Assembly: GCA_016188575.1 (NCBI GenBank) | Contig: JACPHN010000047.1 | Span: 1 to 54,629 of the forward strand | Source of the DNA: Candidatus Schekmanbacteria bacterium | GTDB taxonomy: Bacteria > CSSED10-310 > JACPHN01 | Length of the DNA stretch: 54,629 nt | Direction of reading: 5' to 3' | In this document: in pieces, positions 1 through 54,629 of the stretch | Position numbering within the stretch: the stretch's first letter is position 1 | Layout of the letters: each line of letters begins with the position of its first letter | Position numbers and translations under genes: made by a program | The notes under the pieces: model-generated | What the model saw: the letters and a program-made list of their open reading frames with translations, nothing else | What the model was told of the DNA's origin: nothing | Databases searched by the model: none

Positions 1-54
1 CTTTTGGGTTGTGAGAGAAATAAACCACCGTAGCCCGCCGATGTCAGCACCGCG

Positions 55-88
55 CAGGCGTAGGGCTCCTCAGGAGACTCTACGCCTG
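55..88. repeat. Strong hairpin downstream of the truncated narK1
   Basis: Perfect 9-bp arms CAGGCGTAG (55-63) and CTACGCCTG (80-88) enclose a second short CTCCT/AGGAG complement. There is no T-run on either side, so a classical rho-independent terminator is unlikely. It sits just beyond the premature end of narK1, so it may belong to the sequence that replaced the rest of that gene. Confidence 0.5.
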
Positions 89-111
89 GTTTCGCGTGCA
101 CTTTCCGTCAC

Positions 112-534
112 TCACAGCGACCTGGTTGCGCATCTCGTGGGCACTGCGAGGCCCAAACCAATACACGGAATGATCTTGAGTAGGTTGGCGACCCCGATTA
201 CCAGCCGGCTTCCGAAGATGGGAATCGCAAAGCTATGCACGATGCGCAACGTGCCGCCGGCAAGCCCCGGCATCGCCGCGAGCCAGAAAAGCTCCTTCGT
301 GTCGAAATCGAAACCCACCGCGGGCAAACGAACCACCAGCACACTCATCACAAACCAGGTTGCAAAAGAAAATACGAGACTGGTGGTAGTAAGGGACAGG
401 GTCCTCCACGCGATCTTGCTGCCAGTTTGGCGCCAAAAAGTGGGATTCTCCGGTTCCCAATTTGGGAGCCATCCACCCGGCCCGTCAGACGTCCGCGCCA
501 GACGCGTAGAACCAGTCGCCAGTGTCGTCTTCAT
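112..534 (-). pseudogene. Truncated NarK1-type nitrate/nitrite transporter (N-terminal 140 aa)
   Basis: The start codon overlaps the stop of the upstream narK in an ATGA (531-534), so the two were built to be translated together. The product matches the N-terminus of the NarK1 subtype of MFS nitrate transporters: a PENPTFW entry motif, a first membrane segment (SFATWFVMSVLVV), and the LFWLAAMPGLAGGTLRIV signature of the second. NarK proteins have about 12 membrane segments and 430-500 residues; this reading frame stops at residue 140 after about three. Neither other minus-strand frame resumes NarK sequence in the remaining 111 bases. It is probably non-functional; the remainder could lie left of the window beyond an insertion. 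Confidence 0.75.
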
Positions 535-2039
535 ACCGCTATTCCTTGCGCCTCGAAAATCTGACAAGCGCGCGGGTCTAACCTTGCCTCCAGCCGCCGA
601 ACGGTGCGCATCAGCCACAGCAGACACACCACGGACAGGACGAATATGAACATCCAGCAGCTCGTCCACAGCCCCGTAGCATCCAGCAGATAGCCAAATG
701 TGATCGGACCGAAAAAGCCGCCGAGCCCGCCGATTACTCCGACCATGCCGCCGACAACTCCGACCTGCTCGGGGAAGTAGTCGGGGATGTACTTGTATAC
801 AGCCGCCATCCCAATCCCCCAGATGGCTCCCAGCAGCAGCACCAGGACTGCGAAGATCCAGATATTTGCCTGAAAGAAAATCCGCGTGATTCCCTTTGCC
901 AGAAGCTCGCGCCTTTGCACGGTCTGTCCAGCAATCACAGCGGGCTCCTGCCAGGCTTCCTTGGTGGGGAGGACGAGCAGCTCGGAATCGAGGTCCGCGA
1001 AGGTCGTGGGCTTTTTCGCCAGCGCGTAGGTATCATTGCCCACCGTGATGCTGTCCGCGGACACCGCCGTGACCATGCCGGGGCGCGTAGCTGAAATACC
1101 CCTGCCTGGCGAGAGCACTTCCATTTTCGGAATGGCCACGGCAAGGCTGATCAGGCATGAGGCACTGAGCACCCAGTACATGATCCGGCGGGCGCCCCAC
1201 TTGTCCGCCATCCACCCACCCATGGCGCGGATTACCCCGGACGGAAAGCTGAAGATCGCGGCAAAGGTGCCGGCAGTGACCAGCGGCACGTAGTAGACGT
1301 TCACGAAGTACGGAACCAGCCACTGTGAGAATGCAACGAAGCAACCAAAGACCAGGAAATAGTAGAGCCCGAACCGCCATACGCGAACGCTGCGAAGCGG
1401 CATTAGTGCCTGTCGCAGCGTCCTCGCAGAGCTCGCCGGCCTGCGGTTCTCCGTCAGGACGAAGAACGTCAGCCCCATGATTACCAGCATCGCGGCGTAC
1501 ACCTTCGGTAACAGCCTCCAGCCGTCGAGGTTCGCGCCGCCGCCGATAAACGCGCCAAGCAGGGTCGGCGCCACCAGCGTGGTAAGGGCCGCACCGGCAT
1601 TGCCCGCGCCGAAAATCCCCAGCGCCGTTCCCTGATTGCTCCTGGGGTACCAGACCGACGTGAACGCGATGCCGATGGAAAAGCTGGTTCCCGCCAATCC
1701 GAACCCAAAGCTATACAGCGCGAAGGTCAGCAAGCTGTCGGCATGGGAAAGCAAGTACATCGGCACGGCGCAGAGCAACAGCAGCGCGGTGAAGACCGAC
1801 CTCCCACCGTATTTGTCGGTGAGGATTCCCGCAGGCAAGCGAAAAATCGAGCCGGACAACACCGGGATCCCCATCAGCCAGCCGATCTCGACTGGTCCCC
1901 ATTTGAATACCTCATTGGCCGCCAGAAAAGTCACCAAGACCCCGTTGAGCATCCAGGCGGAAAAGCAGACCGTGAACGCGAGTGTATTCGCAATCAAGAC
2001 CCTATGGGAGGTCCACGTCGCTGTCTCTTTCATGCTCAT
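531..2039 (-). CDS. narK: NarK-family nitrate/nitrite transporter (MFS)
   Basis: A 502-aa polytopic MFS protein, the last complete gene of the nar operon, 9 bp downstream of narI. Conserved MFS features include a GILTDKYGGR loop between segments 2 and 3, the NarK-type FSIGIAFTSVWYP and GIFGAGNAG stretches in the N-half, and GGMVGVIGGLGGFFGP in the C-half. A hydrophilic insertion at about residues 310-385 (rich in T, V, A and K) lengthens the central region beyond a minimal MFS protein. By family and context it imports nitrate and/or exports nitrite across the inner membrane for the cytoplasmic NarGHI. Which direction it favours cannot be read from sequence. Confidence 0.92.
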   Translation of the reverse strand: MSMKETATWTSHRVLIANTLAFTVCFSAWMLNGVLVTFLAANEVFKWGPVEIGWLMGIPVLSGSIFRLPAGILTDKYGGRSVFTALLLLCAVPMYLLSHADSLLTFALYSFGFGLAGTSFSIGIAFTSVWYPRSNQGTALGIFGAGNAGAALTTLVAPTLLGAFIGGGANLDGWRLLPKVYAAMLVIMGLTFFVLTENRRPASSARTLRQALMPLRSVRVWRFGLYYFLVFGCFVAFSQWLVPYFVNVYYVPLVTAGTFAAIFSFPSGVIRAMGGWMADKWGARRIMYWVLSASCLISLAVAIPKMEVLSPGRGISATRPGMVTAVSADSITVGNDTYALAKKPTTFADLDSELLVLPTKEAWQEPAVIAGQTVQRRELLAKGITRIFFQANIWIFAVLVLLLGAIWGIGMAAVYKYIPDYFPEQVGVVGGMVGVIGGLGGFFGPITFGYLLDATGLWTSCWMFIFVLSVVCLLWLMRTVRRLEARLDPRACQIFEAQGIAV

Positions 2040-2048
2040 GCGCTCTTG

Positions 2049-2780
2049 TCAGTTGTTTTTTGGTCTCATTTCGCTCCACGGCGTCTCCGGGTTTCGTATC
2101 GCGGCGCGATCCCAGTTCCAAATCACGCGCTGATACGGCCGAGCGAGGTAATGAAGGGGTGCCACGAGCATGTGGACAAGTCTGGTTTGTGGGAAAATGG
2201 CGATGAGTAGCCACGCACCGATGATGTGAAGCTGAATCACCAGCGGCATGGCGCTGACAGCCGTGATGTTCGGGTCAAACGTGAACAGCGACATGAGATA
2301 AGGAGAGAGGTCGGCCGCGAACCACGATGAGCCCCAGCGGTAGCCAAGGGCAATCCACAGCCCGAGCACGACTTGCGCCAGGAGGAGCAACTCGAGAGCG
2401 ACATCCATTCGCGTCGTCACCATCTTGACGCGGGGGTTTGTGAATCTCCTCACCAGCAACGCAACCAGACCCACGAAGGTGCTCAGGCCGAAGGTGAATG
2501 CGGTGACTTCCAGCACGATCAAGCGCACCGGGCTGCTATTCCAGAGCAACGTGCCACCCGGCAAGAGAAAAGCGATCAGGTGCCCAAGGAGCACCACGAG
2601 GATACCAAAGTGGAAGGGAACGGCTCCCCAGAACAGCGCCCGACCTTCCAGGAACTGCGACGACAGCGAAGACACCTTGAATCCGGTGTTGCGGTAGCGC
2701 TGCACGGTGCCCACCAAGAAAAGAAGTATCGCGGCGTACGGAAGCCCAACGAAGAGAAAGAGATGCGGTAGGCTCATCAT
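2049..2780 (-). CDS. narI: Respiratory nitrate reductase gamma subunit (cytochrome b)
   Basis: A 243-aa membrane diheme cytochrome b that oxidises quinol and passes electrons to NarH. Five hydrophobic segments are visible. The expected axial histidines occur with the spacing of the E. coli protein: H57 and H67 (10 apart) and H185 and H203 (18 apart). The length (about 225-245 in the family) and the place after narJ fit. The gene begins with tandem ATG codons, 5 bp after narJ. Confidence 0.95.
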   Translation of the reverse strand: MMSLPHLFLFVGLPYAAILLFLVGTVQRYRNTGFKVSSLSSQFLEGRALFWGAVPFHFGILVVLLGHLIAFLLPGGTLLWNSSPVRLIVLEVTAFTFGLSTFVGLVALLVRRFTNPRVKMVTTRMDVALELLLLAQVVLGLWIALGYRWGSSWFAADLSPYLMSLFTFDPNITAVSAMPLVIQLHIIGAWLLIAIFPQTRLVHMLVAPLHYLARPYQRVIWNWDRAAIRNPETPWSEMRPKNN

Positions 2781-2785
2781 ATACC

Positions 2786-3472
2786 TCAGCTAGAGTTGGC
2801 GTCGCAGGGACGGCGATCCTCGATCTCCATCTCGGCATCGAGTGCACTCGCCACACGGGTTGGCGGCGCTATCGGCGGGCTGGCCGGCAGCGCGAAGTCG
2901 ATCCGCAGCACCTCGAGCAGCGCCTCCAGGGCGTGGCGGTAGGCGGTGCGCCGTTCCCCTGCGGCGGTGTCAATCAACGTCTTGTGGTGCTTCTTGTAGA
3001 GCTCGTCCTTCGCGGTCAGGCGCTTCTCCTCGAAGTCGAGCATCATCTCGCGCACAGCCGGTGCGAGGAGCACGCGCACGAGCTCTTCGCGTAGGGCATG
3101 GTCAGCCATCTTTGACAGCAGGCGAAGCACGTTGGTGAGGTGGTCGGCGAGCTCCTCGCCGCACTCGATTCCGGCGCGCTTGTGCTCGGCGCTCAGGTTG
3201 GCAAGCAGGGCGCCGCGCTTGTAGTCCTCGCCGAAGAGCGCGTAGCCGATATCGAGCGAGGTAATTGCCTGCACGTCGAAAGTGCGGGTATGCAGCTCTT
3301 GCAGCGCCAGATGGTCGTCTGGCGGTAGCAGGTCGCGAAATCTTTGGAGCAGCGCGGCGGCCACGGGGTAGTGCTCCCGGCAGGCCGCAGCCGCGCCGGT
3401 GACATCAGTCGCATACGCCGCGCCGGGCTGGGCAAACAGCCTGGCGAGGAGCTCATAGTCAGCCATGGGCAT
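2786..3472 (-). CDS. narJ: Nitrate reductase molybdenum-cofactor assembly chaperone
   Basis: A 228-aa all-helical TorD/DmsD-family chaperone. It binds apo-NarG and delays membrane docking with NarI until the Mo-bis-MGD cofactor is inserted. The open frame extends upstream into narH, but a GAGG eight bases before the ATG at 3472 (MPMADYELL) supports that start, which lies 1 bp beyond the narH stop. Family-like stretches are the N-terminal YELLARLFAQPG and the central FDVQAITSLDIGYALFGEDYKR, which resembles the conserved NarJ YtQTYE/F..YV region only loosely. Position between narH and narI is diagnostic. Confidence 0.9.
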   Translation of the reverse strand: MPMADYELLARLFAQPGAAYATDVTGAAAACREHYPVAAALLQRFRDLLPPDDHLALQELHTRTFDVQAITSLDIGYALFGEDYKRGALLANLSAEHKRAGIECGEELADHLTNVLRLLSKMADHALREELVRVLLAPAVREMMLDFEEKRLTAKDELYKKHHKTLIDTAAGERRTAYRHALEALLEVLRIDFALPASPPIAPPTRVASALDAEMEIEDRRPCDANSS

Positions 3473-3473
3473 T

Positions 3474-5027
3474 TCACAATCCTCGCGCAGGCCGTTCGCG
3501 GAAGCCAAAGCCGGTCGATCCCCTCGCGTCGCCCGTGAATTCCAACATCTCCAGGGCTTGCTCGCGATGGGCGGGCGGAATCACGAAACGCTCGTTGAAC
3601 TTCGCAAGAGCGGTCAGGCGAAAGATTGCCTCCGCGGTTTCCTGCGTCAGACCCGTGTCGGCAAGGACCTTGGTCATTATCTCCTCGGAAACGTCCCCCA
3701 CCGTCTTGAAGCGGCGAAAGATCCGCACGGCCATCAGCTTCTTGAGGCGCGCGGCGACGGCGCCGGTGTCTCCAGCGCTGAACAGGCTCGCCAGATACTG
3801 CAGCGGAAACCGGACCTGCTCCACAGTTCCCCACAGCTCCTCGGTACTGGTGTCGTACAGCCAGTTGTCCGGCCAGACCTTGGAAATTTCGTTCAGGCTC
3901 TTCTTTTTTTGTTCGTCGGCGACCTCCCGAACGGACGCCACGACAGGGAGCAACGGTGGCACGTAGAACAGCATGGGGAGCGTTCTGAACTCTGGGTGCA
4001 GAGGCAACGCCAGACGCCACTCCTTGACGAACCTGTACGTTGGCGAGTCCTGTGCCGCTTTGATCGTCGAGTCGGGAACCCCGTTTTTCTGTGCTGCCGC
4101 GATCACTTCTTCGTCGAACGGGTCCACCAGCATGTCGAGGTGCCGCGCCACGAGATCCGCGTCGGCGGCGGAAGCAGCGGCTTGGATTCGCTCGGCGTCG
4201 TAGAGCAGCACACCGATGTATCGGATACGGCCAACGCAGGAGTGCATACAGGCCGGGGCAAGACCTGCCTCCAGGCGCGGGTAGCACAGTATGCACTTCT
4301 CTGATTTTCCTGTGTACCAGTTGTAGTACGCCTTCTTGTACGGACAGGCCGTTACACACATGCGCCAGGCGCGGCATACTTTCTGATTGATCAAAACAAT
4401 GCCGTCCTCGCCTCGTTTGTAGATTGCCCCTGATGGGCACGACGCGACACAACCCGGATTGAGGCAGTGGTTACAAATCCTGGGAAGGTAGAAAAACGCC
4501 ATGCGCTCGAGCTGGAACATGGCTTCCCGCTCAGCCGGAGAAAGCTTCTCCAGATTCGGGTCGTTGCGGGCGTAATCGGGTGTGCCGCCGAGATCGTCAT
4601 CCCAGTTCGGACCCATTTTCACGTCGATCGGCTCGCCGGTGATGAGGGAAACGGGACGCGCGGTTGGCTGGTCGTCTCCGGCAGGCGCTTCGACCAAGTT
4701 GAGGTAGTCATAGGTGAAGGGTTCGTAATAGTCCTCCACGGTTGGAAAGTTTGGGTTGTGAAAAATGTTTATCAACCCTTTCTTCTTTCCAGCTCCCTTC
4801 AACTGGATGCCACCGTTAGTGTCTCTTTGCCAGCCGCCTTTGTATATTTCCTGGTCCTCCCATCTTCCAGGATAGCCGGTACCGGGTTTTGTCTCTACAT
4901 TATTCCACCACTGGTACTCTGCCCCTTTGCGGTCAGTCCAAATGTTCTTGCATGCCACAGAGCATGTATGGCATCCAATACACTTGTCAAGATGAAAGAC
5001 CATCGAGATCTGCGCTCTGATATCCAT
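3474..5027 (-). CDS. narH: Respiratory nitrate reductase beta subunit (Fe-S)
   Basis: A 517-aa iron-sulfur electron-transfer subunit. Four cysteine clusters follow the family pattern: CIGCHTCSVAC starting at C16, CNHCLNPGCVASCP, CRAWRMCVTACP (Trp replaces one Cys, the mark of the 3Fe-4S cluster), and CILCYPRLEAGLAPAC. The start was chosen at the ATG after AGAGGGACGAAGAG, 14 bp past the narG stop, instead of an upstream in-frame codon inside narG. It works on the cytoplasmic face, linking NarI haems to the NarG FS0 cluster. Confidence 0.95.
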   Translation of the reverse strand: MDIRAQISMVFHLDKCIGCHTCSVACKNIWTDRKGAEYQWWNNVETKPGTGYPGRWEDQEIYKGGWQRDTNGGIQLKGAGKKKGLINIFHNPNFPTVEDYYEPFTYDYLNLVEAPAGDDQPTARPVSLITGEPIDVKMGPNWDDDLGGTPDYARNDPNLEKLSPAEREAMFQLERMAFFYLPRICNHCLNPGCVASCPSGAIYKRGEDGIVLINQKVCRAWRMCVTACPYKKAYYNWYTGKSEKCILCYPRLEAGLAPACMHSCVGRIRYIGVLLYDAERIQAAASAADADLVARHLDMLVDPFDEEVIAAAQKNGVPDSTIKAAQDSPTYRFVKEWRLALPLHPEFRTLPMLFYVPPLLPVVASVREVADEQKKKSLNEISKVWPDNWLYDTSTEELWGTVEQVRFPLQYLASLFSAGDTGAVAARLKKLMAVRIFRRFKTVGDVSEEIMTKVLADTGLTQETAEAIFRLTALAKFNERFVIPPAHREQALEMLEFTGDARGSTGFGFRERPARGL

Positions 5028-5041
5028 CTCTTCGTCCCTCT

Positions 5042-8000
5042 CTAGAAAATGACCGTGGTCATTCTCTTGACGATAACGTGAGTATCCCGCTGCGGCGCGA
5101 TGGGGCCCCAATAGTTGAAGTGATAGCTAAACTGTCCGTAGCCGCCGCTCAGGAAATTGGGCTTGAGGTGGATGCGCGTGAAGCTGTTGTGGCCGCCGGC
5201 TCGCCGGTTGCCGCGGACCTGCGACTTGGGGATGCCGACGGTGCGCTCGGGCACGTGGTAGACGATGCACACGCCCTTGGGGATGCGCGAGCTCACACAG
5301 GCGCGAGTGCAGTACACGCCATGATCGTTATAGACCTCGACCCAGTCATTGTCCTGGATACCGAGCGCTGCCGCATCAGCCTCGCTCAACCAGCAGGGCT
5401 CGCAGCCTCGTGAGAGTGTCAACATGCGATGGTTTTCCATGTACGTGGAATGGATGTGCCACTTGCCGTGCGGGGTCAGGCAGTTGAGCGCCAGAGCGTC
5501 GCCGCTCTTGAGCGTTTCTTTCAAGTCCCCGTAGGCCGCCGGCTTTGGCGACGGCTTGTACGTGGGCAGATTTTCTCCGTACGCGAGGTACATCTCATGA
5601 TCAAGATAGAAATGCTGCCGCCCCGTAAGCGTCCGCCATGGTACCAGTCGCTCGTAGTTATAGGTGTAAGGCGCGTATGCTCTGCCGTTGTTCATCAGCC
5701 CGGACCAGAGCGGCGACGTGTTGTATCGCCGGGGTTGCGCTTGGAGCTCCGCATACGTCAAGCGCACATCCTCGCTGCCGGCGGCCAGGTCGACCAGCGG
5801 CAGGCCGGTTTTCTTCTCCATGTTTCGATAGGCGCGCGTAGTGAGCACGCCGTTTGTAAGTGTTGAGAGGTACAGCAAGACGTTTGCGGCATCGCTGTCT
5901 TCACGGAGGGACGGATAGACCTTCCCGCCAATGAGCTCCGTGGGGAAGTGATTGGAAGCGATCAGATGATCGTACTCCTCCGCGCAGGAGTACTGATTTC
6001 CATGCCCGCCGAGCCCCGTCTTGCGGATATTGTCGCCGAGGGCGATGTACTTTTCGTAGAGCAGCGTGTAGTCCCGCTCGACTACTGCCATCTTGTGCAT
6101 GGTCTTGCCGGGAATCGCCGGGCCGTCGCCGCGGTACCAGTCCTTGATTTGGGGCTGTGTAATCTCATCCGCTGTGTCGTGCGCCAGTGGCGTCGCGACG
6201 ATGTCCTTTTGCGGTTCCGCGAGATGCCTTCTGGCGCATTCGCTGGTGGCCTTGGCCAACAGCTTGAAGATTTCCCAGTCGGATTTGGATTCCCAAACCG
6301 GCGCGACCGCCTGCGATAACGGGTGAATGAAGGAGTGGAGGTCCGTGCTGTTGAGATCGGCCTTCTCGTACCAGGATGCAGACGGCAGGACGATGTCCGA
6401 ATAGAGCGCCGAAGAGTCCATGCGGAAATTGAGATCGACGACCAGATCCATCTTGCCGACGGGCGCGACGTCATGCCACTGCACCTCTTGGGGATGCTCG
6501 TCCGAGTCCTTGCCGATCGCGTTGGAATGCGTCCCCAGGTAGTGCCTCAGGGCGTACTCATGCCCCTTCATGCTTCCCATGATCGCGTTGCCGCGCCAGA
6601 TGTACCAGACGCGCGGGAAGTTTCGCGGGGCGTCGGGATCGCCGACGGCGTACTTGAGCTTCTTGCTCGTGAGCTGGTCGAGCGCGTACTGAACGATGTC
6701 TTCGGGGGTCTTCGCGCCTTTCTGCTCCGCCTCGCGTGAGAGTTGCAGCGGGTTCCGCTCGAACTGCGGGTAAAACGGCATCCAGCCCAGACGCACCGAC
6801 TGAAAGATCGTATCGGCAGTATGCTGCGCCGTGAGCTGATTTTTTGGGACCGCGTTGTAGCGTGAGAACTGTCCATCGTATCGGTACTGGCAGGTGTTGA
6901 TGTAGTGCCAGAGAGGCGCCTGTTGCAGCCGACTGGGTCCTTGCCAATCCTTGGCGAAGGCGATCGCGGCCCAGGAGTCGACGGGAGCGAGTTTCTCTTG
7001 CCCCACGTAGTGGTTGAGCCCGCCGCCATTTTTTCCAACGCAGCCCGTAAGCATCAGGGCCATGGCACCGGCGCGATACATCAGGTTGGCGTGGTACCAG
7101 TGGTTGATACCCGCGCCAATGATAATCATGCATTTCCCCTCGGTAACCGCCGCGGTGCTCGCCCACTCGCGCGCGAACTGAAGGACCGTCCTGGCGTCCA
7201 CTCCGGTGATGATTTCTTGCCACGCAGGGGTGTAGGCGGCAGTGGCATCCGTGTAGTCCCGCGGATAGTCGCCGCCGAGGCCACGGCCAACACCGTACTG
7301 GGCCATGATCAGGTCGTAGACCGTGGTTACCGGGATCTTCCCCGCGGTAGTCTCCAGATAGCGCACCGGGACGTGACGGATGGCTATCTTGTCGAGCCCG
7401 AGCTCGGTGAGCTCGGTCGGCAGAGTGGTGTCGCCCTGTCCGAGCAGGGTCAGCATGGGATCGTAGGGCGTGTTGTCGATCGCGTTCTCGAACAACATGT
7501 TCCAGTTGCCGGGGGTCTTGTCCCAGCGGTGACCGACGCTGCCCTTGGGCACCACGAGCTGCTGCGTCGTGCTGTCGATATTGACGAACTTCCAGTCGCC
7601 GTTGGCGAGCTCCTTCCAGGCCGCGATTTCGTTGGCGCGCACGAGCCGACCCGGGCGATAGTGATTTCCGTCCTTTTCCAGCCGCACGAGATAGGGGCTG
7701 TCCGTATATCGTTTCACGTACTCGACGAAGTAGGGCGTGGCCTTATCATGGTGAAACTCCTTGAGAATCACGTGCGATACAGCCATCCAGAAGGCACCGT
7801 CGCTTCCCGCGTGCAGGGGCACCCACTGGTCCGCGTACTTGCATACCTGGCTGAAGTCCGGCGAAAAAACCACCGCCTTCGTACCGTTGTGTCGTGCTTC
7901 CGCAAAGAAATGGCAGTCGGGCGTTCGCGTCATGTTCAGGCACGCGCCCATGTCGGCGATCATTTTCGCGTTGTACCAGTCGGCGCTCTCGCACACGTCG

Positions 8001-8659
8001 GTCTGCTCGCCCCAGATTTCCGGAAACGCCGTGGGCAGATCGCAATACCAATCATAAAAGCTCAGGTTGACTCCGCCAAAGAGCTGGAGAAATCGCGCAC
8101 CTGCGGCGTAGCTCAGCATGGACATGGCGGGGATCGGCGAGAAACCGAACACGCGATCGGGCCCATACTGCTTGGCAGTATGGATGTTTGCTGCCGCCAT
8201 GAGCTCGAGGGCGACAGCCCACGTGGTGCGCCGGAACCCGCCCTTGCCGCGGGCTTGTTGGTACGCGGCACGCTTCGCCGGGTCGCTTTGCAGATTCTGC
8301 CAGGCGACAACAGCGTCTCCTTTCGCGGCGGCCTTCTCCTTCTCGAAGGCGTCGAGAAGGGTTCCGCGGATCAGCGGGTATTTGATGCGCAGTGGGCTAT
8401 ACAAGTACCATGAATAGGATATCCCTCTTTGGCAACCCCGCGGCTCATACGGCGGCAGAGATTGTTCGAGCAACGGGTAATCCAGTTGCTGCGTTTCCCA
8501 GACAACAATGCCGTCCTTTACATGAATCTGCCAGGAGCAGCCGCCGGTACAATTTACGCCGTGAGTGCTCCTCACGATACGGTCGTGTTGAAAGCGGTTG
8601 CGGTAAAATTCTTCCCACTGTCGTGTCTGGGGTGAAATGATGTCTTGGATCCAGCTCAT
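5042..8659 (-). CDS. narG: Respiratory nitrate reductase alpha subunit (Mo-bis-MGD)
   Basis: A 1205-aa catalytic subunit that reduces nitrate to nitrite. The FS0 site is visible near the N-terminus: H33, C37, C41 and C76 in [10 protein letters not shown] and PRGCQRG; His as first ligand is typical of NarG. The Asp-ligand region reads [20 protein letters not shown], close to the E. coli motif. There is no twin-arginine signal (N-terminus [13 protein letters not shown]), so the active site should face the cytoplasm. The ATG at 8659 has GGAGAG eight bases upstream and was preferred to an earlier codon. Length is normal for the family. Confidence 0.97.
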
Positions 8660-8722
8660 ACTTCTATCTCTCCAACTTCTTGCGGAAGGACTCGCTCTCG
8701 GCGTTGACGGTCCACCCAATGA

Positions 8723-9577
8723 TTACTGGGTTCGCACCTGGCGCGCGAAGATCGCATGATTGACGGGATGCACTTTGCGCCGGCGCCAGAAGAGTCCGTA
8801 TAAAGCCAGCAAGAAAACAAGGCCGGCAAGACCGCTCGTGAACAGCTTGAACCCATAATCGCGGGGTTTCTGAAACTGCTGGTGCTGATCAGCGTCCTGC
8901 AGGAAGGCGACGAGCGCAAAGATTTCGTCTTCGGTGAGCGGCCTGCTGGCGAAAGCCTGGTCCATCACCGGGAAAGGGGGCTTACCCAGGATCGCCTGAA
9001 CACCGGGCCCGCCCATTTGGCCGAACACCGTGGTGAGCTCCTTCGCGAGGATGCCGCCGCCAATCACGGCGTCGTTGTTGACGTGATGGCACGAGTTGCA
9101 GGCGGGTCCCCGGTTCGCGAAACGGAGCGTGCCCTGAAACAGCTCCAAGCCCTTGCGCACGTCCTCAGGTGTCGTGGTGCGCAGCGCGGCGGCGGCGGGC
9201 GGTTGGGCAGCGCCCCCGGCACCGCCGCGCTTGACGAATTCGAGGATCTCCCGGATCTCGCTGTCTGAGTACGGGAAGTCGGGCATGGCGACCTTGTGCT
9301 CGGCAAAAAGCGCAACGGCGACCGGGTCACCGCTCTCGACGAGGGCTTGCGAGGAGCGGATGAACTTGAGAAGCCATTCCGCGGGGCGCCGATCGTTCAC
9401 GCCGGCGAGGTCGGGACCCACGCGTTTGCCGCCGCCAATGGTGTGGCAGGCGGCGCACACCGAGCCAAAGGTCTCCGCGCCGGTAGCAGCTCCGGCGGGG
9501 GCAACCGGCGGCGACCAGACCGCGAACAGCGCGGCAAGCGCCGGAACCGTAAGACGCGCAAGAAGCAGCCTGCTCAT
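8723..9577 (-). CDS. Diheme cytochrome c at the head of the nar operon (NarC-like)
   Basis: A 284-aa protein with an N-terminal signal segment (residues 1-31), haem-binding motifs CAACH (41-45) and CNSCH (160-164), and candidate Met axial ligands at M99 and M215, so two monohaem cytochrome c folds in tandem. One C-terminal membrane anchor (about 244-262) is followed by Arg/Lys residues, placing the haems on the periplasmic side. It is the first gene of the operon, 63 bp before narG. In Thermus thermophilus a periplasmic diheme NarC is encoded at this position and is needed for enzyme assembly and electron supply; a similar role is inferred here. Alternatively it may belong to a separate cytochrome c branch. 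Confidence 0.85.
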   Translation of the reverse strand: MSRLLLARLTVPALAALFAVWSPPVAPAGAATGAETFGSVCAACHTIGGGKRVGPDLAGVNDRRPAEWLLKFIRSSQALVESGDPVAVALFAEHKVAMPDFPYSDSEIREILEFVKRGGAGGAAQPPAAAALRTTTPEDVRKGLELFQGTLRFANRGPACNSCHHVNNDAVIGGGILAKELTTVFGQMGGPGVQAILGKPPFPVMDQAFASRPLTEDEIFALVAFLQDADQHQQFQKPRDYGFKLFTSGLAGLVFLLALYGLFWRRRKVHPVNHAIFARQVRTQ

Positions 9578-9646
9578 GATAATCGACCCTCCGGGACGGC
9601 GTCGTAGGAAGTTTGGAAGTGAGCGGCAAGGGAAAAAACACGATGT

Positions 9647-9660
9647 TTGATCAGGATAGC
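9647..9660. promoter_or_regulatory. Candidate FNR/CRP-family operator upstream of the nar operon
   Basis: TTGAT-CAGG-ATAGC matches one perfect half of the FNR consensus (TTGAT-N4-ATCAA) and part of the other. Its centre is about 76 bp from the cytochrome start codon; activation from -41.5 would give a leader of about 35 nt. Only one half-site is good, so this is tentative. Confidence 0.3.
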
Positions 9661-9680
9661 GCGCGGCACTTACACCGCAC

Positions 9681-10445
9681 TTACAGGGCCGCGGCGGCGA
9701 TCGCGTTCGTTCGAGCGCAACTTCCGAGCCCCTGGGACAACGCGAAGTGAAGACAGACCTGCGCGCTGGCTTGATCGCGCGGCAACACGCAGCCGCACGC
9801 GCAGCGGTGCATCCGCTCCGCGAGCGTCTTCTTTTGTTGCCGGCCGCACGCCGGACAGGTTTGCGACGGCTTGATCATCCGCGTGGGCGCTTCTACCAGC
9901 GCGATACCAGCCTCTGCCGCTTTGTACCGCACCATGCCGAGAAACGCCGCCGGGGCGCCGTCAAGGATACTCTTGTTCACGCCGGCCTTCTGCCGGACAT
10001 TCTTGGGCGTCGGCCGAATGTCCTTTACAGGTGCAGGCTGGTGGCACAGGCTTTCAGCCTGTGTCTAGTGGCCCGGTGCCGCGCTGCACAGGCAGGATGC
10101 CTGTGCCACCGAGCCGCAGGGCTGTCAAGCAGAGGGCCTTGGGATTCGGCCGACGCCCATTCTTGCCAGGGGACTCGACCGTCCCGCGGGCGCGGCGCGT
10201 CATGTTCTTGATGGCAAGCTTTTCGGTAGCGAGCAGCGCGGCGCGCCCTACCAGCTCGGCGGACTGCCGGTGCAGGAAATCCTCGCGGCGATTCGCGATG
10301 CGCTCGTGCTGTCGGCCGAGCTTCGCCACGGCCTTTTTACGGTTCTTCGAGCCTCGCTTCTTCCGGGACACCGCGCGCCCGAGCGCTTTGAGCTTGCGCT
10401 CGGACGTGCGGAGGAACCGGGGATTCTCCACTCCGGTGCCGTCAT
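9681..10445 (-). pseudogene. Broken tnpB (OrfB of IS200/IS605 family)
   Basis: Two pieces align almost residue for residue with the intact TnpB encoded at 28228-29430: a middle piece (coding from 10445 down to 10165) and a C-terminal piece with the CPACG...CACGC zinc finger (about 9998 down to 9728). They are separated by a MITE with a target duplication, 160 bp in all, which shifts the frame. The N-terminal half, including the first RuvC aspartate, is missing: similarity stops at 10446 where a palindromic repeat begins. The end next to the nar operon also lacks the hairpin seen beside the intact copy. It is inactive as a nuclease. Confidence 0.88.
10005..10158. mobile_element. 154-bp MITE inserted in the tnpB relic
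   Basis: The perfect 15-bp terminal inverted repeats are GGGCGTCGGCCGAAT (10005-10019) and its complement (10144-10158). They are flanked by a 6-bp direct duplication ATTCTT (9999-10004 and 10159-10164). The intact tnpB copy at 28.5 kb has a single ATTCTT at the same place, showing the empty site. Inside are two further palindromes, ACAGGCTTTCAGCCTGT and GCACAGGCAGGATGCCTGTG. No coding capacity is apparent. Confidence 0.9.
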
Positions 10446-10550
10446 CCCTTCGTCAGCCGGTCCGAAACCCCGCCCTTCAGGGCGGAATCGCCGCGGAACC
10501 CCGGCCTGAAGGCCGGGGTTTCAGCGGTGGTTTGGGCGGGGTCCAAACCC
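10443..10550. repeat. 108-bp palindrome-rich repeat, copy 1
   Basis: Nearly identical to 52871-52978 in the cas1-cas2 gap, differing at only a few positions. It carries hairpins CCGCCCTTCAGGGCGG and CCCCGGCCTGAAGGCCGGGG. It begins at the point where the tnpB relic loses similarity to the intact copy, so it marks a recombination or insertion junction. Confidence 0.85.
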
Positions 10551-10703
10551 ACGAGTTGCGCAACGAGCGGCAGATTCGCTTGGTGGAGCGACCTGAGGCC
10601 GTGGCGGAGGCGCGAAATCCCTGTCAAAAGGTGTCCCGAGCGGGCAACTCGCCGTGGGAGAAGGTCGAAAGTGAGGAACCGAGCGCAGCGAGGTCTAGGC
10701 CAT

Positions 10704-10767
10704 CTAGACACAGGCTGAAAGCCTGTGTCACCAGCCTGCACCTGTAAAGGACATTCGGCCGACGCCC
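10704..10767. mobile_element. Partial second copy of the MITE (one end only)
   Basis: 64 bp match 10005-10068 in inverted orientation, including the full 15-bp terminal repeat (10753-10767) and the ACAGGCTGAAAGCCTGT hairpin. No partner end occurs between here and the tnpB relic, so this copy is truncated or rearranged. The DNA between 10551 and 10703 shows no recognisable gene. Confidence 0.7.
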
Positions 10768-10806
10768 GATTAGCGGTTGCAGTCGGACGCCTACTGACAT
10801 GGGCTC

Positions 10807-11934
10807 CTAGTTGCGGCAGCAGATCGTTCCGGTAATTTCCGGCGTGTATTCGCAGCCGAAGTTCTGTCCGGCAGAGATTCGCCCGTCGCGACGGCAACCT
10901 TGACCAGTCGGCTCGCGCAGGAAGCACCCGGCGCCGACGCCCTCCATGTCGTTGGCCTCGAGCGATCCGGTACACGGCTGACAACCGCCGGCATCGACCG
11001 CGGCGTCGAAGATGTAGCAGCCGCCGAACGCCGTTGCCTGACTGTAGGAAATGTCGCGGATGCGGCGGTCGCTGTAGATGCAGACGTGCCAGCCCGTGGC
11101 GCAGAGGGAAGCTCCTGCCTGCACGTGGCCGATCCAGGCGCCCGCGCACGCGGCGACATCGGGGAAACGGGACGTATCGCTGAATCCCTCGCGGTGCCCA
11201 TCGGCGCAACCGGCATCCGGCGGTGGCGTCGGAGTGATTGTGGGCGTTGCGGTGGCGGTTGGCGTGGCAGTCGTCGTCGGGGTAGCGGTGGGCGTTGGCG
11301 TGGGGGTCGGCGCTGGGGGATCGTCTCTCTGGTTACGCACCAGCAAGGCAATGGTCCCGACGGCCGCGGCGGCGATTCCCCATATCCACCACTTCTTGTA
11401 CCAGGGCGTGCCGCGCTTCGCCTCGGCAATGGCGTGCTCCGGCCCGAGCATGACCTCTACCTTGCGACGCGTAACGACCGTAATGGGCCGCTTCGGGGCG
11501 ACCTGCTCCTTGACTTCTTCGAACACCTCGCGAAGATCCGGGGGGTACCAAAGGGGGTCGAGGCGCAGCTTGGGATTGGCCGTAAGCACCGCTTCGAAAA
11601 CGGCCCGCGCCTCGCCAGGGCGCCCGAGTCGGATCAGCGCAAAGGCCCGATACAGTTGCGCGTCCTCGGCAAGCTTGGGATCGGTGGGAAGCGCGGGAAG
11701 GGCGTCGAGGGTCGCCAGGCATTCCTCGAACTGCCCTTGATCGAAGCGGGTCTTGGCAGCTTCGACGGCAGCGGCTCCGGCGCTTCCCGCTTCCGCAGCG
11801 CCGGCGGTGACAGCAGGCGCCGCATGCTGCGCGTGGCTGGTGCGGGAAGGCAATAGAGGAACCGACAGGGCGATCAGGAGCGATACCGCAGTAACGCGAA
11901 CAGGGACGGCCCCGTGGTGCATTCCAGCAATCAT
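10807..11934 (-). CDS. Exported/membrane TPR protein with Pro-Thr linker and Cys-rich C-terminus
   Basis: A 375-aa protein of unknown function. Layout: signal peptide (about 1-36); a helical TPR-like region (about 50-150, including FDQGQFEECLATLDALPALP); one membrane segment (about 173-189, after a Trp-rich KKWWIWG); a low-complexity TPTPTAT linker (about 198-240); and a terminal domain with 12 cysteines that could form six disulfides outside the membrane. GGAGAG eight bases upstream supports the ATG at 11934. The neighbouring PEGA kinase is encoded upstream on the same strand and also has a Pro/Thr/Ala-rich linker. I do not recognise the Cys-rich domain. Confidence 0.75.
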   Translation of the reverse strand: MIAGMHHGAVPVRVTAVSLLIALSVPLLPSRTSHAQHAAPAVTAGAAEAGSAGAAAVEAAKTRFDQGQFEECLATLDALPALPTDPKLAEDAQLYRAFALIRLGRPGEARAVFEAVLTANPKLRLDPLWYPPDLREVFEEVKEQVAPKRPITVVTRRKVEVMLGPEHAIAEAKRGTPWYKKWWIWGIAAAAVGTIALLVRNQRDDPPAPTPTPTPTATPTTTATPTATATPTITPTPPPDAGCADGHREGFSDTSRFPDVAACAGAWIGHVQAGASLCATGWHVCIYSDRRIRDISYSQATAFGGCYIFDAAVDAGGCQPCTGSLEANDMEGVGAGCFLREPTGQGCRRDGRISAGQNFGCEYTPEITGTICCRN

Positions 11935-12083
11935 CGCATCAGCTCTCCGAGAATACTGAGGAGCTAGAAAGCATGTTCATGTAGTCGCCGTGCTATCGCG
12001 CAGGCCTCCCGCCTATCGCGGCGCGTGCACCGCGGCCCCGGAACGGATGCGCTATCTCCGCGGCACACGGCACGCACCTGACT

Positions 12084-14144
12084 TTACCGCTGAAGCGGTC
12101 GTAGCGTGCGGGCTAGCTCTACTTCCATCGCCCCTAGAACTTCAACTGTGCCCACCCAGGTATCGTAGCCCTCGCGGCGGACAGTGGCCTCGTAGGTGCC
12201 GACCTCCAGCGTAAGCGTGGCGTCGCGGATAACACCGTGGGATACGCCGCGCAGAAGAATTTCCGCGGGCGGATTGAGGCGGACGTGAAGCTTGCCGTGC
12301 AGCAAGTCGATGCTCAGAGTGAGATCATCGCCCGGCTTGAGGACGACCTCGCGTTCGACGCGTGCCCGCGCGTATTCATTCTCGACCACCACGACGTGTC
12401 GCCCAGGCGGCAGCGAAACCGGTCTTACCGGCGAGATGGCAACGAAAGCGCCATCGATGAAGATGCGTCCCCATGGGTTGGCGTTTACGGCGAGTGTGCC
12501 GGCTGCCGAACCCGTGCTTCGCGTGGGCTTTTCCTGCCGCGGAGTAGGTGTCGACGGCGGTTTGGTCGGTGCGGCCGTGGCGGTCGGGGCGCTGGGTGGA
12601 GGCGTGGGGGCGAGTGCGGGTGCGGTCGCCTGGAGCACGGTGCGGGGCGGTGTTGTCAGTGCCGTCGCGGTAGCGGCGCCGGGAGAGGGCGTCGGCAGTC
12701 CCGGTAGCGTTGGCTGGCGCGATCCGTCATTGAGAAGCACGACAGCAGCAGCGTCGACGGCGGTGGCGAGAGGCGATTGCGGCGGCGATAGCGCGGACTG
12801 CGATTCAGCCGGAATTCCGGCCTGGAATTCAGCAGACGGCGTAGCAGAAACGTCGCTCGCGGGAGGATGCCACGGAGCCGTGGCCAGGAGCGCTGCGGCC
12901 ACCGCCGCCGTTAGCGAGGCCGCGAGCAGATTCCCCTTGCCCCGCGCCAGGCGCAGGCGCTTGCGGAACGAGCCGGGGACGGGCTCATGCCTTGCCGCTC
13001 GCTCCACCTCGCCAGCAGAGAGCACCGGTATCGCCGCGGTATTCGCGCTGCCCAGCACCTCAGGGGAAGGGTCGGGCAGCGGCGGCGTGGCGTCATCGCC
13101 ACCACCTTCGGCCGGGGTCTCGGGGCTGATCTCGGCGGAGCGTTCGCGCTGGTCGAGCAAGGCCAGCTCGTGCGCGAAGCGCTTCGCGTCCGCAAAGCGA
13201 TCCTCGCGCCTCTTGGCGAGCGCCGTGTCAAAAAACGCCTGATACGACTCCTGGACGCCGCGAGGCAGGGGGATCTTCGGCACGGTGCTGTCGAGCACCT
13301 TGTAGATGAGCTCGTGGTGGGACGCGGCGCGAAACGGACGAACGCCCGAAACCATCTCGTATAACACGCAGGCCAGGGAAAAGAGATCGGCTCGACCGTC
13401 GAGCGGTTCGCTCCGGATTTGCTCCGGCGACATGTACGGGGGCGTGCCCAAAGACACATTGCTGCCGGTAAGGTTGAAGGCGTCCAGCACCGCCTTGGCA
13501 ATGCCGAAATCAGTCAGCTTGATGCGGCCATCGTCGCCGATGAGCACGTTGCCCGGCTTGACGTCGCGGTGGATGATTTCTTCCGCATGAGCGGCCTCGA
13601 GTGCCGCGGCGACCTTCATGGCGATGGCCAGCGCCCAGCGCCGGTCGAGCGGTTTTTTCTTTTGCAGCACGCTCGCCAGCGATCGGCCTTCGACGTATTC
13701 CATGACGATGTAGCTGAGCCCCTGCCACTCGCCGGCATCGAAAATCGTCACGACGTTGGGATGCGTGAGCCGCCCTGCAACTCGCGCCTCGCGGGCCAGT
13801 CGCTGAGCAAGCTGTCCCTGCAGCGGCGAGCTCACCTTGGTGTCGAGGCGGATCGTCTTGATCGCAACGGCGCGGCCAATATAGGTATCCTTGGCCTGGT
13901 AGACCGAACCCATGCCGCCGTGGCCCACGATCTTGGAGATGCGGTATTTGCCGAGAAATGTGGCGCCGACCACAGGTCCGGCGGCATCGGCCGCATCCGG
14001 CGCGCCGGCTTCGCCGGCTGGCGCCGGAGCGAAGATGCTGAGGCGTGCCCCACACTGCTCGCAGGAATCGGAGGCGAGGTCATTTGGGGTGCCGCAGTGG
14101 CGGCAGAACAACTTGGAAGTGTCCGAGGACAGCGGCGAGAGCAT
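12084..14144 (-). CDS. Membrane Ser/Thr protein kinase with zinc ribbon and PEGA domain
   Basis: A Hanks-type kinase of 686 aa. Numbered from the ATG at 14144 it has a zinc ribbon (C14, C17, C28, C31), a glycine loop GHGGMG (74-79), Lys96, an HRD catalytic loop (192-194), DFG (212-214) and a GTPPYMSPEQ activation-segment end, so it should be active. A single membrane segment at about 405-424 is followed by a Pro/Ala/Thr-rich spacer and a C-terminal PEGA-type beta domain (about 545-686). The kinase thus faces the cytoplasm and PEGA the outside. A GTG at 14186 gives a longer alternative; neither start has a clear ribosome site. Substrates are unknown. Confidence 0.93.
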   Translation of the reverse strand: MLSPLSSDTSKLFCRHCGTPNDLASDSCEQCGARLSIFAPAPAGEAGAPDAADAAGPVVGATFLGKYRISKIVGHGGMGSVYQAKDTYIGRAVAIKTIRLDTKVSSPLQGQLAQRLAREARVAGRLTHPNVVTIFDAGEWQGLSYIVMEYVEGRSLASVLQKKKPLDRRWALAIAMKVAAALEAAHAEEIIHRDVKPGNVLIGDDGRIKLTDFGIAKAVLDAFNLTGSNVSLGTPPYMSPEQIRSEPLDGRADLFSLACVLYEMVSGVRPFRAASHHELIYKVLDSTVPKIPLPRGVQESYQAFFDTALAKRREDRFADAKRFAHELALLDQRERSAEISPETPAEGGGDDATPPLPDPSPEVLGSANTAAIPVLSAGEVERAARHEPVPGSFRKRLRLARGKGNLLAASLTAAVAAALLATAPWHPPASDVSATPSAEFQAGIPAESQSALSPPQSPLATAVDAAAVVLLNDGSRQPTLPGLPTPSPGAATATALTTPPRTVLQATAPALAPTPPPSAPTATAAPTKPPSTPTPRQEKPTRSTGSAAGTLAVNANPWGRIFIDGAFVAISPVRPVSLPPGRHVVVVENEYARARVEREVVLKPGDDLTLSIDLLHGKLHVRLNPPAEILLRGVSHGVIRDATLTLEVGTYEATVRREGYDTWVGTVEVLGAMEVELARTLRPLQR

Positions 14145-14235
14145 GCTGTGCTGAAGAAAACCTGGCTGCGAAGGTGCCCATGGCACGGTATCGCGTAAGC
14201 GGTTACGCTGTCAAGCGGCGACGACGCTTGGGCGC

Positions 14236-14341
14236 GGAAAGCGCATCACGAAGACCCCCCACCTCACCTCCCGCCGCGCGCGGGGGGAGGGACGGAGGGG
14301 GACACTGTCTCGCCGACAGAGAACAGGCGGTGGATTCGGCC
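14236..14341 (-). repeat. Dispersed repeat family (about 140 bp type), copy a
   Basis: The minus strand reads a CCGAATCCACCGCC-like end, then GTCGGCG, a palindromic CCTCCCCCCGCG...GGGAGG core, then GGTGGGGGGTCTTCGTGATG. It aligns along its length with copy b at 17170-17309 and with 53565-53689. It lies in the divergent gap between the kinase and the response-regulator gene. Confidence 0.75.
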
Positions 14342-14353
14342 CTCCCCCTCGCC

Positions 14354-14383
14354 TTGCACCTGTCGCGCCATGTGTACTATACT
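14354..14383 (+). promoter_or_regulatory. Sigma70-type promoter for the receiver/PilZ pair
   Basis: TTGCAC (14354-14359), an 18-bp spacer and TATACT (14378-14383). Predicted initiation near 14390 leaves a leader of about 49 nt before the ATG at 14439. Confidence 0.5.
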
Positions 14384-14438
14384 GCAAAATCGCTGTGCTC
14401 AACACCGGTGCCGACTCGCATAGATTGGCGGACGCGCG

Positions 14439-14816
14439 ATGACCAAGATCCTGGTTGCGGAGGACGATGCCAACATCGTCGAGCTGATTCGGGAAATCCT
14501 GCAGGAGGACGGATACCATGTAACAACCGTCGGGAGCGGCACCGAAGCGTTGGCCGTGGTGCGCACGGTGGACCCCGACCTGGTGCTGCTCGATTTCATG
14601 TTGCCAGGAAAGGACGGCTACGAGGTGTTGCTCGAGCTACAGCAGGACGAGGGGCTGCAGCGGATTCCAGTAATCATGATCACGTCTCAGGACGGGATCT
14701 TGTATCCACAAATTTCTGTGGCTATTGGCGCAGTTCACCACTTGCAGAAGCCATTTCGGAGCGGTGAGCTTCTTGAAGTCGTGGAACGGGCACTGGAGGG
14801 TGGTCGATCGCAATGA
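14439..14816 (+). CDS. Single-domain response regulator (CheY-like receiver)
   Basis: A 125-aa receiver domain without an output domain. The acidic pair is D9/D10, the phospho-acceptor D52 (in LLDFMLPGKDG), the switch residue T82 and the invariant Lys K104 in QKPF, so it should be phosphorylatable. No histidine kinase lies nearby. The last four bases overlap the PilZ start (ATGA), implying translational coupling, so phosphorylation and c-di-GMP signals may meet here. Confidence 0.93.
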   Translation: MTKILVAEDDANIVELIREILQEDGYHVTTVGSGTEALAVVRTVDPDLVLLDFMLPGKDGYEVLLELQQDEGLQRIPVIMITSQDGILYPQISVAIGAVHHLQKPFRSGELLEVVERALEGGRSQ

Positions 14817-15187
14817 ACGGTAGGGAGCGGAGAAAGAGAAAGCGCTACAGCGCGCAACTGCCGGTAACCCTGGAAGGTCTCGAAGGGGGCGAAGGCACGC
14901 TGCGGACCCAGACGGCAAATGTCAGCGCGAGTGGCTTGTGCGTGAAGCTCGCCACGGAGATTCCGATGCTGTCGTCGATCGGTGTGCGCCTGGAGCTCCC
15001 CGCTGAGTGGAGCGAGCTACCCCGAGAGCTCGCGTGCTCGGGCGTCGTGGTGTGGACGGATGCGACCGTAGAGGCCGAGGGCCGCCCGGTGCACTATTGT
15101 GGGATTGCCTTCATCAACGATGACATGGTGCTGGAGGAGCGACTCGCGGAACGCTTGGAGCTCACCTATGTCGATCTCGTTACCTAG
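14813..15187 (+). CDS. PilZ-domain protein, probable c-di-GMP receptor
   Basis: A 124-aa single PilZ domain. The N-terminal basic motif RRKRKRY fits the RxxxR c-di-GMP contact, and NVSASGLCV stands for (D/N)xSxxG. It starts inside the stop of the receiver gene. The expected role is c-di-GMP binding with a downstream effect on motility or surface behaviour; the target is unknown. Confidence 0.85.
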   Translation: MNGRERRKRKRYSAQLPVTLEGLEGGEGTLRTQTANVSASGLCVKLATEIPMLSSIGVRLELPAEWSELPRELACSGVVVWTDATVEAEGRPVHYCGIAFINDDMVLEERLAERLELTYVDLVT

Positions 15188-15202
15188 GGGCGGGCGTCTC
15201 GG

Positions 15203-16126
15203 GTGCCCCGCACGATCAGCGTGGGGGGGCCGGTTGCGCGAGCGGCCGCGAGCGGGGAAATGCTGACTCCCCCGGAGAGCGCCGGCGCGCCCTTGCCCGG
15301 AGTCGCCGCCTCGCCGGAAGAGGGGCTGGTGCGGTTGCGGGCGCTCATGCGCGGCTGCGAGCGCGTGGTGGTTGCCTACTCCGGTGGAGTCGACAGCAGC
15401 CTTGTGCTGCAGGTGGCATTTGCGGAGCTGCGCCAGGACTGCCTCGCGGTGACCGCCCGCTCACCGACCATGGCAAATGCCGAATACGAGGCCGCGATCA
15501 AGGTGGCGGCCGATATCGGCGCGCCACACGAAACGATTACGCTAAATGAGCTGGAAAATGCCGATTTTGTCGCCAACCTGCCTGACCGCTGCTTTCACTG
15601 CAAGGACGGACTGTATCGGCGGCTGACGGCGCTGGCGGCCGAGCGCGGATACCATGCGGTGCTCGACGGGACGAATCTGGACGATCTCGCGGGACATCGC
15701 CCGGGGTATCGGGCGATCCAGCTTCACGGCGTGCGCGCGCCGCTGGTGGAGGCCGGCTTGACGAAGAGTGCCATCCGCATCCTCAGCAGGCAGCTCGGGC
15801 TGCCCACGGCGGACAAGCCTTCGTCGCCCTGTCTATCGTCGCGAGTGCCTTTCGGAACGCCAATCGACGTCGGCGTGCTGCGCATGATCGAAGACGCCGA
15901 GACGGGCCTTCGCGGCCTGGGATTCGGTGAGCTTCGCGTCCGCCACCACGGCAGCGTGGCCCGCATCGAGATTCCGCCGGAGTCGTTTGCTCGCCTGCTC
16001 GAGCTGCGGTGCGAGGCAGTGGCCGCAGTGCGCGCGGCCGGATACCAGTTTGTGGCGCTCGACCTCGTAGGACTACGATCCGGTAGCCTCAGCGAGGGGC
16101 TCGGGCCGCCTACGCGGCGAGGATAA
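15203..16126 (+). CDS. larE: ATP-dependent sacrificial sulfur transferase, LarE family
   Basis: 307 aa of the PP-loop ATPase superfamily. The pyrophosphatase signature YSGGVDSSLVL is intact, and the LarE-type motif SSPCLSSRVPFG carries the cysteine that in some LarE enzymes donates sulfur to the nickel-pincer cofactor of lactate racemase. No larA, larB or larC is in the window, so its acceptor is unclear. The frame opens with GTG at 15203; the ATG at 15260 is an alternative start. Its 3' end overlaps the convergent glycosyltransferase by 17 bp. Confidence 0.85.
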   Translation: MPRTISVGGPVARAAASGEMLTPPESAGAPLPGVAASPEEGLVRLRALMRGCERVVVAYSGGVDSSLVLQVAFAELRQDCLAVTARSPTMANAEYEAAIKVAADIGAPHETITLNELENADFVANLPDRCFHCKDGLYRRLTALAAERGYHAVLDGTNLDDLAGHRPGYRAIQLHGVRAPLVEAGLTKSAIRILSRQLGLPTADKPSSPCLSSRVPFGTPIDVGVLRMIEDAETGLRGLGFGELRVRHHGSVARIEIPPESFARLLELRCEAVAAVRAAGYQFVALDLVGLRSGSLSEGLGPPTRRG

Positions 16127-17147
16127 AGTCGCGGCCGAGAACGTAGCCGCGCGTTTCTAGCCAGCAGCGGTTGGCGTCGCGCGCGCCGCGCGAGGCGACG
16201 AACGGGACCACGAAACACGACCCGGGAGGGGGTAGCTCGTCCATGGAAAGCACCGGGCGGCCGTGCACCACGCGGCCGATCTTCTTGGCGTCGATGTCCA
16301 CATAAGCCGTGATCACCACCCCTTCCGCCACCAGCAGCTCGGCCCGCTTCCGCGTCTCCCGGCCGGCGCCCCAGACGACCACCTCGGGGTGGCGCGGATT
16401 GTGTGCCCGTAACCACCGCGCCAGATAGCTTGCCTTGACCCGATAGAAGGCGCGTGTCGCGTATCTTTGATCGCAGCGCGACAAGCGACCCGGTGGGTCG
16501 TTCCACACCAGCAGCGTTTCCGGGATTTTGGCGGTAACGATGCCAGCCTCGAGCCAGCGCAGCCACAGCTCGTAATCTTCGGGAAACTCGCCGTCGTCAT
16601 AGCCCCCGAGCGCACCAAGGAGCACGCGCCGAAAGCAGACCGAAGGGTGCGCGAAGGGCGACTCGATGAAGCGGTGGATGCTGATGTCGGCGTGCGTCTG
16701 GAGGCCGTTGATCCACGCGACGTGGGCAGCATAGCCGCGGCCGCGAGCGGCGTCCCCGCCATAGGCGACCCCGCAAGCCACGAGATCGACCTCCGGATGC
16801 CGGTCCAGATACTCGAGCTGAGCGGAAAGGCGGCGCGGATGGGACCAATCGTCTGTATCCATGCGCGCGATCACCGCCCCGCTCGCGCTCGCCAGGCCGG
16901 CGTTGAGCGCCGCGACGATGCCCGCGTGCGGGCGCTGCACGAGCACCAGGCGCGGGTCGCCGCCCGCGCTTTGCAACGCGTGCACGACAGTGGCATCGGT
17001 AGAACCGTCATCCACCACGACCAGCTCGAGGGCGCGGTACTCCTGATCGAGAATGCTCCGCACCGCCACGCCGATGGCGGGCGCTGCGTTATAAGCCGGC
17101 ATTACCACGGACACGACGGGGCTGGGCACGAGCGACGTCCTTTGCAT
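16110..17147 (-). CDS. Family 2 glycosyltransferase with a C-terminal nucleotide-binding-like domain
   Basis: 345 aa. The GT-A fold is evident at the N-terminus: VSVVMPAYNA, VVVDDGSTDAT and the DxD-like RMDTDDW, with an acceptor-site EDYELWLRW typical of GT2. Residues about 255-345 form a second domain with a VVVWGAGRETRKRAELL Rossmann-like loop and YVDIDAKKIGRVVHGRPVL, found on some polysaccharide-locus GT2 proteins. The ATG at 17147 was chosen; the longer open frame upstream is antisense to other genes. It is probably cytoplasmic and acts on a surface glycan of unknown identity. Confidence 0.88.
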   Translation of the reverse strand: MQRTSLVPSPVVSVVMPAYNAAPAIGVAVRSILDQEYRALELVVVDDGSTDATVVHALQSAGGDPRLVLVQRPHAGIVAALNAGLASASGAVIARMDTDDWSHPRRLSAQLEYLDRHPEVDLVACGVAYGGDAARGRGYAAHVAWINGLQTHADISIHRFIESPFAHPSVCFRRVLLGALGGYDDGEFPEDYELWLRWLEAGIVTAKIPETLLVWNDPPGRLSRCDQRYATRAFYRVKASYLARWLRAHNPRHPEVVVWGAGRETRKRAELLVAEGVVITAYVDIDAKKIGRVVHGRPVLSMDELPPPGSCFVVPFVASRGARDANRCWLETRGYVLGRDFILAA

Positions 17148-17169
17148 CAGAAATGTGGAGGCAGTATAA

Positions 17170-17309
17170 CCTGATTCTACCGCCCATTCGCCGTCGGCGT
17201 GACAATACCCCCCTCCACCCCGCCCGCGGCTCGCGGGGAGCGGTGAGGTGGGGGTTCTTCGTGATGCGCATGCCGCACAGCTTGCAGTCGAACAGGCGGC
17301 GGATTCAGG
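17170..17309. repeat. Dispersed repeat family (about 140 bp type), copy b
   Basis: The best full-length copy. Its ends form an imperfect 21-bp inverted repeat (CCTGATTCTACCGCC... at 17170 against ...GGCGGCGGATTCAGG at 17309, about 16 of 21 matching). The centre is a CCGCGGCTCGCGG palindrome within C-rich/G-rich arms. It lies in the gap between the divergent glycosyltransferase and MEMO1 genes. No coding capacity is seen. Confidence 0.8.
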
Positions 17310-17360
17310 ATAAGCTCGCCCACTGACCCTAAAAAGAGCCCCTGGCTTGAGGAGGAGCGC

Positions 17361-18593
17361 TTGGATAGAAGAAGGCGTCGGCTGCCCGGTGTGCGCCGCG
17401 ATATGCAGTTCGTGGCGACCGTATACGAGGGAAAGCAGGTCGTGGTAGCACAGGATCCTATCGGGCTGGGCACGGAGCCGATCGTGCTCACGCCCGAGGG
17501 TGCTGCGCTCCTGGGGCTCGTGGATCGCTGCCAGACGATGGGCGATCTCCAGGACCAGGTCACACTCCTTTTTGGCGCCCGTTCGCCGGCAATTGATGAG
17601 CTGGAGGCGCTGGTCACGGAGCTCGACCGGCAGCTCTTGCTGGACTCCGATCGGTACCGCGAAGCCCGTCGCTCGTTTGTGGAGTCTTTCGAGGTCGCGC
17701 CCTTGCGGCAAGCGAGCTGTGCGGGATCCGCATATCCGGCCACCCCCGGTGAGCTGGAAGCGCGGCTGGCCGGGATTGTGGCGAGCAACGGCAACGAGGC
17801 CGCGGAGGCCTGCCCGCTGGCGGTGGTGGCACCGCACATCGACATCCGCGTCGGCGAGGCGGGCTACGCGGCCGCCTATGGCGCACTGCGCGGTGCGCGA
17901 CCCGAGTTGGTGGTAATCCTGGGCGTTGGACACGCGATGGGGTCCGAGAGCTTCTGCGCGACCGAAAAGGACTTTGAAACGCCGCTCGGCATGGTGCGGA
18001 CAGACACCGCCAGGGTGCGGCGGCTTCGCGATGCTGGCGCCATCGCCTTCGCGCGGAGCGACTTTCCCCACCGCCGCGAACATTCCATCGAGTTTCAGCT
18101 CGTGTTTCTCCAGCACGTGCTGGCCAATCCGCGCTTCTGCATTGTGCCCGTCTTGTGCGGATCGTTTCATCGCGAGCTCACCAAGGTTACCCGGGCATCC
18201 GAGATTAGCGGCGTCCGCGAGGTGCTTCGCGAGATTCGCTCCTGGGTCACGGCAGCACCCGGAGAGGTCCTGCTCATTGCCGGCGTCGATCTCTCTCACG
18301 TCGGACCGAAGTTCGGGCATGAGAAGGATGCACAGGCGCTCGTCAGGGAATCCGAGGCGCACGACCGCGCGCTTCTGGAGGCGCTGCTGTCGGGTCGCGT
18401 GGAGGCTTTCTGGGGCGAGGCAAAGCGCGTGGAGGACTACTACAATGTCTGCGGATTTTCCGCGCTGGCGTGCCTCGCGGAGATCCTGCCGCCGGTGCGC
18501 GGGCGGCTGCTCCATTATGGCGTCTGGCACGAACCACCCACGCGCTCCGCGGTATCGTTCGCCGCGGCGCGATTCGACGCGCTCGAAGACTGA
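17361..18593 (+). CDS. MEMO1-family (AmmeMemoRadiSam system B) protein with N-terminal extension
   Basis: 410 aa. The C-terminal 290 residues are a MEMO1 domain: APHIDIRVGEAGYAAAY, GVGHAMGSESFCATEKDFE, HSIEFQLVFLQ, CGSFH and GVDLSHVGPKFG supply the conserved His, Asp and Cys residues of its metal-site-like pocket. Residues about 15-110 are an added domain with a VLTPEGAALLGLVDRC pattern reminiscent of PqqD-like winged helices. AGGAGG five bases upstream supports the unusual TTG start. The radical SAM and AMMECR1 partners of the usual triad are not in the window. Biochemical function of bacterial MEMO proteins is uncertain. Confidence 0.85.
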   Translation: MDRRRRRLPGVRRDMQFVATVYEGKQVVVAQDPIGLGTEPIVLTPEGAALLGLVDRCQTMGDLQDQVTLLFGARSPAIDELEALVTELDRQLLLDSDRYREARRSFVESFEVAPLRQASCAGSAYPATPGELEARLAGIVASNGNEAAEACPLAVVAPHIDIRVGEAGYAAAYGALRGARPELVVILGVGHAMGSESFCATEKDFETPLGMVRTDTARVRRLRDAGAIAFARSDFPHRREHSIEFQLVFLQHVLANPRFCIVPVLCGSFHRELTKVTRASEISGVREVLREIRSWVTAAPGEVLLIAGVDLSHVGPKFGHEKDAQALVRESEAHDRALLEALLSGRVEAFWGEAKRVEDYYNVCGFSALACLAEILPPVRGRLLHYGVWHEPPTRSAVSFAAARFDALED

Positions 18594-18728
18594 CTGACAA
18601 GACCTGGGCAGCAAGCACCGGCATGATCGTGCGGCGCGGCGCGGCGCACCACCGGACTTGCGGCGGGGATTCCCGAACATCCATACTACCCTTTGCTCTG
18701 TACAGCCCGTCGACGATTGGTTTGACCA

Positions 18729-19931
18729 GTGAAAGATCCACACGTTAGCGGCAAATCTCTGCAGGCCGGCGGCGGGAAAACGCCCAATCTCAAGGGGCGC
18801 CTCTCCACGATGTCCCTTCCCGACATCATCCAGTGGATCCAGTTCGGGCACAAGAAGGGGACGCTGCTGATCGAGACCGATGACGTTCGCAAGCAGATCT
18901 ACTTCGAGAGGGGCAACGTCATCTTCGCGTCGTCGAGCAAACCGCACGAGCGCCTCGGACAATTTCTGCTGCGCGCCAAGAACATCACCCAGGCCGACCT
19001 GCAGCGTTGCCTGGACATCTGGGCGTCGGAGCAAGGCAAGCGCAAGCTCAGCGAAATATTCGTCGATAGCGGCTTGATCACCGAGGCGGGAATGCTGGCG
19101 CGTCTCCGCCAGCTCGTCCAGGAAATCGTCTTTGACCTTTTCCTGTACGACGACGGGCACTTCGAGTTTTGCGAAGGATATGTGCCGCCGTACGTCCTCT
19201 GTTCCTTCTATCTGGATTCGCAAAACCTGTTGATGGAGGGACTCTATCGGGTAGACGAATATCGCCGCAACGTCGGTCGTCTGCCCTCCGCGAATCAAGT
19301 CCTCGTGCACACCGGCGCCAATCTCGCCAGGCTGATGGAGATGAGCGCAGAGGCACAGTACCTGTACGCGATGGTCGATGGTCGAAAGGATCTGCAGGAG
19401 CTCCTGGACTCGTCACCGCTGTCGGCATACGAGGCCCAGGTCCATCTGCTCACGCTGCTGCAGGAAAACCTCGTGGCCGTCAAGGCAATGGACGTCGGGG
19501 AGGTTCTGGAGCGCCGGCTGGCGCACATCCTCGAGCGGGGCGAAGCCTATCTCGCCGAAGGCAATCTGGACAAAGCGGCCTGGGCCTTGCGGGAAGGAAA
19601 GGAAGTCATCTACGGCAACACGAAGCTGCGCTCGTACATCGAAAAGCTTGAAACCCTCGTCACGGGATATGAGCGGCGGCTGCAGAAGTTCATGATGGAA
19701 GAAGTGAGTCGCCTTTCCGGCGGTCCGGACGTGCCGATGCGCGTGGCGTACGAGGCGCTGAACAGCCATCTCAACGAGAACTTGACCACGGAGCAAGGTT
19801 TCATTCTGTCACGAATCGGCGACTACGCAACGCTGCGCGAGATCCTGCTCACCAGTGGTTTGCCGCGAGAGAAGACCTACGAGCTGATGTTCTCGCTGCT
19901 GAGCTTGGGACTGGTGAAGCGGGCGCGCTAG
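18729..19931 (+). CDS. DUF4388 (PATAN-type) domain protein
   Basis: 400 aa. The N-terminal part (about 17-150) is a DUF4388 domain: LKGRLSTMSLPDIIQWIQ, KKGTLLIETDD, IYFERGNVIFASS and FELCEGY-like FEFCEGY. The rest is helical, with a TPR-like AEGNLDKAAWALREGKE stretch near 280-300. DUF4388 proteins are common in Deltaproteobacteria and often accompany two-component or gliding-motility signalling. The start is GTG with no clear ribosome site. The precise role is unknown. Confidence 0.8.
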   Translation: MKDPHVSGKSLQAGGGKTPNLKGRLSTMSLPDIIQWIQFGHKKGTLLIETDDVRKQIYFERGNVIFASSSKPHERLGQFLLRAKNITQADLQRCLDIWASEQGKRKLSEIFVDSGLITEAGMLARLRQLVQEIVFDLFLYDDGHFEFCEGYVPPYVLCSFYLDSQNLLMEGLYRVDEYRRNVGRLPSANQVLVHTGANLARLMEMSAEAQYLYAMVDGRKDLQELLDSSPLSAYEAQVHLLTLLQENLVAVKAMDVGEVLERRLAHILERGEAYLAEGNLDKAAWALREGKEVIYGNTKLRSYIEKLETLVTGYERRLQKFMMEEVSRLSGGPDVPMRVAYEALNSHLNENLTTEQGFILSRIGDYATLREILLTSGLPREKTYELMFSLLSLGLVKRAR

Positions 19932-20057
19932 GGTGCGGGTGCAGTGGGCGCCGGCCACCCGCTCGCGGGTGTTGGCGTGCGGCGCGCGAGCGCAAGCGCT
20001 ATACTCTGCCGCACAGGCCTGATTGACTATCAAGATTGATTGTAGGAAGAGGATCCC

Positions 20058-20981
20058 GTGCGCAAGCGATTAACCAAGGAAGAAATTCGCCAGGACCCGT
20101 TCTTGGAGACGTTGAACGAGATCGCACGCGCCGTTCTGGAAAACGGCCGCGAGATCATCGTCGGCTTTGCGGTCTTCTGTCTGCTTTTCGCCGGCGGGCT
20201 GGTCCTGGTCGGATTTCTGGACCATCGCAATCTGGCGGCCAGCGAGCTGGAGGACGCCGCTCTGGTCAAGCTGCGCGCCGCCGAGGACGGCGCAGAGGCC
20301 GATGCCGCGGCGGACCAGGCGAAGCTTGACGAGGTCGCCAAGGCGTTTCGCGAAGTGATCGAGCAATACCCTCGCAGCTCGGCCGCGCAAACGAGCACTC
20401 TGTTTCTTGGACAGACGCTGCGGCTGAAAGGCGACTACGAGGAAGCGATCCGGGTATTCGAGTCGCTCATTCAGCGCGATCCCGACGACACGCTGGTCGT
20501 GGAGGCACAGCGGGGCATTGCCTACGCGCGCTGGGGACTCGGCAAGACAGCGGAAGCGGAGCAGGCGCTGAACGCGGCAATGGCCCGTGTCTCGGCGAAA
20601 CCGGCGGACAAGGCGGCAATCCTGATCGAGCTGGCGCGCCTCGCGGAGAGCGGGGGTGATTTCCCTCGCGCCACGGAGCTGTTCGAGGAGGTCTCGGCCA
20701 CGGCTCCGGATTCGCCGTGGGCCCGGGAGGCGCAGCAAGAGATGAGCCTCTTGCCCTCGCCAACCACCTCCGAAACAACCGCGGCGACCGCAGCCCGGGC
20801 GGCGGCCGAGCCAACGAGCACCGGTAGCGCGCCCAGCAGCGTTGGCGAGCAAGCGCCACCCGCGAGTGAGGCACCGCCGGCGGCCACGGCACCCGTCGCC
20901 GAGGCGACCGCGGCAGCCCCGTCTCCGGCAGCGGCCGCGACCGCCGCGGCGCCGGCGGAAGCGGCCACGACCACCCCCTGA
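20058..20981 (+). CDS. Membrane-anchored TPR protein (YfgM-like layout)
   Basis: 307 aa. A basic N-terminus (RKRLTKEEIRQDPF) precedes one membrane helix (about 33-54), then TPR units (about 85-240), and an Ala/Pro/Thr/Glu tail from about 240. The GTG start follows AGGAAGAGGA at a good distance. The layout resembles the periplasmic TPR_21/YfgM family that assists protein export, but similarity is by architecture only. A TATACT -10-like box at 20000-20005 lies upstream. deoB follows 14 bp downstream, suggesting co-transcription. Confidence 0.75.
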   Translation: MRKRLTKEEIRQDPFLETLNEIARAVLENGREIIVGFAVFCLLFAGGLVLVGFLDHRNLAASELEDAALVKLRAAEDGAEADAAADQAKLDEVAKAFREVIEQYPRSSAAQTSTLFLGQTLRLKGDYEEAIRVFESLIQRDPDDTLVVEAQRGIAYARWGLGKTAEAEQALNAAMARVSAKPADKAAILIELARLAESGGDFPRATELFEEVSATAPDSPWAREAQQEMSLLPSPTTSETTAATAARAAAEPTSTGSAPSSVGEQAPPASEAPPAATAPVAEATAAAPSPAAAATAAAPAEAATTTP

Positions 20982-20995
20982 GGCCTGCCCAGGCG

Positions 20996-22183
20996 ATGGC
21001 GCCGCGTCCATGCCACCGCTTCGAGCGGATTCTTCTGGTCGTCCTCGACTCCGTTGGAGTCGGCGGAGCACCCGATGCCGCTGCCTTCGGCGACGAGGGG
21101 GCGAACACTCTGCTGCATACGCTCGAGCACTTTACGGGCAGCCTGGCGCTGCCAACGCTTCAGCGTCTGGGCCTGGGCAACATCGACGCCTATCCCGGGG
21201 TGCCGCCGGCGCGGGAGCCTCTCGGGCAGTACGGCGCCCTCGTGGAGATCTCGGCGGGCAAGGACACGACCACGGGTCACTGGGAGCTGGCGGGCCTGAC
21301 GCTCGAGTCCCCGTTTCCCACCTACCCGACAGGTTTTCCCGATGCCGTCCTTGCCGAGCTCCAAGCGCGGATGGGGCGTCGCTGGCTCGGGAACGTGCCG
21401 GCTTCGGGTACCGAGATCCTCGAGCGGCTGGGGGCGCGGCACGCCGAGACAGGTTGGCCGATCGTCTACACCAGCGCAGACAGTGTTTTTCAGGTGGCCG
21501 CTCACGTCGACGTCGTGCCCTTGGAGGAGCTATACCGGATCTGCGCGATCGCACGAGAGATCCTGCGTGGACCCCATGCCGTGGCGCGAGTCATCGCCAG
21601 ACCATTCGCGGGTGTCCCCGGTGCCTACGTGCGGCTGGCGGGCGCGCGGCACGACTACTCGTTGCCCCCACCGCAGCCCACGGTGCTGGACAGCTTGCGC
21701 GCCGACGGCGTCACGGTTACCGCGGTGGGCAAGATCAGCGACATCTTCGCGGGCACCGGGATCGACGAGTCGCACCACACGGGAAGCAATGACGAGGGTA
21801 TGGATGTGCTCGAGCGTCTCGTAGCGACGGACAGTACAGGGCTCGTGTTTGTCAACCTCGTCGATTTCGATTCCGCGTACGGTCACCGCCGCGATCCGCG
21901 CGGCTATGGCCTGGCGCTGGCGGAGCTCGACCGCCGCCTCGGCGAGCTGCTGCCCAAGCTGAGCGCGACCGACCTGCTCATCCTCACTGCGGACCACGGC
22001 AACGATCCCACTTTTCGGGGAACGGATCACACGCGCGAGCGCGTGCCGGTCCTTCTCTATGGGCGCGGACTGGCCGGTGGCGTCGACCTGGGCGTGCGGC
22101 GCGGGTTTGGCTGGGTCGCAGGAACGATCGCCGCGCTGTTTTCATTGCGGTGGCCAGGTCAGCCCGGGTCGCTTGTGCCGTGA
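20996..22183 (+). CDS. deoB: Phosphopentomutase
   Basis: 395 aa, the usual length. It interconverts ribose-1-phosphate and ribose-5-phosphate (and the deoxy forms) in nucleoside salvage. Alkaline-phosphatase-superfamily metal motifs are present: LVVLDSVGVGGAPDA at the N-terminus, GKDTTTGHWELAG (with the phosphorylatable Thr), GKISDIFAGTGID, and LILTADHGNDPTFRGTDHTRE near the C-terminus. It is a complete, cytoplasmic, Mn-dependent enzyme by family. Confidence 0.96.
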   Translation: MAPRPCHRFERILLVVLDSVGVGGAPDAAAFGDEGANTLLHTLEHFTGSLALPTLQRLGLGNIDAYPGVPPAREPLGQYGALVEISAGKDTTTGHWELAGLTLESPFPTYPTGFPDAVLAELQARMGRRWLGNVPASGTEILERLGARHAETGWPIVYTSADSVFQVAAHVDVVPLEELYRICAIAREILRGPHAVARVIARPFAGVPGAYVRLAGARHDYSLPPPQPTVLDSLRADGVTVTAVGKISDIFAGTGIDESHHTGSNDEGMDVLERLVATDSTGLVFVNLVDFDSAYGHRRDPRGYGLALAELDRRLGELLPKLSATDLLILTADHGNDPTFRGTDHTRERVPVLLYGRGLAGGVDLGVRRGFGWVAGTIAALFSLRWPGQPGSLVP

Positions 22184-22240
22184 ACGGGCAGCCTGCAAAG
22201 GGGGCTTGACAGCCCAACTCGGTGGCACTAATTAATACTT

Positions 22241-22507
22241 CAGAACGCGGTGACGATATTTCGTTGCCGCCCCATCCCACAGTCCGACGAAGAATGCCAC
22301 AGTCAACAACAGCGAGATGCCTGGCTCGAAAGAGCGAGGAGGGTTATTTGGCGCCCCCCGCCGATAATTACTCCGGCATCGGCTCGCGCCGCCACGATGG
22401 GGCAAAGAGCTGGAGTCGCTGCTCGTGGATCGGGCTGTGTAAACCCGCCTAAATTCTTCGAACGCCTATCGAGACCCTCGCCTCCCCCCGGCGAGGGTTC
22501 TTTTTTT
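22241..22507 (+). ncRNA. Putative structured non-coding RNA (unknown family)
   Basis: No plausible gene lies between deoB and the terminator at 22474-22507, a gap of about 290 bp, yet the DNA looks transcribed and folded. TTGACA at 22206-22211 is 17 bp before an AT-rich TAATTA. GGTGACGATA (22249-22258) pairs with TATCGAGACC (22467-22476) through a tandem G-A mismatch, closing the whole region. TTGC...CCCATC (about 22264-22279) can pair with GATGGGGCAA (about 22397-22406), and a GCTC-GAAA-GAGC tetraloop hairpin and a GCCGAT/ATCGGC stem lie inside. tmRNA, RNase P and SRP signatures are absent. Length is about 240-265 nt. Confidence 0.5.
22474..22507 (+). terminator. Rho-independent terminator
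   Basis: A 9-bp stem ACCCTCGCC/GGCGAGGGT (22474-22482 and 22490-22498) with a C-rich loop is followed by TTC and seven T. It ends transcription on the plus strand; its T-run overlaps the stop codon of the convergent BNR-like gene. Confidence 0.92.
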
Positions 22508-24878
22508 AAGGCCGCTTTCCAGAGTTTCCGCGGGGAACGGCGCGCAGCAAGCAAATCTTTCCGTGCGCCTCGTACGCCAGGTGAACGACGCCATGACGCA
22601 CCGCGATGAAAGGCGTACTGACGAACGGCGCAAACCGATCGATCGCCTGCATGGCCCCCGAGCGACCGCCGTCGCGGCTCCAATACAGCGCGTTTTGCAG
22701 CAGACCCGACAGGCGCTGCTGCCCGGCGAGCGCCAGCTCGGTGTCTCCCGCCGAGGCCAGGAGCGGCCCATATCCTTGCGGTCGCGATACCTGCGGGCCG
22801 ACCGGCGCGGACACTTCAAGCTCCGCCGCTCGCCTCACCACGGCCGCGTACGAGTCGCGGGAATCGCGGTCCAGCCAGATCACGCGCACACCGCCGCCAG
22901 GAAGTGCTTGCGCGTATCCCTTGTCCACCGCCCAGGTGTCTCCCCAGCCGATTGCCGCCTTGCCGTATTCGGGATTGACGCGAACGGCGTGTGAGAAATA
23001 CGAATCGCCTTCCCCTCGAGCCACAACAAAGAGGTTCGCGGCCGTACCGACGTCCTCGTACCAGGCGAGGTAGATCGTGCCATCGACGCCGCTGGCGAGC
23101 TCCGGGTAGCCCTGCCGCGCATTGCGCATGTACGGCGGCGAGACGGGGTATGGCGCGGAGAAGCCCGCCTGGCCCGGCGTCATCGTCGCATAGTAGACCT
23201 GCGGCTCGCCAAGGCGACGATCGTGCCAGGCGACGTGCACCGTCCCGCGGCGATCCAGCGCAAGAGCCGGAGCCGATTGCCAGACGCCCAAGCTCGGCAG
23301 GTCGTCCACCGCAGCGTCTGCCGCGAAGCTTGCACCGCCGTCGCTACTGTGCGTGAAAAATATCCGCGGCGTGCTCCGGCCGCGCCGGAAGTCCTGCCAC
23401 GCCAGGAGCAGGGTTCCACCGGTGCCGGCTGCGGCGGCGCGAAGAAACCCCCGCGGGCCGGGCGCGCGCGGGTCCGATACCTGCCGGGCGGCGGAGAAGG
23501 ACAGGCCGGAGTCGGTGCTGGAAGCGGCCATGATGCGGTCCCCTTCGGGGTGGCGCGCAATCCAAAACGCCCACAGAAGGTCCCGATCCGCGAATGCGAG
23601 AACCGGTTCGGTGGCCACCACGGTCAGCGGCTCCGAGCCGTCGACCTGCCGCGTTGCCGAAAGCTCGGACGTGCCGTCCAGTACGCTGGCGTAGACGTTG
23701 GTGTCGGCCGTGTCGGGGGGCACGACTCCGGTCCAGGCGACGGCAATCGCACCGCCGGTCAACGCCGCCGCCGCCGGCGTGCCACCGCAGCTCTGCACAC
23801 CCGCCGCCCGCACCGCGACCGGCGGACCAAACGCCAGCTCCGGCAGTGACGCGTAGCGCGTATGGATTCCGGCGCCGCTCTCCGTGATCAGCACCAGGTG
23901 CTGGTCACGAGCTCCCACCAGACGAACGGCGCGCGGCTCCGGGGCAATCGGGATCGTCGCCCTCACGGCGATGGTGATAGAGCCTGGGGAGAGCTCCAGC
24001 ACGTCCAGAGAGCCTGGGGAGCTCCCGGCGGCAACCGCGTACGGGCGTCCCCTGGTGTCGACGGCGAGGTCGGGGCACAGCGGGGTCGCGCTGCCGAGCC
24101 GTGCCGTCGCCAGCGGCTCCAACGAGGCCGCTACCGCGGTGTCAAACGTCTCGACCCACGCACTCTCTCCGTCCGTGAAGGCGAGGAACAGATCGTCGCC
24201 GCTGATGGCGAGGCGGGGATCGCAAGCGCTGTCCGCGGCGACCACGGCTACCAGCCGATAGGTATCGCCGCCGTCGTCGCTCCGGGAGATTGCGAGGCGA
24301 TCCTCGGCGGTAACCGCATCGCGGCCCAACCAGGCGACGAAAACGGCACCCGCATCGCTGGCCGCGACCGCCGGCGCGGGATGGAGGGAGTCCGCGCCGA
24401 ACCCGTACGAGATCGCCTCAGGATTGACTCGGCGCGGTGCCGACGAAGTGTGCGGGCTGCTCGCAATGAGAACGCTGTAAAGGTTGCCGCCGTAACCGAA
24501 GACGGCGAAGGCGGTGCCGTCGGACGTTGCCGCCAGCACGGGCGGGTAGGCGTCGGCAAACTCGAAGCTGCTGATGCGCTCCGGGGCGGCGAAGTTGGCT
24601 GCTGCCGAAGGGGCGGTAGCGAGAAAGATGTCATCCGTGCCGCGGCGATTGTCGAGCCAGACGGCGACGAGCTCGCCGGTGGTGAGCTGGGCAAGGGCGG
24701 GGAGCGATTGGGAGGAGCCGCTTGCGCCGTCGACGCGGCGCGCCGGGTAGAAGGAGAAGGTGTCGGCGACCGCGGATTGGGCGGCGGCAACAACGCCCAG
24801 GAGAAGGAGCGCCAGGCAAGAGAGCCGTGCGGTGAGGAGCGCGACGCGATGGAGAAACGCAGGTCTCAGAGCGTTCAT
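22506..24878 (-). CDS. Secreted beta-propeller protein with BNR/sialidase-like repeats
   Basis: 790 aa from the ATG at 24878; the longer open frame upstream lacks a signal sequence. The signal peptide is residues 1 to about 38 (hydrophobic ALLTARLSCLALLLLGVVAA). The remainder is strand-rich with repeated Asp-box-like units such as SRSDDGGDTYRLV, SSTDSGLSFSAARQV, THSSDGGASFAADA and YWSRDGGRSG, interleaved with LAWQDFR and VAWHDRR turns. These resemble sialidase/BNR propellers without the catalytic Arg triad being identifiable, so enzymatic activity should not be assumed. It is probably exported or surface-bound; the ligand is unknown. Confidence 0.8.
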   Translation of the reverse strand: MNALRPAFLHRVALLTARLSCLALLLLGVVAAAQSAVADTFSFYPARRVDGASGSSQSLPALAQLTTGELVAVWLDNRRGTDDIFLATAPSAAANFAAPERISSFEFADAYPPVLAATSDGTAFAVFGYGGNLYSVLIASSPHTSSAPRRVNPEAISYGFGADSLHPAPAVAASDAGAVFVAWLGRDAVTAEDRLAISRSDDGGDTYRLVAVVAADSACDPRLAISGDDLFLAFTDGESAWVETFDTAVAASLEPLATARLGSATPLCPDLAVDTRGRPYAVAAGSSPGSLDVLELSPGSITIAVRATIPIAPEPRAVRLVGARDQHLVLITESGAGIHTRYASLPELAFGPPVAVRAAGVQSCGGTPAAAALTGGAIAVAWTGVVPPDTADTNVYASVLDGTSELSATRQVDGSEPLTVVATEPVLAFADRDLLWAFWIARHPEGDRIMAASSTDSGLSFSAARQVSDPRAPGPRGFLRAAAAGTGGTLLLAWQDFRRGRSTPRIFFTHSSDGGASFAADAAVDDLPSLGVWQSAPALALDRRGTVHVAWHDRRLGEPQVYYATMTPGQAGFSAPYPVSPPYMRNARQGYPELASGVDGTIYLAWYEDVGTAANLFVVARGEGDSYFSHAVRVNPEYGKAAIGWGDTWAVDKGYAQALPGGGVRVIWLDRDSRDSYAAVVRRAAELEVSAPVGPQVSRPQGYGPLLASAGDTELALAGQQRLSGLLQNALYWSRDGGRSGAMQAIDRFAPFVSTPFIAVRHGVVHLAYEAHGKICLLRAVPRGNSGKRP

Positions 24879-25335
24879 GAGGTTGTAGTCCCGGGGTTCA
24901 TGGCCTTCGAACGGGAGCGGACGTGAGCCGTGGGTTGCAAGGGAAGTGCCACTTGCCTGGCGAGCGAAAATCGCGTGCTCCTGCAGGAGTGGTCGATCGC
25001 TTTCGCCTGGCGGGTGGCGTCGCGCGCCATGGCGCATGAATCTTCACACGTGTCGCGCGCCTGGCCGAGCTGACTCCCCCTCACCCACGGTCACGTGGCG
25101 CTCCGTCCCGCGCCGGGTCAGGCGCGCTCCGGCTCGGGCCCGGTGCGGTCATCCAGCGCCGCAGCGACTTCCTGCACTGGCCCCGACCGCGCCCGAGAAG
25201 CGAATCTTCGAGCGCGCCGGCGGATCTGGCATGACAAATGCTCAATCCCGTCCGACACAACTCCCGCGATCGTCTCATGCTCCTGCAGCAGCGAGCGGGA
25301 CGCGCGGGTCCTGATGGGACGAGGAGAACCAGAAA
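24879..25335. other. Divergent intergenic region between two secreted-protein genes
   Basis: About 457 bp with no convincing gene in either strand. A CTCCTGCAGGAG palindrome lies near 24977 and a related CTCCTGCAG sequence near 25280. It presumably holds promoters for the BNR-like gene (leftward) and the FG-GAP gene (rightward), but I found no clear -35/-10 pair. Confidence 0.4.
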
Positions 25336-26700
25336 ATGAAAGCACAGCTTGATGCTCGCACTCAGCGAGTGCCGCGGCTCCTGGGACATGGGCTCCGATT
25401 TGCGGGAGGAAAAAAGCCGCTCGGGGCACTTCTCCAGCTCGCGTGCTGGGGCCTGCTCTCGATGATCACCCAGACCGCCGCCAGCGCGGGGCTCCCGAGC
25501 CAGAAGTTTCCGCTTCCACAGGCCCCATATCCCGACATGCTCGGCTACTCAATCGCGCTCAGCGGCGACCGCGCAATAGTCGGCGCTCCGGGAGGCACCT
25601 TTGCGCCGACCTCCGCCGGCGCTGCTTACGTGTATGTGCGCGGGGACGATGGATGGTCCGGGGAGCAAGAGCTTCTTGCCGCTGATGGCCAGGTCGCGGA
25701 TCGGCTGGGGTGGGCCGTCGACATGCGCGGCGACATCGCGGTGGTCGGCGCCGATCAGCGCGCGGGGACAGGAGCCGCATACGTCTTCCGACGAGTTGCA
25801 TCCGGGTGGCAGCAGGACGCGCTCCTCACGGCACCGGGTGCCGCCGCGCAGGATTACTTTGGGAGCGCGGTCGCCACGGACGGAGACCGGATCGTGGTCG
25901 GCGCGTACGGCGTCGATGGCGTCGAATATGAGGAGGGCGCCGCGTTCGTCTATGTGTGGGACGGGAGCTCATGGTCGTTCGAACAGAAGCTGGCGCTACC
26001 GCTGGCCGCGGAACGGCGCGTCATTGAGGGAACCTGGCTCGGATTCTCGGTCGCGATCGACGGAGACACCATTGTCGCCGGCGCGGATGGCGACGACGAG
26101 GGTGGCGATGATGCGGGCGCCGCCTATGTGTTCACCCTGCAAAGCGGCGTCTGGACGCTGCAGCAAAAACTCGCACCCTCGGCACCGTACGCCTACAGGG
26201 GCGCGGGTTGGTCGGTCGGGCTGCATGGCAACCTTGCCCTGGTCAGCACCCGGGAAGGCTCCGTCTACAGCTTTGTCAGGGACAGTGCGCACTGGACCGA
26301 GGAGGGGACGCTCACCGATTCCGCAGCGGGGCCGTGCGGGGAACACGTCTCGATTCATAGCAACCGGGCGATCATCGGTGGATGCACCATCACGGTGGAT
26401 GGCGCATCGCAGTACCCAGCGTACGTCTTTCAAAGGGAGGCGGGCGCCTGGCGAGCCGTAAGCAAGCTTCTGTCCCCGGACAGTGAGCCGTATTTCGGGG
26501 CTGTGGTTGACATCGATGATTCCGGTATCATCGTTGGCAACGGCGACGACGATGTGTATGGTATCAGCATGCCCACTGTTCCGATCGTGAACGGAGTCGG
26601 TGCCGGCGTTGCTCTGCTCGTAACCAGTGCTGGGCTGCGAGCTCGCTACGGCAACGCGCAGGGGAGACGCCGCCGGAGGACGCCTGTGAATCATACGTGA
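25336..26700 (+). CDS. Exported FG-GAP repeat beta-propeller protein with C-terminal hydrophobic-basic tail
   Basis: 454 aa, with GAGGAGAA seven bases before the ATG. A long signal region ends near residue 52 (SMITQTAASA). Units of the type LGYSIALSGDRAIVGAP, LGWAVDMRGDIAVVGAD, FGSAVATDGDRIVVGAY and LGFSVAIDGDTIVAGAD recur about every 50-60 residues, alternating with AAYVF and EQKL stretches, the FG-GAP/integrin-alpha-like propeller. The C-terminus has a Val/Ala/Leu-rich segment (about 417-434) followed by a GRRRRR cluster, a tripartite arrangement like known C-terminal sorting signals. Ligand unknown. Confidence 0.85.
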   Translation: MKAQLDARTQRVPRLLGHGLRFAGGKKPLGALLQLACWGLLSMITQTAASAGLPSQKFPLPQAPYPDMLGYSIALSGDRAIVGAPGGTFAPTSAGAAYVYVRGDDGWSGEQELLAADGQVADRLGWAVDMRGDIAVVGADQRAGTGAAYVFRRVASGWQQDALLTAPGAAAQDYFGSAVATDGDRIVVGAYGVDGVEYEEGAAFVYVWDGSSWSFEQKLALPLAAERRVIEGTWLGFSVAIDGDTIVAGADGDDEGGDDAGAAYVFTLQSGVWTLQQKLAPSAPYAYRGAGWSVGLHGNLALVSTREGSVYSFVRDSAHWTEEGTLTDSAAGPCGEHVSIHSNRAIIGGCTITVDGASQYPAYVFQREAGAWRAVSKLLSPDSEPYFGAVVDIDDSGIIVGNGDDDVYGISMPTVPIVNGVGAGVALLVTSAGLRARYGNAQGRRRRRTPVNHT

Positions 26701-26736
26701 ACCCCGCCGCGGGGAGCCCGAGAAGGGGCGAGTGAA

Positions 26737-26767
26737 CAGGCGGGCGTTCCCGCGGGGCGCCCGCCTG
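26737..26767. repeat. Perfect 10-bp hairpin after the FG-GAP gene
   Basis: CAGGCGGGCG (26737-26746) and its complement (26758-26767) with an 11-nt loop lie 37 bp past the stop codon. There is no T-run; it could act as a Rho-assisted terminator or an RNA-stabilising end. Confidence 0.4.
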
Positions 26768-26880
26768 AGCGTGAGGTGACGGAGGTCCTCAGCCGAATGC
26801 AGCGTGTGATGAGCTACCGTCCACCGAGCTACGCAGGAGCGTACTCGGTGGCGGTTTCGTGTTTCGCCGGGGGCGGCGCC

Positions 26881-28240
26881 CCATAAGCACTAAACTAATG
26901 CCAAATGCCGGAGAAACTCATCCGAAATCTCGCGCCACGGCTTGCGGAGGCGCTCCGGATTCGCCAGCATCGGACCGAGCTCGGCCCCACGAGAAAGAAG
27001 TTGCGACGGCGTCAATGGGCGCCCCACCGCTTGCAGCACTGAGTCCCGGGCTTCAATGAATTCCCTCCAACGGCTGCGCCGAAGTGAGGTTGAATCCCCA
27101 GGGGGAAAAGAAGCGGGCCTCTTCCGCGAGCCGCTCGATGAGCATCACCGTCAATAGCTTGCCTTGTATCCAGGCGCGGGCGGAGGCGTCGCTGCGTTTT
27201 GGAAGGTGACCCAATTTCATCAGCGACTTGAGACGTTTGAAGCAAAGCTCGATCTGCCAGCGAGCACGGTAGAGCTCGAGAACCTCGTGTGATTCGAGGA
27301 GACTACGGTCCATGGTTGTCAGTACGAACACGTACTCAGCGAACTCGAGCGTTTCGGGTCTGAATTTCTTTCCCTTCTTATTGGCAACACGGCGAATCTT
27401 GTCCTTCGCCCGTTTCGCTGCCGCGACACTCTTTCGAATCGCGCACAGACGGGCTCCCCAGGTGCGGTCATTTGCTTGGAACTGCACCGGCCACTCGTCC
27501 GGAAGGTGAGCACGCAGGCTTCTGAGGCTCGCAAGAAGCGGAAATGGCTCATTCCGTTCCATGGAAAGGAGTGGGAAGTTGGCGCTGTTCATGCGAACTA
27601 TGACATCTCCTCGCTGCTCCAGCACGTACGCCACACCTTGGCGGTGGCAATAGCCACGGTCCCCTAGAACGATGTCTCCGGCCTGGACCGGCAAGCGTGT
27701 AAAGGATTCTCCGCCCTTGACACTCGTGAGCTGATAGAAATCGCATGCCAAGTCCGGCAGACCAATGCAATAATGAACCCGCCAGTCCGTCCCCGTTGCT
27801 CCAGGTTCCTCGACGGTGCTCGCATCAATAGCGCGTAGTCGGCGACCAGAGGGTGCGCGAGCGGCATTCGCGAAGCGACTCGATTCGAACATGCGCCGCG
27901 ACAATTCGCGAAGCCACCCCTCGGAAGTCCGGAGTCGCTTCAGCAGTGCTACATCGGTTAACGATGCCATGCCCTGAATCTCGGCTCGCGCAACCGCTTG
28001 CTTCAGCGACAAGCCCGTGGCTACATGAAGGAGCAGCAGTTGCAAGAGAAGCTCCGGGGTTCGGACCTCACCGCGCGCACGCCGCATCGCGCCCAATTCT
28101 CGGGCTAGCCCTTGCCAGCCATTGGGTAAGAGACTCGCCAGTACATGCCACTCTTCTTCCATCAGTGCAAATGAATTCGTCATGCCCGCAATCGTACAGA
28201 GATTTTCGGCGTGTGTCAAGCCTTAGGTTAGTGCTTATGG
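26881..28240. mobile_element. IS4-family insertion sequence
   Basis: A 1360-bp element with ends CCATAAGCACTAAACTAA (26881) and, inverted, CCATAAGCACTAACCTAA (ending 28240). It is flanked by a 9-bp direct duplication GGCGGCGCC (26872-26880 and 28241-28249); 11 bp can be counted if the ends are shifted. It contains one DDE transposase gene on the minus strand. The preserved ends and duplication suggest a fairly recent insertion next to the IS605-type element. Confidence 0.9.
27053..28183 (-). CDS. IS4-family DDE transposase
   Basis: 376 aa from the ATG at 28183 (a TTG at 28219 extends it by 12 residues). Catalytic candidates are D120 in LRAIDAS, D175 in VLGDRGY and E312 in the YRARWQIELCFKRLK signature (Y-(2)-R-like/E-(6)-K motif of IS4 transposases), with a beta-strand-rich insertion between the second Asp and the Glu. 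All three are present, so it may be active. No frameshift is seen. Confidence 0.93.
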   Translation of the reverse strand: MTNSFALMEEEWHVLASLLPNGWQGLARELGAMRRARGEVRTPELLLQLLLLHVATGLSLKQAVARAEIQGMASLTDVALLKRLRTSEGWLRELSRRMFESSRFANAARAPSGRRLRAIDASTVEEPGATGTDWRVHYCIGLPDLACDFYQLTSVKGGESFTRLPVQAGDIVLGDRGYCHRQGVAYVLEQRGDVIVRMNSANFPLLSMERNEPFPLLASLRSLRAHLPDEWPVQFQANDRTWGARLCAIRKSVAAAKRAKDKIRRVANKKGKKFRPETLEFAEYVFVLTTMDRSLLESHEVLELYRARWQIELCFKRLKSLMKLGHLPKRSDASARAWIQGKLLTVMLIERLAEEARFFSPWGFNLTSAQPLEGIH

Positions 28241-29430
28241 GGCGGCGCCCACTCCACACGTGGGCCAGTTCCTGGCCCCTGGGACAACGCGAAGTGAAGA
28301 CAGACCTGCGCGCTGGCTTGATCCCGCGGCAACACGCAGCCGCACGCGCAGCGGTGCACCCGCTCCGCGAGCGTTTTCTTTTGTTGCCGGCCGCACGCCG
28401 GACAGGTCTGCGACGGCTTGATCATCCGCGTGGGCGCTTCTACGAGCGCGATACCAGCCTCTACCGCTTTGTACCGCACCATGCCGAGAAACGCCGACGG
28501 GGCGCCGTCCAGGATGCTCTTATTCAGCCCGGCCTTCTGCCGGACATTCTTACCAGGGGACTCGACCGTCCCGCGGGCGCTGTGTGTCATGTTCTTCGTG
28601 GCGAGCTTTTCGGTGGCGAGCAGCACGGCGCGCCCTTCCAGCTCGGCGGACTGCCGGTGCAGGAAATCCTCGCGGCGATTCGCGATGCGCTCGTGCTGTC
28701 GGCCGAGCTTCGCCACGGCCTTTTTGCGGTTCTTCGAGCCTCGCTTCTTCCGGGAAACCGTGCGCCCGAGCGCCTTCAGCTTGCGCTCGGATTTGCGAAG
28801 GAATCGGGGATTCTCGACGCCGGTGCCGTCATCGAAGGTGAGGAAGCGCTCGATGCCCCAATCGAAGCCGATGCCCGCGGTGCCGTGCTCGCGCTCTGGC
28901 ACGCAGGCGACGACGATGGACGCCTGCCACCGGCCACGCTTATAGCTGATCGTCAGCGTCTTGGTCTCACCGAGCTGCCTGGGCTCGCCGCGCATGCGCA
29001 ACCGGCCGATGCCGTCCAGCTCAAGCGCGCCGTGCTTCTTCTCGCCGGGGAAGAAGCGCCAGTTGGACGTGCTCTTGTAGGTCCACCCGGAGAAACGCTT
29101 CCAGCTCTTGAAGCGAGGAAAACCTGGCGTTTGCCCGGCCTGTACGCGGCGGAAGAAGGCCTGGAAGGCCAGATCCACGCGCCGCAGGGTTTCTTGGAGA
29201 GCGTGGCCGCCAAGCGGGATGAGCTCGGGCCGGGCTTCCTTGACGGCGACGAGCTGCTTTTCCTGGTCCGCCTTGGTAATCGAGATGCCGCACAGCTTCC
29301 AGGCATCGCGCCGTTCCTGGATCGCCGCGTTGTACAGCTCGCAGTGCAAACGCAAAAACTCGAGCATAAGCTGATGCTGCGCGGCGGTGGGATACAAGCG
29401 ATAGGTGATACGGCGTTTGACGGCGTCCAT
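28228..29430 (-). CDS. tnpB: TnpB, RNA-guided nuclease of IS605-type element
   Basis: 400 aa with an N-terminal helical domain (KRRITYRLYPTAAQ). The split RuvC site appears complete: D190 (GIGFDWGI), E274 (LATEKLATKNM) and D370 (LPRDQASA). A zinc finger lies between (C343, C346, C361 and C363/C365). TnpB proteins of this family cut DNA using a guide RNA made from the element's right end. The last codons (about EWAPPHKH) and the stop at 28228-28230 lie in the target duplication and terminal repeat of the neighbouring IS4 element, so the C-terminus was altered by that insertion or reads through the element end. The start ATG lies in a palindrome. Confidence 0.92.
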   Translation of the reverse strand: MDAVKRRITYRLYPTAAQHQLMLEFLRLHCELYNAAIQERRDAWKLCGISITKADQEKQLVAVKEARPELIPLGGHALQETLRRVDLAFQAFFRRVQAGQTPGFPRFKSWKRFSGWTYKSTSNWRFFPGEKKHGALELDGIGRLRMRGEPRQLGETKTLTISYKRGRWQASIVVACVPEREHGTAGIGFDWGIERFLTFDDGTGVENPRFLRKSERKLKALGRTVSRKKRGSKNRKKAVAKLGRQHERIANRREDFLHRQSAELEGRAVLLATEKLATKNMTHSARGTVESPGKNVRQKAGLNKSILDGAPSAFLGMVRYKAVEAGIALVEAPTRMIKPSQTCPACGRQQKKTLAERVHRCACGCVLPRDQASAQVCLHFALSQGPGTGPRVEWAPPHKH

Positions 29431-29456
29431 GAACCGAAATATACTTCGGTTCATGG
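29427..29456. promoter_or_regulatory. Palindrome holding both start codons of tnpA and tnpB
   Basis: CCATGAACCGAA (29427-29438) and TTCGGTTCATGG (29445-29456) are perfect 12-bp inverted arms around ATATAC. The tnpB ATG (29430-29428) and tnpA ATG (29453-29455) occupy the mirror positions. Each transcript must start inside the other gene, so a protein or RNA structure at this site could control both. Confidence 0.7.
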
Positions 29457-29872
29457 CAATTGTGCAAGACCTGAAGACGCTTCATCACTGCGTATACAAG
29501 CTGCAGTACCACTTGGTTCTGGTGACCCAGTACCGCCGGCCTGCGCTTACCGCGGCGATGCTGCAAGACCTGCAGGTGTGGCTCCGCGCGATCATCGAAA
29601 ACCGTTGGCATGGTGAGCTTCTGGAGCTTTCCGGGGAGAAGGACCACGTGCACATTCTGATGGGCCTGCCGCCGACCGAAGAGCCGGCCAAGGCCGTGAA
29701 TGCGCTCAAAACGGCGACCTCGCGGCGTTTGCGCGGCACCTATCCCCAAGAATGCGCAAGGCACTACTGCAAGCCGGTGTTTTGGAGCCGCTCGTACTGC
29801 ATTCTGTCCGTTGGCGGCGCGCCGTTGGAAGTCTTGAAGCAATACATCCAGAACCAGGAGCGCCCGGAATGA
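29453..29872 (+). CDS. tnpA: TnpA, Y1 HUH transposase of IS605-type element
   Basis: 139 aa, the normal IS200/IS605 TnpA length. The HUH metal motif is H65-V66-H67 in KDHVHILM, and the nucleophile is probably Y131 in LKQYIQNQ. The N-terminal HHCVYKLQYHLVLVTQYR is the family signature. The ATG at 29453 was preferred to an upstream GTG that lies in tnpB. Complete and likely active; it would mobilise single-stranded DNA between the subterminal hairpins. Confidence 0.94.
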   Translation: MAIVQDLKTLHHCVYKLQYHLVLVTQYRRPALTAAMLQDLQVWLRAIIENRWHGELLELSGEKDHVHILMGLPPTEEPAKAVNALKTATSRRLRGTYPQECARHYCKPVFWSRSYCILSVGGAPLEVLKQYIQNQERPE

Positions 29873-30089
29873 GCGGCCAGCCTTCGGCCCTCCAACCTGG
29901 CAGGGCCAGGATGGAGCCCGTGGCCGCTCAGGATGGGTCGGTTTGACTCACCTGTGTCCCGGCTGCCGCAGCGTGGGCATGCGGCGATGAATGCGGATGC
30001 GGACAACAGCGCGCGAGGCTCAAATCGCGAAGTGGCACCGGAGTTGCTGTATAGTGAGGACGACTCCTCCAAGCTCCGGAGAACCCGCA

Positions 30090-32168
30090 ATGACCGCCAA
30101 GAGATTCTTCGATATCTTCTGCTCAATCGCCGCCATCCTCATTTTCTCCCCCGTCCTGCTACTGGCGAGTGCCGCGATTCTGCTCGACGGCGGCCCTCCC
30201 GTCCTGTATCGCGCGCCCCGGGTCGGCAAGGGGCGGCAGCGGTTCATCTGCTACAAGCTGCGCACGATGCGGGACGGCAAGGAGGTGACGTCCCCCGGGC
30301 GCTGGCTGCGTGCGAGCGGCCTGGACGAGCTGCCGCAGTTCCTCAACGTCTGGCACGGCGAAATGAGCGTCGTCGGACCGCGCGCCCTCGACGACGAAAC
30401 CGTCGATCGCCTCGGCTGGAACAGCCCCGAGCGCGGCTATCGCTGGTCGGTTCTCCCCGGCATCACGGGACTGGCGCAGCTTTATCCGGTGGGAAGCGCC
30501 GAGCAGTCGTGGTTGCTTGACGTGACCTATCTGCGCGAACGGTCTACAGGGCTCGACGCCCGGATCGTGGCGCTCTCGTTTCTGGCCAATGTCCTCGGCA
30601 AGCGTCGCGTGCGCGCGCTGGTGCGTCTCGCCGGCGCCCTCCCCGGCCGCATCTCCGAGGGGCGAGGGCGCCGAGCTCCCCGCGCGATGACCACCGCGCC
30701 GCGCCTGGACGGGGCGGCGGTGGTGGGCGCTCCGCAACCCCGCCGCGTTCTCCTCCTCAACCCCTTTTACTCCAAGGACCCCGTGGCGAGCTTCGGCAAG
30801 CACGTCCTCACGCCGTCGACCGCGCTCACGGCGATCGCCGCCGCCACGCCGGCAAGCTGGAACGTACAGTTTTGGGACGAGAACCTCTTGCAGGGACCGC
30901 CCCCCCGCGATCCGTTTCCATCCGTGGTCGGCATCACCGTCCACCTCACGTTCGCGGCGCGCGCCTTCGCACTCGCGGACTGGTACCGCGAGCGCGGCGC
31001 CAAGGTCGTTCTCGGCGGGTTACACGTGGTGAGCAACCCGGAGGAATGCGCCGAGCACGCCGATGCCCTGGTCCTGGGCGACGGCGTGCCGGTCTGGCCA
31101 CGAGTGCTTGCGGACGCCGAGCGCGGCCTCCTGGCGCCGCGCTATGACGGCGCCTACCACCTGCCATTCGCCGCCAATCCGGAGCCGCAGCGGCGAGCTC
31201 TGCCGCGAGGGCAGTTTCTCACGACCGCCGGAATCATCGCTACCCGCGGCTGCCATAACCGCTGCGGCTTCTGCTACCTCGCCACGGACGGCCTGCACCT
31301 GCCTTACCAGACGCGACCCGCCGCCGAGGTCGCGGCGGAAATCTCGCGCACCGGAGAGCCCTACGCGGTGTTTATCGACAATAACCTGGGTTCCCGCAAG
31401 GCGTATTTGCACGAGCTCTGCCGGGCGCTCGCGCCACTCGACAAGATTTGGAGCGCCGCAGTATCCATCGACGTAACCGACGATCCCGAGCTGGTGCATG
31501 CCATGGCCGATTCGGGCTGCACGGGGGTGTTCGTCGGCTTCGAGTCTCTGACCCAGGAAAATCTTTCCGAAGCGAGGAAGAAGACCCCGCTCCCCGAGGA
31601 CTATGGACGCCGGGTGGCCTTGCTCCACCACTATGGCATTCAGGTCAATGGCAGCTTCGTCCTCGGCTTCGACCACGATGGGCCGGAAGTATTCGCGGAA
31701 ACGGTCCGCTGGATCGAGGCGCACCGATTGGAGTGCGCGACGTTCCACATTCTCACGCCCTACCCAGGGACGCCGTTGTTTCGGCGATTGGAGGGCGAGG
31801 GGCGAATCCTGCACCGCGACTGGCGGCTGTACGACACGGGTCACGTGGTTTTTCAGCCGGCGAAGCTGTCCATCGACGAGCTGGCGAGCGGCTATGCGTG
31901 GTGCTATCGCCGTTTGTTTTCGCCGCAGTCGATTGTCGTGCGCCGCCCGGCTCACTGGCAAGCCATTCCCGGTTATCTGGCGATGAGCCTGCTGTACAAG
32001 AAGGCCAACTGGCTCTGGCCCTTGGTGATTCGCCACGGGCTCACCAACGCTTTCTGGAGACCGTTGGTCGAGGCCGCGCGGCGCCAAAACGTGCGGGCGC
32101 GCAAGCGCCGGCAAGAGCCCGGCGGGGCACGTGCCGCAGGGGGGGCACCTGTCGCTCCGGGAGTGTGA
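30090..32168 (+). CDS. Fusion of undecaprenyl-phosphate sugar transferase and B12-binding radical SAM protein
   Basis: 692 aa. Residues 1 to about 190 form a bacterial sugar-1-phosphate transferase: AKRFFDIFCSI, one membrane segment, VLYRAPRVGKG, YKLRTM, SGLDELPQFLNVW and MSVVGPRAL. After a short Arg/Ala-rich linker, residues about 220-692 form a radical SAM protein with an N-terminal B12-binding-like domain (RVLLLNPFYSKDP, VVGITVHLTFAARAF, VVLGGLHVV) and the 4Fe-4S motif C388-HNR-C392-GF-C395. FILTPYPGTPLFRRL-like HILTPYPGTPLFRRL is typical of hopanoid/lipid-type and related B12 radical SAM enzymes. The start at 30090 (GGAGAA upstream) is followed by an uninterrupted frame; an internal ATG near the linker could still allow a separate radical SAM product. 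Confidence 0.88.
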   Translation: MTAKRFFDIFCSIAAILIFSPVLLLASAAILLDGGPPVLYRAPRVGKGRQRFICYKLRTMRDGKEVTSPGRWLRASGLDELPQFLNVWHGEMSVVGPRALDDETVDRLGWNSPERGYRWSVLPGITGLAQLYPVGSAEQSWLLDVTYLRERSTGLDARIVALSFLANVLGKRRVRALVRLAGALPGRISEGRGRRAPRAMTTAPRLDGAAVVGAPQPRRVLLLNPFYSKDPVASFGKHVLTPSTALTAIAAATPASWNVQFWDENLLQGPPPRDPFPSVVGITVHLTFAARAFALADWYRERGAKVVLGGLHVVSNPEECAEHADALVLGDGVPVWPRVLADAERGLLAPRYDGAYHLPFAANPEPQRRALPRGQFLTTAGIIATRGCHNRCGFCYLATDGLHLPYQTRPAAEVAAEISRTGEPYAVFIDNNLGSRKAYLHELCRALAPLDKIWSAAVSIDVTDDPELVHAMADSGCTGVFVGFESLTQENLSEARKKTPLPEDYGRRVALLHHYGIQVNGSFVLGFDHDGPEVFAETVRWIEAHRLECATFHILTPYPGTPLFRRLEGEGRILHRDWRLYDTGHVVFQPAKLSIDELASGYAWCYRRLFSPQSIVVRRPAHWQAIPGYLAMSLLYKKANWLWPLVIRHGLTNAFWRPLVEAARRQNVRARKRRQEPGGARAAGGAPVAPGV

Positions 32169-32427
32169 GGGGGAGCTGCGGATCGCAGGCGCCCCGCGAC
32201 GGAGCTTGCGTGTTCACCGCCCCCGCTTGCGGGGCGACAGAAATGGCGCAACAACGGTATCGAGCCCGGCAACCGAGAAGCTCGGTAACCGGCGCCCAGC
32301 GACTTCTCTGGACGAGATTGCGGCGTGGGCTTCCCTGACGGCGCCTGGTCCCTCATAATGGAGAAGCGGGCGCCCACGTGACAGGCTCACCAGGGCCGCC
32401 CATTCACCTCGGACAGCAGGAACTTGA

Positions 32428-35400
32428 ATGAAGACGAATACGCCTCAGATCACCCGCCTGGCCCCGCCGATGATAAATTGCCCGCCTCCCTGCCTTCCCT
32501 TACGCGCGGGAGGAGGTGAGGTGGGGGGTCTTCACGCGACCGCACAGCAACAACGATCGACGGCCCGGCAGCGGTGGCCTCTGATCCTCGCGCTGTGTGC
32601 GGCGGCGGCAGCGATGGTGGTGGCAGCGCCCGGCGGCGCGCTGGCGTCGGAGCGGATCATCGTCGCCTTTCGGCCGGAGTCCGAGGTGGGGCGGGAGCTG
32701 GGATCGGTGGGCGTGGCAGTGCTGGAGCGCCGCGTCGCGGGTCTGGCCGGAGCGCGGCGGCTGTACGGTGGGGCCCCGCCGGCGGGGGCGCGGATCGGCG
32801 CCGCTCGGCGCGCCTGGCTGGTGCTTGCGGCGACCGTCGTGGCGCCTGTCGGGGGCAGCGACAACGCCGCAGAAATCGCTCACCGGCTCCGCGCCCGACC
32901 GGACGTCTTGTGGGCGGAAGTGGACGGCGTGGTTCACGCCGTGGATCTGACGCCGACGGATCCCGAGTTCCCGGCGCAGTGGGCGCTGCACAACGAGGGC
33001 CAGACCGGCGGCACCGTGGATGCCGACATCGACGCCCCGGCGGCGTGGGAGCTGACCACGGGCGCCGATCAAGTCGTCGCGGTGCTCGATACCGGGCTCG
33101 ACATGCAGCATCCTGAGATGGGCGGTCGCATCGTCAGCGTTCCGGGGGCGGATCTGGTCAACGACGACAGCGACCCCGCGGATGACTCCGGCCATGGCAC
33201 GCATGTCGCCGGAATCGCCGCGGCCACCGGGAACAACGGCGCGGGGATCGCGGGGGTGTGTTGGAGTTGTCGCGTGATGCCAATCAAGGTACTGGATGCC
33301 ACGGCGACGGGGGCGTTCTCGACGGTCGCCGAGGGGATCGCGCTGGCCGCTGCCAATGGCGCGTCCGTCATCAACCTTTCGCTGGGCTCCGCCACGTATT
33401 CACAGTCGATCCAGGACGCGATCACGGCGGCGATCGCTGGCGGCGCGGTGGTGGTGGGCGCCGCCGGCAATAACGGCAGCTCAGCACCCTTTTATCCGGC
33501 CGCCAACGAGGGAGTCGTCGCCGTCGCTGCATCAGACAGCAACGATGGCCTCGCGAGCTTTTCCAATCGCGGCGATTGGGTGACGGTGGCCGGTCCGGGG
33601 ACGGACATTGTCTCCACCTTGCCCGGCGGTGCTACAGGTACGTGGAGTGGCACGAGCATGGCGGCTCCTTTTGTGTCCGGGACGGCGGCGCTCGTCCGGG
33701 CGCAGCACCCGGATTGGGATGCGTTCCTCGTGTCGGCGCAGCTTGCCCACACGGCCGACGCGCTGGTCGCCTCGGGAACAGGATCCGGCCGCATCAACGC
33801 CTACGCGGCGCTGGCCGCGACGCCGGAACCGGATCTTGTCGTGGCGGGAGTCACCGTGGACGACCAGGATACGGGCATCTGCCCGCTGTGCGACGGCGAC
33901 GGCGAGGCCGACGGCGGCGAGACGGTGCGCCTGGTCACGACGCTGCGCAACCAATATGGAGACGCGGCCGCCGTGACCGGGACGCTGGCGACGGAAAGCA
34001 GCCTGGTCACAATCGACAACAATAGTTCCTCGTTTGGAGCGATCGCGCACGGCGAAAGCGCAACCAATGCGTCCGCACCGTTCCAGGTCACGCTGGCCGC
34101 GGCAGCGGCGGGTCAGGAAATCGCCTTTACGATCGCCGCGACGGCCGGCGCGGGTGCCCCGAGCGAGGCCCCTTTCACGCTCGCGCTGGGTGCTCGTGAC
34201 GTCGGCGGGACGATCTCCACCGACACCCTATGGGAGGAGGGCACGGTGGTTCGCGTCAGTGATCCGCTCACTGTCGCATCAGGTGCCCGCCTGACGATCG
34301 AACCGGGCGTCAGAGTACTGTTTCCGGCGATGTCCAAGGGCCAGCCGGTCAATCTTTTGGTCGACGGCGAGCTTGTGGCGCGCGGCACACGCCTGGCCCC
34401 GATCGTGTTTTCCGAGGCGACGCCGGGAGCCGGCTGGGGCAGCTTTTCTCCCTACGCACCGGGAATCCGATTCAGGGCCGGGCACGTTGCGGCCAGCTTC
34501 GATAGCGAAGGTGCCTATCAATCGGGGTCCATTCTCGAGTGGTGCATCGTCGAAAAGACGGGATCCAGCTCGACCATGCCTACCAGCGTCGAAGTTGATG
34601 GAACGACCCCGTCGCCGGACGGCTACGTCGGACCGTACATCGCGCACACGGTCATCCGCGACGGTTACCTTGGACTCGACACCGATGACGAGCCCATGCG
34701 GATCGAGAACAACGCGTTCTACGCTCTGGCGACCGCGGTCCAGCTCGCGAGCTTCGACCAGGACCCGCTGCCGGGCGGGACGTTCAAGGGCAATCTCGTC
34801 GGTGGCCCGTTGTATCTTTTCGCCGGCTACGCGCAGGTTGCCGCGACCGTATCCGAAAACACCTTCGTGGACCGCGCCGGGGGCGTGAAGTACGGATACA
34901 TGGCGACCTCGACGGCGGTCGCTCCACCGCTTGCCGGCAACAACTTCGCGGGCGTGTACGGAGACGGAATCGGGTACGCCGTCAACGCCCCGCGGGTGGA
35001 GGTGCCGGAGCTCGACGCTCAAGGGAACTATTGGGGCACCACGGTCTCGGCAGAGATCGCGGCCAGGATTTGGGACGCGGATGACTGGTTCGATCGCACG
35101 TCGGTCGATTACACGCCATTCCTCGATGCGCCCGTCCGCAGCGCTCCCGGTTTCGTGTACCGCCGGACGCTCGACCCGCCGAGCCCGCTCAGCGCGGAGG
35201 CGGTGACCTTGACGATCCAGCTCAGCCGTTCCATGGACACTTCGGTGACACCGGCAGTGAGCTTCGGTCTCGAGTCGCCGTACGCGGACGTCGTGCTCAC
35301 CGACCCGGTATGGTCAACGACGGAGGAGGCGAACGACACGCTCGGCTATGCGTTCGAGATCGTCCCCGCGACCAGGGACGGGACGCACACCCTGCGCATC

Positions 35401-35934
35401 TCAGGCGCCGTCGATGCGAGTGGATTCCTGCTGCTGGACGATGAGTCGTTCCAGTTCGTCATCGACACGCCGGTGGGGATCGCGCGCGGCGTTGCCGTCG
35501 GGTACGGCCTGTATCGGGCGCCCAACGGAGCATCTGCTGGGCGCCGCGCCGGGAATGTCGACGCGTTCGTGTCGTGGCAGCCGCTGGAGGAGGACGATCT
35601 CGGCGGCTACACGGTGCGATGGGGTAGCAGTGCCGGCAACTTGCCGTTCACCGCCGACGCGGGGCTGTCGACGAGCGCCATCGTGCCGGATCTCTCGCCA
35701 GGCACGACGTACTGCTTCGCGGTGCAGACGCGCGAGACCGACGGCGACCCCGGACCCACGACCGAGGCGGTTTGCAAAACCACGGCTCCCGAATTCAAGG
35801 TCCCGGCCCCCGGGCTGCCAGCGTGGGCGCTGGTGGCGCCTGGCCTGGCGTGGGCGTGGGCGCGAGCGCGGGCACAGGGGCTTGAGCGACGGCGACGACG
35901 GCCCCGCCGCCACCGGCTCATCGACAATTCGTGA
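32428..35934 (+). CDS. Secreted subtilisin-family serine protease with parallel-beta and Fn3-like domains
   Basis: 1168 aa. A peptidase S8 domain with intact triad D221 (VLDTGLD), H256 (GHGTHV) and S410 (GTSMAAP), and oxyanion N348, follows a fervidolysin-type propeptide region (about 75-175). A right-handed-helix-like stretch (about 630-900), a beta domain, an Fn3-like module (about 1040-1115) and a C-terminal VPAPGLPAWAL...RRRRR tail complete it. AGGAA before ATG 32428 sets the start, but the signal peptide lies unusually deep (about 48-74) because residues about 20-36 are encoded by a dispersed repeat. It would be exported and may be anchored. It shares a GTGA with the downstream kinase. 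Confidence 0.9.
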   Translation: MKTNTPQITRLAPPMINCPPPCLPLRAGGGEVGGLHATAQQQRSTARQRWPLILALCAAAAAMVVAAPGGALASERIIVAFRPESEVGRELGSVGVAVLERRVAGLAGARRLYGGAPPAGARIGAARRAWLVLAATVVAPVGGSDNAAEIAHRLRARPDVLWAEVDGVVHAVDLTPTDPEFPAQWALHNEGQTGGTVDADIDAPAAWELTTGADQVVAVLDTGLDMQHPEMGGRIVSVPGADLVNDDSDPADDSGHGTHVAGIAAATGNNGAGIAGVCWSCRVMPIKVLDATATGAFSTVAEGIALAAANGASVINLSLGSATYSQSIQDAITAAIAGGAVVVGAAGNNGSSAPFYPAANEGVVAVAASDSNDGLASFSNRGDWVTVAGPGTDIVSTLPGGATGTWSGTSMAAPFVSGTAALVRAQHPDWDAFLVSAQLAHTADALVASGTGSGRINAYAALAATPEPDLVVAGVTVDDQDTGICPLCDGDGEADGGETVRLVTTLRNQYGDAAAVTGTLATESSLVTIDNNSSSFGAIAHGESATNASAPFQVTLAAAAAGQEIAFTIAATAGAGAPSEAPFTLALGARDVGGTISTDTLWEEGTVVRVSDPLTVASGARLTIEPGVRVLFPAMSKGQPVNLLVDGELVARGTRLAPIVFSEATPGAGWGSFSPYAPGIRFRAGHVAASFDSEGAYQSGSILEWCIVEKTGSSSTMPTSVEVDGTTPSPDGYVGPYIAHTVIRDGYLGLDTDDEPMRIENNAFYALATAVQLASFDQDPLPGGTFKGNLVGGPLYLFAGYAQVAATVSENTFVDRAGGVKYGYMATSTAVAPPLAGNNFAGVYGDGIGYAVNAPRVEVPELDAQGNYWGTTVSAEIAARIWDADDWFDRTSVDYTPFLDAPVRSAPGFVYRRTLDPPSPLSAEAVTLTIQLSRSMDTSVTPAVSFGLESPYADVVLTDPVWSTTEEANDTLGYAFEIVPATRDGTHTLRISGAVDASGFLLLDDESFQFVIDTPVGIARGVAVGYGLYRAPNGASAGRRAGNVDAFVSWQPLEEDDLGGYTVRWGSSAGNLPFTADAGLSTSAIVPDLSPGTTYCFAVQTRETDGDPGPTTEAVCKTTAPEFKVPAPGLPAWALVAPGLAWAWARARAQGLERRRRRPRRHRLIDNS
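32485..32533 (+). repeat. Core of the dispersed repeat inside the protease gene
   Basis: CCTCCCTGCCTTCCCTTACG is followed by CGCGGGAGGAGGTGAGGTGG and a GGGGTCTTC end, matching cores at 14.26, 17.21 and 36.38 kb. It is read in frame between the start codon and the signal peptide. Confidence 0.75.
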
Positions 35935-38900
35935 CCGACCGGCTACCCGCGATCCCCGGCTACGAGATCTTCGGGATCCTCGGCGAGGGGGCCATGGGCG
36001 CCGTGTACCACGCGCTGCACGTGGCGAGCCGCCGGCACGTCGCGCTCAAGACGGTAAAGGCGGTCTCGGCGACGTTGCTGCCGTCGTTGCGGCGCGAGAT
36101 CCACGTGCTGACCACGCTGCGACATCCCGGCATTGTGCGGATCGAGGACCACGGAACCGCCGGCGGACTTCCCTGGTACGCCATGGAGCTTGTTGTCGGG
36201 CAACCGCTCGGGGCGTACTGCCTGGGATACTGGCACCCCCCGGTCGCGCGCCTGGACGATGATGACACGGGCGAGAAGACGACGCCCGGCGGCGACACGG
36301 ACCGGACCACGGCGCATGCGGACGTCGGACGGACGGTCGACCACCGCGACAGGGAGCATGCCCCCCCCCCGCTTCATCTCCCCCCTCCCTGCCTTCCCCC
36401 GCGTGCGGCGGGAGGTGCGGTGGGGGGAGGCAGGGAAGCGGGCAGTGGACGAGCTGGCCGGGCCGCTGCGCCGCCGGAGCCCCGCACAAATTTGCCGGAA
36501 GTCCTGCGGGTGGTGCACCGGCTCGCGCTCACGCTGAGCTACCTGCATGGGGAAGGGGTGCTCCATCGCGACATCAAGCCGCAAAACGTCCTCGTCCGTG
36601 CGGATGGGGAGCCCGTGTTGACGGACTTCGGGCTGGCGCACCAGTGGGTCAATCAGAGCTCGCGGGAACGGCTTGCCGAGGAATACGCCCGCAGCGGCAC
36701 GTTGCTGTACATGTCTCCGGAGCAGATCCGCGGCGATCTGCTCGATGCGCGCAGTGATCTTTATGCCCTCGGGTGCGTCCTGTTCCAGCTTCTCACCGGG
36801 CAGCCGCCGTTCGTAACCCTGGTCACCCGGGCGCTTGTCGACATGCACCTGCGGGCCACGCCTCAACCCCCTTCGGCGCTGGTACGCGGCATTCCACCCA
36901 AACTGGATGAGCTGGTCATCGGCCTTCTCGAGAAAGATCGTCGCCGCCGCGTGTCGCACGCCGACGTCGTCTGCGCCGTCGTGGAAGGTCTGGGGGAAAC
37001 GGCGACTTACGCCGGGCCGCTTCCCGCATGCCGCCCGGTGCTGTATCGCCCGGGCATGGTCGGCCGCGAGCCAGCGCTGCGGGTAGCGGCCGAGCTCGTC
37101 CGCGGTCTGAGTAGACGCCGGGCGGCGCTGTGCCTGGTGCGCGGGGCGAGTGGAGTCGGAAAGACGCGATTTGCCTCCGAGTTTGGCCGCCTCGCAGTCA
37201 CGCAGCGGGTGCTGGTGCTCCCCGGAGCCTTCGCCGCTCCCAGGGCGGACGGGAGTCCCGACCCGGACGGCGCTCATCCCCTCGGCGGCTTCCGCCACGT
37301 CTTCCAGTACGTGGCGGACAGGTGCCAAGAATGGGGCGTCGAGGCCGCAAGCATGCTGCTGGGCAAGGATGCCCCCGTGCTTGCGCCGTATTATCCCCGG
37401 CTGCTTGCCCTGCCAGGCGTGGCCGGCACGGAACCTCCGGAGGAGCTCGCGCCGGAGGCGATGCGGCTGCGGGCCTTTGAAGCGCTCGCGAAGCTGCTGG
37501 CGAAAACGAGCGAGGGAGAAGCGATGGCCATCGTCATCGACGACCTCCAGTGGGGAGACGAGCTGACCGTCGCTTTTCTCGAGCACGTGCTCGCTTCGGG
37601 CCGGCTGTGGCGGATGGAGATCGGCCTCGTCGCCACCTACCGCACCGACGAGGCCGGCGCGTGGCAAGATCGGCTGGCGCGCCTCGCGCAGCAATCCGGG
37701 GTCGTGGCGGTCGACCTGGGGCGCCTCGACGTCACGGCCGTCGAGAGCATGGTGGCCGACATGCTCGGGGTGCACCATCGGGTGGCGGATCTTGCGGTCG
37801 TGCTCGAGCGAAGTTGCGAGGGGAACCCGTTTTTTGTCGCCGAATACCTGCGGACGGCGGTGCTCGAGGGGGCGCTCGGGCGCGATCATCTCGGCCGTTG
37901 GGTGGTGCAGGTGGGAACCGCGCGCGCGTGTGGCGCTGGCGATGCCGGCGACTTTGAAGACGCCGTCGATCTGGAGGGCTTTTCCCGGTTGCCGACGCCC
38001 GCGGGCGTGGCCGAGCTGCTCCGCTCCCGGCTCGCGGGCGTACGGGAAGACGCCATGGCGCTCTTGCGAGCCGCGGCCGTAATCGGACGCGAGGTCGCGG
38101 TGGGGTTGCTGCAGAGTATTGTGGGGCTATCGGCGGACGCCTTCGATGAGGCGCTCGGGGCGTTGCTGCGCCGGCACCTGCTCGAAGAGCTGCCCCTGCT
38201 GCAGCGCCTGCGCTTCTTGCACGAGAAGCTGCGGGAGGCCGCGTACGCGGGCCTGTCTCCGGAGTCGGCAAGGGAGCTGCACCGGGCCGTCGCCGTCAAC
38301 CTCGAGCGGCAGGGCGGAGATGATGTCGCCGTGGATTTTGCACCCGCCCTGGCACGACATTGGGAGGCGGCGGGCGAGATCGCAAAGGCGATCGACGCCT
38401 ACGTGCGCGCGGCGGATCGGGATCGCGCGGCGGCTTCCCTGGAAACGGCCATCGGCTATCTCGACCGCGCCCTGGCACTCGTCCCGAGCCAGTGCACAGG
38501 AGAGCGGCTCGCACTTCTCGAGCGGCGCGCGCGACTGTTCGACCTGCACGGCGAGCACGCGCAGTCCATCGCTGACATCGAGGCGGCCAGGGCCATCGTC
38601 GCGGCGGCGCCGCGGCCGGACGTGCGACTGAAGGAGCTTTTGCTGCTGGAGGCGGCGACGCGAATCCGGTCTCGCGCGGCGGAGGCAGCGCTCGCGCCGG
38701 CGGCGCAGGCGCAGGCGCTCGCGCTTGCTCAGGGAGACACCGAGGGCGCATGCAACGCGCTGACCTATCTTGGCGTGTCCCGCTGGCAGCTCGGAGATAC
38801 CGATCAGGCCCGCGACGACCTGCGGCGAGCGCGCTCGCTCCTCACCGCCGGCGCGGCGCCGGAGCTGGCCGTCCGCTTGCTGGGCTACTCCGGCCTGGTC

Positions 38901-40070
38901 GAGGAAGCCGGCGGCCATTTCGACAGCGCCTTGGGCTATCTCGAGAAAAGCCTGGAGCTGGCGCGCGCATCGGGGCACACGCGCGGCGTGGTGTCGACGC
39001 TGCAGAATCTCGGTATTCTCTGCCTGCGGCAAGGAGACGCCGCGCGTTCGCGCGGCTATTTCGAGGAAGCCATGGCGCGCTGTGAAGAAATCGGCGATCG
39101 CCTGCAGGCGGGGACGATCGCGTTGAACCGCGGCGCCGCGCTGCTCGACACGGGGCCGCTGGCGGAGGCGGAGGAGGCGTTCCTACGAGCGCTCGACGTG
39201 TTCGCGAGCATCGGCAGCAGGGCGATGCAGACGCAGGCCGAGAATAACCTCGGCATCGTCAAGCGCCAGCTCGGTCTCGGGCAAGAGGCCGTGGAGCTGT
39301 TGACCAACGTGGTGGCCAGCCACCGCGCGCGGGACGATGCCGTGGGGCTCGGTCTGGCGCTGTACAACCTCGGCGCCGCCCTGGTGGACGTGGGTCGCTT
39401 CGGCGAAGCGCGGGAGGTGCTCGCTGAGAGCTTGCGGCTGTGCTCGACGCGCGGAGATCCTTATCATGAGGCCGAAGTGCGTGAGCGACTGGCGTTCGCG
39501 GCGTATCTTTCCGGGGACGTGGAGGAGGCAGTGCGCGGTTACGATGCGGGGTTGGCGGTAGCTGCGGGCCTCGGGCTGGAGCTGCTGCAGCGGTGTATGA
39601 ACGCGTGGCGGGCGGTCGCAGCGGGCGGCGGCATGTGGCCACTCGCAGCGGCGGCGGCGCCGCCGGCGGGGGCCGCGGTTGGTGCTGAAGCGGCGGAGAT
39701 GGACCTCGAGCTCAGTGTCGAGGCCCTGCTTGGCGAGGCCACGCTGTGCATCGAGCGCGGGACGGAGGCGGGCGACTTCGAGCAAGGCCTGGCGCGCGCG
39801 GCAGAGGCGATCGGCCGCCTCTCCAGACTGGGCGCACGTAGCCGGCTCGCGGTGGCGCTGGTGCTCAAGGCGCGCGGTCTGGAGCGGCTCGGCCGGCCGG
39901 ATGAGGCCGACGCCGCCGGCGCGGCCGCCGCCGCGGTCCTTGGCAGAGCGCTTCACGGCATGGACATGGCCTTTCGACGAGACGCTGCGGCGCATCCTCA
40001 GCTTGCGCCCATCTTGCGCTGGCGGGCGCGGCGGCAGGCCACGGCGGGAGCCGACCAGCACAAGGAGTGA
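35931..40070 (+). CDS. Ser/Thr kinase - AAA ATPase - TPR regulator (PknK-like)
   Basis: 1379 aa, starting with GTG in the stop of the protease gene. The kinase part has a glycine loop GEGAMG (18-23), K40, HRD (212-214), DFG (232-234) and MSPEQ. A P-loop ATPase follows (Walker A GASGVGKT, 405-412; Walker B AIVIDDLQWGDE near 540), then a helical region with TPR units (about 850-1300, e.g. GDTDQARDDLRRARSLL, LGYLEKSLELARASG). This is the arrangement of STAND-type kinase regulators. The kinase hinge carries an extra segment of about 90 low-complexity residues (about 100-190), partly encoded by a dispersed repeat. Coupling to the protease suggests control of secretion or surface proteolysis. Confidence 0.9.
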   Translation: MTDRLPAIPGYEIFGILGEGAMGAVYHALHVASRRHVALKTVKAVSATLLPSLRREIHVLTTLRHPGIVRIEDHGTAGGLPWYAMELVVGQPLGAYCLGYWHPPVARLDDDDTGEKTTPGGDTDRTTAHADVGRTVDHRDREHAPPPLHLPPPCLPPRAAGGAVGGGREAGSGRAGRAAAPPEPRTNLPEVLRVVHRLALTLSYLHGEGVLHRDIKPQNVLVRADGEPVLTDFGLAHQWVNQSSRERLAEEYARSGTLLYMSPEQIRGDLLDARSDLYALGCVLFQLLTGQPPFVTLVTRALVDMHLRATPQPPSALVRGIPPKLDELVIGLLEKDRRRRVSHADVVCAVVEGLGETATYAGPLPACRPVLYRPGMVGREPALRVAAELVRGLSRRRAALCLVRGASGVGKTRFASEFGRLAVTQRVLVLPGAFAAPRADGSPDPDGAHPLGGFRHVFQYVADRCQEWGVEAASMLLGKDAPVLAPYYPRLLALPGVAGTEPPEELAPEAMRLRAFEALAKLLAKTSEGEAMAIVIDDLQWGDELTVAFLEHVLASGRLWRMEIGLVATYRTDEAGAWQDRLARLAQQSGVVAVDLGRLDVTAVESMVADMLGVHHRVADLAVVLERSCEGNPFFVAEYLRTAVLEGALGRDHLGRWVVQVGTARACGAGDAGDFEDAVDLEGFSRLPTPAGVAELLRSRLAGVREDAMALLRAAAVIGREVAVGLLQSIVGLSADAFDEALGALLRRHLLEELPLLQRLRFLHEKLREAAYAGLSPESARELHRAVAVNLERQGGDDVAVDFAPALARHWEAAGEIAKAIDAYVRAADRDRAAASLETAIGYLDRALALVPSQCTGERLALLERRARLFDLHGEHAQSIADIEAARAIVAAAPRPDVRLKELLLLEAATRIRSRAAEAALAPAAQAQALALAQGDTEGACNALTYLGVSRWQLGDTDQARDDLRRARSLLTAGAAPELAVRLLGYSGLVEEAGGHFDSALGYLEKSLELARASGHTRGVVSTLQNLGILCLRQGDAARSRGYFEEAMARCEEIGDRLQAGTIALNRGAALLDTGPLAEAEEAFLRALDVFASIGSRAMQTQAENNLGIVKRQLGLGQEAVELLTNVVASHRARDDAVGLGLALYNLGAALVDVGRFGEAREVLAESLRLCSTRGDPYHEAEVRERLAFAAYLSGDVEEAVRGYDAGLAVAAGLGLELLQRCMNAWRAVAAGGGMWPLAAAAAPPAGAAVGAEAAEMDLELSVEALLGEATLCIERGTEAGDFEQGLARAAEAIGRLSRLGARSRLAVALVLKARGLERLGRPDEADAAGAAAAAVLGRALHGMDMAFRRDAAAHPQLAPILRWRARRQATAGADQHKE
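36378..36430 (+). repeat. Core of the dispersed repeat inside the kinase gene
   Basis: CTCCCCCCTCCCTGCCTTCC, then a CCGCGTGCGGCGGG palindrome, then AGGTGCGGTGGGGGGAGG, matching the repeat cores elsewhere. It is translated as a Pro-rich then Gly-rich stretch between kinase subdomains V and VI without breaking the frame. Confidence 0.75.
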
Positions 40071-40233
40071 CGGCGGTGGGCAAATCCAGCGACACGGAGC
40101 CCGGACTCTGGGCGTTCACTGACGAGCTTTCCCGGATTCCGAGCGCCGCCTGGGGTGGTGCTCGCGCCGACACCCGGTGCATCCGCTGCTACCTCGCGGC
40201 GACGCCGCCACCGCAGTGAGCGATGCGCTCTCT

Positions 40234-41007
40234 CTAGCGCCGCGTCGCGACGAAAAACACCCGCTGAAACGGAAAAATCGTCCCGAGATCGCCCGACGGC
40301 GGATAGGCTCGCGCGAGCTCCTCCCCCACCTCCGCCAGGAACGCTTCCTGTTCCGCAGTGGTGAGCAGGTTCAGGAGCGGCCGCAGTGCCGTTCCTCGCA
40401 CCCATTCGCGAACCGGATTGTCGCCGTGGAGCACGTGGAGGTATTCGGTCTCCCAGGCGTCGACCCCGAATCCCGCGGCAAGCATGGTCGCCGCGTACCA
40501 GCGGAGCGGCATCACCCCGGGGGGACGCTCCAGTGCGGGCGCCAGCTTGTTCTTCCAGCGATCGCGCGCGGCCACGGCGAGAATCGTCTGGTGCGAGGGC
40601 TGCGCGAAGTTGTTCGGCATTTGCACCGCGAAGCGGCCACCAGGCGCCACCATCGCGGCCAGTCGCGGGATCTGCACCTCGTGTCGCGGCACCCAGTGCA
40701 GAGCGGCGTTGCTGAAGAGCAGGTCCACGGGCTGCTCGGAGCTCCAGGTGGCGATGTCCGCCCGCAGCCAGCTCAGCCGCCCGAGAATGGCGTGCTCGCC
40801 CGCGCGGGCGAGCATTTCCGCGGAGCTGTCCACGCCGGTGACGACCGCCGCCGGCCACAGCTCGGCCAACAGGCGCGTCAGCTCGCCCGACCCGCACCCC
40901 AGATCGACGACCGGCGCCGCCGGCCGGTCGCGGAGCCGCGCAAGCAAATCATGGAAGGGCCGGGATCGCTGCCTGCTGAAAAGGGCATACTGATTGGGAT
41001 CCCACAT
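40234..41007 (-). CDS. tam: Trans-aconitate 2-methyltransferase-like SAM methyltransferase
   Basis: 257 aa, the usual Tam length. The N-terminal MWDPNQYALFSRQRSRPFHDLL and the SAM-binding VVDLGCGSGELTRLL motif, plus SNAALHWVPRH and FAVQMPNNFAQPSH, are Tam signatures. By family it methylates trans-aconitate, relieving inhibition of aconitase; other small acids are possible. It is convergent with the kinase gene, leaving 163 bp without a gene between them. Confidence 0.88.
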   Translation of the reverse strand: MWDPNQYALFSRQRSRPFHDLLARLRDRPAAPVVDLGCGSGELTRLLAELWPAAVVTGVDSSAEMLARAGEHAILGRLSWLRADIATWSSEQPVDLLFSNAALHWVPRHEVQIPRLAAMVAPGGRFAVQMPNNFAQPSHQTILAVAARDRWKNKLAPALERPPGVMPLRWYAATMLAAGFGVDAWETEYLHVLHGDNPVREWVRGTALRPLLNLLTTAEQEAFLAEVGEELARAYPPSGDLGTIFPFQRVFFVATRR

Positions 41008-41038
41008 CGGTTTCGTAGCCTCTCACTCGTGGCTGGCA

Positions 41039-41083
41039 ACCCCCTCCCCCCGCTTGCGGTGGGAGGGTCGGGGTGGGGGGCGG
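41039..41083. repeat. Short core of the dispersed repeat
   Basis: CCCCCTCCCCCCGCTTGCGG followed by TGGGAGGGTCGGGGTGGGGG lies in the gap between the tam gene and the next gene. Outer parts of the family are not recognisable here. Confidence 0.6.
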
Positions 41084-41104
41084 CAAACAGGTACTCGACT
41101 CCCT

Positions 41105-42082
41105 CTATTCGGGCTTCTTGATGTTCGGGTTGGTTTTGAATGGCAGCGGTGATTGCCCGAGCCGTTTCCACAGCTCCCGGCTGTTGCGAACTTGTTCGCG
41201 GGTCTCGTACGTCTGCCATTTGAGATACTCCTCCATGTCGTTATACGACAGGCCCTTGGGGTGGGACTTTCCGAACACGGACGGCTTGCCGTGATGTGTT
41301 GCCGCTCCGTCCAGGAGCCAGCGGACCCCGAGCGACCGGGTGTCGTACGCCCGATCCAGGTCGACTTGCGCCAGCATGCGCTTGTGCTTGGGCGCGCCGT
41401 CGGCCTTCAGCTTGTCGAGCACGGCCTGGCGCTTGCCGATCTCCGTATCCGCATTGGTCAGGAATTCGCGAAGACCTTCGTCGGTCACGGTGGACAGCTT
41501 GCCGGCCGGGATCCTCATCTTCAGCTTGCCCGTCTTGGGGTCCTTTTCGGCGATGGACGTCGTGGGGTTACCGCTACCGTCGTCCTTGGGAATAGTGAGC
41601 TCGCGGCCATCGCTGAGCTTCACGTACATGTTCTTGTCGTCTTCGCGGGCGGCGGTACCGTCTTTGAGCTCGGGCGCGCTAGCGGTCTTCTCCGCCGGGG
41701 CCGATTGTTTCACGTCCAGCGCGTCACTGGCCGGGCTGCTGCCCCCCCCATCACCGTCTCCCCGGCTCGCGGGGGGCGTCGCGGTCGGGCGCTTCGCGCT
41801 CCTGCCGCGAGACGGTAGGGCGTCGAGCGAAGCCGGACCGCCGGCATCGGGCTTGCCGGCCGGCTCGTCGCCGGCGCCCGTTCCCGCTGTCCCTGCCTTC
41901 CCCAGTAACTCCTGCCGCCGCGCGATCGCACCCGCGTCATCATAGGAATCGGGCGGGGCCTCGCCGGTCTCGGCGGCCGGTTCGGGCTTCGCTACCTCCT
42001 GGGCGGGAGTCGCTTCAGATGCTGCTGCAGGCGCCTGCACCGGATACTCCGGCGCGCTTCCTTGAACCGAATCGACGTTCAC
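41105..42082 (-). CDS. Hypothetical Pro/Ala-rich protein
   Basis: 325 aa, no recognised domain and no signal peptide. The first 150 residues are low-complexity Ala/Pro/Gly/Ser; the rest is charged and apparently folded (YVKLSDGRELTIPKDDG, KLKMRIPAGKLSTVTDEGL, LAQVDLDRAYDTRSLGVRWLL). AGGAG eight bases before the GTG at 42082 sets the start; the upstream in-frame ATG at 42121 lies against the -10 box of the promoter and is unlikely. A weak repeat-like palindrome (about 41735-41775) falls inside the low-complexity part. Confidence 0.7.
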   Translation of the reverse strand: MNVDSVQGSAPEYPVQAPAAASEATPAQEVAKPEPAAETGEAPPDSYDDAGAIARRQELLGKAGTAGTGAGDEPAGKPDAGGPASLDALPSRGRSAKRPTATPPASRGDGDGGGSSPASDALDVKQSAPAEKTASAPELKDGTAAREDDKNMYVKLSDGRELTIPKDDGSGNPTTSIAEKDPKTGKLKMRIPAGKLSTVTDEGLREFLTNADTEIGKRQAVLDKLKADGAPKHKRMLAQVDLDRAYDTRSLGVRWLLDGAATHHGKPSVFGKSHPKGLSYNDMEEYLKWQTYETREQVRNSRELWKRLGQSPLPFKTNPNIKKPE

Positions 42083-42123
42083 GAGGCTAACTCCTGTTCG
42101 GGGTAAGTAGGCAATGCTCATGC

Positions 42124-42153
42124 ACTATACGGACAGCATGCGCGATTATTCAA
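42124..42153 (-). promoter_or_regulatory. Sigma70-type promoter for the Pro/Ala-rich protein
   Basis: On the minus strand TTGAAT (42153-42148), an 18-bp spacer and TATAGT (42129-42124). Initiation near 42117 gives a leader of about 35 nt to the GTG start at 42082. Confidence 0.55.
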
Positions 42154-42318
42154 TCGGAAGGGGAGGTCACCAAACCAGAGCTCGTTCCGGTATCAGCGCG
42201 CGATAGATCTCGCGCCTACGCTCTTCGCGAGGCGGTAGCGGCGAGATTCATCGCGCCGAAATACGGGGGTGCGGGTGCGAAAATGTTCATCACGCGTTTC
42301 GGGCCGGGGTGGCAGCGG

Positions 42319-42549
42319 CGGTTCCCGAATGTGGTAGAGGTCCCCACCTCGCGTTGCGGGCTATTCCTGAATACGGTAGAGGTCCCCACCTCGCGTTGCG
42401 GGCGTTTCCCGAATACGGTAGAGGTCCGCACCTCGCGTTGCGCGCGATTCCCGAATACGGTAGAGGTCCCCACCTCGCGTTACGGGCGGTTTCCGAATAC
42501 GGTAGAGGTCCGCACCTCGCGTTGCGCGCGTTTCCCGAACACGACGAGG
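42319..42549. repeat. 42-bp tandem repeat, five and a half units
   Basis: Units start at 42319, 42361, 42403, 42445 and 42487, with a partial sixth at 42529. Each carries CCCGAATACGGTAGAGGT, and the inverted GAGGT-CC(C/G)C-ACCTC forms a small hairpin. Units differ at a few positions and alternate CCCC and CCGC loops. The period is 14 codons, so frames stay open on both strands, but there is no start signal or known product. The rest of 42154-42727 shows no gene. Confidence 0.92.
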
Positions 42550-42727
42550 GCCCGCCGCTCGGACCGCGGCACGCCACGGCGCGAGCCGTGCCACCTCGGC
42601 AGCCCCCGGCGCGGCCAGTCTGGCGCCGCTCCGTTCTTCGCTTAGAATGACGGACGCAGATCAGACCGCCGCCGCCTCACCACCAGCGACGGGTAGGGTC
42701 GCGGCGGAGAAGAGCTCCCGCCGCCCG

Positions 42728-43309
42728 CTACGCCCACACCTCTCCGAGATCGACGGCGAGGTCGGGCAAGGCGGCGCTGCGAAATGGTGAGCTCCCCTCG
42801 ATGCGTCCCCGCAACGAGTAGGAAACGGCGTCAGGCTCCAGTACATACTCATCCACGGTGCGCGCGTCGGGATCGAGTATCCAGTAGTGCGGCACGCCGT
42901 GTTTCGCGTACACGTTCATTTTCACGGTGACATCCTGCCGCCTCGAGCTCGGCGACAGAATCTCGACCAGAAGCGTCGGAGCGCCCTGCAGGTTCTTTTC
43001 GGTGACGATATCCCGCCGCTCCGCGGCGATGAAGACGAGGTCGGGCTGGCAGACATTGGTGTCGCTCAAGATGACGTCGATCGGCGCGTTGAGGATCTCG
43101 CCGAGCCTCTTATGCGTGACGTGGTCGTGAAGAATCCATTGCAGATTGCGGCTCACGCGTTGGTGTCGGGTGGTTGGTGCGGGAGTCACGTAGAGATCGC
43201 CTTCCAGGATTTCGTAGCGCCGCCCGTCGTTCGGGAGCGCGCAATAGTCATCGTAGGTGAGCACCACCTCGACGAGCTCGCCGACTTTCGGTTCGCGAAG
43301 AAGCGGCAT
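42728..43309 (-). CDS. Uma2 (DUF820) family endonuclease-like protein
   Basis: 193 aa. It matches the Uma2/DUF820 restriction-endonuclease-fold family: YEILEGDLYVTPAPTTRHQ, VCQPDLVFI, and TLLVEILSPSSRRQDVTVKM with the PD-(D/E)xK-like Asp and Glu, then YAKHGVPHYWILDPDARTV. GAGGAGGT before the ATG gives a strong start. These genes are numerous in some genomes and their biological role is unsettled. It lies 123 bp downstream of the GrpE-like gene with its own ribosome site. Confidence 0.88.
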   Translation of the reverse strand: MPLLREPKVGELVEVVLTYDDYCALPNDGRRYEILEGDLYVTPAPTTRHQRVSRNLQWILHDHVTHKRLGEILNAPIDVILSDTNVCQPDLVFIAAERRDIVTEKNLQGAPTLLVEILSPSSRRQDVTVKMNVYAKHGVPHYWILDPDARTVDEYVLEPDAVSYSLRGRIEGSSPFRSAALPDLAVDLGEVWA

Positions 43310-43432
43310 GGGGGACCTCCTCTGCGGATGAAATCGCGACCCGCCGCCGCCGGCCGCGAGCGATACCGCTCTTCATTCTATGGGCGCCGCCCCGATGCGG
43401 CAAGCGCGCGCCGGAGAAGAGCTCCCGCCGCC

Positions 43433-43888
43433 CTATTGGTTGCGTACCGTGATCACCTCGGCCTTGCGCAGGATCCGGTTTCGCGCCTGATCGACATAGC
43501 CAGGGCGCACCACGTTGAGGATCGTCGTATTCGGCAGCTCGGCCGCGGGTCGCGTCTCGACGACGGTGCACGCTTCCAACGTGGCCTTGCCTGCGGTGAC
43601 GGACAGCTCGACGATGTGTTGCTCCTCGAGCGTCCTGAGCAGCTTGCGCCGGATGGCCTGCACGTTGCCGGCGAGCCGTTTCCCCGAGCGGCCCAGCTCG
43701 TCACCGCGGCGCTCGATGCTCGCGGCAAGACTGGAAAGGGCGTCGACGGCCTCGAAGATCCCGTTGTAGAGCGCGAGCCGGGCGGCCTGGCTCTCGTCCT
43801 CGCGCCGCCTCGATTCCTGTTCGAGCTCGACGATCCGCCGCTGGAACGTCGCCAGCCGGTCGCGGAGATACTGCTTGATGTCGTTCAC
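43433..43888 (-). CDS. GrpE-like nucleotide-exchange factor of the Hsp70 operon
   Basis: 151 aa. The N-terminal 60 residues are helical/coiled coil (FQRRIVELEQESRRREDES). The C-terminal part follows the GrpE head: QAIRRKLLRTLEEQHIVEL, then a strand-rich stretch ending NVVRPGYVDQARNRILRKAE, corresponding to the GrpE GY..rvlRpA.V ending. The GTG start overlaps the stop of the J-like gene (GTGA). It would promote ADP release from the partner Hsp70 encoded three genes upstream. It is shorter and more divergent than housekeeping GrpE. Confidence 0.78.
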   Translation of the reverse strand: MNDIKQYLRDRLATFQRRIVELEQESRRREDESQAARLALYNGIFEAVDALSSLAASIERRGDELGRSGKRLAGNVQAIRRKLLRTLEEQHIVELSVTAGKATLEACTVVETRPAAELPNTTILNVVRPGYVDQARNRILRKAEVITVRNQ

Positions 43889-44169
43889 GCGTCGCTGCGA
43901 AAGCGGCTGAGATAGGCAAGGCCGGCGCCGGCGGTCGTCGGGCTCGGGTCGGGGTGATGCGGCAGCTCCACGGCGGGTAGAGAGAAGCAGTGAAGAAGCT
44001 CCGCCAGTGCCGCGCGGCGTGGATCGAGCAAGGAGCGCTGGGCCTGCGCGATCTCAAGGCCGCCATGCCGTCGTTCCCGCAACGCCCGCGCTGTCGCCTC
44101 CAGGATCTCCTTCTTGGTGGCACCCACCGGCAAGCCGAGGATTTCAAAAGGATTTACCATTTCCGACAT
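43885..44169 (-). CDS. Short J-domain-like protein lacking HPD
   Basis: 94 aa. NPFEILGLPVGATKKEILEA matches the start of a J-domain, and RSLLDPRRAALAELLH resembles its last helix. The HPD tripeptide that stimulates Hsp70 ATPase is missing: the corresponding loop reads LRERRHGGLEIA. The ATG at 44169 has GAGGA seven bases upstream and overlaps the end of the TPR gene by 16 bp. It may be a regulatory or scaffolding J-like protein, or be specialised for the divergent Hsp70. Confidence 0.7.
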   Translation of the reverse strand: MSEMVNPFEILGLPVGATKKEILEATARALRERRHGGLEIAQAQRSLLDPRRAALAELLHCFSLPAVELPHHPDPSPTTAGAGLAYLSRFRSDA

Positions 44170-46211
44170 TGCGCCATCCTCACGCGAATCGCGGCCGCGG
44201 TGGGGTGATGGGGATCGAGGCGTTCGGCCCACCGGTGCATCTGCTCCAACGTCGGGATCTCGTGGGTACATTGCGCGCTGTGGGCATCGAGGTGCGCCAG
44301 CATCTGCCCGAGCTCCTCAAAAAAAGCGTCGCGAACGTCGCTCGAGCCCGATTCTGCCGCGATCGCGCAGGCCCGGTCGAGCTTGCCGCGATCGAGTGCC
44401 TTGACGAGGTTGCGCATGGTGCGATGCTGCTGTACTGCGTCGAGGCCCGTGCGCGCGAGCTGATTGGCGGGATCCAGCTCGAGCGCCCGCTGCAGGGCGG
44501 CGACGCTGTCCGCGATGGCCTTGGTGCCTGCCATGTAAGCGACAGCATCGCTGTAGGTGATGACCAGAGAGAGAGCGCGGGCCAGCTCGGGGCGGGGTCG
44601 CTCGCGATAAATGCGATCGAGCAGCGCTTCGTAAACCGCAAGGTGGGACTGCTCCACGGCGTCGCGGGCGAGCGCGACGATGTCGTTCTCGGCGCCGGGT
44701 GCCGCGGCCAGGTAGTCACTCGCGCGATCGTAGAAATCGGGGAGCACCGTGCGCCCGGTATCCATGCAGCACAGGCCGAAAAAGAAGGTGACCTTGTCGC
44801 GCGCGTAGCGCTGGACCTCACTCCCGGCGGCCGCGGGCAGGGACTTGTAGGCGCGCTCGTACTCGCCTTCCTCGAGCAGTAGCATGCTCGCCGCGGCCGT
44901 GGAGTAGAAGGCCGCCGTTTCGAGGAAGCGAAAGTGCGAGGCGAACGCCGCGGCGTGCTTGATCGTGAAGGCCCGCAGGGATTCCTGGTGCGGAGTGCCC
45001 AGCGCGAGGCGGGGCGACAGCAGCGGCAACGGCAGCGAGCTCCCTGCGGTGCCGGCGACGGCGGACAGCTCGGCGAGCACCTGCTTCTCGGCGAGGAATA
45101 CCGCAAGCTCCGCGGCCGCGCCCGGCGCCTGCGCGTCCGCGTGCCGGCGCAGGATAGCCTCGCCCATTTGCACGAGCTCGTTGCGTAGCCACTCCCGGCC
45201 AGCGGGATCGAGAGCGGAGCCCGCAGCGAGCTCGGGTGAGAGCACGGCGCTCAACCAGAAACGCGACAGGGGAGCAACGAAGGTGGCGTCCATCTCGGCG
45301 AGGCGGCGGAACAGCTTGGCGTAGAATGCGAGCCATACCGGATCGCGTTCGCTGGGCTCGGGGTCGAGCAGGGCGGCGATTTCGGCGAAGCGCCCGGCGA
45401 GCCACAGCTCCCGAAAGTGCCCCACGCGGCAGTGGCGGAGCAACGGCCCGAGGCGCTCCGGATCCTCTCCGTAGGCGAGCAGCTCGCGCCCTTCCGCGAG
45501 GAGCTTTCCGAGGTCGCCGGGCGTTGCGGCGCGGGCGTACAGGTCCGCGGTCCACAGCGCCCTGACGGCCATCCGCTGCGCCGCAAGCTCGGGGTCGTCA
45601 CCGGCGATCTGCCGCCACTGGACGAGGCAGTCGGCGTGGCGCCCGAGCCTGGCCAGGGCAAGACCGTACGCGTAGCGGTCCACCTCGGCGAGCTGCGAGA
45701 TGCGCTCCAGGATCGCCAGCGCCTCGCCGTCGCGGCCGGCAGCGAGCAGCGTCTGCGCGGCGACGCGGCGGGAGCTGTCGTCGGCCAGGGCCGCGGCATT
45801 CGCCGCGAACAGCTCCGCGGCGCCGGAGAGGTCCCCAGCCTGCAGCCTGATCCGCGCCAGGTGCGCGCCCTGCTGCCGAGCGAATGCGTCCTCCAGAGCC
45901 GCGCAGCGCTCGCCGACCGCGGCGTCCTCCGGCAGCAGCGCGTGCGCTTCCGCGAGCGCCGCACGGGCCTCCTCCACCTTCCCGGCACTCTGCAGGCGCC
46001 GCGCGTTCTTGACCAGCCGATCCGCCGTCTCCTTGCGGATTTCGCGATCGCAAAGCGCGATCTTCGCGGTCAGCTCCGCGCCTGCTCCCAGACGTTCCGC
46101 CTCCTTGAAGCCGCGGAGCGCCAGCAGAAAGTTCCCTCGCGCCAGCATCTGCTCGGCGCGGGCGATCACCTCGCCGGCACTTGTATGAGTTGGCTTGTTC
46201 TTCTTGCTCAT
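44154..46211 (-). CDS. Large TPR-like protein of the Hsp70 operon
   Basis: 685 aa, almost wholly helical. TPR-like units are clear at both ends (ARGNFLLALRGFKEAERLG, AGKVEEARAALAEAHALLP; AALQRALELDPANQLARTG). There is no signal peptide or membrane segment. The start overlaps the zinc-ribbon/LysM gene (ATGA). TPR proteins commonly dock Hsp70 or client proteins, so a co-chaperone or client-adaptor role is inferred. Confidence 0.8.
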   Translation of the reverse strand: MSKKNKPTHTSAGEVIARAEQMLARGNFLLALRGFKEAERLGAGAELTAKIALCDREIRKETADRLVKNARRLQSAGKVEEARAALAEAHALLPEDAAVGERCAALEDAFARQQGAHLARIRLQAGDLSGAAELFAANAAALADDSSRRVAAQTLLAAGRDGEALAILERISQLAEVDRYAYGLALARLGRHADCLVQWRQIAGDDPELAAQRMAVRALWTADLYARAATPGDLGKLLAEGRELLAYGEDPERLGPLLRHCRVGHFRELWLAGRFAEIAALLDPEPSERDPVWLAFYAKLFRRLAEMDATFVAPLSRFWLSAVLSPELAAGSALDPAGREWLRNELVQMGEAILRRHADAQAPGAAAELAVFLAEKQVLAELSAVAGTAGSSLPLPLLSPRLALGTPHQESLRAFTIKHAAAFASHFRFLETAAFYSTAAASMLLLEEGEYERAYKSLPAAAGSEVQRYARDKVTFFFGLCCMDTGRTVLPDFYDRASDYLAAAPGAENDIVALARDAVEQSHLAVYEALLDRIYRERPRPELARALSLVITYSDAVAYMAGTKAIADSVAALQRALELDPANQLARTGLDAVQQHRTMRNLVKALDRGKLDRACAIAAESGSSDVRDAFFEELGQMLAHLDAHSAQCTHEIPTLEQMHRWAERLDPHHPTAAAIRVRMAQCRKW

Positions 46212-47077
46212 GGCATCTCGATGTCGATGCGTTGATCGCGGTTTTCAGGCCACGCCGCGCGCAGCTCCGCGGTCCGGCGGGCCACGTCGTCCGCGCGGAA
46301 AAAGCGCGCCGCCACGCGCTCAGGAGTGTCGTCAGGCCGGAGCGCAAAACGGCAGGTCAGCCGCGGGCCGGTGACGCGGCAGAGCTCCGCATAGACGGCG
46401 GCGGCGCGCCGCCGATCGGTCAGAATACGCAGGCTCACGCCGGTGCCGATGTCATAGATTCCCGCTTCCGGGCTGAGCGCGAGCAGCACGGGATAATATC
46501 GGCCATGGCCATAGAAGCGCTCGGCGATTTCCCAGAGCGTATCGTCCTCCCGGGCGTCGTAGGCCAGGGTAGCGGGCGGGGCGGAATCGCCCGCGGCGGC
46601 GGCGGTGACAGTGGTAGCAGGGGTGGCGGCGGCGTCCGGCGCCGGGGCAGGGACCGCCGGCGCGACAGGCACGAGCTCAGGCAGGGTCGCGGTTGGCGGC
46701 GCGACCGGCGAGGCAGTGGGGGCTGACACGAGCTCCGGCGGTGGTGGCACCGAAAGTCTGCGCACGTCGCTACCCAGACGCTCGACGCTGTCCTCGAGCC
46801 GGACCAGCGCCATGCCAAGCTCGGAAAGCTGTGCCGACGTCACCGCGCGGACCTGCCACAATCCGACCGCGAGCGCGAGCGCCAGGACCGCGCTCAGCGC
46901 CGCCAGCATCAGCGTCTGACGCCCGCCCGCCGGCGGCAACAAGGTGCCGGTCGCGCTTTCCGGCAAGGCCTCCAACAGGCGAAAGCACGTCCACTCCGCG
47001 TTGCACTGCGGGCAGTGGTCCCGGCCGGCGTCGTCGCACTCGCGCCCACAGACCGGGCATGCGGTGAGCAGCGCCAC
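46208..47077 (-). CDS. Zinc-ribbon, single-membrane-span, LysM-like protein
   Basis: 289 aa from a GTG start 3 bp past the Hsp70 stop. An N-terminal zinc ribbon (C7, C10, C22, C25) is followed by a membrane helix (about 54-74), a short helical stretch, a Pro/Ala/Thr-rich linker (about 108-165), and a LysM-like domain (DDTLWEIAERFYGHGRYYPVLLAL) ending in a strand-rich region. The ribbon would be cytoplasmic and the LysM domain would touch peptidoglycan. The ribbon resembles the one inside the neighbouring Hsp70, suggesting a membrane tether for the chaperone. Confidence 0.75.
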   Translation of the reverse strand: MALLTACPVCGRECDDAGRDHCPQCNAEWTCFRLLEALPESATGTLLPPAGGRQTLMLAALSAVLALALAVGLWQVRAVTSAQLSELGMALVRLEDSVERLGSDVRRLSVPPPPELVSAPTASPVAPPTATLPELVPVAPAVPAPAPDAAATPATTVTAAAAGDSAPPATLAYDAREDDTLWEIAERFYGHGRYYPVLLALSPEAGIYDIGTGVSLRILTDRRRAAAVYAELCRVTGPRLTCRFALRPDDTPERVAARFFRADDVARRTAELRAAWPENRDQRIDIEMP

Positions 47078-47080
47078 GAT

Positions 47081-49435
47081 CTACCGTTCCCTGATGTCCT
47101 TGTGGATCGTCCGGGTGGCGGTGTAATCGGTGTCCAGTGCGTCATCGGCCTCGTGGAGCGCCTTCTTGAGCAGCTCGGTGAGCTCGTTCTCGTTCACGCC
47201 TGGACGCAACAGCATGTCCATGATTTCCGCAAGGGAGCGGTCAAGGCGATCGGAGCGGGCGGGATCGCTATCCGCATAGACCTCCACCGCCCTCTGAATC
47301 TGCAGAATGTAGTTGGCGACGCCAAAGTGGTCGTCTATGGCGTCGTGTAGGGCGTGGATAGCGGCCGCCGTGATGTCGTAGTCGCCTTCGTCCTCCGCCG
47401 TGCGCAGCTCCGCGATGCGCTGCCGCACGACGCGGTGCCCTTCCGGCGCGATGAGATCGCCGAACTCGTCAAGGCCGTGCTCCGCGTAGAAAATGGAGGG
47501 GCCGCACGTTTGGTCCGCCGCGGCGAGCCGGCTGGCAGTTTCGAGGTAGCGCGCGGTCTTCTGAAAAAGCTGCTCGTCGAGCTGCCCGGTATTCGGATCG
47601 AGAAGCTCATGGATGGCGTTGACGGCGGAGACCACGTGGCGCTCGATGTCGGTCATGACGTACTGCGAGTATCGCTCCTTGTTGGCCCGGTCGATGAGCG
47701 CTTCGAGCTCGAGCAGGAGCTTCTCGTCGCCGCTGCCGCGCGACAGCGTCTTGGTGATCGCGATTTCGGGATGCTCGCGCAGGGCGGCGGAAACTTCCAG
47801 GATGTTGTCGCTGTCGACGCGCAGCGCGATCTCCACGTGCCGCGGCTGCTCGGCGGCCGCCAGGTCCTCATCGGCGGTGTCGTCCGCGGCGTCCTCGTCC
47901 GCGCCGGCGGAAAACGCCAACCACAGGTCGCCCACCGGCTCTTCCACGTCATTGACCACGTTTACGAACTTCAGATGGGCGAGCTGTTGCTCGGCGTGGA
48001 CGGTTTCGAAGACGGCGCTGGTCTCGCAGGGAAGGGGCGACCCTTTTTCGATGAGCAGCTTGCGCTCGCCGTTTTGCAGGTAGATGTAGTAGTCGTGCGC
48101 GGCCGAGTGAACGATGTCGAAGACGCCCTTTTCGATGACGTGGCGCTCGAGGTCGAAATCGCAGCGCTGGCAGCGGGTTTCGGACTGCTTGACGGCGGTG
48201 CCGCAGCCGGGGCATTCGTAGGTATCGGCAAGCCGATGGCTGAGGATGGCGGCGCCTTCGGCGACGGCGAGCATGGGCCGCGGATGCACCATGACCTTTT
48301 CCGCGCCGAATTCGCCCTGCACGGCAGCGACGATGCTGGGCACGAGCGACGAACCGCCGACCATGAGCACCTGGTCGATGAGATCCGGCGTCAGGCACAA
48401 GCTTTGCAGGAGATCCCGAGTGAGCTTGACGGTGCGCTCGGCGATCGGCGCCACGAGCCGGTCGAGCTCGGCTCTGGAGAATTCGACCTCGACGTCGAGC
48501 TCCTCGCCGTCGCGGTCCGTCAAGGCGCCGAGGATGTCGACGACGACCCGGTCGCGGCTGCTGAGCGCGATCTTGGCCTCCTCGGCCTTCTCCGCCAACT
48601 GCCCGAGAAAGCGGTAGCGGCGCGCCACCGGCTGCTCGGCGATGAGCGCGCGGAGGTCGTCGAGCTCGTGCGCCGCCGCGGTTTCGCGCAGCACGTGCTC
48701 GGCAACGAGGCGGTCGATGTCGGCGCCGCCCAACCACATGTCGCCTCCCTTGCCCTGCTCGAGGACTTGCCCGCCGCTGATCATCAGCACCGACAGGTCG
48801 AACGTACCGCCACCCAGGTCGAATACCATCACCGTCCGGGAGTCCTCGGGCGCGAGCTCATCGACGCCGAAGCAGATCGCCGCCGCCGTCGGCTCGGGCA
48901 GGAGCCGCTGCACTTTCAGCCCCGCCAGGGCCGCGGCCAGGCGCGTGGCGTGCTTCTGCTTGTCGTTGAAGTAGGCCGGGACCGTGATCACGCACAGCTC
49001 GATCCTGTCGCCGAGCTGCGCCTCGGCGTCCGCGCGGATTTTGTCCAGAATCTTCGCGGAGATCTCCTCGGGCGTGAGCTGGTCACCGTGCAGGTTGATC
49101 GCCAGCGAATGGACGCTGCCGCGCTCGTGGCGCTCGATCCGGTAGGGCACGCGCGCCTCGGCGATGATCTGCTGCACCTCGGGGCTGTCGAAGGGCCTGC
49201 CGATGAGGCGTTTGACCGCGACAACCGTGTTCTCCGGGTCCTGTTTGCGCCACGCGAGCGCGTCGCGACCGACGACGAGCCGCGGTTTCGCGGGCGGCTC
49301 GCCGGCTTTTTGGCTGCACACGCAGGACGGCGTCAGCAGCTCGCCCTCGGCGTTTTTGAGGATTTCGGTACCCAGGATCTTGATGGCGGCTACCGAGTTT
49401 GTCGTTCCGAGGTCGATGCCGATCGACTTGGCCAT
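47081..49435 (-). CDS. Hsp70-family chaperone with internal zinc ribbon
   Basis: 784 aa. The ATPase domain (1-405) carries phosphate-1 GIDLGTTNSV (6-15), phosphate-2 VFDLGGGTFDLSV (204-216) and the adenosine motif VLMVGGSSLVPSI (356-368), so it should bind ATP. Where DnaK has a short hydrophobic linker, there is a four-Cys zinc ribbon (C408, C411, C422, C425). A divergent beta substrate-binding domain (about 430-560) and a long helical C-terminus (about 560-784) follow; a DnaK-like lid tail is absent. It heads a five-gene operon with co-chaperone-like genes and is a second, specialised Hsp70, not housekeeping DnaK. Confidence 0.92.
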   Translation of the reverse strand: MAKSIGIDLGTTNSVAAIKILGTEILKNAEGELLTPSCVCSQKAGEPPAKPRLVVGRDALAWRKQDPENTVVAVKRLIGRPFDSPEVQQIIAEARVPYRIERHERGSVHSLAINLHGDQLTPEEISAKILDKIRADAEAQLGDRIELCVITVPAYFNDKQKHATRLAAALAGLKVQRLLPEPTAAAICFGVDELAPEDSRTVMVFDLGGGTFDLSVLMISGGQVLEQGKGGDMWLGGADIDRLVAEHVLRETAAAHELDDLRALIAEQPVARRYRFLGQLAEKAEEAKIALSSRDRVVVDILGALTDRDGEELDVEVEFSRAELDRLVAPIAERTVKLTRDLLQSLCLTPDLIDQVLMVGGSSLVPSIVAAVQGEFGAEKVMVHPRPMLAVAEGAAILSHRLADTYECPGCGTAVKQSETRCQRCDFDLERHVIEKGVFDIVHSAAHDYYIYLQNGERKLLIEKGSPLPCETSAVFETVHAEQQLAHLKFVNVVNDVEEPVGDLWLAFSAGADEDAADDTADEDLAAAEQPRHVEIALRVDSDNILEVSAALREHPEIAITKTLSRGSGDEKLLLELEALIDRANKERYSQYVMTDIERHVVSAVNAIHELLDPNTGQLDEQLFQKTARYLETASRLAAADQTCGPSIFYAEHGLDEFGDLIAPEGHRVVRQRIAELRTAEDEGDYDITAAAIHALHDAIDDHFGVANYILQIQRAVEVYADSDPARSDRLDRSLAEIMDMLLRPGVNENELTELLKKALHEADDALDTDYTATRTIHKDIRER

Positions 49436-49680
49436 GAGCGTGGTCCTGAGGCTGGGGTCGTGGAGGAAACTTTGCGCGGGAGAGTATCAGATTTGGCGAC
49501 GTCTGGCAATCCTGTGGCGTCTCGCCCTGATCTTCGCGCGCAGGCGGAGGGAGGGACGGAGCGGTGCGGCGTCGCGCGGATCGCGCATTGCAATTCGCGG
49601 CGCGGCGTCACCACAATTGGGCTATCTCCCCAGGGCGGCGGCAGGGGTGCGGCGAGTGCACGTAAAGGTCGGAGCGGGCA

Positions 49681-51777
49681 ATGAGCGGTGAAGACGAAGG
49701 GGGCGAATGGCTGGAGCAAGTGCGGCGCGCCCGGGACGCGTGGGAAGCGGGCGACGCGGCGGCGGCGCGGGAGCTGGTGGCGCGCGAGGACATGCTGGAG
49801 CGGCGGGATCCGGCGCTGCACATGGCGCTCGGCGCGCTGGCCGAGGAGATCGGCGAGCTTGGGCGCGCGGTGCGCGAATACAACCTGGTGGTTCGGGACG
49901 ATCCGGACAGTGTGGAGGCGTGGCGGCGGCTCGGGCAGTTGCGCGCCGACCACGGGCAGCTCGATCGCGCCGTGCGCTGCTACGAGCGTCTGCTGGCGCT
50001 GGCGCCGGAGGATGCCGAGGCCACCATGCACCTGGCGCGGTGGCAGCGGGATCGCGGCCATCCGGACGAGGCGCAGGACGTGCTCGCCGCGGCACACGGG
50101 CGCACCGCCGACCAGCGCCTCGGCGAGGCGCTGAGCCGCGCCCGCCGCGAGGCGCGAAACCCGGCCGCCGAGACCGACCCTCCGGCCGCCGGCGCACCCG
50201 CTGGGGCGATGCCCACCGAAGGAGACGCCATCAACTTCTGCACGCTGTTCGGCGGGCGCGAGGGCGTCTACGCCCGCCAGTGGGCGGCGCCGGGCGGGGC
50301 GACGGGGTACACGCCGGTGAGCGAGCCGTTCACGCCGGCGGTGGCGATGCAACACCTCTCGGGAAACATCACCGTCGGGATCTACCCGGTGCGCCTCGAC
50401 CGCACGGTGAACTTTCTCGCCTTCGACCTGGACGCGGCGAAATACGCGCGCACCGGCGCCGGGGAGAGCGGTCGCGCGCGGGCTCGGCTCGACGCGCTGA
50501 CGCACGCGGCGGCGGTGGCCATCGCCGAGCGCGCGGCGGCCTTCGATCTGCCCAGTGTCCTCGAGGATTCCGGCCAGAAGGGCCGCCACGTCTGGATGCT
50601 GTTCGCTTCCCCGATCCCGGCGCTTGCGGCGCGCCGCCTCGGACGCCTCATCCTCGACGGCCTCACCGGCCTGCCGGCGGAAATCACCGTCGAGCTGTTC
50701 CCCAAGCAGTCGACGGTCCCACACGGCGGGCTCGGCAATCTCATCAAGCTGCCACTGTCGATCCATCGCCGCAGCGGCCGGCCGTCGCGGTTCTTGCGCC
50801 AGGACGGCACCGTGGTCCCGGACCCGTGCGCGCTGCTCGCCGCCGCTCCCACCGTGCGCCGCGACGACGTCTTGCGCATCCTCGAGCGATACGCGCCGGG
50901 TTCGGGCGACCCGCGAGCGCAGCCGGGGCACAGCGGCGGCGGCAAGATTCACCCCCTTCCGGGCGTATCCCTTTCCGGCGCAGCCGATGGCGAGCACGAC
51001 GTCACGGCCGAGGACGTCGCGACCTTGCCTGCCGGCCTCGCCGAACGCGCCCCCTACGACCTCGACCAGGACCAGGAGGCGCTCTGGCTCCGCCAGCGCT
51101 GCCCGGTGCTCAACGAGATCATTCGCCGCGCCGAAACCGCCTCCTCGCTGACTGCCGACGAGCGCGTCGTGCTCACCTATACCCTCGGCCACGCCACGCG
51201 CGGCGCCGAAATGGTCAACGCCGTGCTCGCCCGCACGCTCTCCGTCCAGGAAAGCGACTTCCTCAAATCCCGGCTACGCGGCAACCCGATGAGCTGCCCG
51301 AAGATCCGCTCGCGCGTGAGCGCCATCAGCGGCGCCGTCGACTGCAACTGCCGCTTCGACCTCTCCAACGCGACCTACCCGACGCCGCTGTTGCACCTCT
51401 CCGAGCTGCGCGCCGAGCGCCAGGCGGGCGGCGATGCCGTGCGCCTGACGCGGTTCCAGCTCGAAAACCTCGTCGGCGAGCTCATCAAGATCAAGAGCGA
51501 GCAACGTCGCATGCAGCGGTTGCAGCAGAGCCTCGAGGAGCGCCTGCGCGCGTTCATGGAAGAACAGGCGATCACCGAGCTCGTCACGCGGCACGGCCTG
51601 CTGCGGCGAGACGAGACCGGCACCTTCACGGTAACCTTGCCCGGAGGACAGGAGCGACAAACGGATGGCGGTGCTGTACGTGACGGAGCAGGGCGCGCGG
51701 GTCAACCGGAAGTCCGAGCGGCTGCTGATCTCGAAGGCGGGCGTGCTGCTGCGCCAGGAACCGCTGGCCAAGGTTGA
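49681..51777 (+). CDS. TPR-fused primase-polymerase, CRISPR-associated (CAPP-like)
   Basis: 698 aa. Residues about 15-140 are TPR-like. Residues about 180-400 form an archaeo-eukaryotic-type primase domain: catalytic Asp pair D249/D251 (FLAFDLDAAK), the SGQKGRH motif (297-303) and a third acidic/basic segment (VELFPKQ, GNLIKLPLSIHRRSG). A C-terminal four-Cys set (C484, C539, C555, C557) fits a primase C-terminal metal or Fe-S site. GGAG precedes the ATG. It overlaps cas1 by 113 bp; the last 37 or so residues are encoded out of frame with cas1. CRISPR-associated primase-polymerases near cas1/cas2 are known and are proposed to fill or extend spacer DNA during adaptation. Confidence 0.85.
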   Translation: MSGEDEGGEWLEQVRRARDAWEAGDAAAARELVAREDMLERRDPALHMALGALAEEIGELGRAVREYNLVVRDDPDSVEAWRRLGQLRADHGQLDRAVRCYERLLALAPEDAEATMHLARWQRDRGHPDEAQDVLAAAHGRTADQRLGEALSRARREARNPAAETDPPAAGAPAGAMPTEGDAINFCTLFGGREGVYARQWAAPGGATGYTPVSEPFTPAVAMQHLSGNITVGIYPVRLDRTVNFLAFDLDAAKYARTGAGESGRARARLDALTHAAAVAIAERAAAFDLPSVLEDSGQKGRHVWMLFASPIPALAARRLGRLILDGLTGLPAEITVELFPKQSTVPHGGLGNLIKLPLSIHRRSGRPSRFLRQDGTVVPDPCALLAAAPTVRRDDVLRILERYAPGSGDPRAQPGHSGGGKIHPLPGVSLSGAADGEHDVTAEDVATLPAGLAERAPYDLDQDQEALWLRQRCPVLNEIIRRAETASSLTADERVVLTYTLGHATRGAEMVNAVLARTLSVQESDFLKSRLRGNPMSCPKIRSRVSAISGAVDCNCRFDLSNATYPTPLLHLSELRAERQAGGDAVRLTRFQLENLVGELIKIKSEQRRMQRLQQSLEERLRAFMEEQAITELVTRHGLLRRDETGTFTVTLPGGQERQTDGGAVRDGAGRAGQPEVRAAADLEGGRAAAPGTAGQG

Positions 51778-52831
51778 GCAGCTCGTGCTGCTCGGCAGCG
51801 TGCAAATCACCAACGCCGCGCTCCGCGTCTGTTTGCGGCGCGGCATCGACGTGGCGCTGCTGACCATGGGGGGGAAGTTCCTGGGTTCGCTGACCTCGGG
51901 CGCGAGCCCGCACGTGACGCTGCGGCGGGACCAGTTCCGGCTGCTCGACGACGAGGCCCGCGCGCTCGCCCTGGCGCGCCGTTTCGTGGCCGGCAAGATC
52001 GCCAACCAGCGCGCGCTGCTCGGGCGCTACCAGCGCTCGCGGCAGAGCGAATCGCTGGCGCGGGCGCTGGTTTTCCTGCGGCTCACGGGCGAACGGCTCG
52101 CCGGCTGCCGCACCGTGGACGAGGTGCGCGGCTTTGAAGGACGCGCGTCGGCCGCCTACTTCGAGGTCTTCGGCGAGCTCATCGACGCCCCGGACATGGC
52201 GTTTCACACGCGGCAGCGGCGGCCGCCGCCCGACCCGGTCAACGTGCTGCTGTCCTTCGGATACACGATGTTGACCAACGCGATGCACGGGGTTGTCGCG
52301 CTGGCGGGTCTCGACCCGCACTTCGGAGCGCTGCACGCGCTCGAGCGCGGCCGCGCCTCCCTGGTGCTCGACCTCATCGAGGAGCTCCGCCCCGTCATCG
52401 TCGACACGACCGTGCTGCGCGCGATCAACACGCGCATGATTACTCGCCGCGACTTCGAGGACGCCCTGGAGTCGGACGAGGACGAGGAAGAAGACGAGCT
52501 TCCCGAGCTGCTCGCCGAGGTCGTGCGCGAGCCGGACGCCGAGGCGGACGGCGTGGCGGATGGCGGCGGTGGTAGTGGCGGCGAGCCCGCCGGCACCGGC
52601 GGCGACGCGCGGGGCACCGGGCCGCGACCGCAGCGGCGGCAAGTGATCTTCACGCCCGCCGGCGTCCGCAAGTGGGTGTCAGCGGTGGAGCAACGCATGC
52701 TCGTGCGCGCGGTCTATTCGCCGCGCGACGAGTCGCTGACGTATCGACAGATCATGCGGGAACAGGTCTACCGGCTCGCCCGCCACGTGCGCGGCGAGGA
52801 CGAATACGAACCGTACGAGTGGCGCTGGTGA
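51665..52831 (+). CDS. cas1: CRISPR-associated integrase Cas1
   Basis: 388 aa. The metal-binding triad is E158 (GFEGRASAAYF), H224 (FGALHALERGRASL) and E239 (LDLIEELRP), with the LLSFGYTMLTNAMHG helix. It forms the integrase complex with Cas2 and inserts spacers next to the leader. An acidic then Gly-rich segment (about 270-326, with DEDEEEDELPELL and GGGGSGGEP) interrupts the C-terminal helical domain and makes it longer than typical Cas1 (about 300-340). The ATG has GGAG about ten bases upstream inside the primase gene. Confidence 0.96.
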   Translation: MAVLYVTEQGARVNRKSERLLISKAGVLLRQEPLAKVEQLVLLGSVQITNAALRVCLRRGIDVALLTMGGKFLGSLTSGASPHVTLRRDQFRLLDDEARALALARRFVAGKIANQRALLGRYQRSRQSESLARALVFLRLTGERLAGCRTVDEVRGFEGRASAAYFEVFGELIDAPDMAFHTRQRRPPPDPVNVLLSFGYTMLTNAMHGVVALAGLDPHFGALHALERGRASLVLDLIEELRPVIVDTTVLRAINTRMITRRDFEDALESDEDEEEDELPELLAEVVREPDAEADGVADGGGGSGGEPAGTGGDARGTGPRPQRRQVIFTPAGVRKWVSAVEQRMLVRAVYSPRDESLTYRQIMREQVYRLARHVRGEDEYEPYEWRW

Positions 52832-52870
52832 ACCCAAATCGCCCCCCGATCGACGCGAGGCCGGCAAGCT

Positions 52871-52978
52871 CATCCATTCGTCACCCGGTCCGAAACCCCG
52901 CCCTTCAGGGCGGATTCGCCGCGGAACCCCGGCCTGAAGGCCGGGGTTTCAGCGGTGGTTTGGGCGGGGTCCAAACCC
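52871..52978. repeat. 108-bp palindrome-rich repeat, copy 2, in the cas1-cas2 gap
   Basis: Same orientation and nearly the same sequence as 10443-10550. Hairpins CCCCGGCCTGAAGGCCGGGG and CCGCCCTTCAGGGCGG are preserved, and a third, GCCGGCCTGAAGGCCGGC, follows at about 52992-53009. The 303-bp gap holds no other recognisable feature. Confidence 0.85.
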
Positions 52979-53134
52979 CGCCCAAACATGTCGCCGGCCT
53001 GAAGGCCGGCATCCATATTGGTCGATACAGGCGCGATCCCGGCTTTCCCCGGGAGGCATCGAGAGCGGGTGCGACCTCGCCTGGCCCCAGGTTTGCGGGC
53101 GATTTGCGGTGAAGTCGCCGCGAGGAGAGTAGTC

Positions 53135-53410
53135 GTGTATATCGTGGTGAGCTATGACGTGGTTTCGGACAGGCGGCGCGCGGAAGTCGCGAAAGTGCTG
53201 GAAGATACCGGCCGGCGAGTGCAGAAGAGCGTGTTCGAGTGCCGGATCGACGAGCGCGCGCTGCTGAGGCTGCGCAAGCGACTGGCGGAGGCGATCGATC
53301 AGAGCGAGGACAGCGTGCGCTTCTACCGCCTCTGCCAGCGGTGCGTGACGTCGCTCGAGGTGCTCGGCCAGGGAACGCTGACTGCGGATGAGGACGTGAT
53401 CGTGGTGTAG
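53135..53410 (+). CDS. cas2: CRISPR-associated Cas2
   Basis: 91 aa, ferredoxin-like: YIVVSYDVVSDRRRAEVAKV with the conserved Asp at the end of strand 1, and VQKSVFECRIDE on strand 2. GAGGAGAG seven bases upstream marks the GTG at 53135 as the start; the longer open frame before it is not coding. It bridges Cas1 dimers during spacer integration. It is separated from cas1 by the palindromic repeat instead of overlapping it. Confidence 0.95.
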   Translation: MYIVVSYDVVSDRRRAEVAKVLEDTGRRVQKSVFECRIDERALLRLRKRLAEAIDQSEDSVRFYRLCQRCVTSLEVLGQGTLTADEDVIVV

Positions 53411-53564
53411 CGGGCGAACGGCGGCGGCTCACGGGCTCCCGAAGAGCGTGATCAGGCCACAATCTCCGGCGTCGGCCGAAGGTGCTGTACACCATGGCGA
53501 GCGCAATGCGCGCGGCGTTCGGCCAACAGCCGGAATCCTGGCGCGATTGCCAGCTCATGAGACC

Positions 53565-53689
53565 TTGCCGTACGCACCGGCGTGACAATGCCGCCCTCCG
53601 ACCCGCCCCCCGCTTGCGGGGGCGGGAGGTGGGGGTATTCGCGATGCGCTTTCAGCGCAGCTTGCGGTCGAAGTGGCGGTGGATTCAGG
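53565..53689. repeat. Dispersed repeat family (about 140 bp type), copy f
   Basis: GGCGTGACAATGCC is followed by a CCCGCCCCCCGCTTGCGGGG palindrome with flanking CGGGAGGTGGGGGTATTC, then GCGATGCGCTTTC and the GGCGGTGGATTCAGG end, aligning with 17170-17309. It lies between cas2 and the CRISPR leader. The rest of 53411-53955 shows no gene. Confidence 0.8.
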
Positions 53690-53955
53690 TCGTCGTCTGA
53701 GCTTGCGAGGAATCGCGCGCGGACGACGCTCCGCGTCGCGCGCTCGGCCGCGGCGCGCGGAAGGCGGGGTGTGCGTGCGATCAGGGACTTGGAGCGGCTA
53801 CCTCGCACCGGTCCGTTCGTTCCCGGGCGGATGGCGAGACGGTGCGTTTGCTGCCTCTCCGCGCGCGGCGGGGCGGAGCGCGGCTGTGACCGACAACGCA
53901 CACCGTGGAGCTCATTGTCCGCAATCGGGAGCAACCGGCGTTTTGCGGCATGGCC

Positions 53956-53984
53956 TTGCGGCAATCGGGGCAATCGCGTATATT
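53956..53984 (+). promoter_or_regulatory. Candidate CRISPR leader promoter
   Basis: TTGCGG (53956-53961), a 17-bp spacer and TATATT (53979-53984). A transcript from about 53991 would run about 150 nt through the A-rich leader into the first repeat at 54144. The direction agrees with the repeat ending in ATTGAGAC. Confidence 0.45.
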
Positions 53985-54143
53985 GAAGACGAAAAAAGCA
54001 CCGTTGACGCGGAAAAACGCGAAGCTGGAGCAGTTCCTTGGTAACTGAATATGTCGGTTCCGGGGATGGTGGGGGATCCCCCCCTATGGGTGCGTTGAAA
54101 AAGGCCCGGCATTCGGCCTGGGGAGATGATTTTCGGGAGCACA

Positions 54144-54629
54144 GTCTGCAGACCGGCCCCGTTTTCTAGGGGATTGAGACTTCCAGATCTTCTTGCGAAT
54201 TTCTTCGACTAACCCTTCAGTCTGCAGACCGGCCCCGTTTTCTAGGGGATTGAGACATGTCCCTGCAGCGCTTCCTTGCTGCAGAGGAGCAGTCTGCAGA
54301 CCGGCCCCGTTTTCTAGGGGATTGAGACGGAGGCCGCTGCCAGGTCCCCTTTGATGGTAGCCTTCGTCTGCAGACCGGCCCCGTTTTCTAGGGGATTGAG
54401 ACTTTCATACCCGGATATTTCGCATGCGAAATATCTCAAGGTCTGCAGACCGGCCCCGTTTTCTAGGGGATTGAGACCGCTTCCGCGGCGTCAATCTCGA
54501 TCTGTGCGTACCTGGTCTGCAGACCGGCCCCGTTTTCTAGGGGATTGAGACTTTCCGACGCTGCAGAAATTTCCGCGGCGTCAGCTTTTGGTCTGCAGAC
54601 CGGCCCCGTTTTCTAGGGGATTGAGACCT
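54144..54629 (+). CRISPR. CRISPR array, seven repeats visible, cut by the window end
   Basis: 37-bp identical repeats beginning GTCTGCAGACCGGCCCC and ending GGGGATTGAGAC lie at 54144, 54220, 54292, 54366, 54441, 54515 and 54591. Six complete spacers have lengths 39, 35, 37, 38, 37 and 39 bp. The repeat starts with the palindrome GTCTGCAGAC and has a CCCC/GGGG stem around GTTTTCTA. The leader-side cas1/cas2/primase genes and the repeat ending fit a type III-like or mixed system, but no effector gene is in the window, so the type is not fixed. Confidence 0.98.

Follow-up and report, generated by a model that had tools for sequence, protein, structure and literature searches.

Five adjoining genes on the minus strand of the window (the whole stretch of 54,629 nucleotides analysed here), at positions 43433-49435, encode an Hsp70 with an inserted zinc ribbon, a zinc-ribbon/TM/LysM membrane protein, a TPR-like protein, a J-like protein without the HPD motif and a GrpE. 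Comparison with relatives supports the view that these five genes form one unit and are functionally linked, on the understanding that synteny and co-divergence show linkage, not mechanism. On balance, we lean towards the reading that they encode a dedicated Hsp70 machine, cytosolic at the inner membrane, insulated from the housekeeping DnaK/DnaJ/GrpE and held in place by a wall-binding protein.

The five-gene set and its relatives

The sequence-only reading of this DNA had claimed five adjoining genes, and all five ORFs are indeed present, each overlapping or nearly touching the next (Table 1). The start of the J-like gene is best set at 44160, where ATGGTAA overlaps the stop of the TPR gene; the J-like proteins of relatives likewise start with MNP(F/Y).

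Table 1. Genes and protein features of the five-gene operon, in window coordinates
Feature	Coordinates	Strand	Basis
Hsp70, 784 aa	47081..49435	-	Pfam HSP70 PF00012, E=3e-92
Hsp70 layout: intact ATPase domain (1-402), zinc ribbon, diverged linker, SBD-beta, long helical C-terminus			
Zinc ribbon of Hsp70, residues 408-425, CX2CX10CX2C	48161..48214	-	Four Cys in 18/18
Zinc-ribbon/TM/LysM membrane protein, 289 aa	46208..47077	-	Ribbon motif, one TM, LysM
N-terminal zinc ribbon of membrane protein, residues 7-25, CX2CX11CX2C	47003..47059	-	18/18 members
TM segment of membrane protein, residues 55-73	46859..46915	-	Hydropathy
First LysM-like domain	46427..46567	-	Sub-threshold in window; homologue L209 with PF01476
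Second LysM-like domain	46214..46360	-	Aligns with second LysM of L209
TPR-like helical-repeat protein, 685 aa	44154..46211	-	TPR models match relatives
J-like protein, 91 aa, HPD loop deleted	43885..44160	-	Profile-profile comparison to J-domains
GrpE-type nucleotide exchange factor, 151 aa	43433..43888	-	PF01025, 39.4 bits

No match to the TPR protein or to the Hsp70 C-terminus was found in seven other genomes of the same phylum, and a protein scan with the Hsp70 C-terminus returned nothing in the genome collection, 195 genomes of another phylum, plasmids and viral contigs. In a broad sample of 386 genomes, the source genome (9.2 Mb, 275 contigs) stood alone, the remaining weak matches being unrelated or ordinary Hsp70 proteins. 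The first relatives were obtained with a DNA pattern (the end of the ATPase domain, then CPxCG), and the counts of loci given here are lower bounds. The first of them was Candidatus Electronema aureum, a cable bacterium of the Desulfobulbales (Thermodesulfobacteriota; NQJD01000029), in which all five genes are present in the order of the window and the Hsp70 is 47% identical to that of the window over its whole length. Searches seeded with Electronema matched 16 of 258 genomes of its order, Electronema included, as well as one genome of the same phylum and a different order (G606).

The complete order Hsp70 - ribbon/TM/LysM - TPR - J-like - GrpE, on one strand, is found in the window and in at least 14 further loci, all in the phylum of Ca. 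Electronema aureum (L196, L209, L227, L229, L231-L240). Three partial copies are also present: two are cut by a contig end (L230 and L241, the latter with a broken Hsp70 reading frame) and one consists of the first two genes alone (L228). The window and these 17 relatives make up the 18-member set referred to below. The operon is sporadic in that phylum, since it was found in 2 of 395 evenly sampled genomes. Lack of conservation of the gene set in relatives was one of the refuting outcomes named in advance; it was checked and did not occur, since the set proved complete and syntenic in 15 genomes. Moreover, pairwise distances among the five proteins correlate (r 0.86-0.96), as is expected of a co-inherited unit, with a contribution from shared species history.

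The flanks of the operon vary among relatives and include D-Ala-D-Ala ligase (Ddl), an RNase PH-like protein, a fumarate reductase-like iron-sulphur protein (FrdB-like) and others. In the window, a PrimPol-Cas1-CRISPR locus and a Uma2-type nuclease adjoin the operon; among the relatives fetched, these neighbours are not kept with it. No convincing common CIRCE, sigma-32 or sigma-54 promoter site was found in the regions preceding the operon in 17 genomes. The housekeeping set is separate in the source genome, with a canonical DnaK and GrpE on C68 and two DnaJ on C115, and several ordinary J-proteins are encoded there as well.

Two genomes of the Christensenellales (Bacillota), L198 (UBA1431) and L248, contain these parts in a rearranged form, the run consisting of a kinase-TPR gene, GrpE, Hsp70, an HPD-less J-like protein, a helical TM protein and a ribbon-TPR-TM-BON-LysM protein. 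The Hsp70 of this version carries two linker ribbons and one C-terminal ribbon, and the kinase-TPR gene encodes a Ser/Thr kinase in both genomes. Because the parts are shared, reordered and in another phylum, with a ribbon both in the Hsp70 and in the LysM anchor, the Christensenellales provide the best indirect support for a link between ribbon, Hsp70 and anchor. The apparent end of a phosphatase gene lies at the contig edge of this version.

The Hsp70 and its probably altered J-protein trigger

The Pfam match of the Hsp70 spans residues 5-402 only, and the window protein is 47-54% identical to those of the 17 relatives. The equivalents of the ATPase residues D8, K70, E171, D194, T199 and D201 are kept in all 18 members. 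The ribbon, whose spacing is likewise fixed throughout the set, is missing from canonical DnaKs; alignment with these places it, in every member, after the ATPase domain and ahead of a diverged linker, which reads xGxx[DEG]IVH where DnaK has VLLLDV. The canonical VLLLDVTP linker is thus not conserved in any of the 18 proteins. The earlier description of a ribbon in place of the interdomain linker is therefore roughly right and not exactly so, since the diverged linker persists after the ribbon. Beyond it, the SBD-beta can be aligned to that of DnaK. A structure predicted from a three-sequence alignment (mean pLDDT 72) shows the ATPase domain, the strands of the SBD-beta and, at the C-terminus, a long helical part, with low confidence for the ribbon and the SBD; DnaK structures rank first among its PDB matches, and full DnaK is matched over 750 columns. 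In a tree of the ATPase domain only, the 18 Hsp70s and the two Bacillota Hsp70s form one group against 28 others (100/98; root placement unfixed).

Two of the partner proteins were confirmed by profile searches. The window GrpE exceeds the curated PF01025 cut-off (39.4 bits against 25.8), as does a relative (46.5 bits), the family profile matches the solved GrpE 4ani (E=5e-10), and the GrpE-signature loop of the Hsp70 keeps its length. TPR matches are sub-threshold in the window protein, and the assignment is carried by relatives, which exceed the TPR_2 cut-off (29.4 bits in one) and several of which match TPR models (up to 1.5e-7). The TPR-like proteins are 19-30% identical across the family and are always encoded by gene 3.

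The J-like protein is more divergent. Compared by hhalign with true J-domains it reaches 90% (E=1.6e-6), against 0.3% for the GrpE control, and the alignment leaves some 12 residues unmatched where the HPD would lie. PF00226 weakly matches 12 of the 16 J-like members (best 8e-4) and, where the matches are displayed, they cover the first ~20 of 63 positions, ahead of the HPD. The window protein gave no Pfam match at E<=1 when read as the longer ORF and one at E 0.16 from the corrected start; its AlphaFold model has four helices at a confidence (pLDDT 52) too low for the model to be taken as support. The HPD is missing from all 16 J-like proteins and from both Bacillota ones, and the protein is thus not a canonical J-protein; the profile comparison suggests a distant J-domain resemblance. 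The system had also been called self-contained. This is doubtful, since the J-like protein is without HPD and no HPD-bearing J-protein is encoded anywhere in the operon; outside help or another trigger may be needed.

To our knowledge, in every well-studied Hsp70 system the HPD of a J-protein docks on the Hsp70 linker and ATP hydrolysis follows. In the DnaK-DnaJ pair, the HPD contacts the linker (L391), R167, Q378 and P419 of DnaK (PMC8215388). The equivalent of Q378 is L in 18/18 members and V or A in the Bacillota pair. The equivalents of R167 and P419 are retained, the R167 position being R, or K in the Bacillota pair. These alignments suggest a joint loss of the canonical trigger, with HPD loop, linker and Q378 gone together, and J docking may be incompletely lost, given the retained R167 and P419 equivalents. 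Ordinary J-proteins would not be expected to trigger the ATPase of this Hsp70, because the HPD loop and its docking site (linker, Q378) are both gone. The ribbon and the J-like protein might replace the HPD trigger, or binding to the tether might gate the ATPase cycle.

The membrane protein and the question of a tether

The ribbon of the membrane protein is accompanied by a conserved N-terminus (CPxC...CPQCDADLTCF) in a CX2CX11CX2C arrangement found in 18/18 members, and hydropathy gives one TM in each of them. LysM is detected in 16/18 at E<=0.1: the match falls below the Pfam cut-off in the window protein, and the L209 protein has two LysM stretches (PF01476 29.5 bits, cut-off 20.9). The zinc-ribbon/TM/LysM assignment is upheld by these counts. 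Lysine and arginine residues are more numerous before the TM than after it in 12 members, a bias in favour of a ribbon on the inside, equal in 3 and fewer in 3. The two ribbons had been described as matching; a four-Cys ribbon is indeed present in both proteins of every genome, and the spacing is not identical (X10 versus X11). A ribbon-ribbon contact of the Hsp70 with the membrane protein is conceivable, and ribbons of differing spacing need not pair.

A wall tether is a putative role of the membrane protein, well motivated by its predicted domain order of cytosolic ribbon, TM and LysM. LysM need not mean wall binding, because Kbp, a potassium-binding LysM protein, is among the PDB matches of the profile. 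In the tethered machine, the membrane protein would sit ribbon-in and LysM-out, with its LysM part bound to peptidoglycan. Its ribbon would hold the chaperone at the membrane, either via the Hsp70 ribbon or via the J-like or TPR protein, and the TPR protein would be the likely client or scaffold adaptor.

Alternatively, the Hsp70 set might be dedicated and untethered, the ribbon/LysM protein being its client or sole target; the operon would then encode an envelope-protein assembly chaperone and reflect the folding and insertion of that protein. We consider this quite unlikely. Each operon has one LysM protein, whose gene always adjoins the Hsp70 gene, and single-client dedicated Hsp70s do exist, as illustrated by HscA (PMC8215388). 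However, a conserved cytosolic ribbon (18/18), with a counterpart in the Hsp70, would be needless in a client, and the single-client HscA and HscC have lost the GrpE signature (PMC8215388), whereas the window Hsp70 retains it and has its own GrpE.

It is also decidedly unlikely that the system is an envelope-stress sensor, in which LysM would monitor the condition of the wall and signal through the ribbon to the Hsp70, which would control a regulator or kinase and not bulk folding. Such a role would suit the response regulator/histidine kinase found immediately upstream of the operon in three genomes of the cable type (L196, L228, L229), and the Ser/Thr kinase-TPR gene (L248, L198) and putative phosphatase gene end of the Bacillota version, but regulators of this kind are not conserved beside the other operons and none belongs to the five-gene core.

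A role in biological conflict (defence) could be suspected from the CRISPR locus and Uma2-type nuclease beside the window operon and from ingredients like those described by Kaur et al. 2020 (PMC7159879), whose GAP1-N2 GTPase systems have an HSP70/GrpE/DnaJ/TPR theme. This is very unlikely: Pfam scans of the operon proteins, covering the window, the relatives and the Bacillota pair, gave no match to a GTPase, GAP1, FNIII or effector domain; PADLOC gave no match for the Hsp70, membrane, TPR and GrpE proteins and a weak Cas11 match for the J-like protein (E 0.0015); and ordinary genes (Ddl, RNase PH-like, FrdB-like) flank the operon in relatives. With no effector and ordinary neighbours in relatives, the defence reading was set low on present evidence.

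Least of all do we expect the J-like protein to be a Pam16-type regulator that pairs with housekeeping DnaJ, so that the system would rely on the general chaperone network and not be insulated: Pam16 is without HPD and acts by pairing with Pam18 (PMC9695410), the R167 and P419 equivalents are kept and the genome has several ordinary J-proteins, but there is no HPD protein in any operon and the contacts of the HPD, linker and Q378, are not conserved.

Known Hsp70 systems and significance

The five-gene system has the ATPase residues, the SBD-beta and a GrpE in common with DnaK/DnaJ/GrpE, from which it differs by the ribbon insertion, the unconserved linker and Q378, the HPD-less J-like protein, the putative anchor and TPR proteins and a separate NBD clade. 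It also resembles the mitochondrial PAM motor, which consists of mtHsp70, Pam16/Pam18, Tim15/Hep1, Mge1 and Tim44, and in which Pam16 is HPD-less, Tim15 is a zinc ribbon and Mge1 is of the GrpE type (PMC9695410). Both combine a membrane-associated Hsp70 with its own GrpE, an HPD-less J-like protein, a zinc ribbon and a membrane tether, membrane association and tether being predicted here. In contrast to PAM, the system is bacterial, has LysM and TPR parts and carries its ribbons within the Hsp70 and the putative tether, and no Pam18-like HPD protein accompanies it. The resemblance is a likeness and not a membership, because none of PAM's special families (Pam16, Pam18, zf-DNL (Tim15) and Tim44) was among the Pfam matches of the five proteins and their relatives.

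Among bacterial systems, the nearest description that we found is the HSP70/GrpE/DnaJ-or-TPR theme of the GAP1-N2 systems, whose operons carry Hsp70, GrpE, a DnaJ- or TPR-containing protein, ribbon and TM parts and, in some cases, peptidoglycan-binding domains (PMC7159879). Unlike them, the present operon has no DO-GTPase, GAP1, FNIII or effector, and it has a ribbon in the Hsp70 and a fixed five-gene core. A specialised Hsp70 of E. coli, HscC, is thought to act at the inner membrane together with DjlB/DjlC, which are membrane-anchored J-proteins (PMC8215388). HscC no longer has the GrpE signature and works with HPD J-proteins, whereas the five-gene system has its own GrpE, an HPD-less J-like protein and a putative ribbon/LysM anchor. 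A search of the open-access literature found no description of this five-part composition, in agreement with the earlier statement that no named system has it.

A bolder proposal, which we put forward tentatively and regard as unlikely, is that of a new class, a wall-anchored Hsp70 in which the Hsp70 ribbon and the HPD-less J-like protein replace the HPD-linker trigger and the ATPase is gated by a peptidoglycan-bound membrane protein, not by a J-protein; in function, it would be a bacterial equivalent of the mitochondrial import motor. Both sides of the HPD-linker contact are altered together in about 20 genomes, spread over at least three phyla, and the system concerned has an exchange factor of its own and a probable anchor to the wall. 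Should the ATPase work, the family would offer a natural test of Hsp70 switching without HPD. It would also test the role of a chaperone at a fixed point of the envelope, cable bacteria included, whose envelope carries conductive fibres.

Features surrounding the five-gene operon

On the contig, the gene for the TPR-primase/polymerase (AEP-TOTE, PrimPol) overlaps that of Cas1, and the accompanying CRISPR array comprises at least 7 repeats of 37 nt with spacers of about 37 nt and extends as far as the contig end. The tandem array, whose unit contains the palindrome GAGGT...ACCTC, lies downstream of a Uma2-type nuclease gene. The Ser/Thr kinase is a further ribbon protein encoded on the same contig as the operon.

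Coordinates of features in the window and at related loci
Feature	Locus	Position	Strand
Nar-type nitrate reductase-like alpha, beta, gamma genes and cytochrome c	window	2049-9577	
Ser/Thr kinase, N-terminal zinc ribbon and PEGA domains	window	12084-14186	
Tandem array, 5.4 copies of 42-bp unit	window	42317-42543	
Uma2-type nuclease gene	window	42728-43309	
TPR-primase/polymerase, Cas1 and CRISPR array	window	49681-54629	
Ribbon-TPR-TM-BON-LysM protein	L248 (Christensenellales)	7510-8634	
HdeA-family gene	L196	9098-9424	opposite to LysM gene
HdeA-family gene	L228	6425-6799	opposite to LysM gene
Short-Hsp70 operon with GrpE	L015	7396-10976	
Short-Hsp70 operon with GrpE	L017	7361-9677	

Variant of the probable anchor and HdeA-family neighbour

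The Christensenellales protein is a variant form of the probable anchor, the zinc-ribbon/TM/LysM membrane protein. In Ca. Electronema and one relative (L196 and L228), the LysM gene is directly followed by an oppositely oriented HdeA-family gene. In E. coli, proteins of the HdeA type are chaperones of the periplasm.

Other short-Hsp70 operons

The L015 operon encodes a J-TPR protein with DPE where HPD, the J-domain motif, is expected, and its Hsp70 linker reads HMTP rather than DVTP. At L017, J-like N-termini lacking HPD are found nearby. Loss of HPD accompanied by an altered linker may occur more widely, beyond the five-gene operon.

What the first reader, a model, noticed from the sequence alone, without database searches (positions are those of the whole stretch)
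49681..54629. CRISPR adaptation module built on a TPR-fused primase-polymerase
A primase-polymerase with an added N-terminal TPR domain, cas1 and cas2 precede a CRISPR array, with no interference gene visible. The sequence shows intact DxD, SxH-type and four-Cys sites. CRISPR-associated primase-polymerases are described, but the TPR fusion suggests that an extra protein partner is recruited during spacer capture. The divergent Hsp70 operon with its own TPR and co-chaperone proteins is an obvious candidate neighbour.
Basis: partly seen in the sequence, partly recalled or inferred. Interest (0 to 1): 0.85.

Follow-up and report, generated by a model that had tools for sequence, protein, structure and literature searches.

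The report
CRISPR spacer-capture module with TPR primase-polymerase
This is an intact but already described kind of CRISPR "memory-writing" gene set, in which a DNA-copying enzyme with a built-in TPR domain works with Cas1 and Cas2 to add spacers to the neighbouring array; the heat-shock operon next door shows no sign of belonging to it.

Summary
Window 49681-54629 encodes a 698-aa TPR + AEP + four-Cys protein, cas1, cas2 and a seven-repeat CRISPR array that runs off the contig end. The protein passes NCBIfam's "CRISPR-associated primase-polymerase type A1" cut-off. Its predicted AEP domain matches the solved Marinitoga CAPP Prim-Pol domain (Z 31.7). All catalytic and Cys positions are intact.

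The claimed novelty is not. Zabrady et al. 2021 (PMC8211822) defined CAPP-TPR as the first type of CAPP_A, with cas1/cas2, and tested its TPR domain: it takes part in CAPP self-association. I found 60 relatives in many phyla: 50 have cas1 and cas2 alongside, and at least 32 of 39 aligned CAPPs carry a recognised TPR.

The Hsp70 link fails the test that could be run: no Hsp70-operon homologue lies near any of the 60 loci, 28 of which show at least 5 kb upstream.

Interference genes exist elsewhere in the genome (five Cas10-type loci, including type III-B). A second array with the identical repeat and an 80%-identical leader lies on contig C39.

One side observation may be new: Cas1 proteins paired with the large TPR-CAPP clade carry a variable acidic linker that is nearly absent from Cas1s paired with RT-CAPPs.

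The parts
49681..51777 (+). CAPP type A1 (CAPP-TPR): N-terminal TPR (about residues 6-159), AEP/Prim-Pol core (about 178-407), disordered linker (409-455), four-Cys C-terminal domain (about 465-581), long helix with weak Mu-Gam/Gp157-TOTE similarity (595-645)
   Evidence: NF040561 275.5 bits (cut-off 200), PF22548 149 bits, PADLOC PrimPol 'adaptation polymerase' 288 bits, PDB 7nqd/7nqf/7p9j matches
51665..52831 (+). cas1, 388 aa, with an acidic/Gly-rich linker at about residues 265-326; E158, H224, D236 and E239 invariant in 51 of 51 aligned Cas1s
   Evidence: PF01867 295 bits, TIGR00287 269 bits; alignment
53135..53410 (+). cas2, 91 aa, GTG start
   Evidence: PF09827 87.6 bits, TIGR01573 70.7 bits
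52893..52949 (+). dispersed REP-like palindromic repeat lying between cas1 and cas2; another copy at 10465-10521
   Evidence: 57 matches to one arm at up to 2 mismatches in the genome, 0 in the reversed control; both copies printed
53641..54143 (+). leader region, about 80% identical to the leader of a second array on contig C39
   Evidence: blastn, 778 alignment columns including the first array units
54144..54629 (+). CRISPR array: 7 identical copies of GTCTGCAGACCGGCCCCGTTTTCTAGGGGATTGAGAC, running off the contig end
47081..49435 (-). Hsp70-like gene, divergent neighbour; judged NOT part of the module
   Evidence: PF00012 residues 5-402 only; 0 of 60 related CAPP loci have it

Best explanation
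An ordinary CAPP_A type 1 (CAPP-TPR) CRISPR adaptation module, on a contig of a bacterium placed by inference in candidate phylum CSSED10-310. Inferred mechanism: CAPP primes and extends DNA, turning single-stranded fragments into double-stranded prespacers and/or filling the gaps left after integration; the Cas1-Cas2 integrase inserts the prespacer at the leader end of the neighbouring array, and probably also at the sister array on contig C39; type III effectors encoded elsewhere in the genome use the crRNAs. The TPR most likely serves CAPP self-association and CAPP-Cas assembly. Shown here: gene identity, intact sites, conserved linkage and the shared repeat. Inferred: all biochemical steps (by homology to MpCAPP), use of the C39 array, and effector pairing.
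For: NF040561 type A1 above cut-off, covering TPR and AEP. AEP model matches Marinitoga CAPP structures, Z 31.7, rmsd 1.6 A over 219 residues, 28% identity. D177/D179 of MpCAPP are required for polymerase and primase activity (PMC8211822); the matching DxD is intact and invariant in 54 of 54. 50 of 60 relatives carry cas1 and cas2 alongside; most of the rest are cut by a contig end or are weak matches. TPR Pfam match in at least 32 of 39 aligned relatives. MpCAPP binds Cas1 and self-associates partly through its TPR (PMC8211822). Nine of 60 relatives have type III effector (Cmr or related) genes nearby. Two arrays with the same repeat and related leaders occur in the genome.
Against: No enzymatic or acquisition data for this protein. 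No type III effector is adjacent, and no other array with this repeat was found next to any of the fetched Cas10 loci, so the pairing is unproven. Four spacer cores searched found no exact match in viral contigs, and the array matched no phage record.
Confidence: 0.93

Rival explanations
1. One reading: the TPR recruits an extra partner from the divergent Hsp70/TPR/GrpE operon during spacer capture.
For: The two operons are divergent neighbours 245 bp apart. The TPR model resembles, among many TPRs, the HOP TPR1 domain solved with an Hsc70 peptide (Z 14.7), but designed and unrelated TPRs score the same.
Against: No Hsp70, GrpE or operon-TPR hit in 60 related loci, 28 of them with at least 5 kb upstream; the same Hsp70 query does detect both DnaKs of this genome at E < 1e-50. 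The operon's TPR protein is not found in the other seven phylum genomes. Hsp70 C-terminus is HKDIRER, not EEVD. Within the TPR only G92, A97 and P109 are conserved at 85% or more, typical TPR consensus residues rather than a binding surface.
Confidence: 0.03
2. A TOTE-type conflict or mobile-element primase that merely sits beside cas1/cas2 and has no role in adaptation.
For: The best Pfam name is AEP-TOTE, and the C-terminus has weak similarity to the Mu-Gam/Gp157-TOTE domain (12 of 39 relatives match, best E 4.9e-20). PMC8211822 reports related Prim-Pols outside CRISPR loci.
Against: cas1 and cas2 accompany the family across many phyla, the gene overlaps cas1 by 113 nt, and the type A1 model fits end to end.
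Confidence: 0.02
3. Decaying orphan module that no longer acquires or uses spacers.
For: No adjacent effector; a dispersed repeat sits between cas1 and cas2.
Against: All catalytic residues intact in CAPP and Cas1; seven identical repeats with different spacers; a second array with identical repeats; type III effectors elsewhere in the genome.
Confidence: 0.04

Closest known systems
CAPP_A type 1 (CAPP-TPR), Marinitoga piezophila MpCAPP / Marinitoga sp. 1137 (Zabrady et al. 2021, PMC8211822; PDB 7nqd, 7nqe, 7nqf, 7p9j, 7qaz)
   Same: TPR-AEP-CTD architecture, DxD active site, cysteine-bearing CTD, cas1 and cas2 partners, nearby array
   Different: About 28% identical in the AEP core; longer TPR region (nine predicted helices against three TPR repeats reported); no Argonaute neighbour; Cas1 carries a long acidic linker
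CAPP-TPR modules of Myxococcota (L037, L046)
   Same: Closest relatives on the tree (99/94 support); same gene set with array; acidic Cas1 linker of similar kind
   Different: cas2 lies upstream of CAPP in L037; no Hsp70 operon
CAPP-RT (CAPP_A type 2), e.g. L088 in the same phylum
   Same: Same AEP and CTD, cas1 and cas2
   Different: N-terminal reverse transcriptase fused on; Cas1 linker only 6-7 residues in the trimmed alignment

Membership tests
CAPP_A type 1 (CAPP-TPR) | AEP/Prim-Pol catalytic core of the CAPP_A kind | tested here: met
   PF22548 149 bits; NF040561 275.5 bits against cut-off 200; structure match to CAPP, Z 31.7
CAPP_A type 1 (CAPP-TPR) | N-terminal TPR domain | tested here: met
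   TPR_14 E 3.9e-10 and TPR_2 E 6.1e-9; helical repeat model residues 6-159
CAPP_A type 1 (CAPP-TPR) | C-terminal domain with conserved cysteines | tested here: met
   C474, C539, C555, C557 present; 50-54 of 54 relatives
[quoted passage not shown]
   50 of 60 relatives
CAPP_A type 1 (CAPP-TPR) | DNA priming, polymerisation, strand displacement; binding to Cas1 | not testable with these tools
   Inferred from MpCAPP (PMC8211822)
Type III-associated CRISPR adaptation module | Type III effector genes in the same locus or genome | tested here: inconclusive
   Five Cas10-family hits and a Cmr4 on other contigs, none on this contig; no matching array found beside the fetched Cas10 loci
Hsp70-linked TPR co-chaperone system | Conserved gene linkage with Hsp70 | tested here: not met
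   0 of 60 loci
Hsp70-linked TPR co-chaperone system | EEVD-type tail on the Hsp70 partner | tested here: not met
   C-terminus ends HKDIRER

The most novel reading that the evidence does not exclude
In the large TPR-CAPP clade, Cas1 has gained a long acidic, low-conservation linker that co-evolves with the TPR-bearing primase-polymerase, for example as a docking tail for CAPP or a DNA mimic that governs prespacer hand-over. This would be an undescribed interface of adaptation complexes.
Probability: 0.1. Interest if true: 0.45.

Novelty: new member of a known kind. Interest (0 to 1): 0.2.

Why it matters
It extends a published enzyme family to a candidate phylum and offers a GC-rich homologue set for testing how primase-polymerases supply prespacers. 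It does not by itself reveal a new kind of system. The Cas1 acidic linker shared across the TPR-CAPP clade is a small, testable lead on how CAPP and Cas1 are coupled.

Tried and rejected
Hsp70 partnership: rejected on linkage and on the missing EEVD tail. Frameshift at the 113-nt CAPP/cas1 overlap: the read-through tail (residues 662-698) is predicted disordered, so it does not suggest a broken domain; left as an ordinary gene overlap. Joining C158 and C39 as two ends of one array: rejected, because both arrays read outward to their contig ends in the same sense and each has its own leader. Protospacer search: the array against phages, and four 22-nt spacer cores against viral contigs, gave nothing; two spacers were not scanned. 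A first genome-contig scan with a single sequence found no relative; the alignment-based scan did. The structure search barely tests the C-terminal domain, because TPR rows fill the list; nothing is claimed about its fold.

Full report
What is there. The window is the whole of contig C158 of a 9.2-Mb, 275-contig genome. At its right end lie, on the + strand, a 698-aa protein gene (49681-51777), cas1 (51665-52831), cas2 (53135-53410) and seven identical 37-nt repeats (54144-54627) that run into the contig end. Pfam, NCBIfam and PADLOC agree: TPR, AEP-TOTE and 'CRISPR-associated primase-polymerase type A1' (275.5 bits against a cut-off of 200) for the first gene, Cas1 and Cas2 for the next two.

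Integrity. AlphaFold2 on an alignment of 39 family members gave mean pLDDT 83.6 with confident TPR, AEP and C-terminal domains; the tail encoded in the overlap with cas1 (from about residue 662) is disordered. [quoted passage not shown] 1137 CAPP (7nqf: Z 31.7, rmsd 1.6 A, 219 residues, 28% identity). D249 and D251, H303, E338 and the four cysteines C474, C539, C555 and C557 are (nearly) invariant over 54 homologues. In MpCAPP the corresponding aspartates (D177, D179) are needed for polymerase and primase activity (PMC8211822).

Family and linkage. An alignment-based scan of GTDB genomes returned 60 loci from Myxococcota, Thermodesulfobacteriota, Planctomycetota, Acidobacteriota, Deferribacterota, Thermotogota, archaea and candidate phyla. 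cas1 and cas2 accompany the gene in 50 of 60; of the other ten, seven have CAPP close to a contig end, and three (L094-L096) are weak or distant matches. At least 32 of 39 aligned members have a Pfam TPR match. So the TPR is a standard part of this family. Zabrady et al. 2021 named it CAPP-TPR, first type of CAPP_A, and found that the TPR takes part in CAPP self-association and that CAPP binds Cas1. On the tree the window's CAPP sits with Myxococcota homologues (99/94) and not with the other CAPP carriers of its own phylum, which suggests horizontal transfer; that is an inference.

The Hsp70 neighbour. The divergent gene 47081-49435 matches Hsp70 only over its first 402 residues and heads an operon with a GrpE-like gene (43433-43888). 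tblastn with all five operon proteins found nothing at E <= 1e-3 in the 60 loci (661 kb in total; 28 loci with at least 5 kb upstream), while the same Hsp70 query readily finds this genome's two DnaKs. The operon's TPR protein is absent from the seven other genomes held for the phylum, although G001 and G007 carry CAPP modules. The Hsp70 lacks an EEVD tail, and the only residues conserved at 85% or more in the CAPP TPR are G92, A97 and P109, which I read as TPR consensus positions. Adjacency is best taken as incidental.

Interference. No effector gene is on this contig, but the genome has five Cas10-family hits (C156 twice, C85, C43, C195) and 18 RAMP hits; two Cas10s pass the III-B Cmr2 cut-off and C85 also has Cmr4. 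Three further Cas1 genes (I-C-like on C200, I-G-like Cas4-Cas1 on C228, another on C174) show that this is a CRISPR-rich genome. The repeat occurs only here and at the end of C39, where four copies follow a leader about 80% identical to this one. In relatives, type III effector genes lie near CAPP in nine loci. Use of the arrays by one of the type III effectors in trans is the simplest reading but is not shown.

Side observation. Cas1 in this module has an acidic, Gly-rich insert at about residues 265-326. In the 41 aligned Cas1s of the large TPR-CAPP clade the insert has a median of 30 residues (10-116) with 29% Asp+Glu, against 10% in the rest of the protein. In ten Cas1s outside that clade (RT-CAPP and Thermotoga-type), and in this genome's three other Cas1s, it is nearly absent. 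The contrast follows phylogeny, so independent gains were not tested.

Taxonomy. G001 and G007, called same phylum by the genome search, encode the same proteins on contigs of the same length as PWNJ01000244.1 (candidate division CSSED10-310 bacterium) and JAJRTK010000438.1, so the window's genome is inferred to belong to that phylum.

Verdict. A sound, well-read observation of a known kind of module; the two novel claims (TPR fusion, Hsp70 partner) do not hold.

Noticed in passing
window cas1, about residues 265-326 (52457-52642), and relatives: Variable acidic linker in Cas1 of the TPR-CAPP clade (median 30 aa, 29% D/E), nearly absent (6-7 aa) in RT-CAPP-type Cas1s and in the other three Cas1s of this genome.
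   Followed up: partly
52893-52949 and 10465-10521: REP-like element of two palindromic arms, dispersed in the genome (57 arm matches at up to 2 mismatches); one copy lies between cas1 and cas2, and others lie near Cas10 loci on C156 and C85.
   Followed up: partly
L013 1-1000 (contig C39): Second array with the identical repeat and an 80%-identical leader; no cas gene was recognised by eye among the ORFs of the first 14 kb.
   Followed up: partly
47081-49435: Hsp70 with a normal nucleotide-binding domain but no Pfam-recognised substrate-binding domain; a CxxC-type zinc-ribbon-like segment follows the nucleotide-binding domain, and the operon includes a GrpE-like gene.
   Followed up: no
42317-42543: Tandem array of a 42-bp unit, 5.4 copies, 88% match.
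   Followed up: no
L029 13618-14886: In G007 a TIGR02710-family CARF protein gene lies directly upstream of TPR-CAPP and cas1.
   Followed up: no
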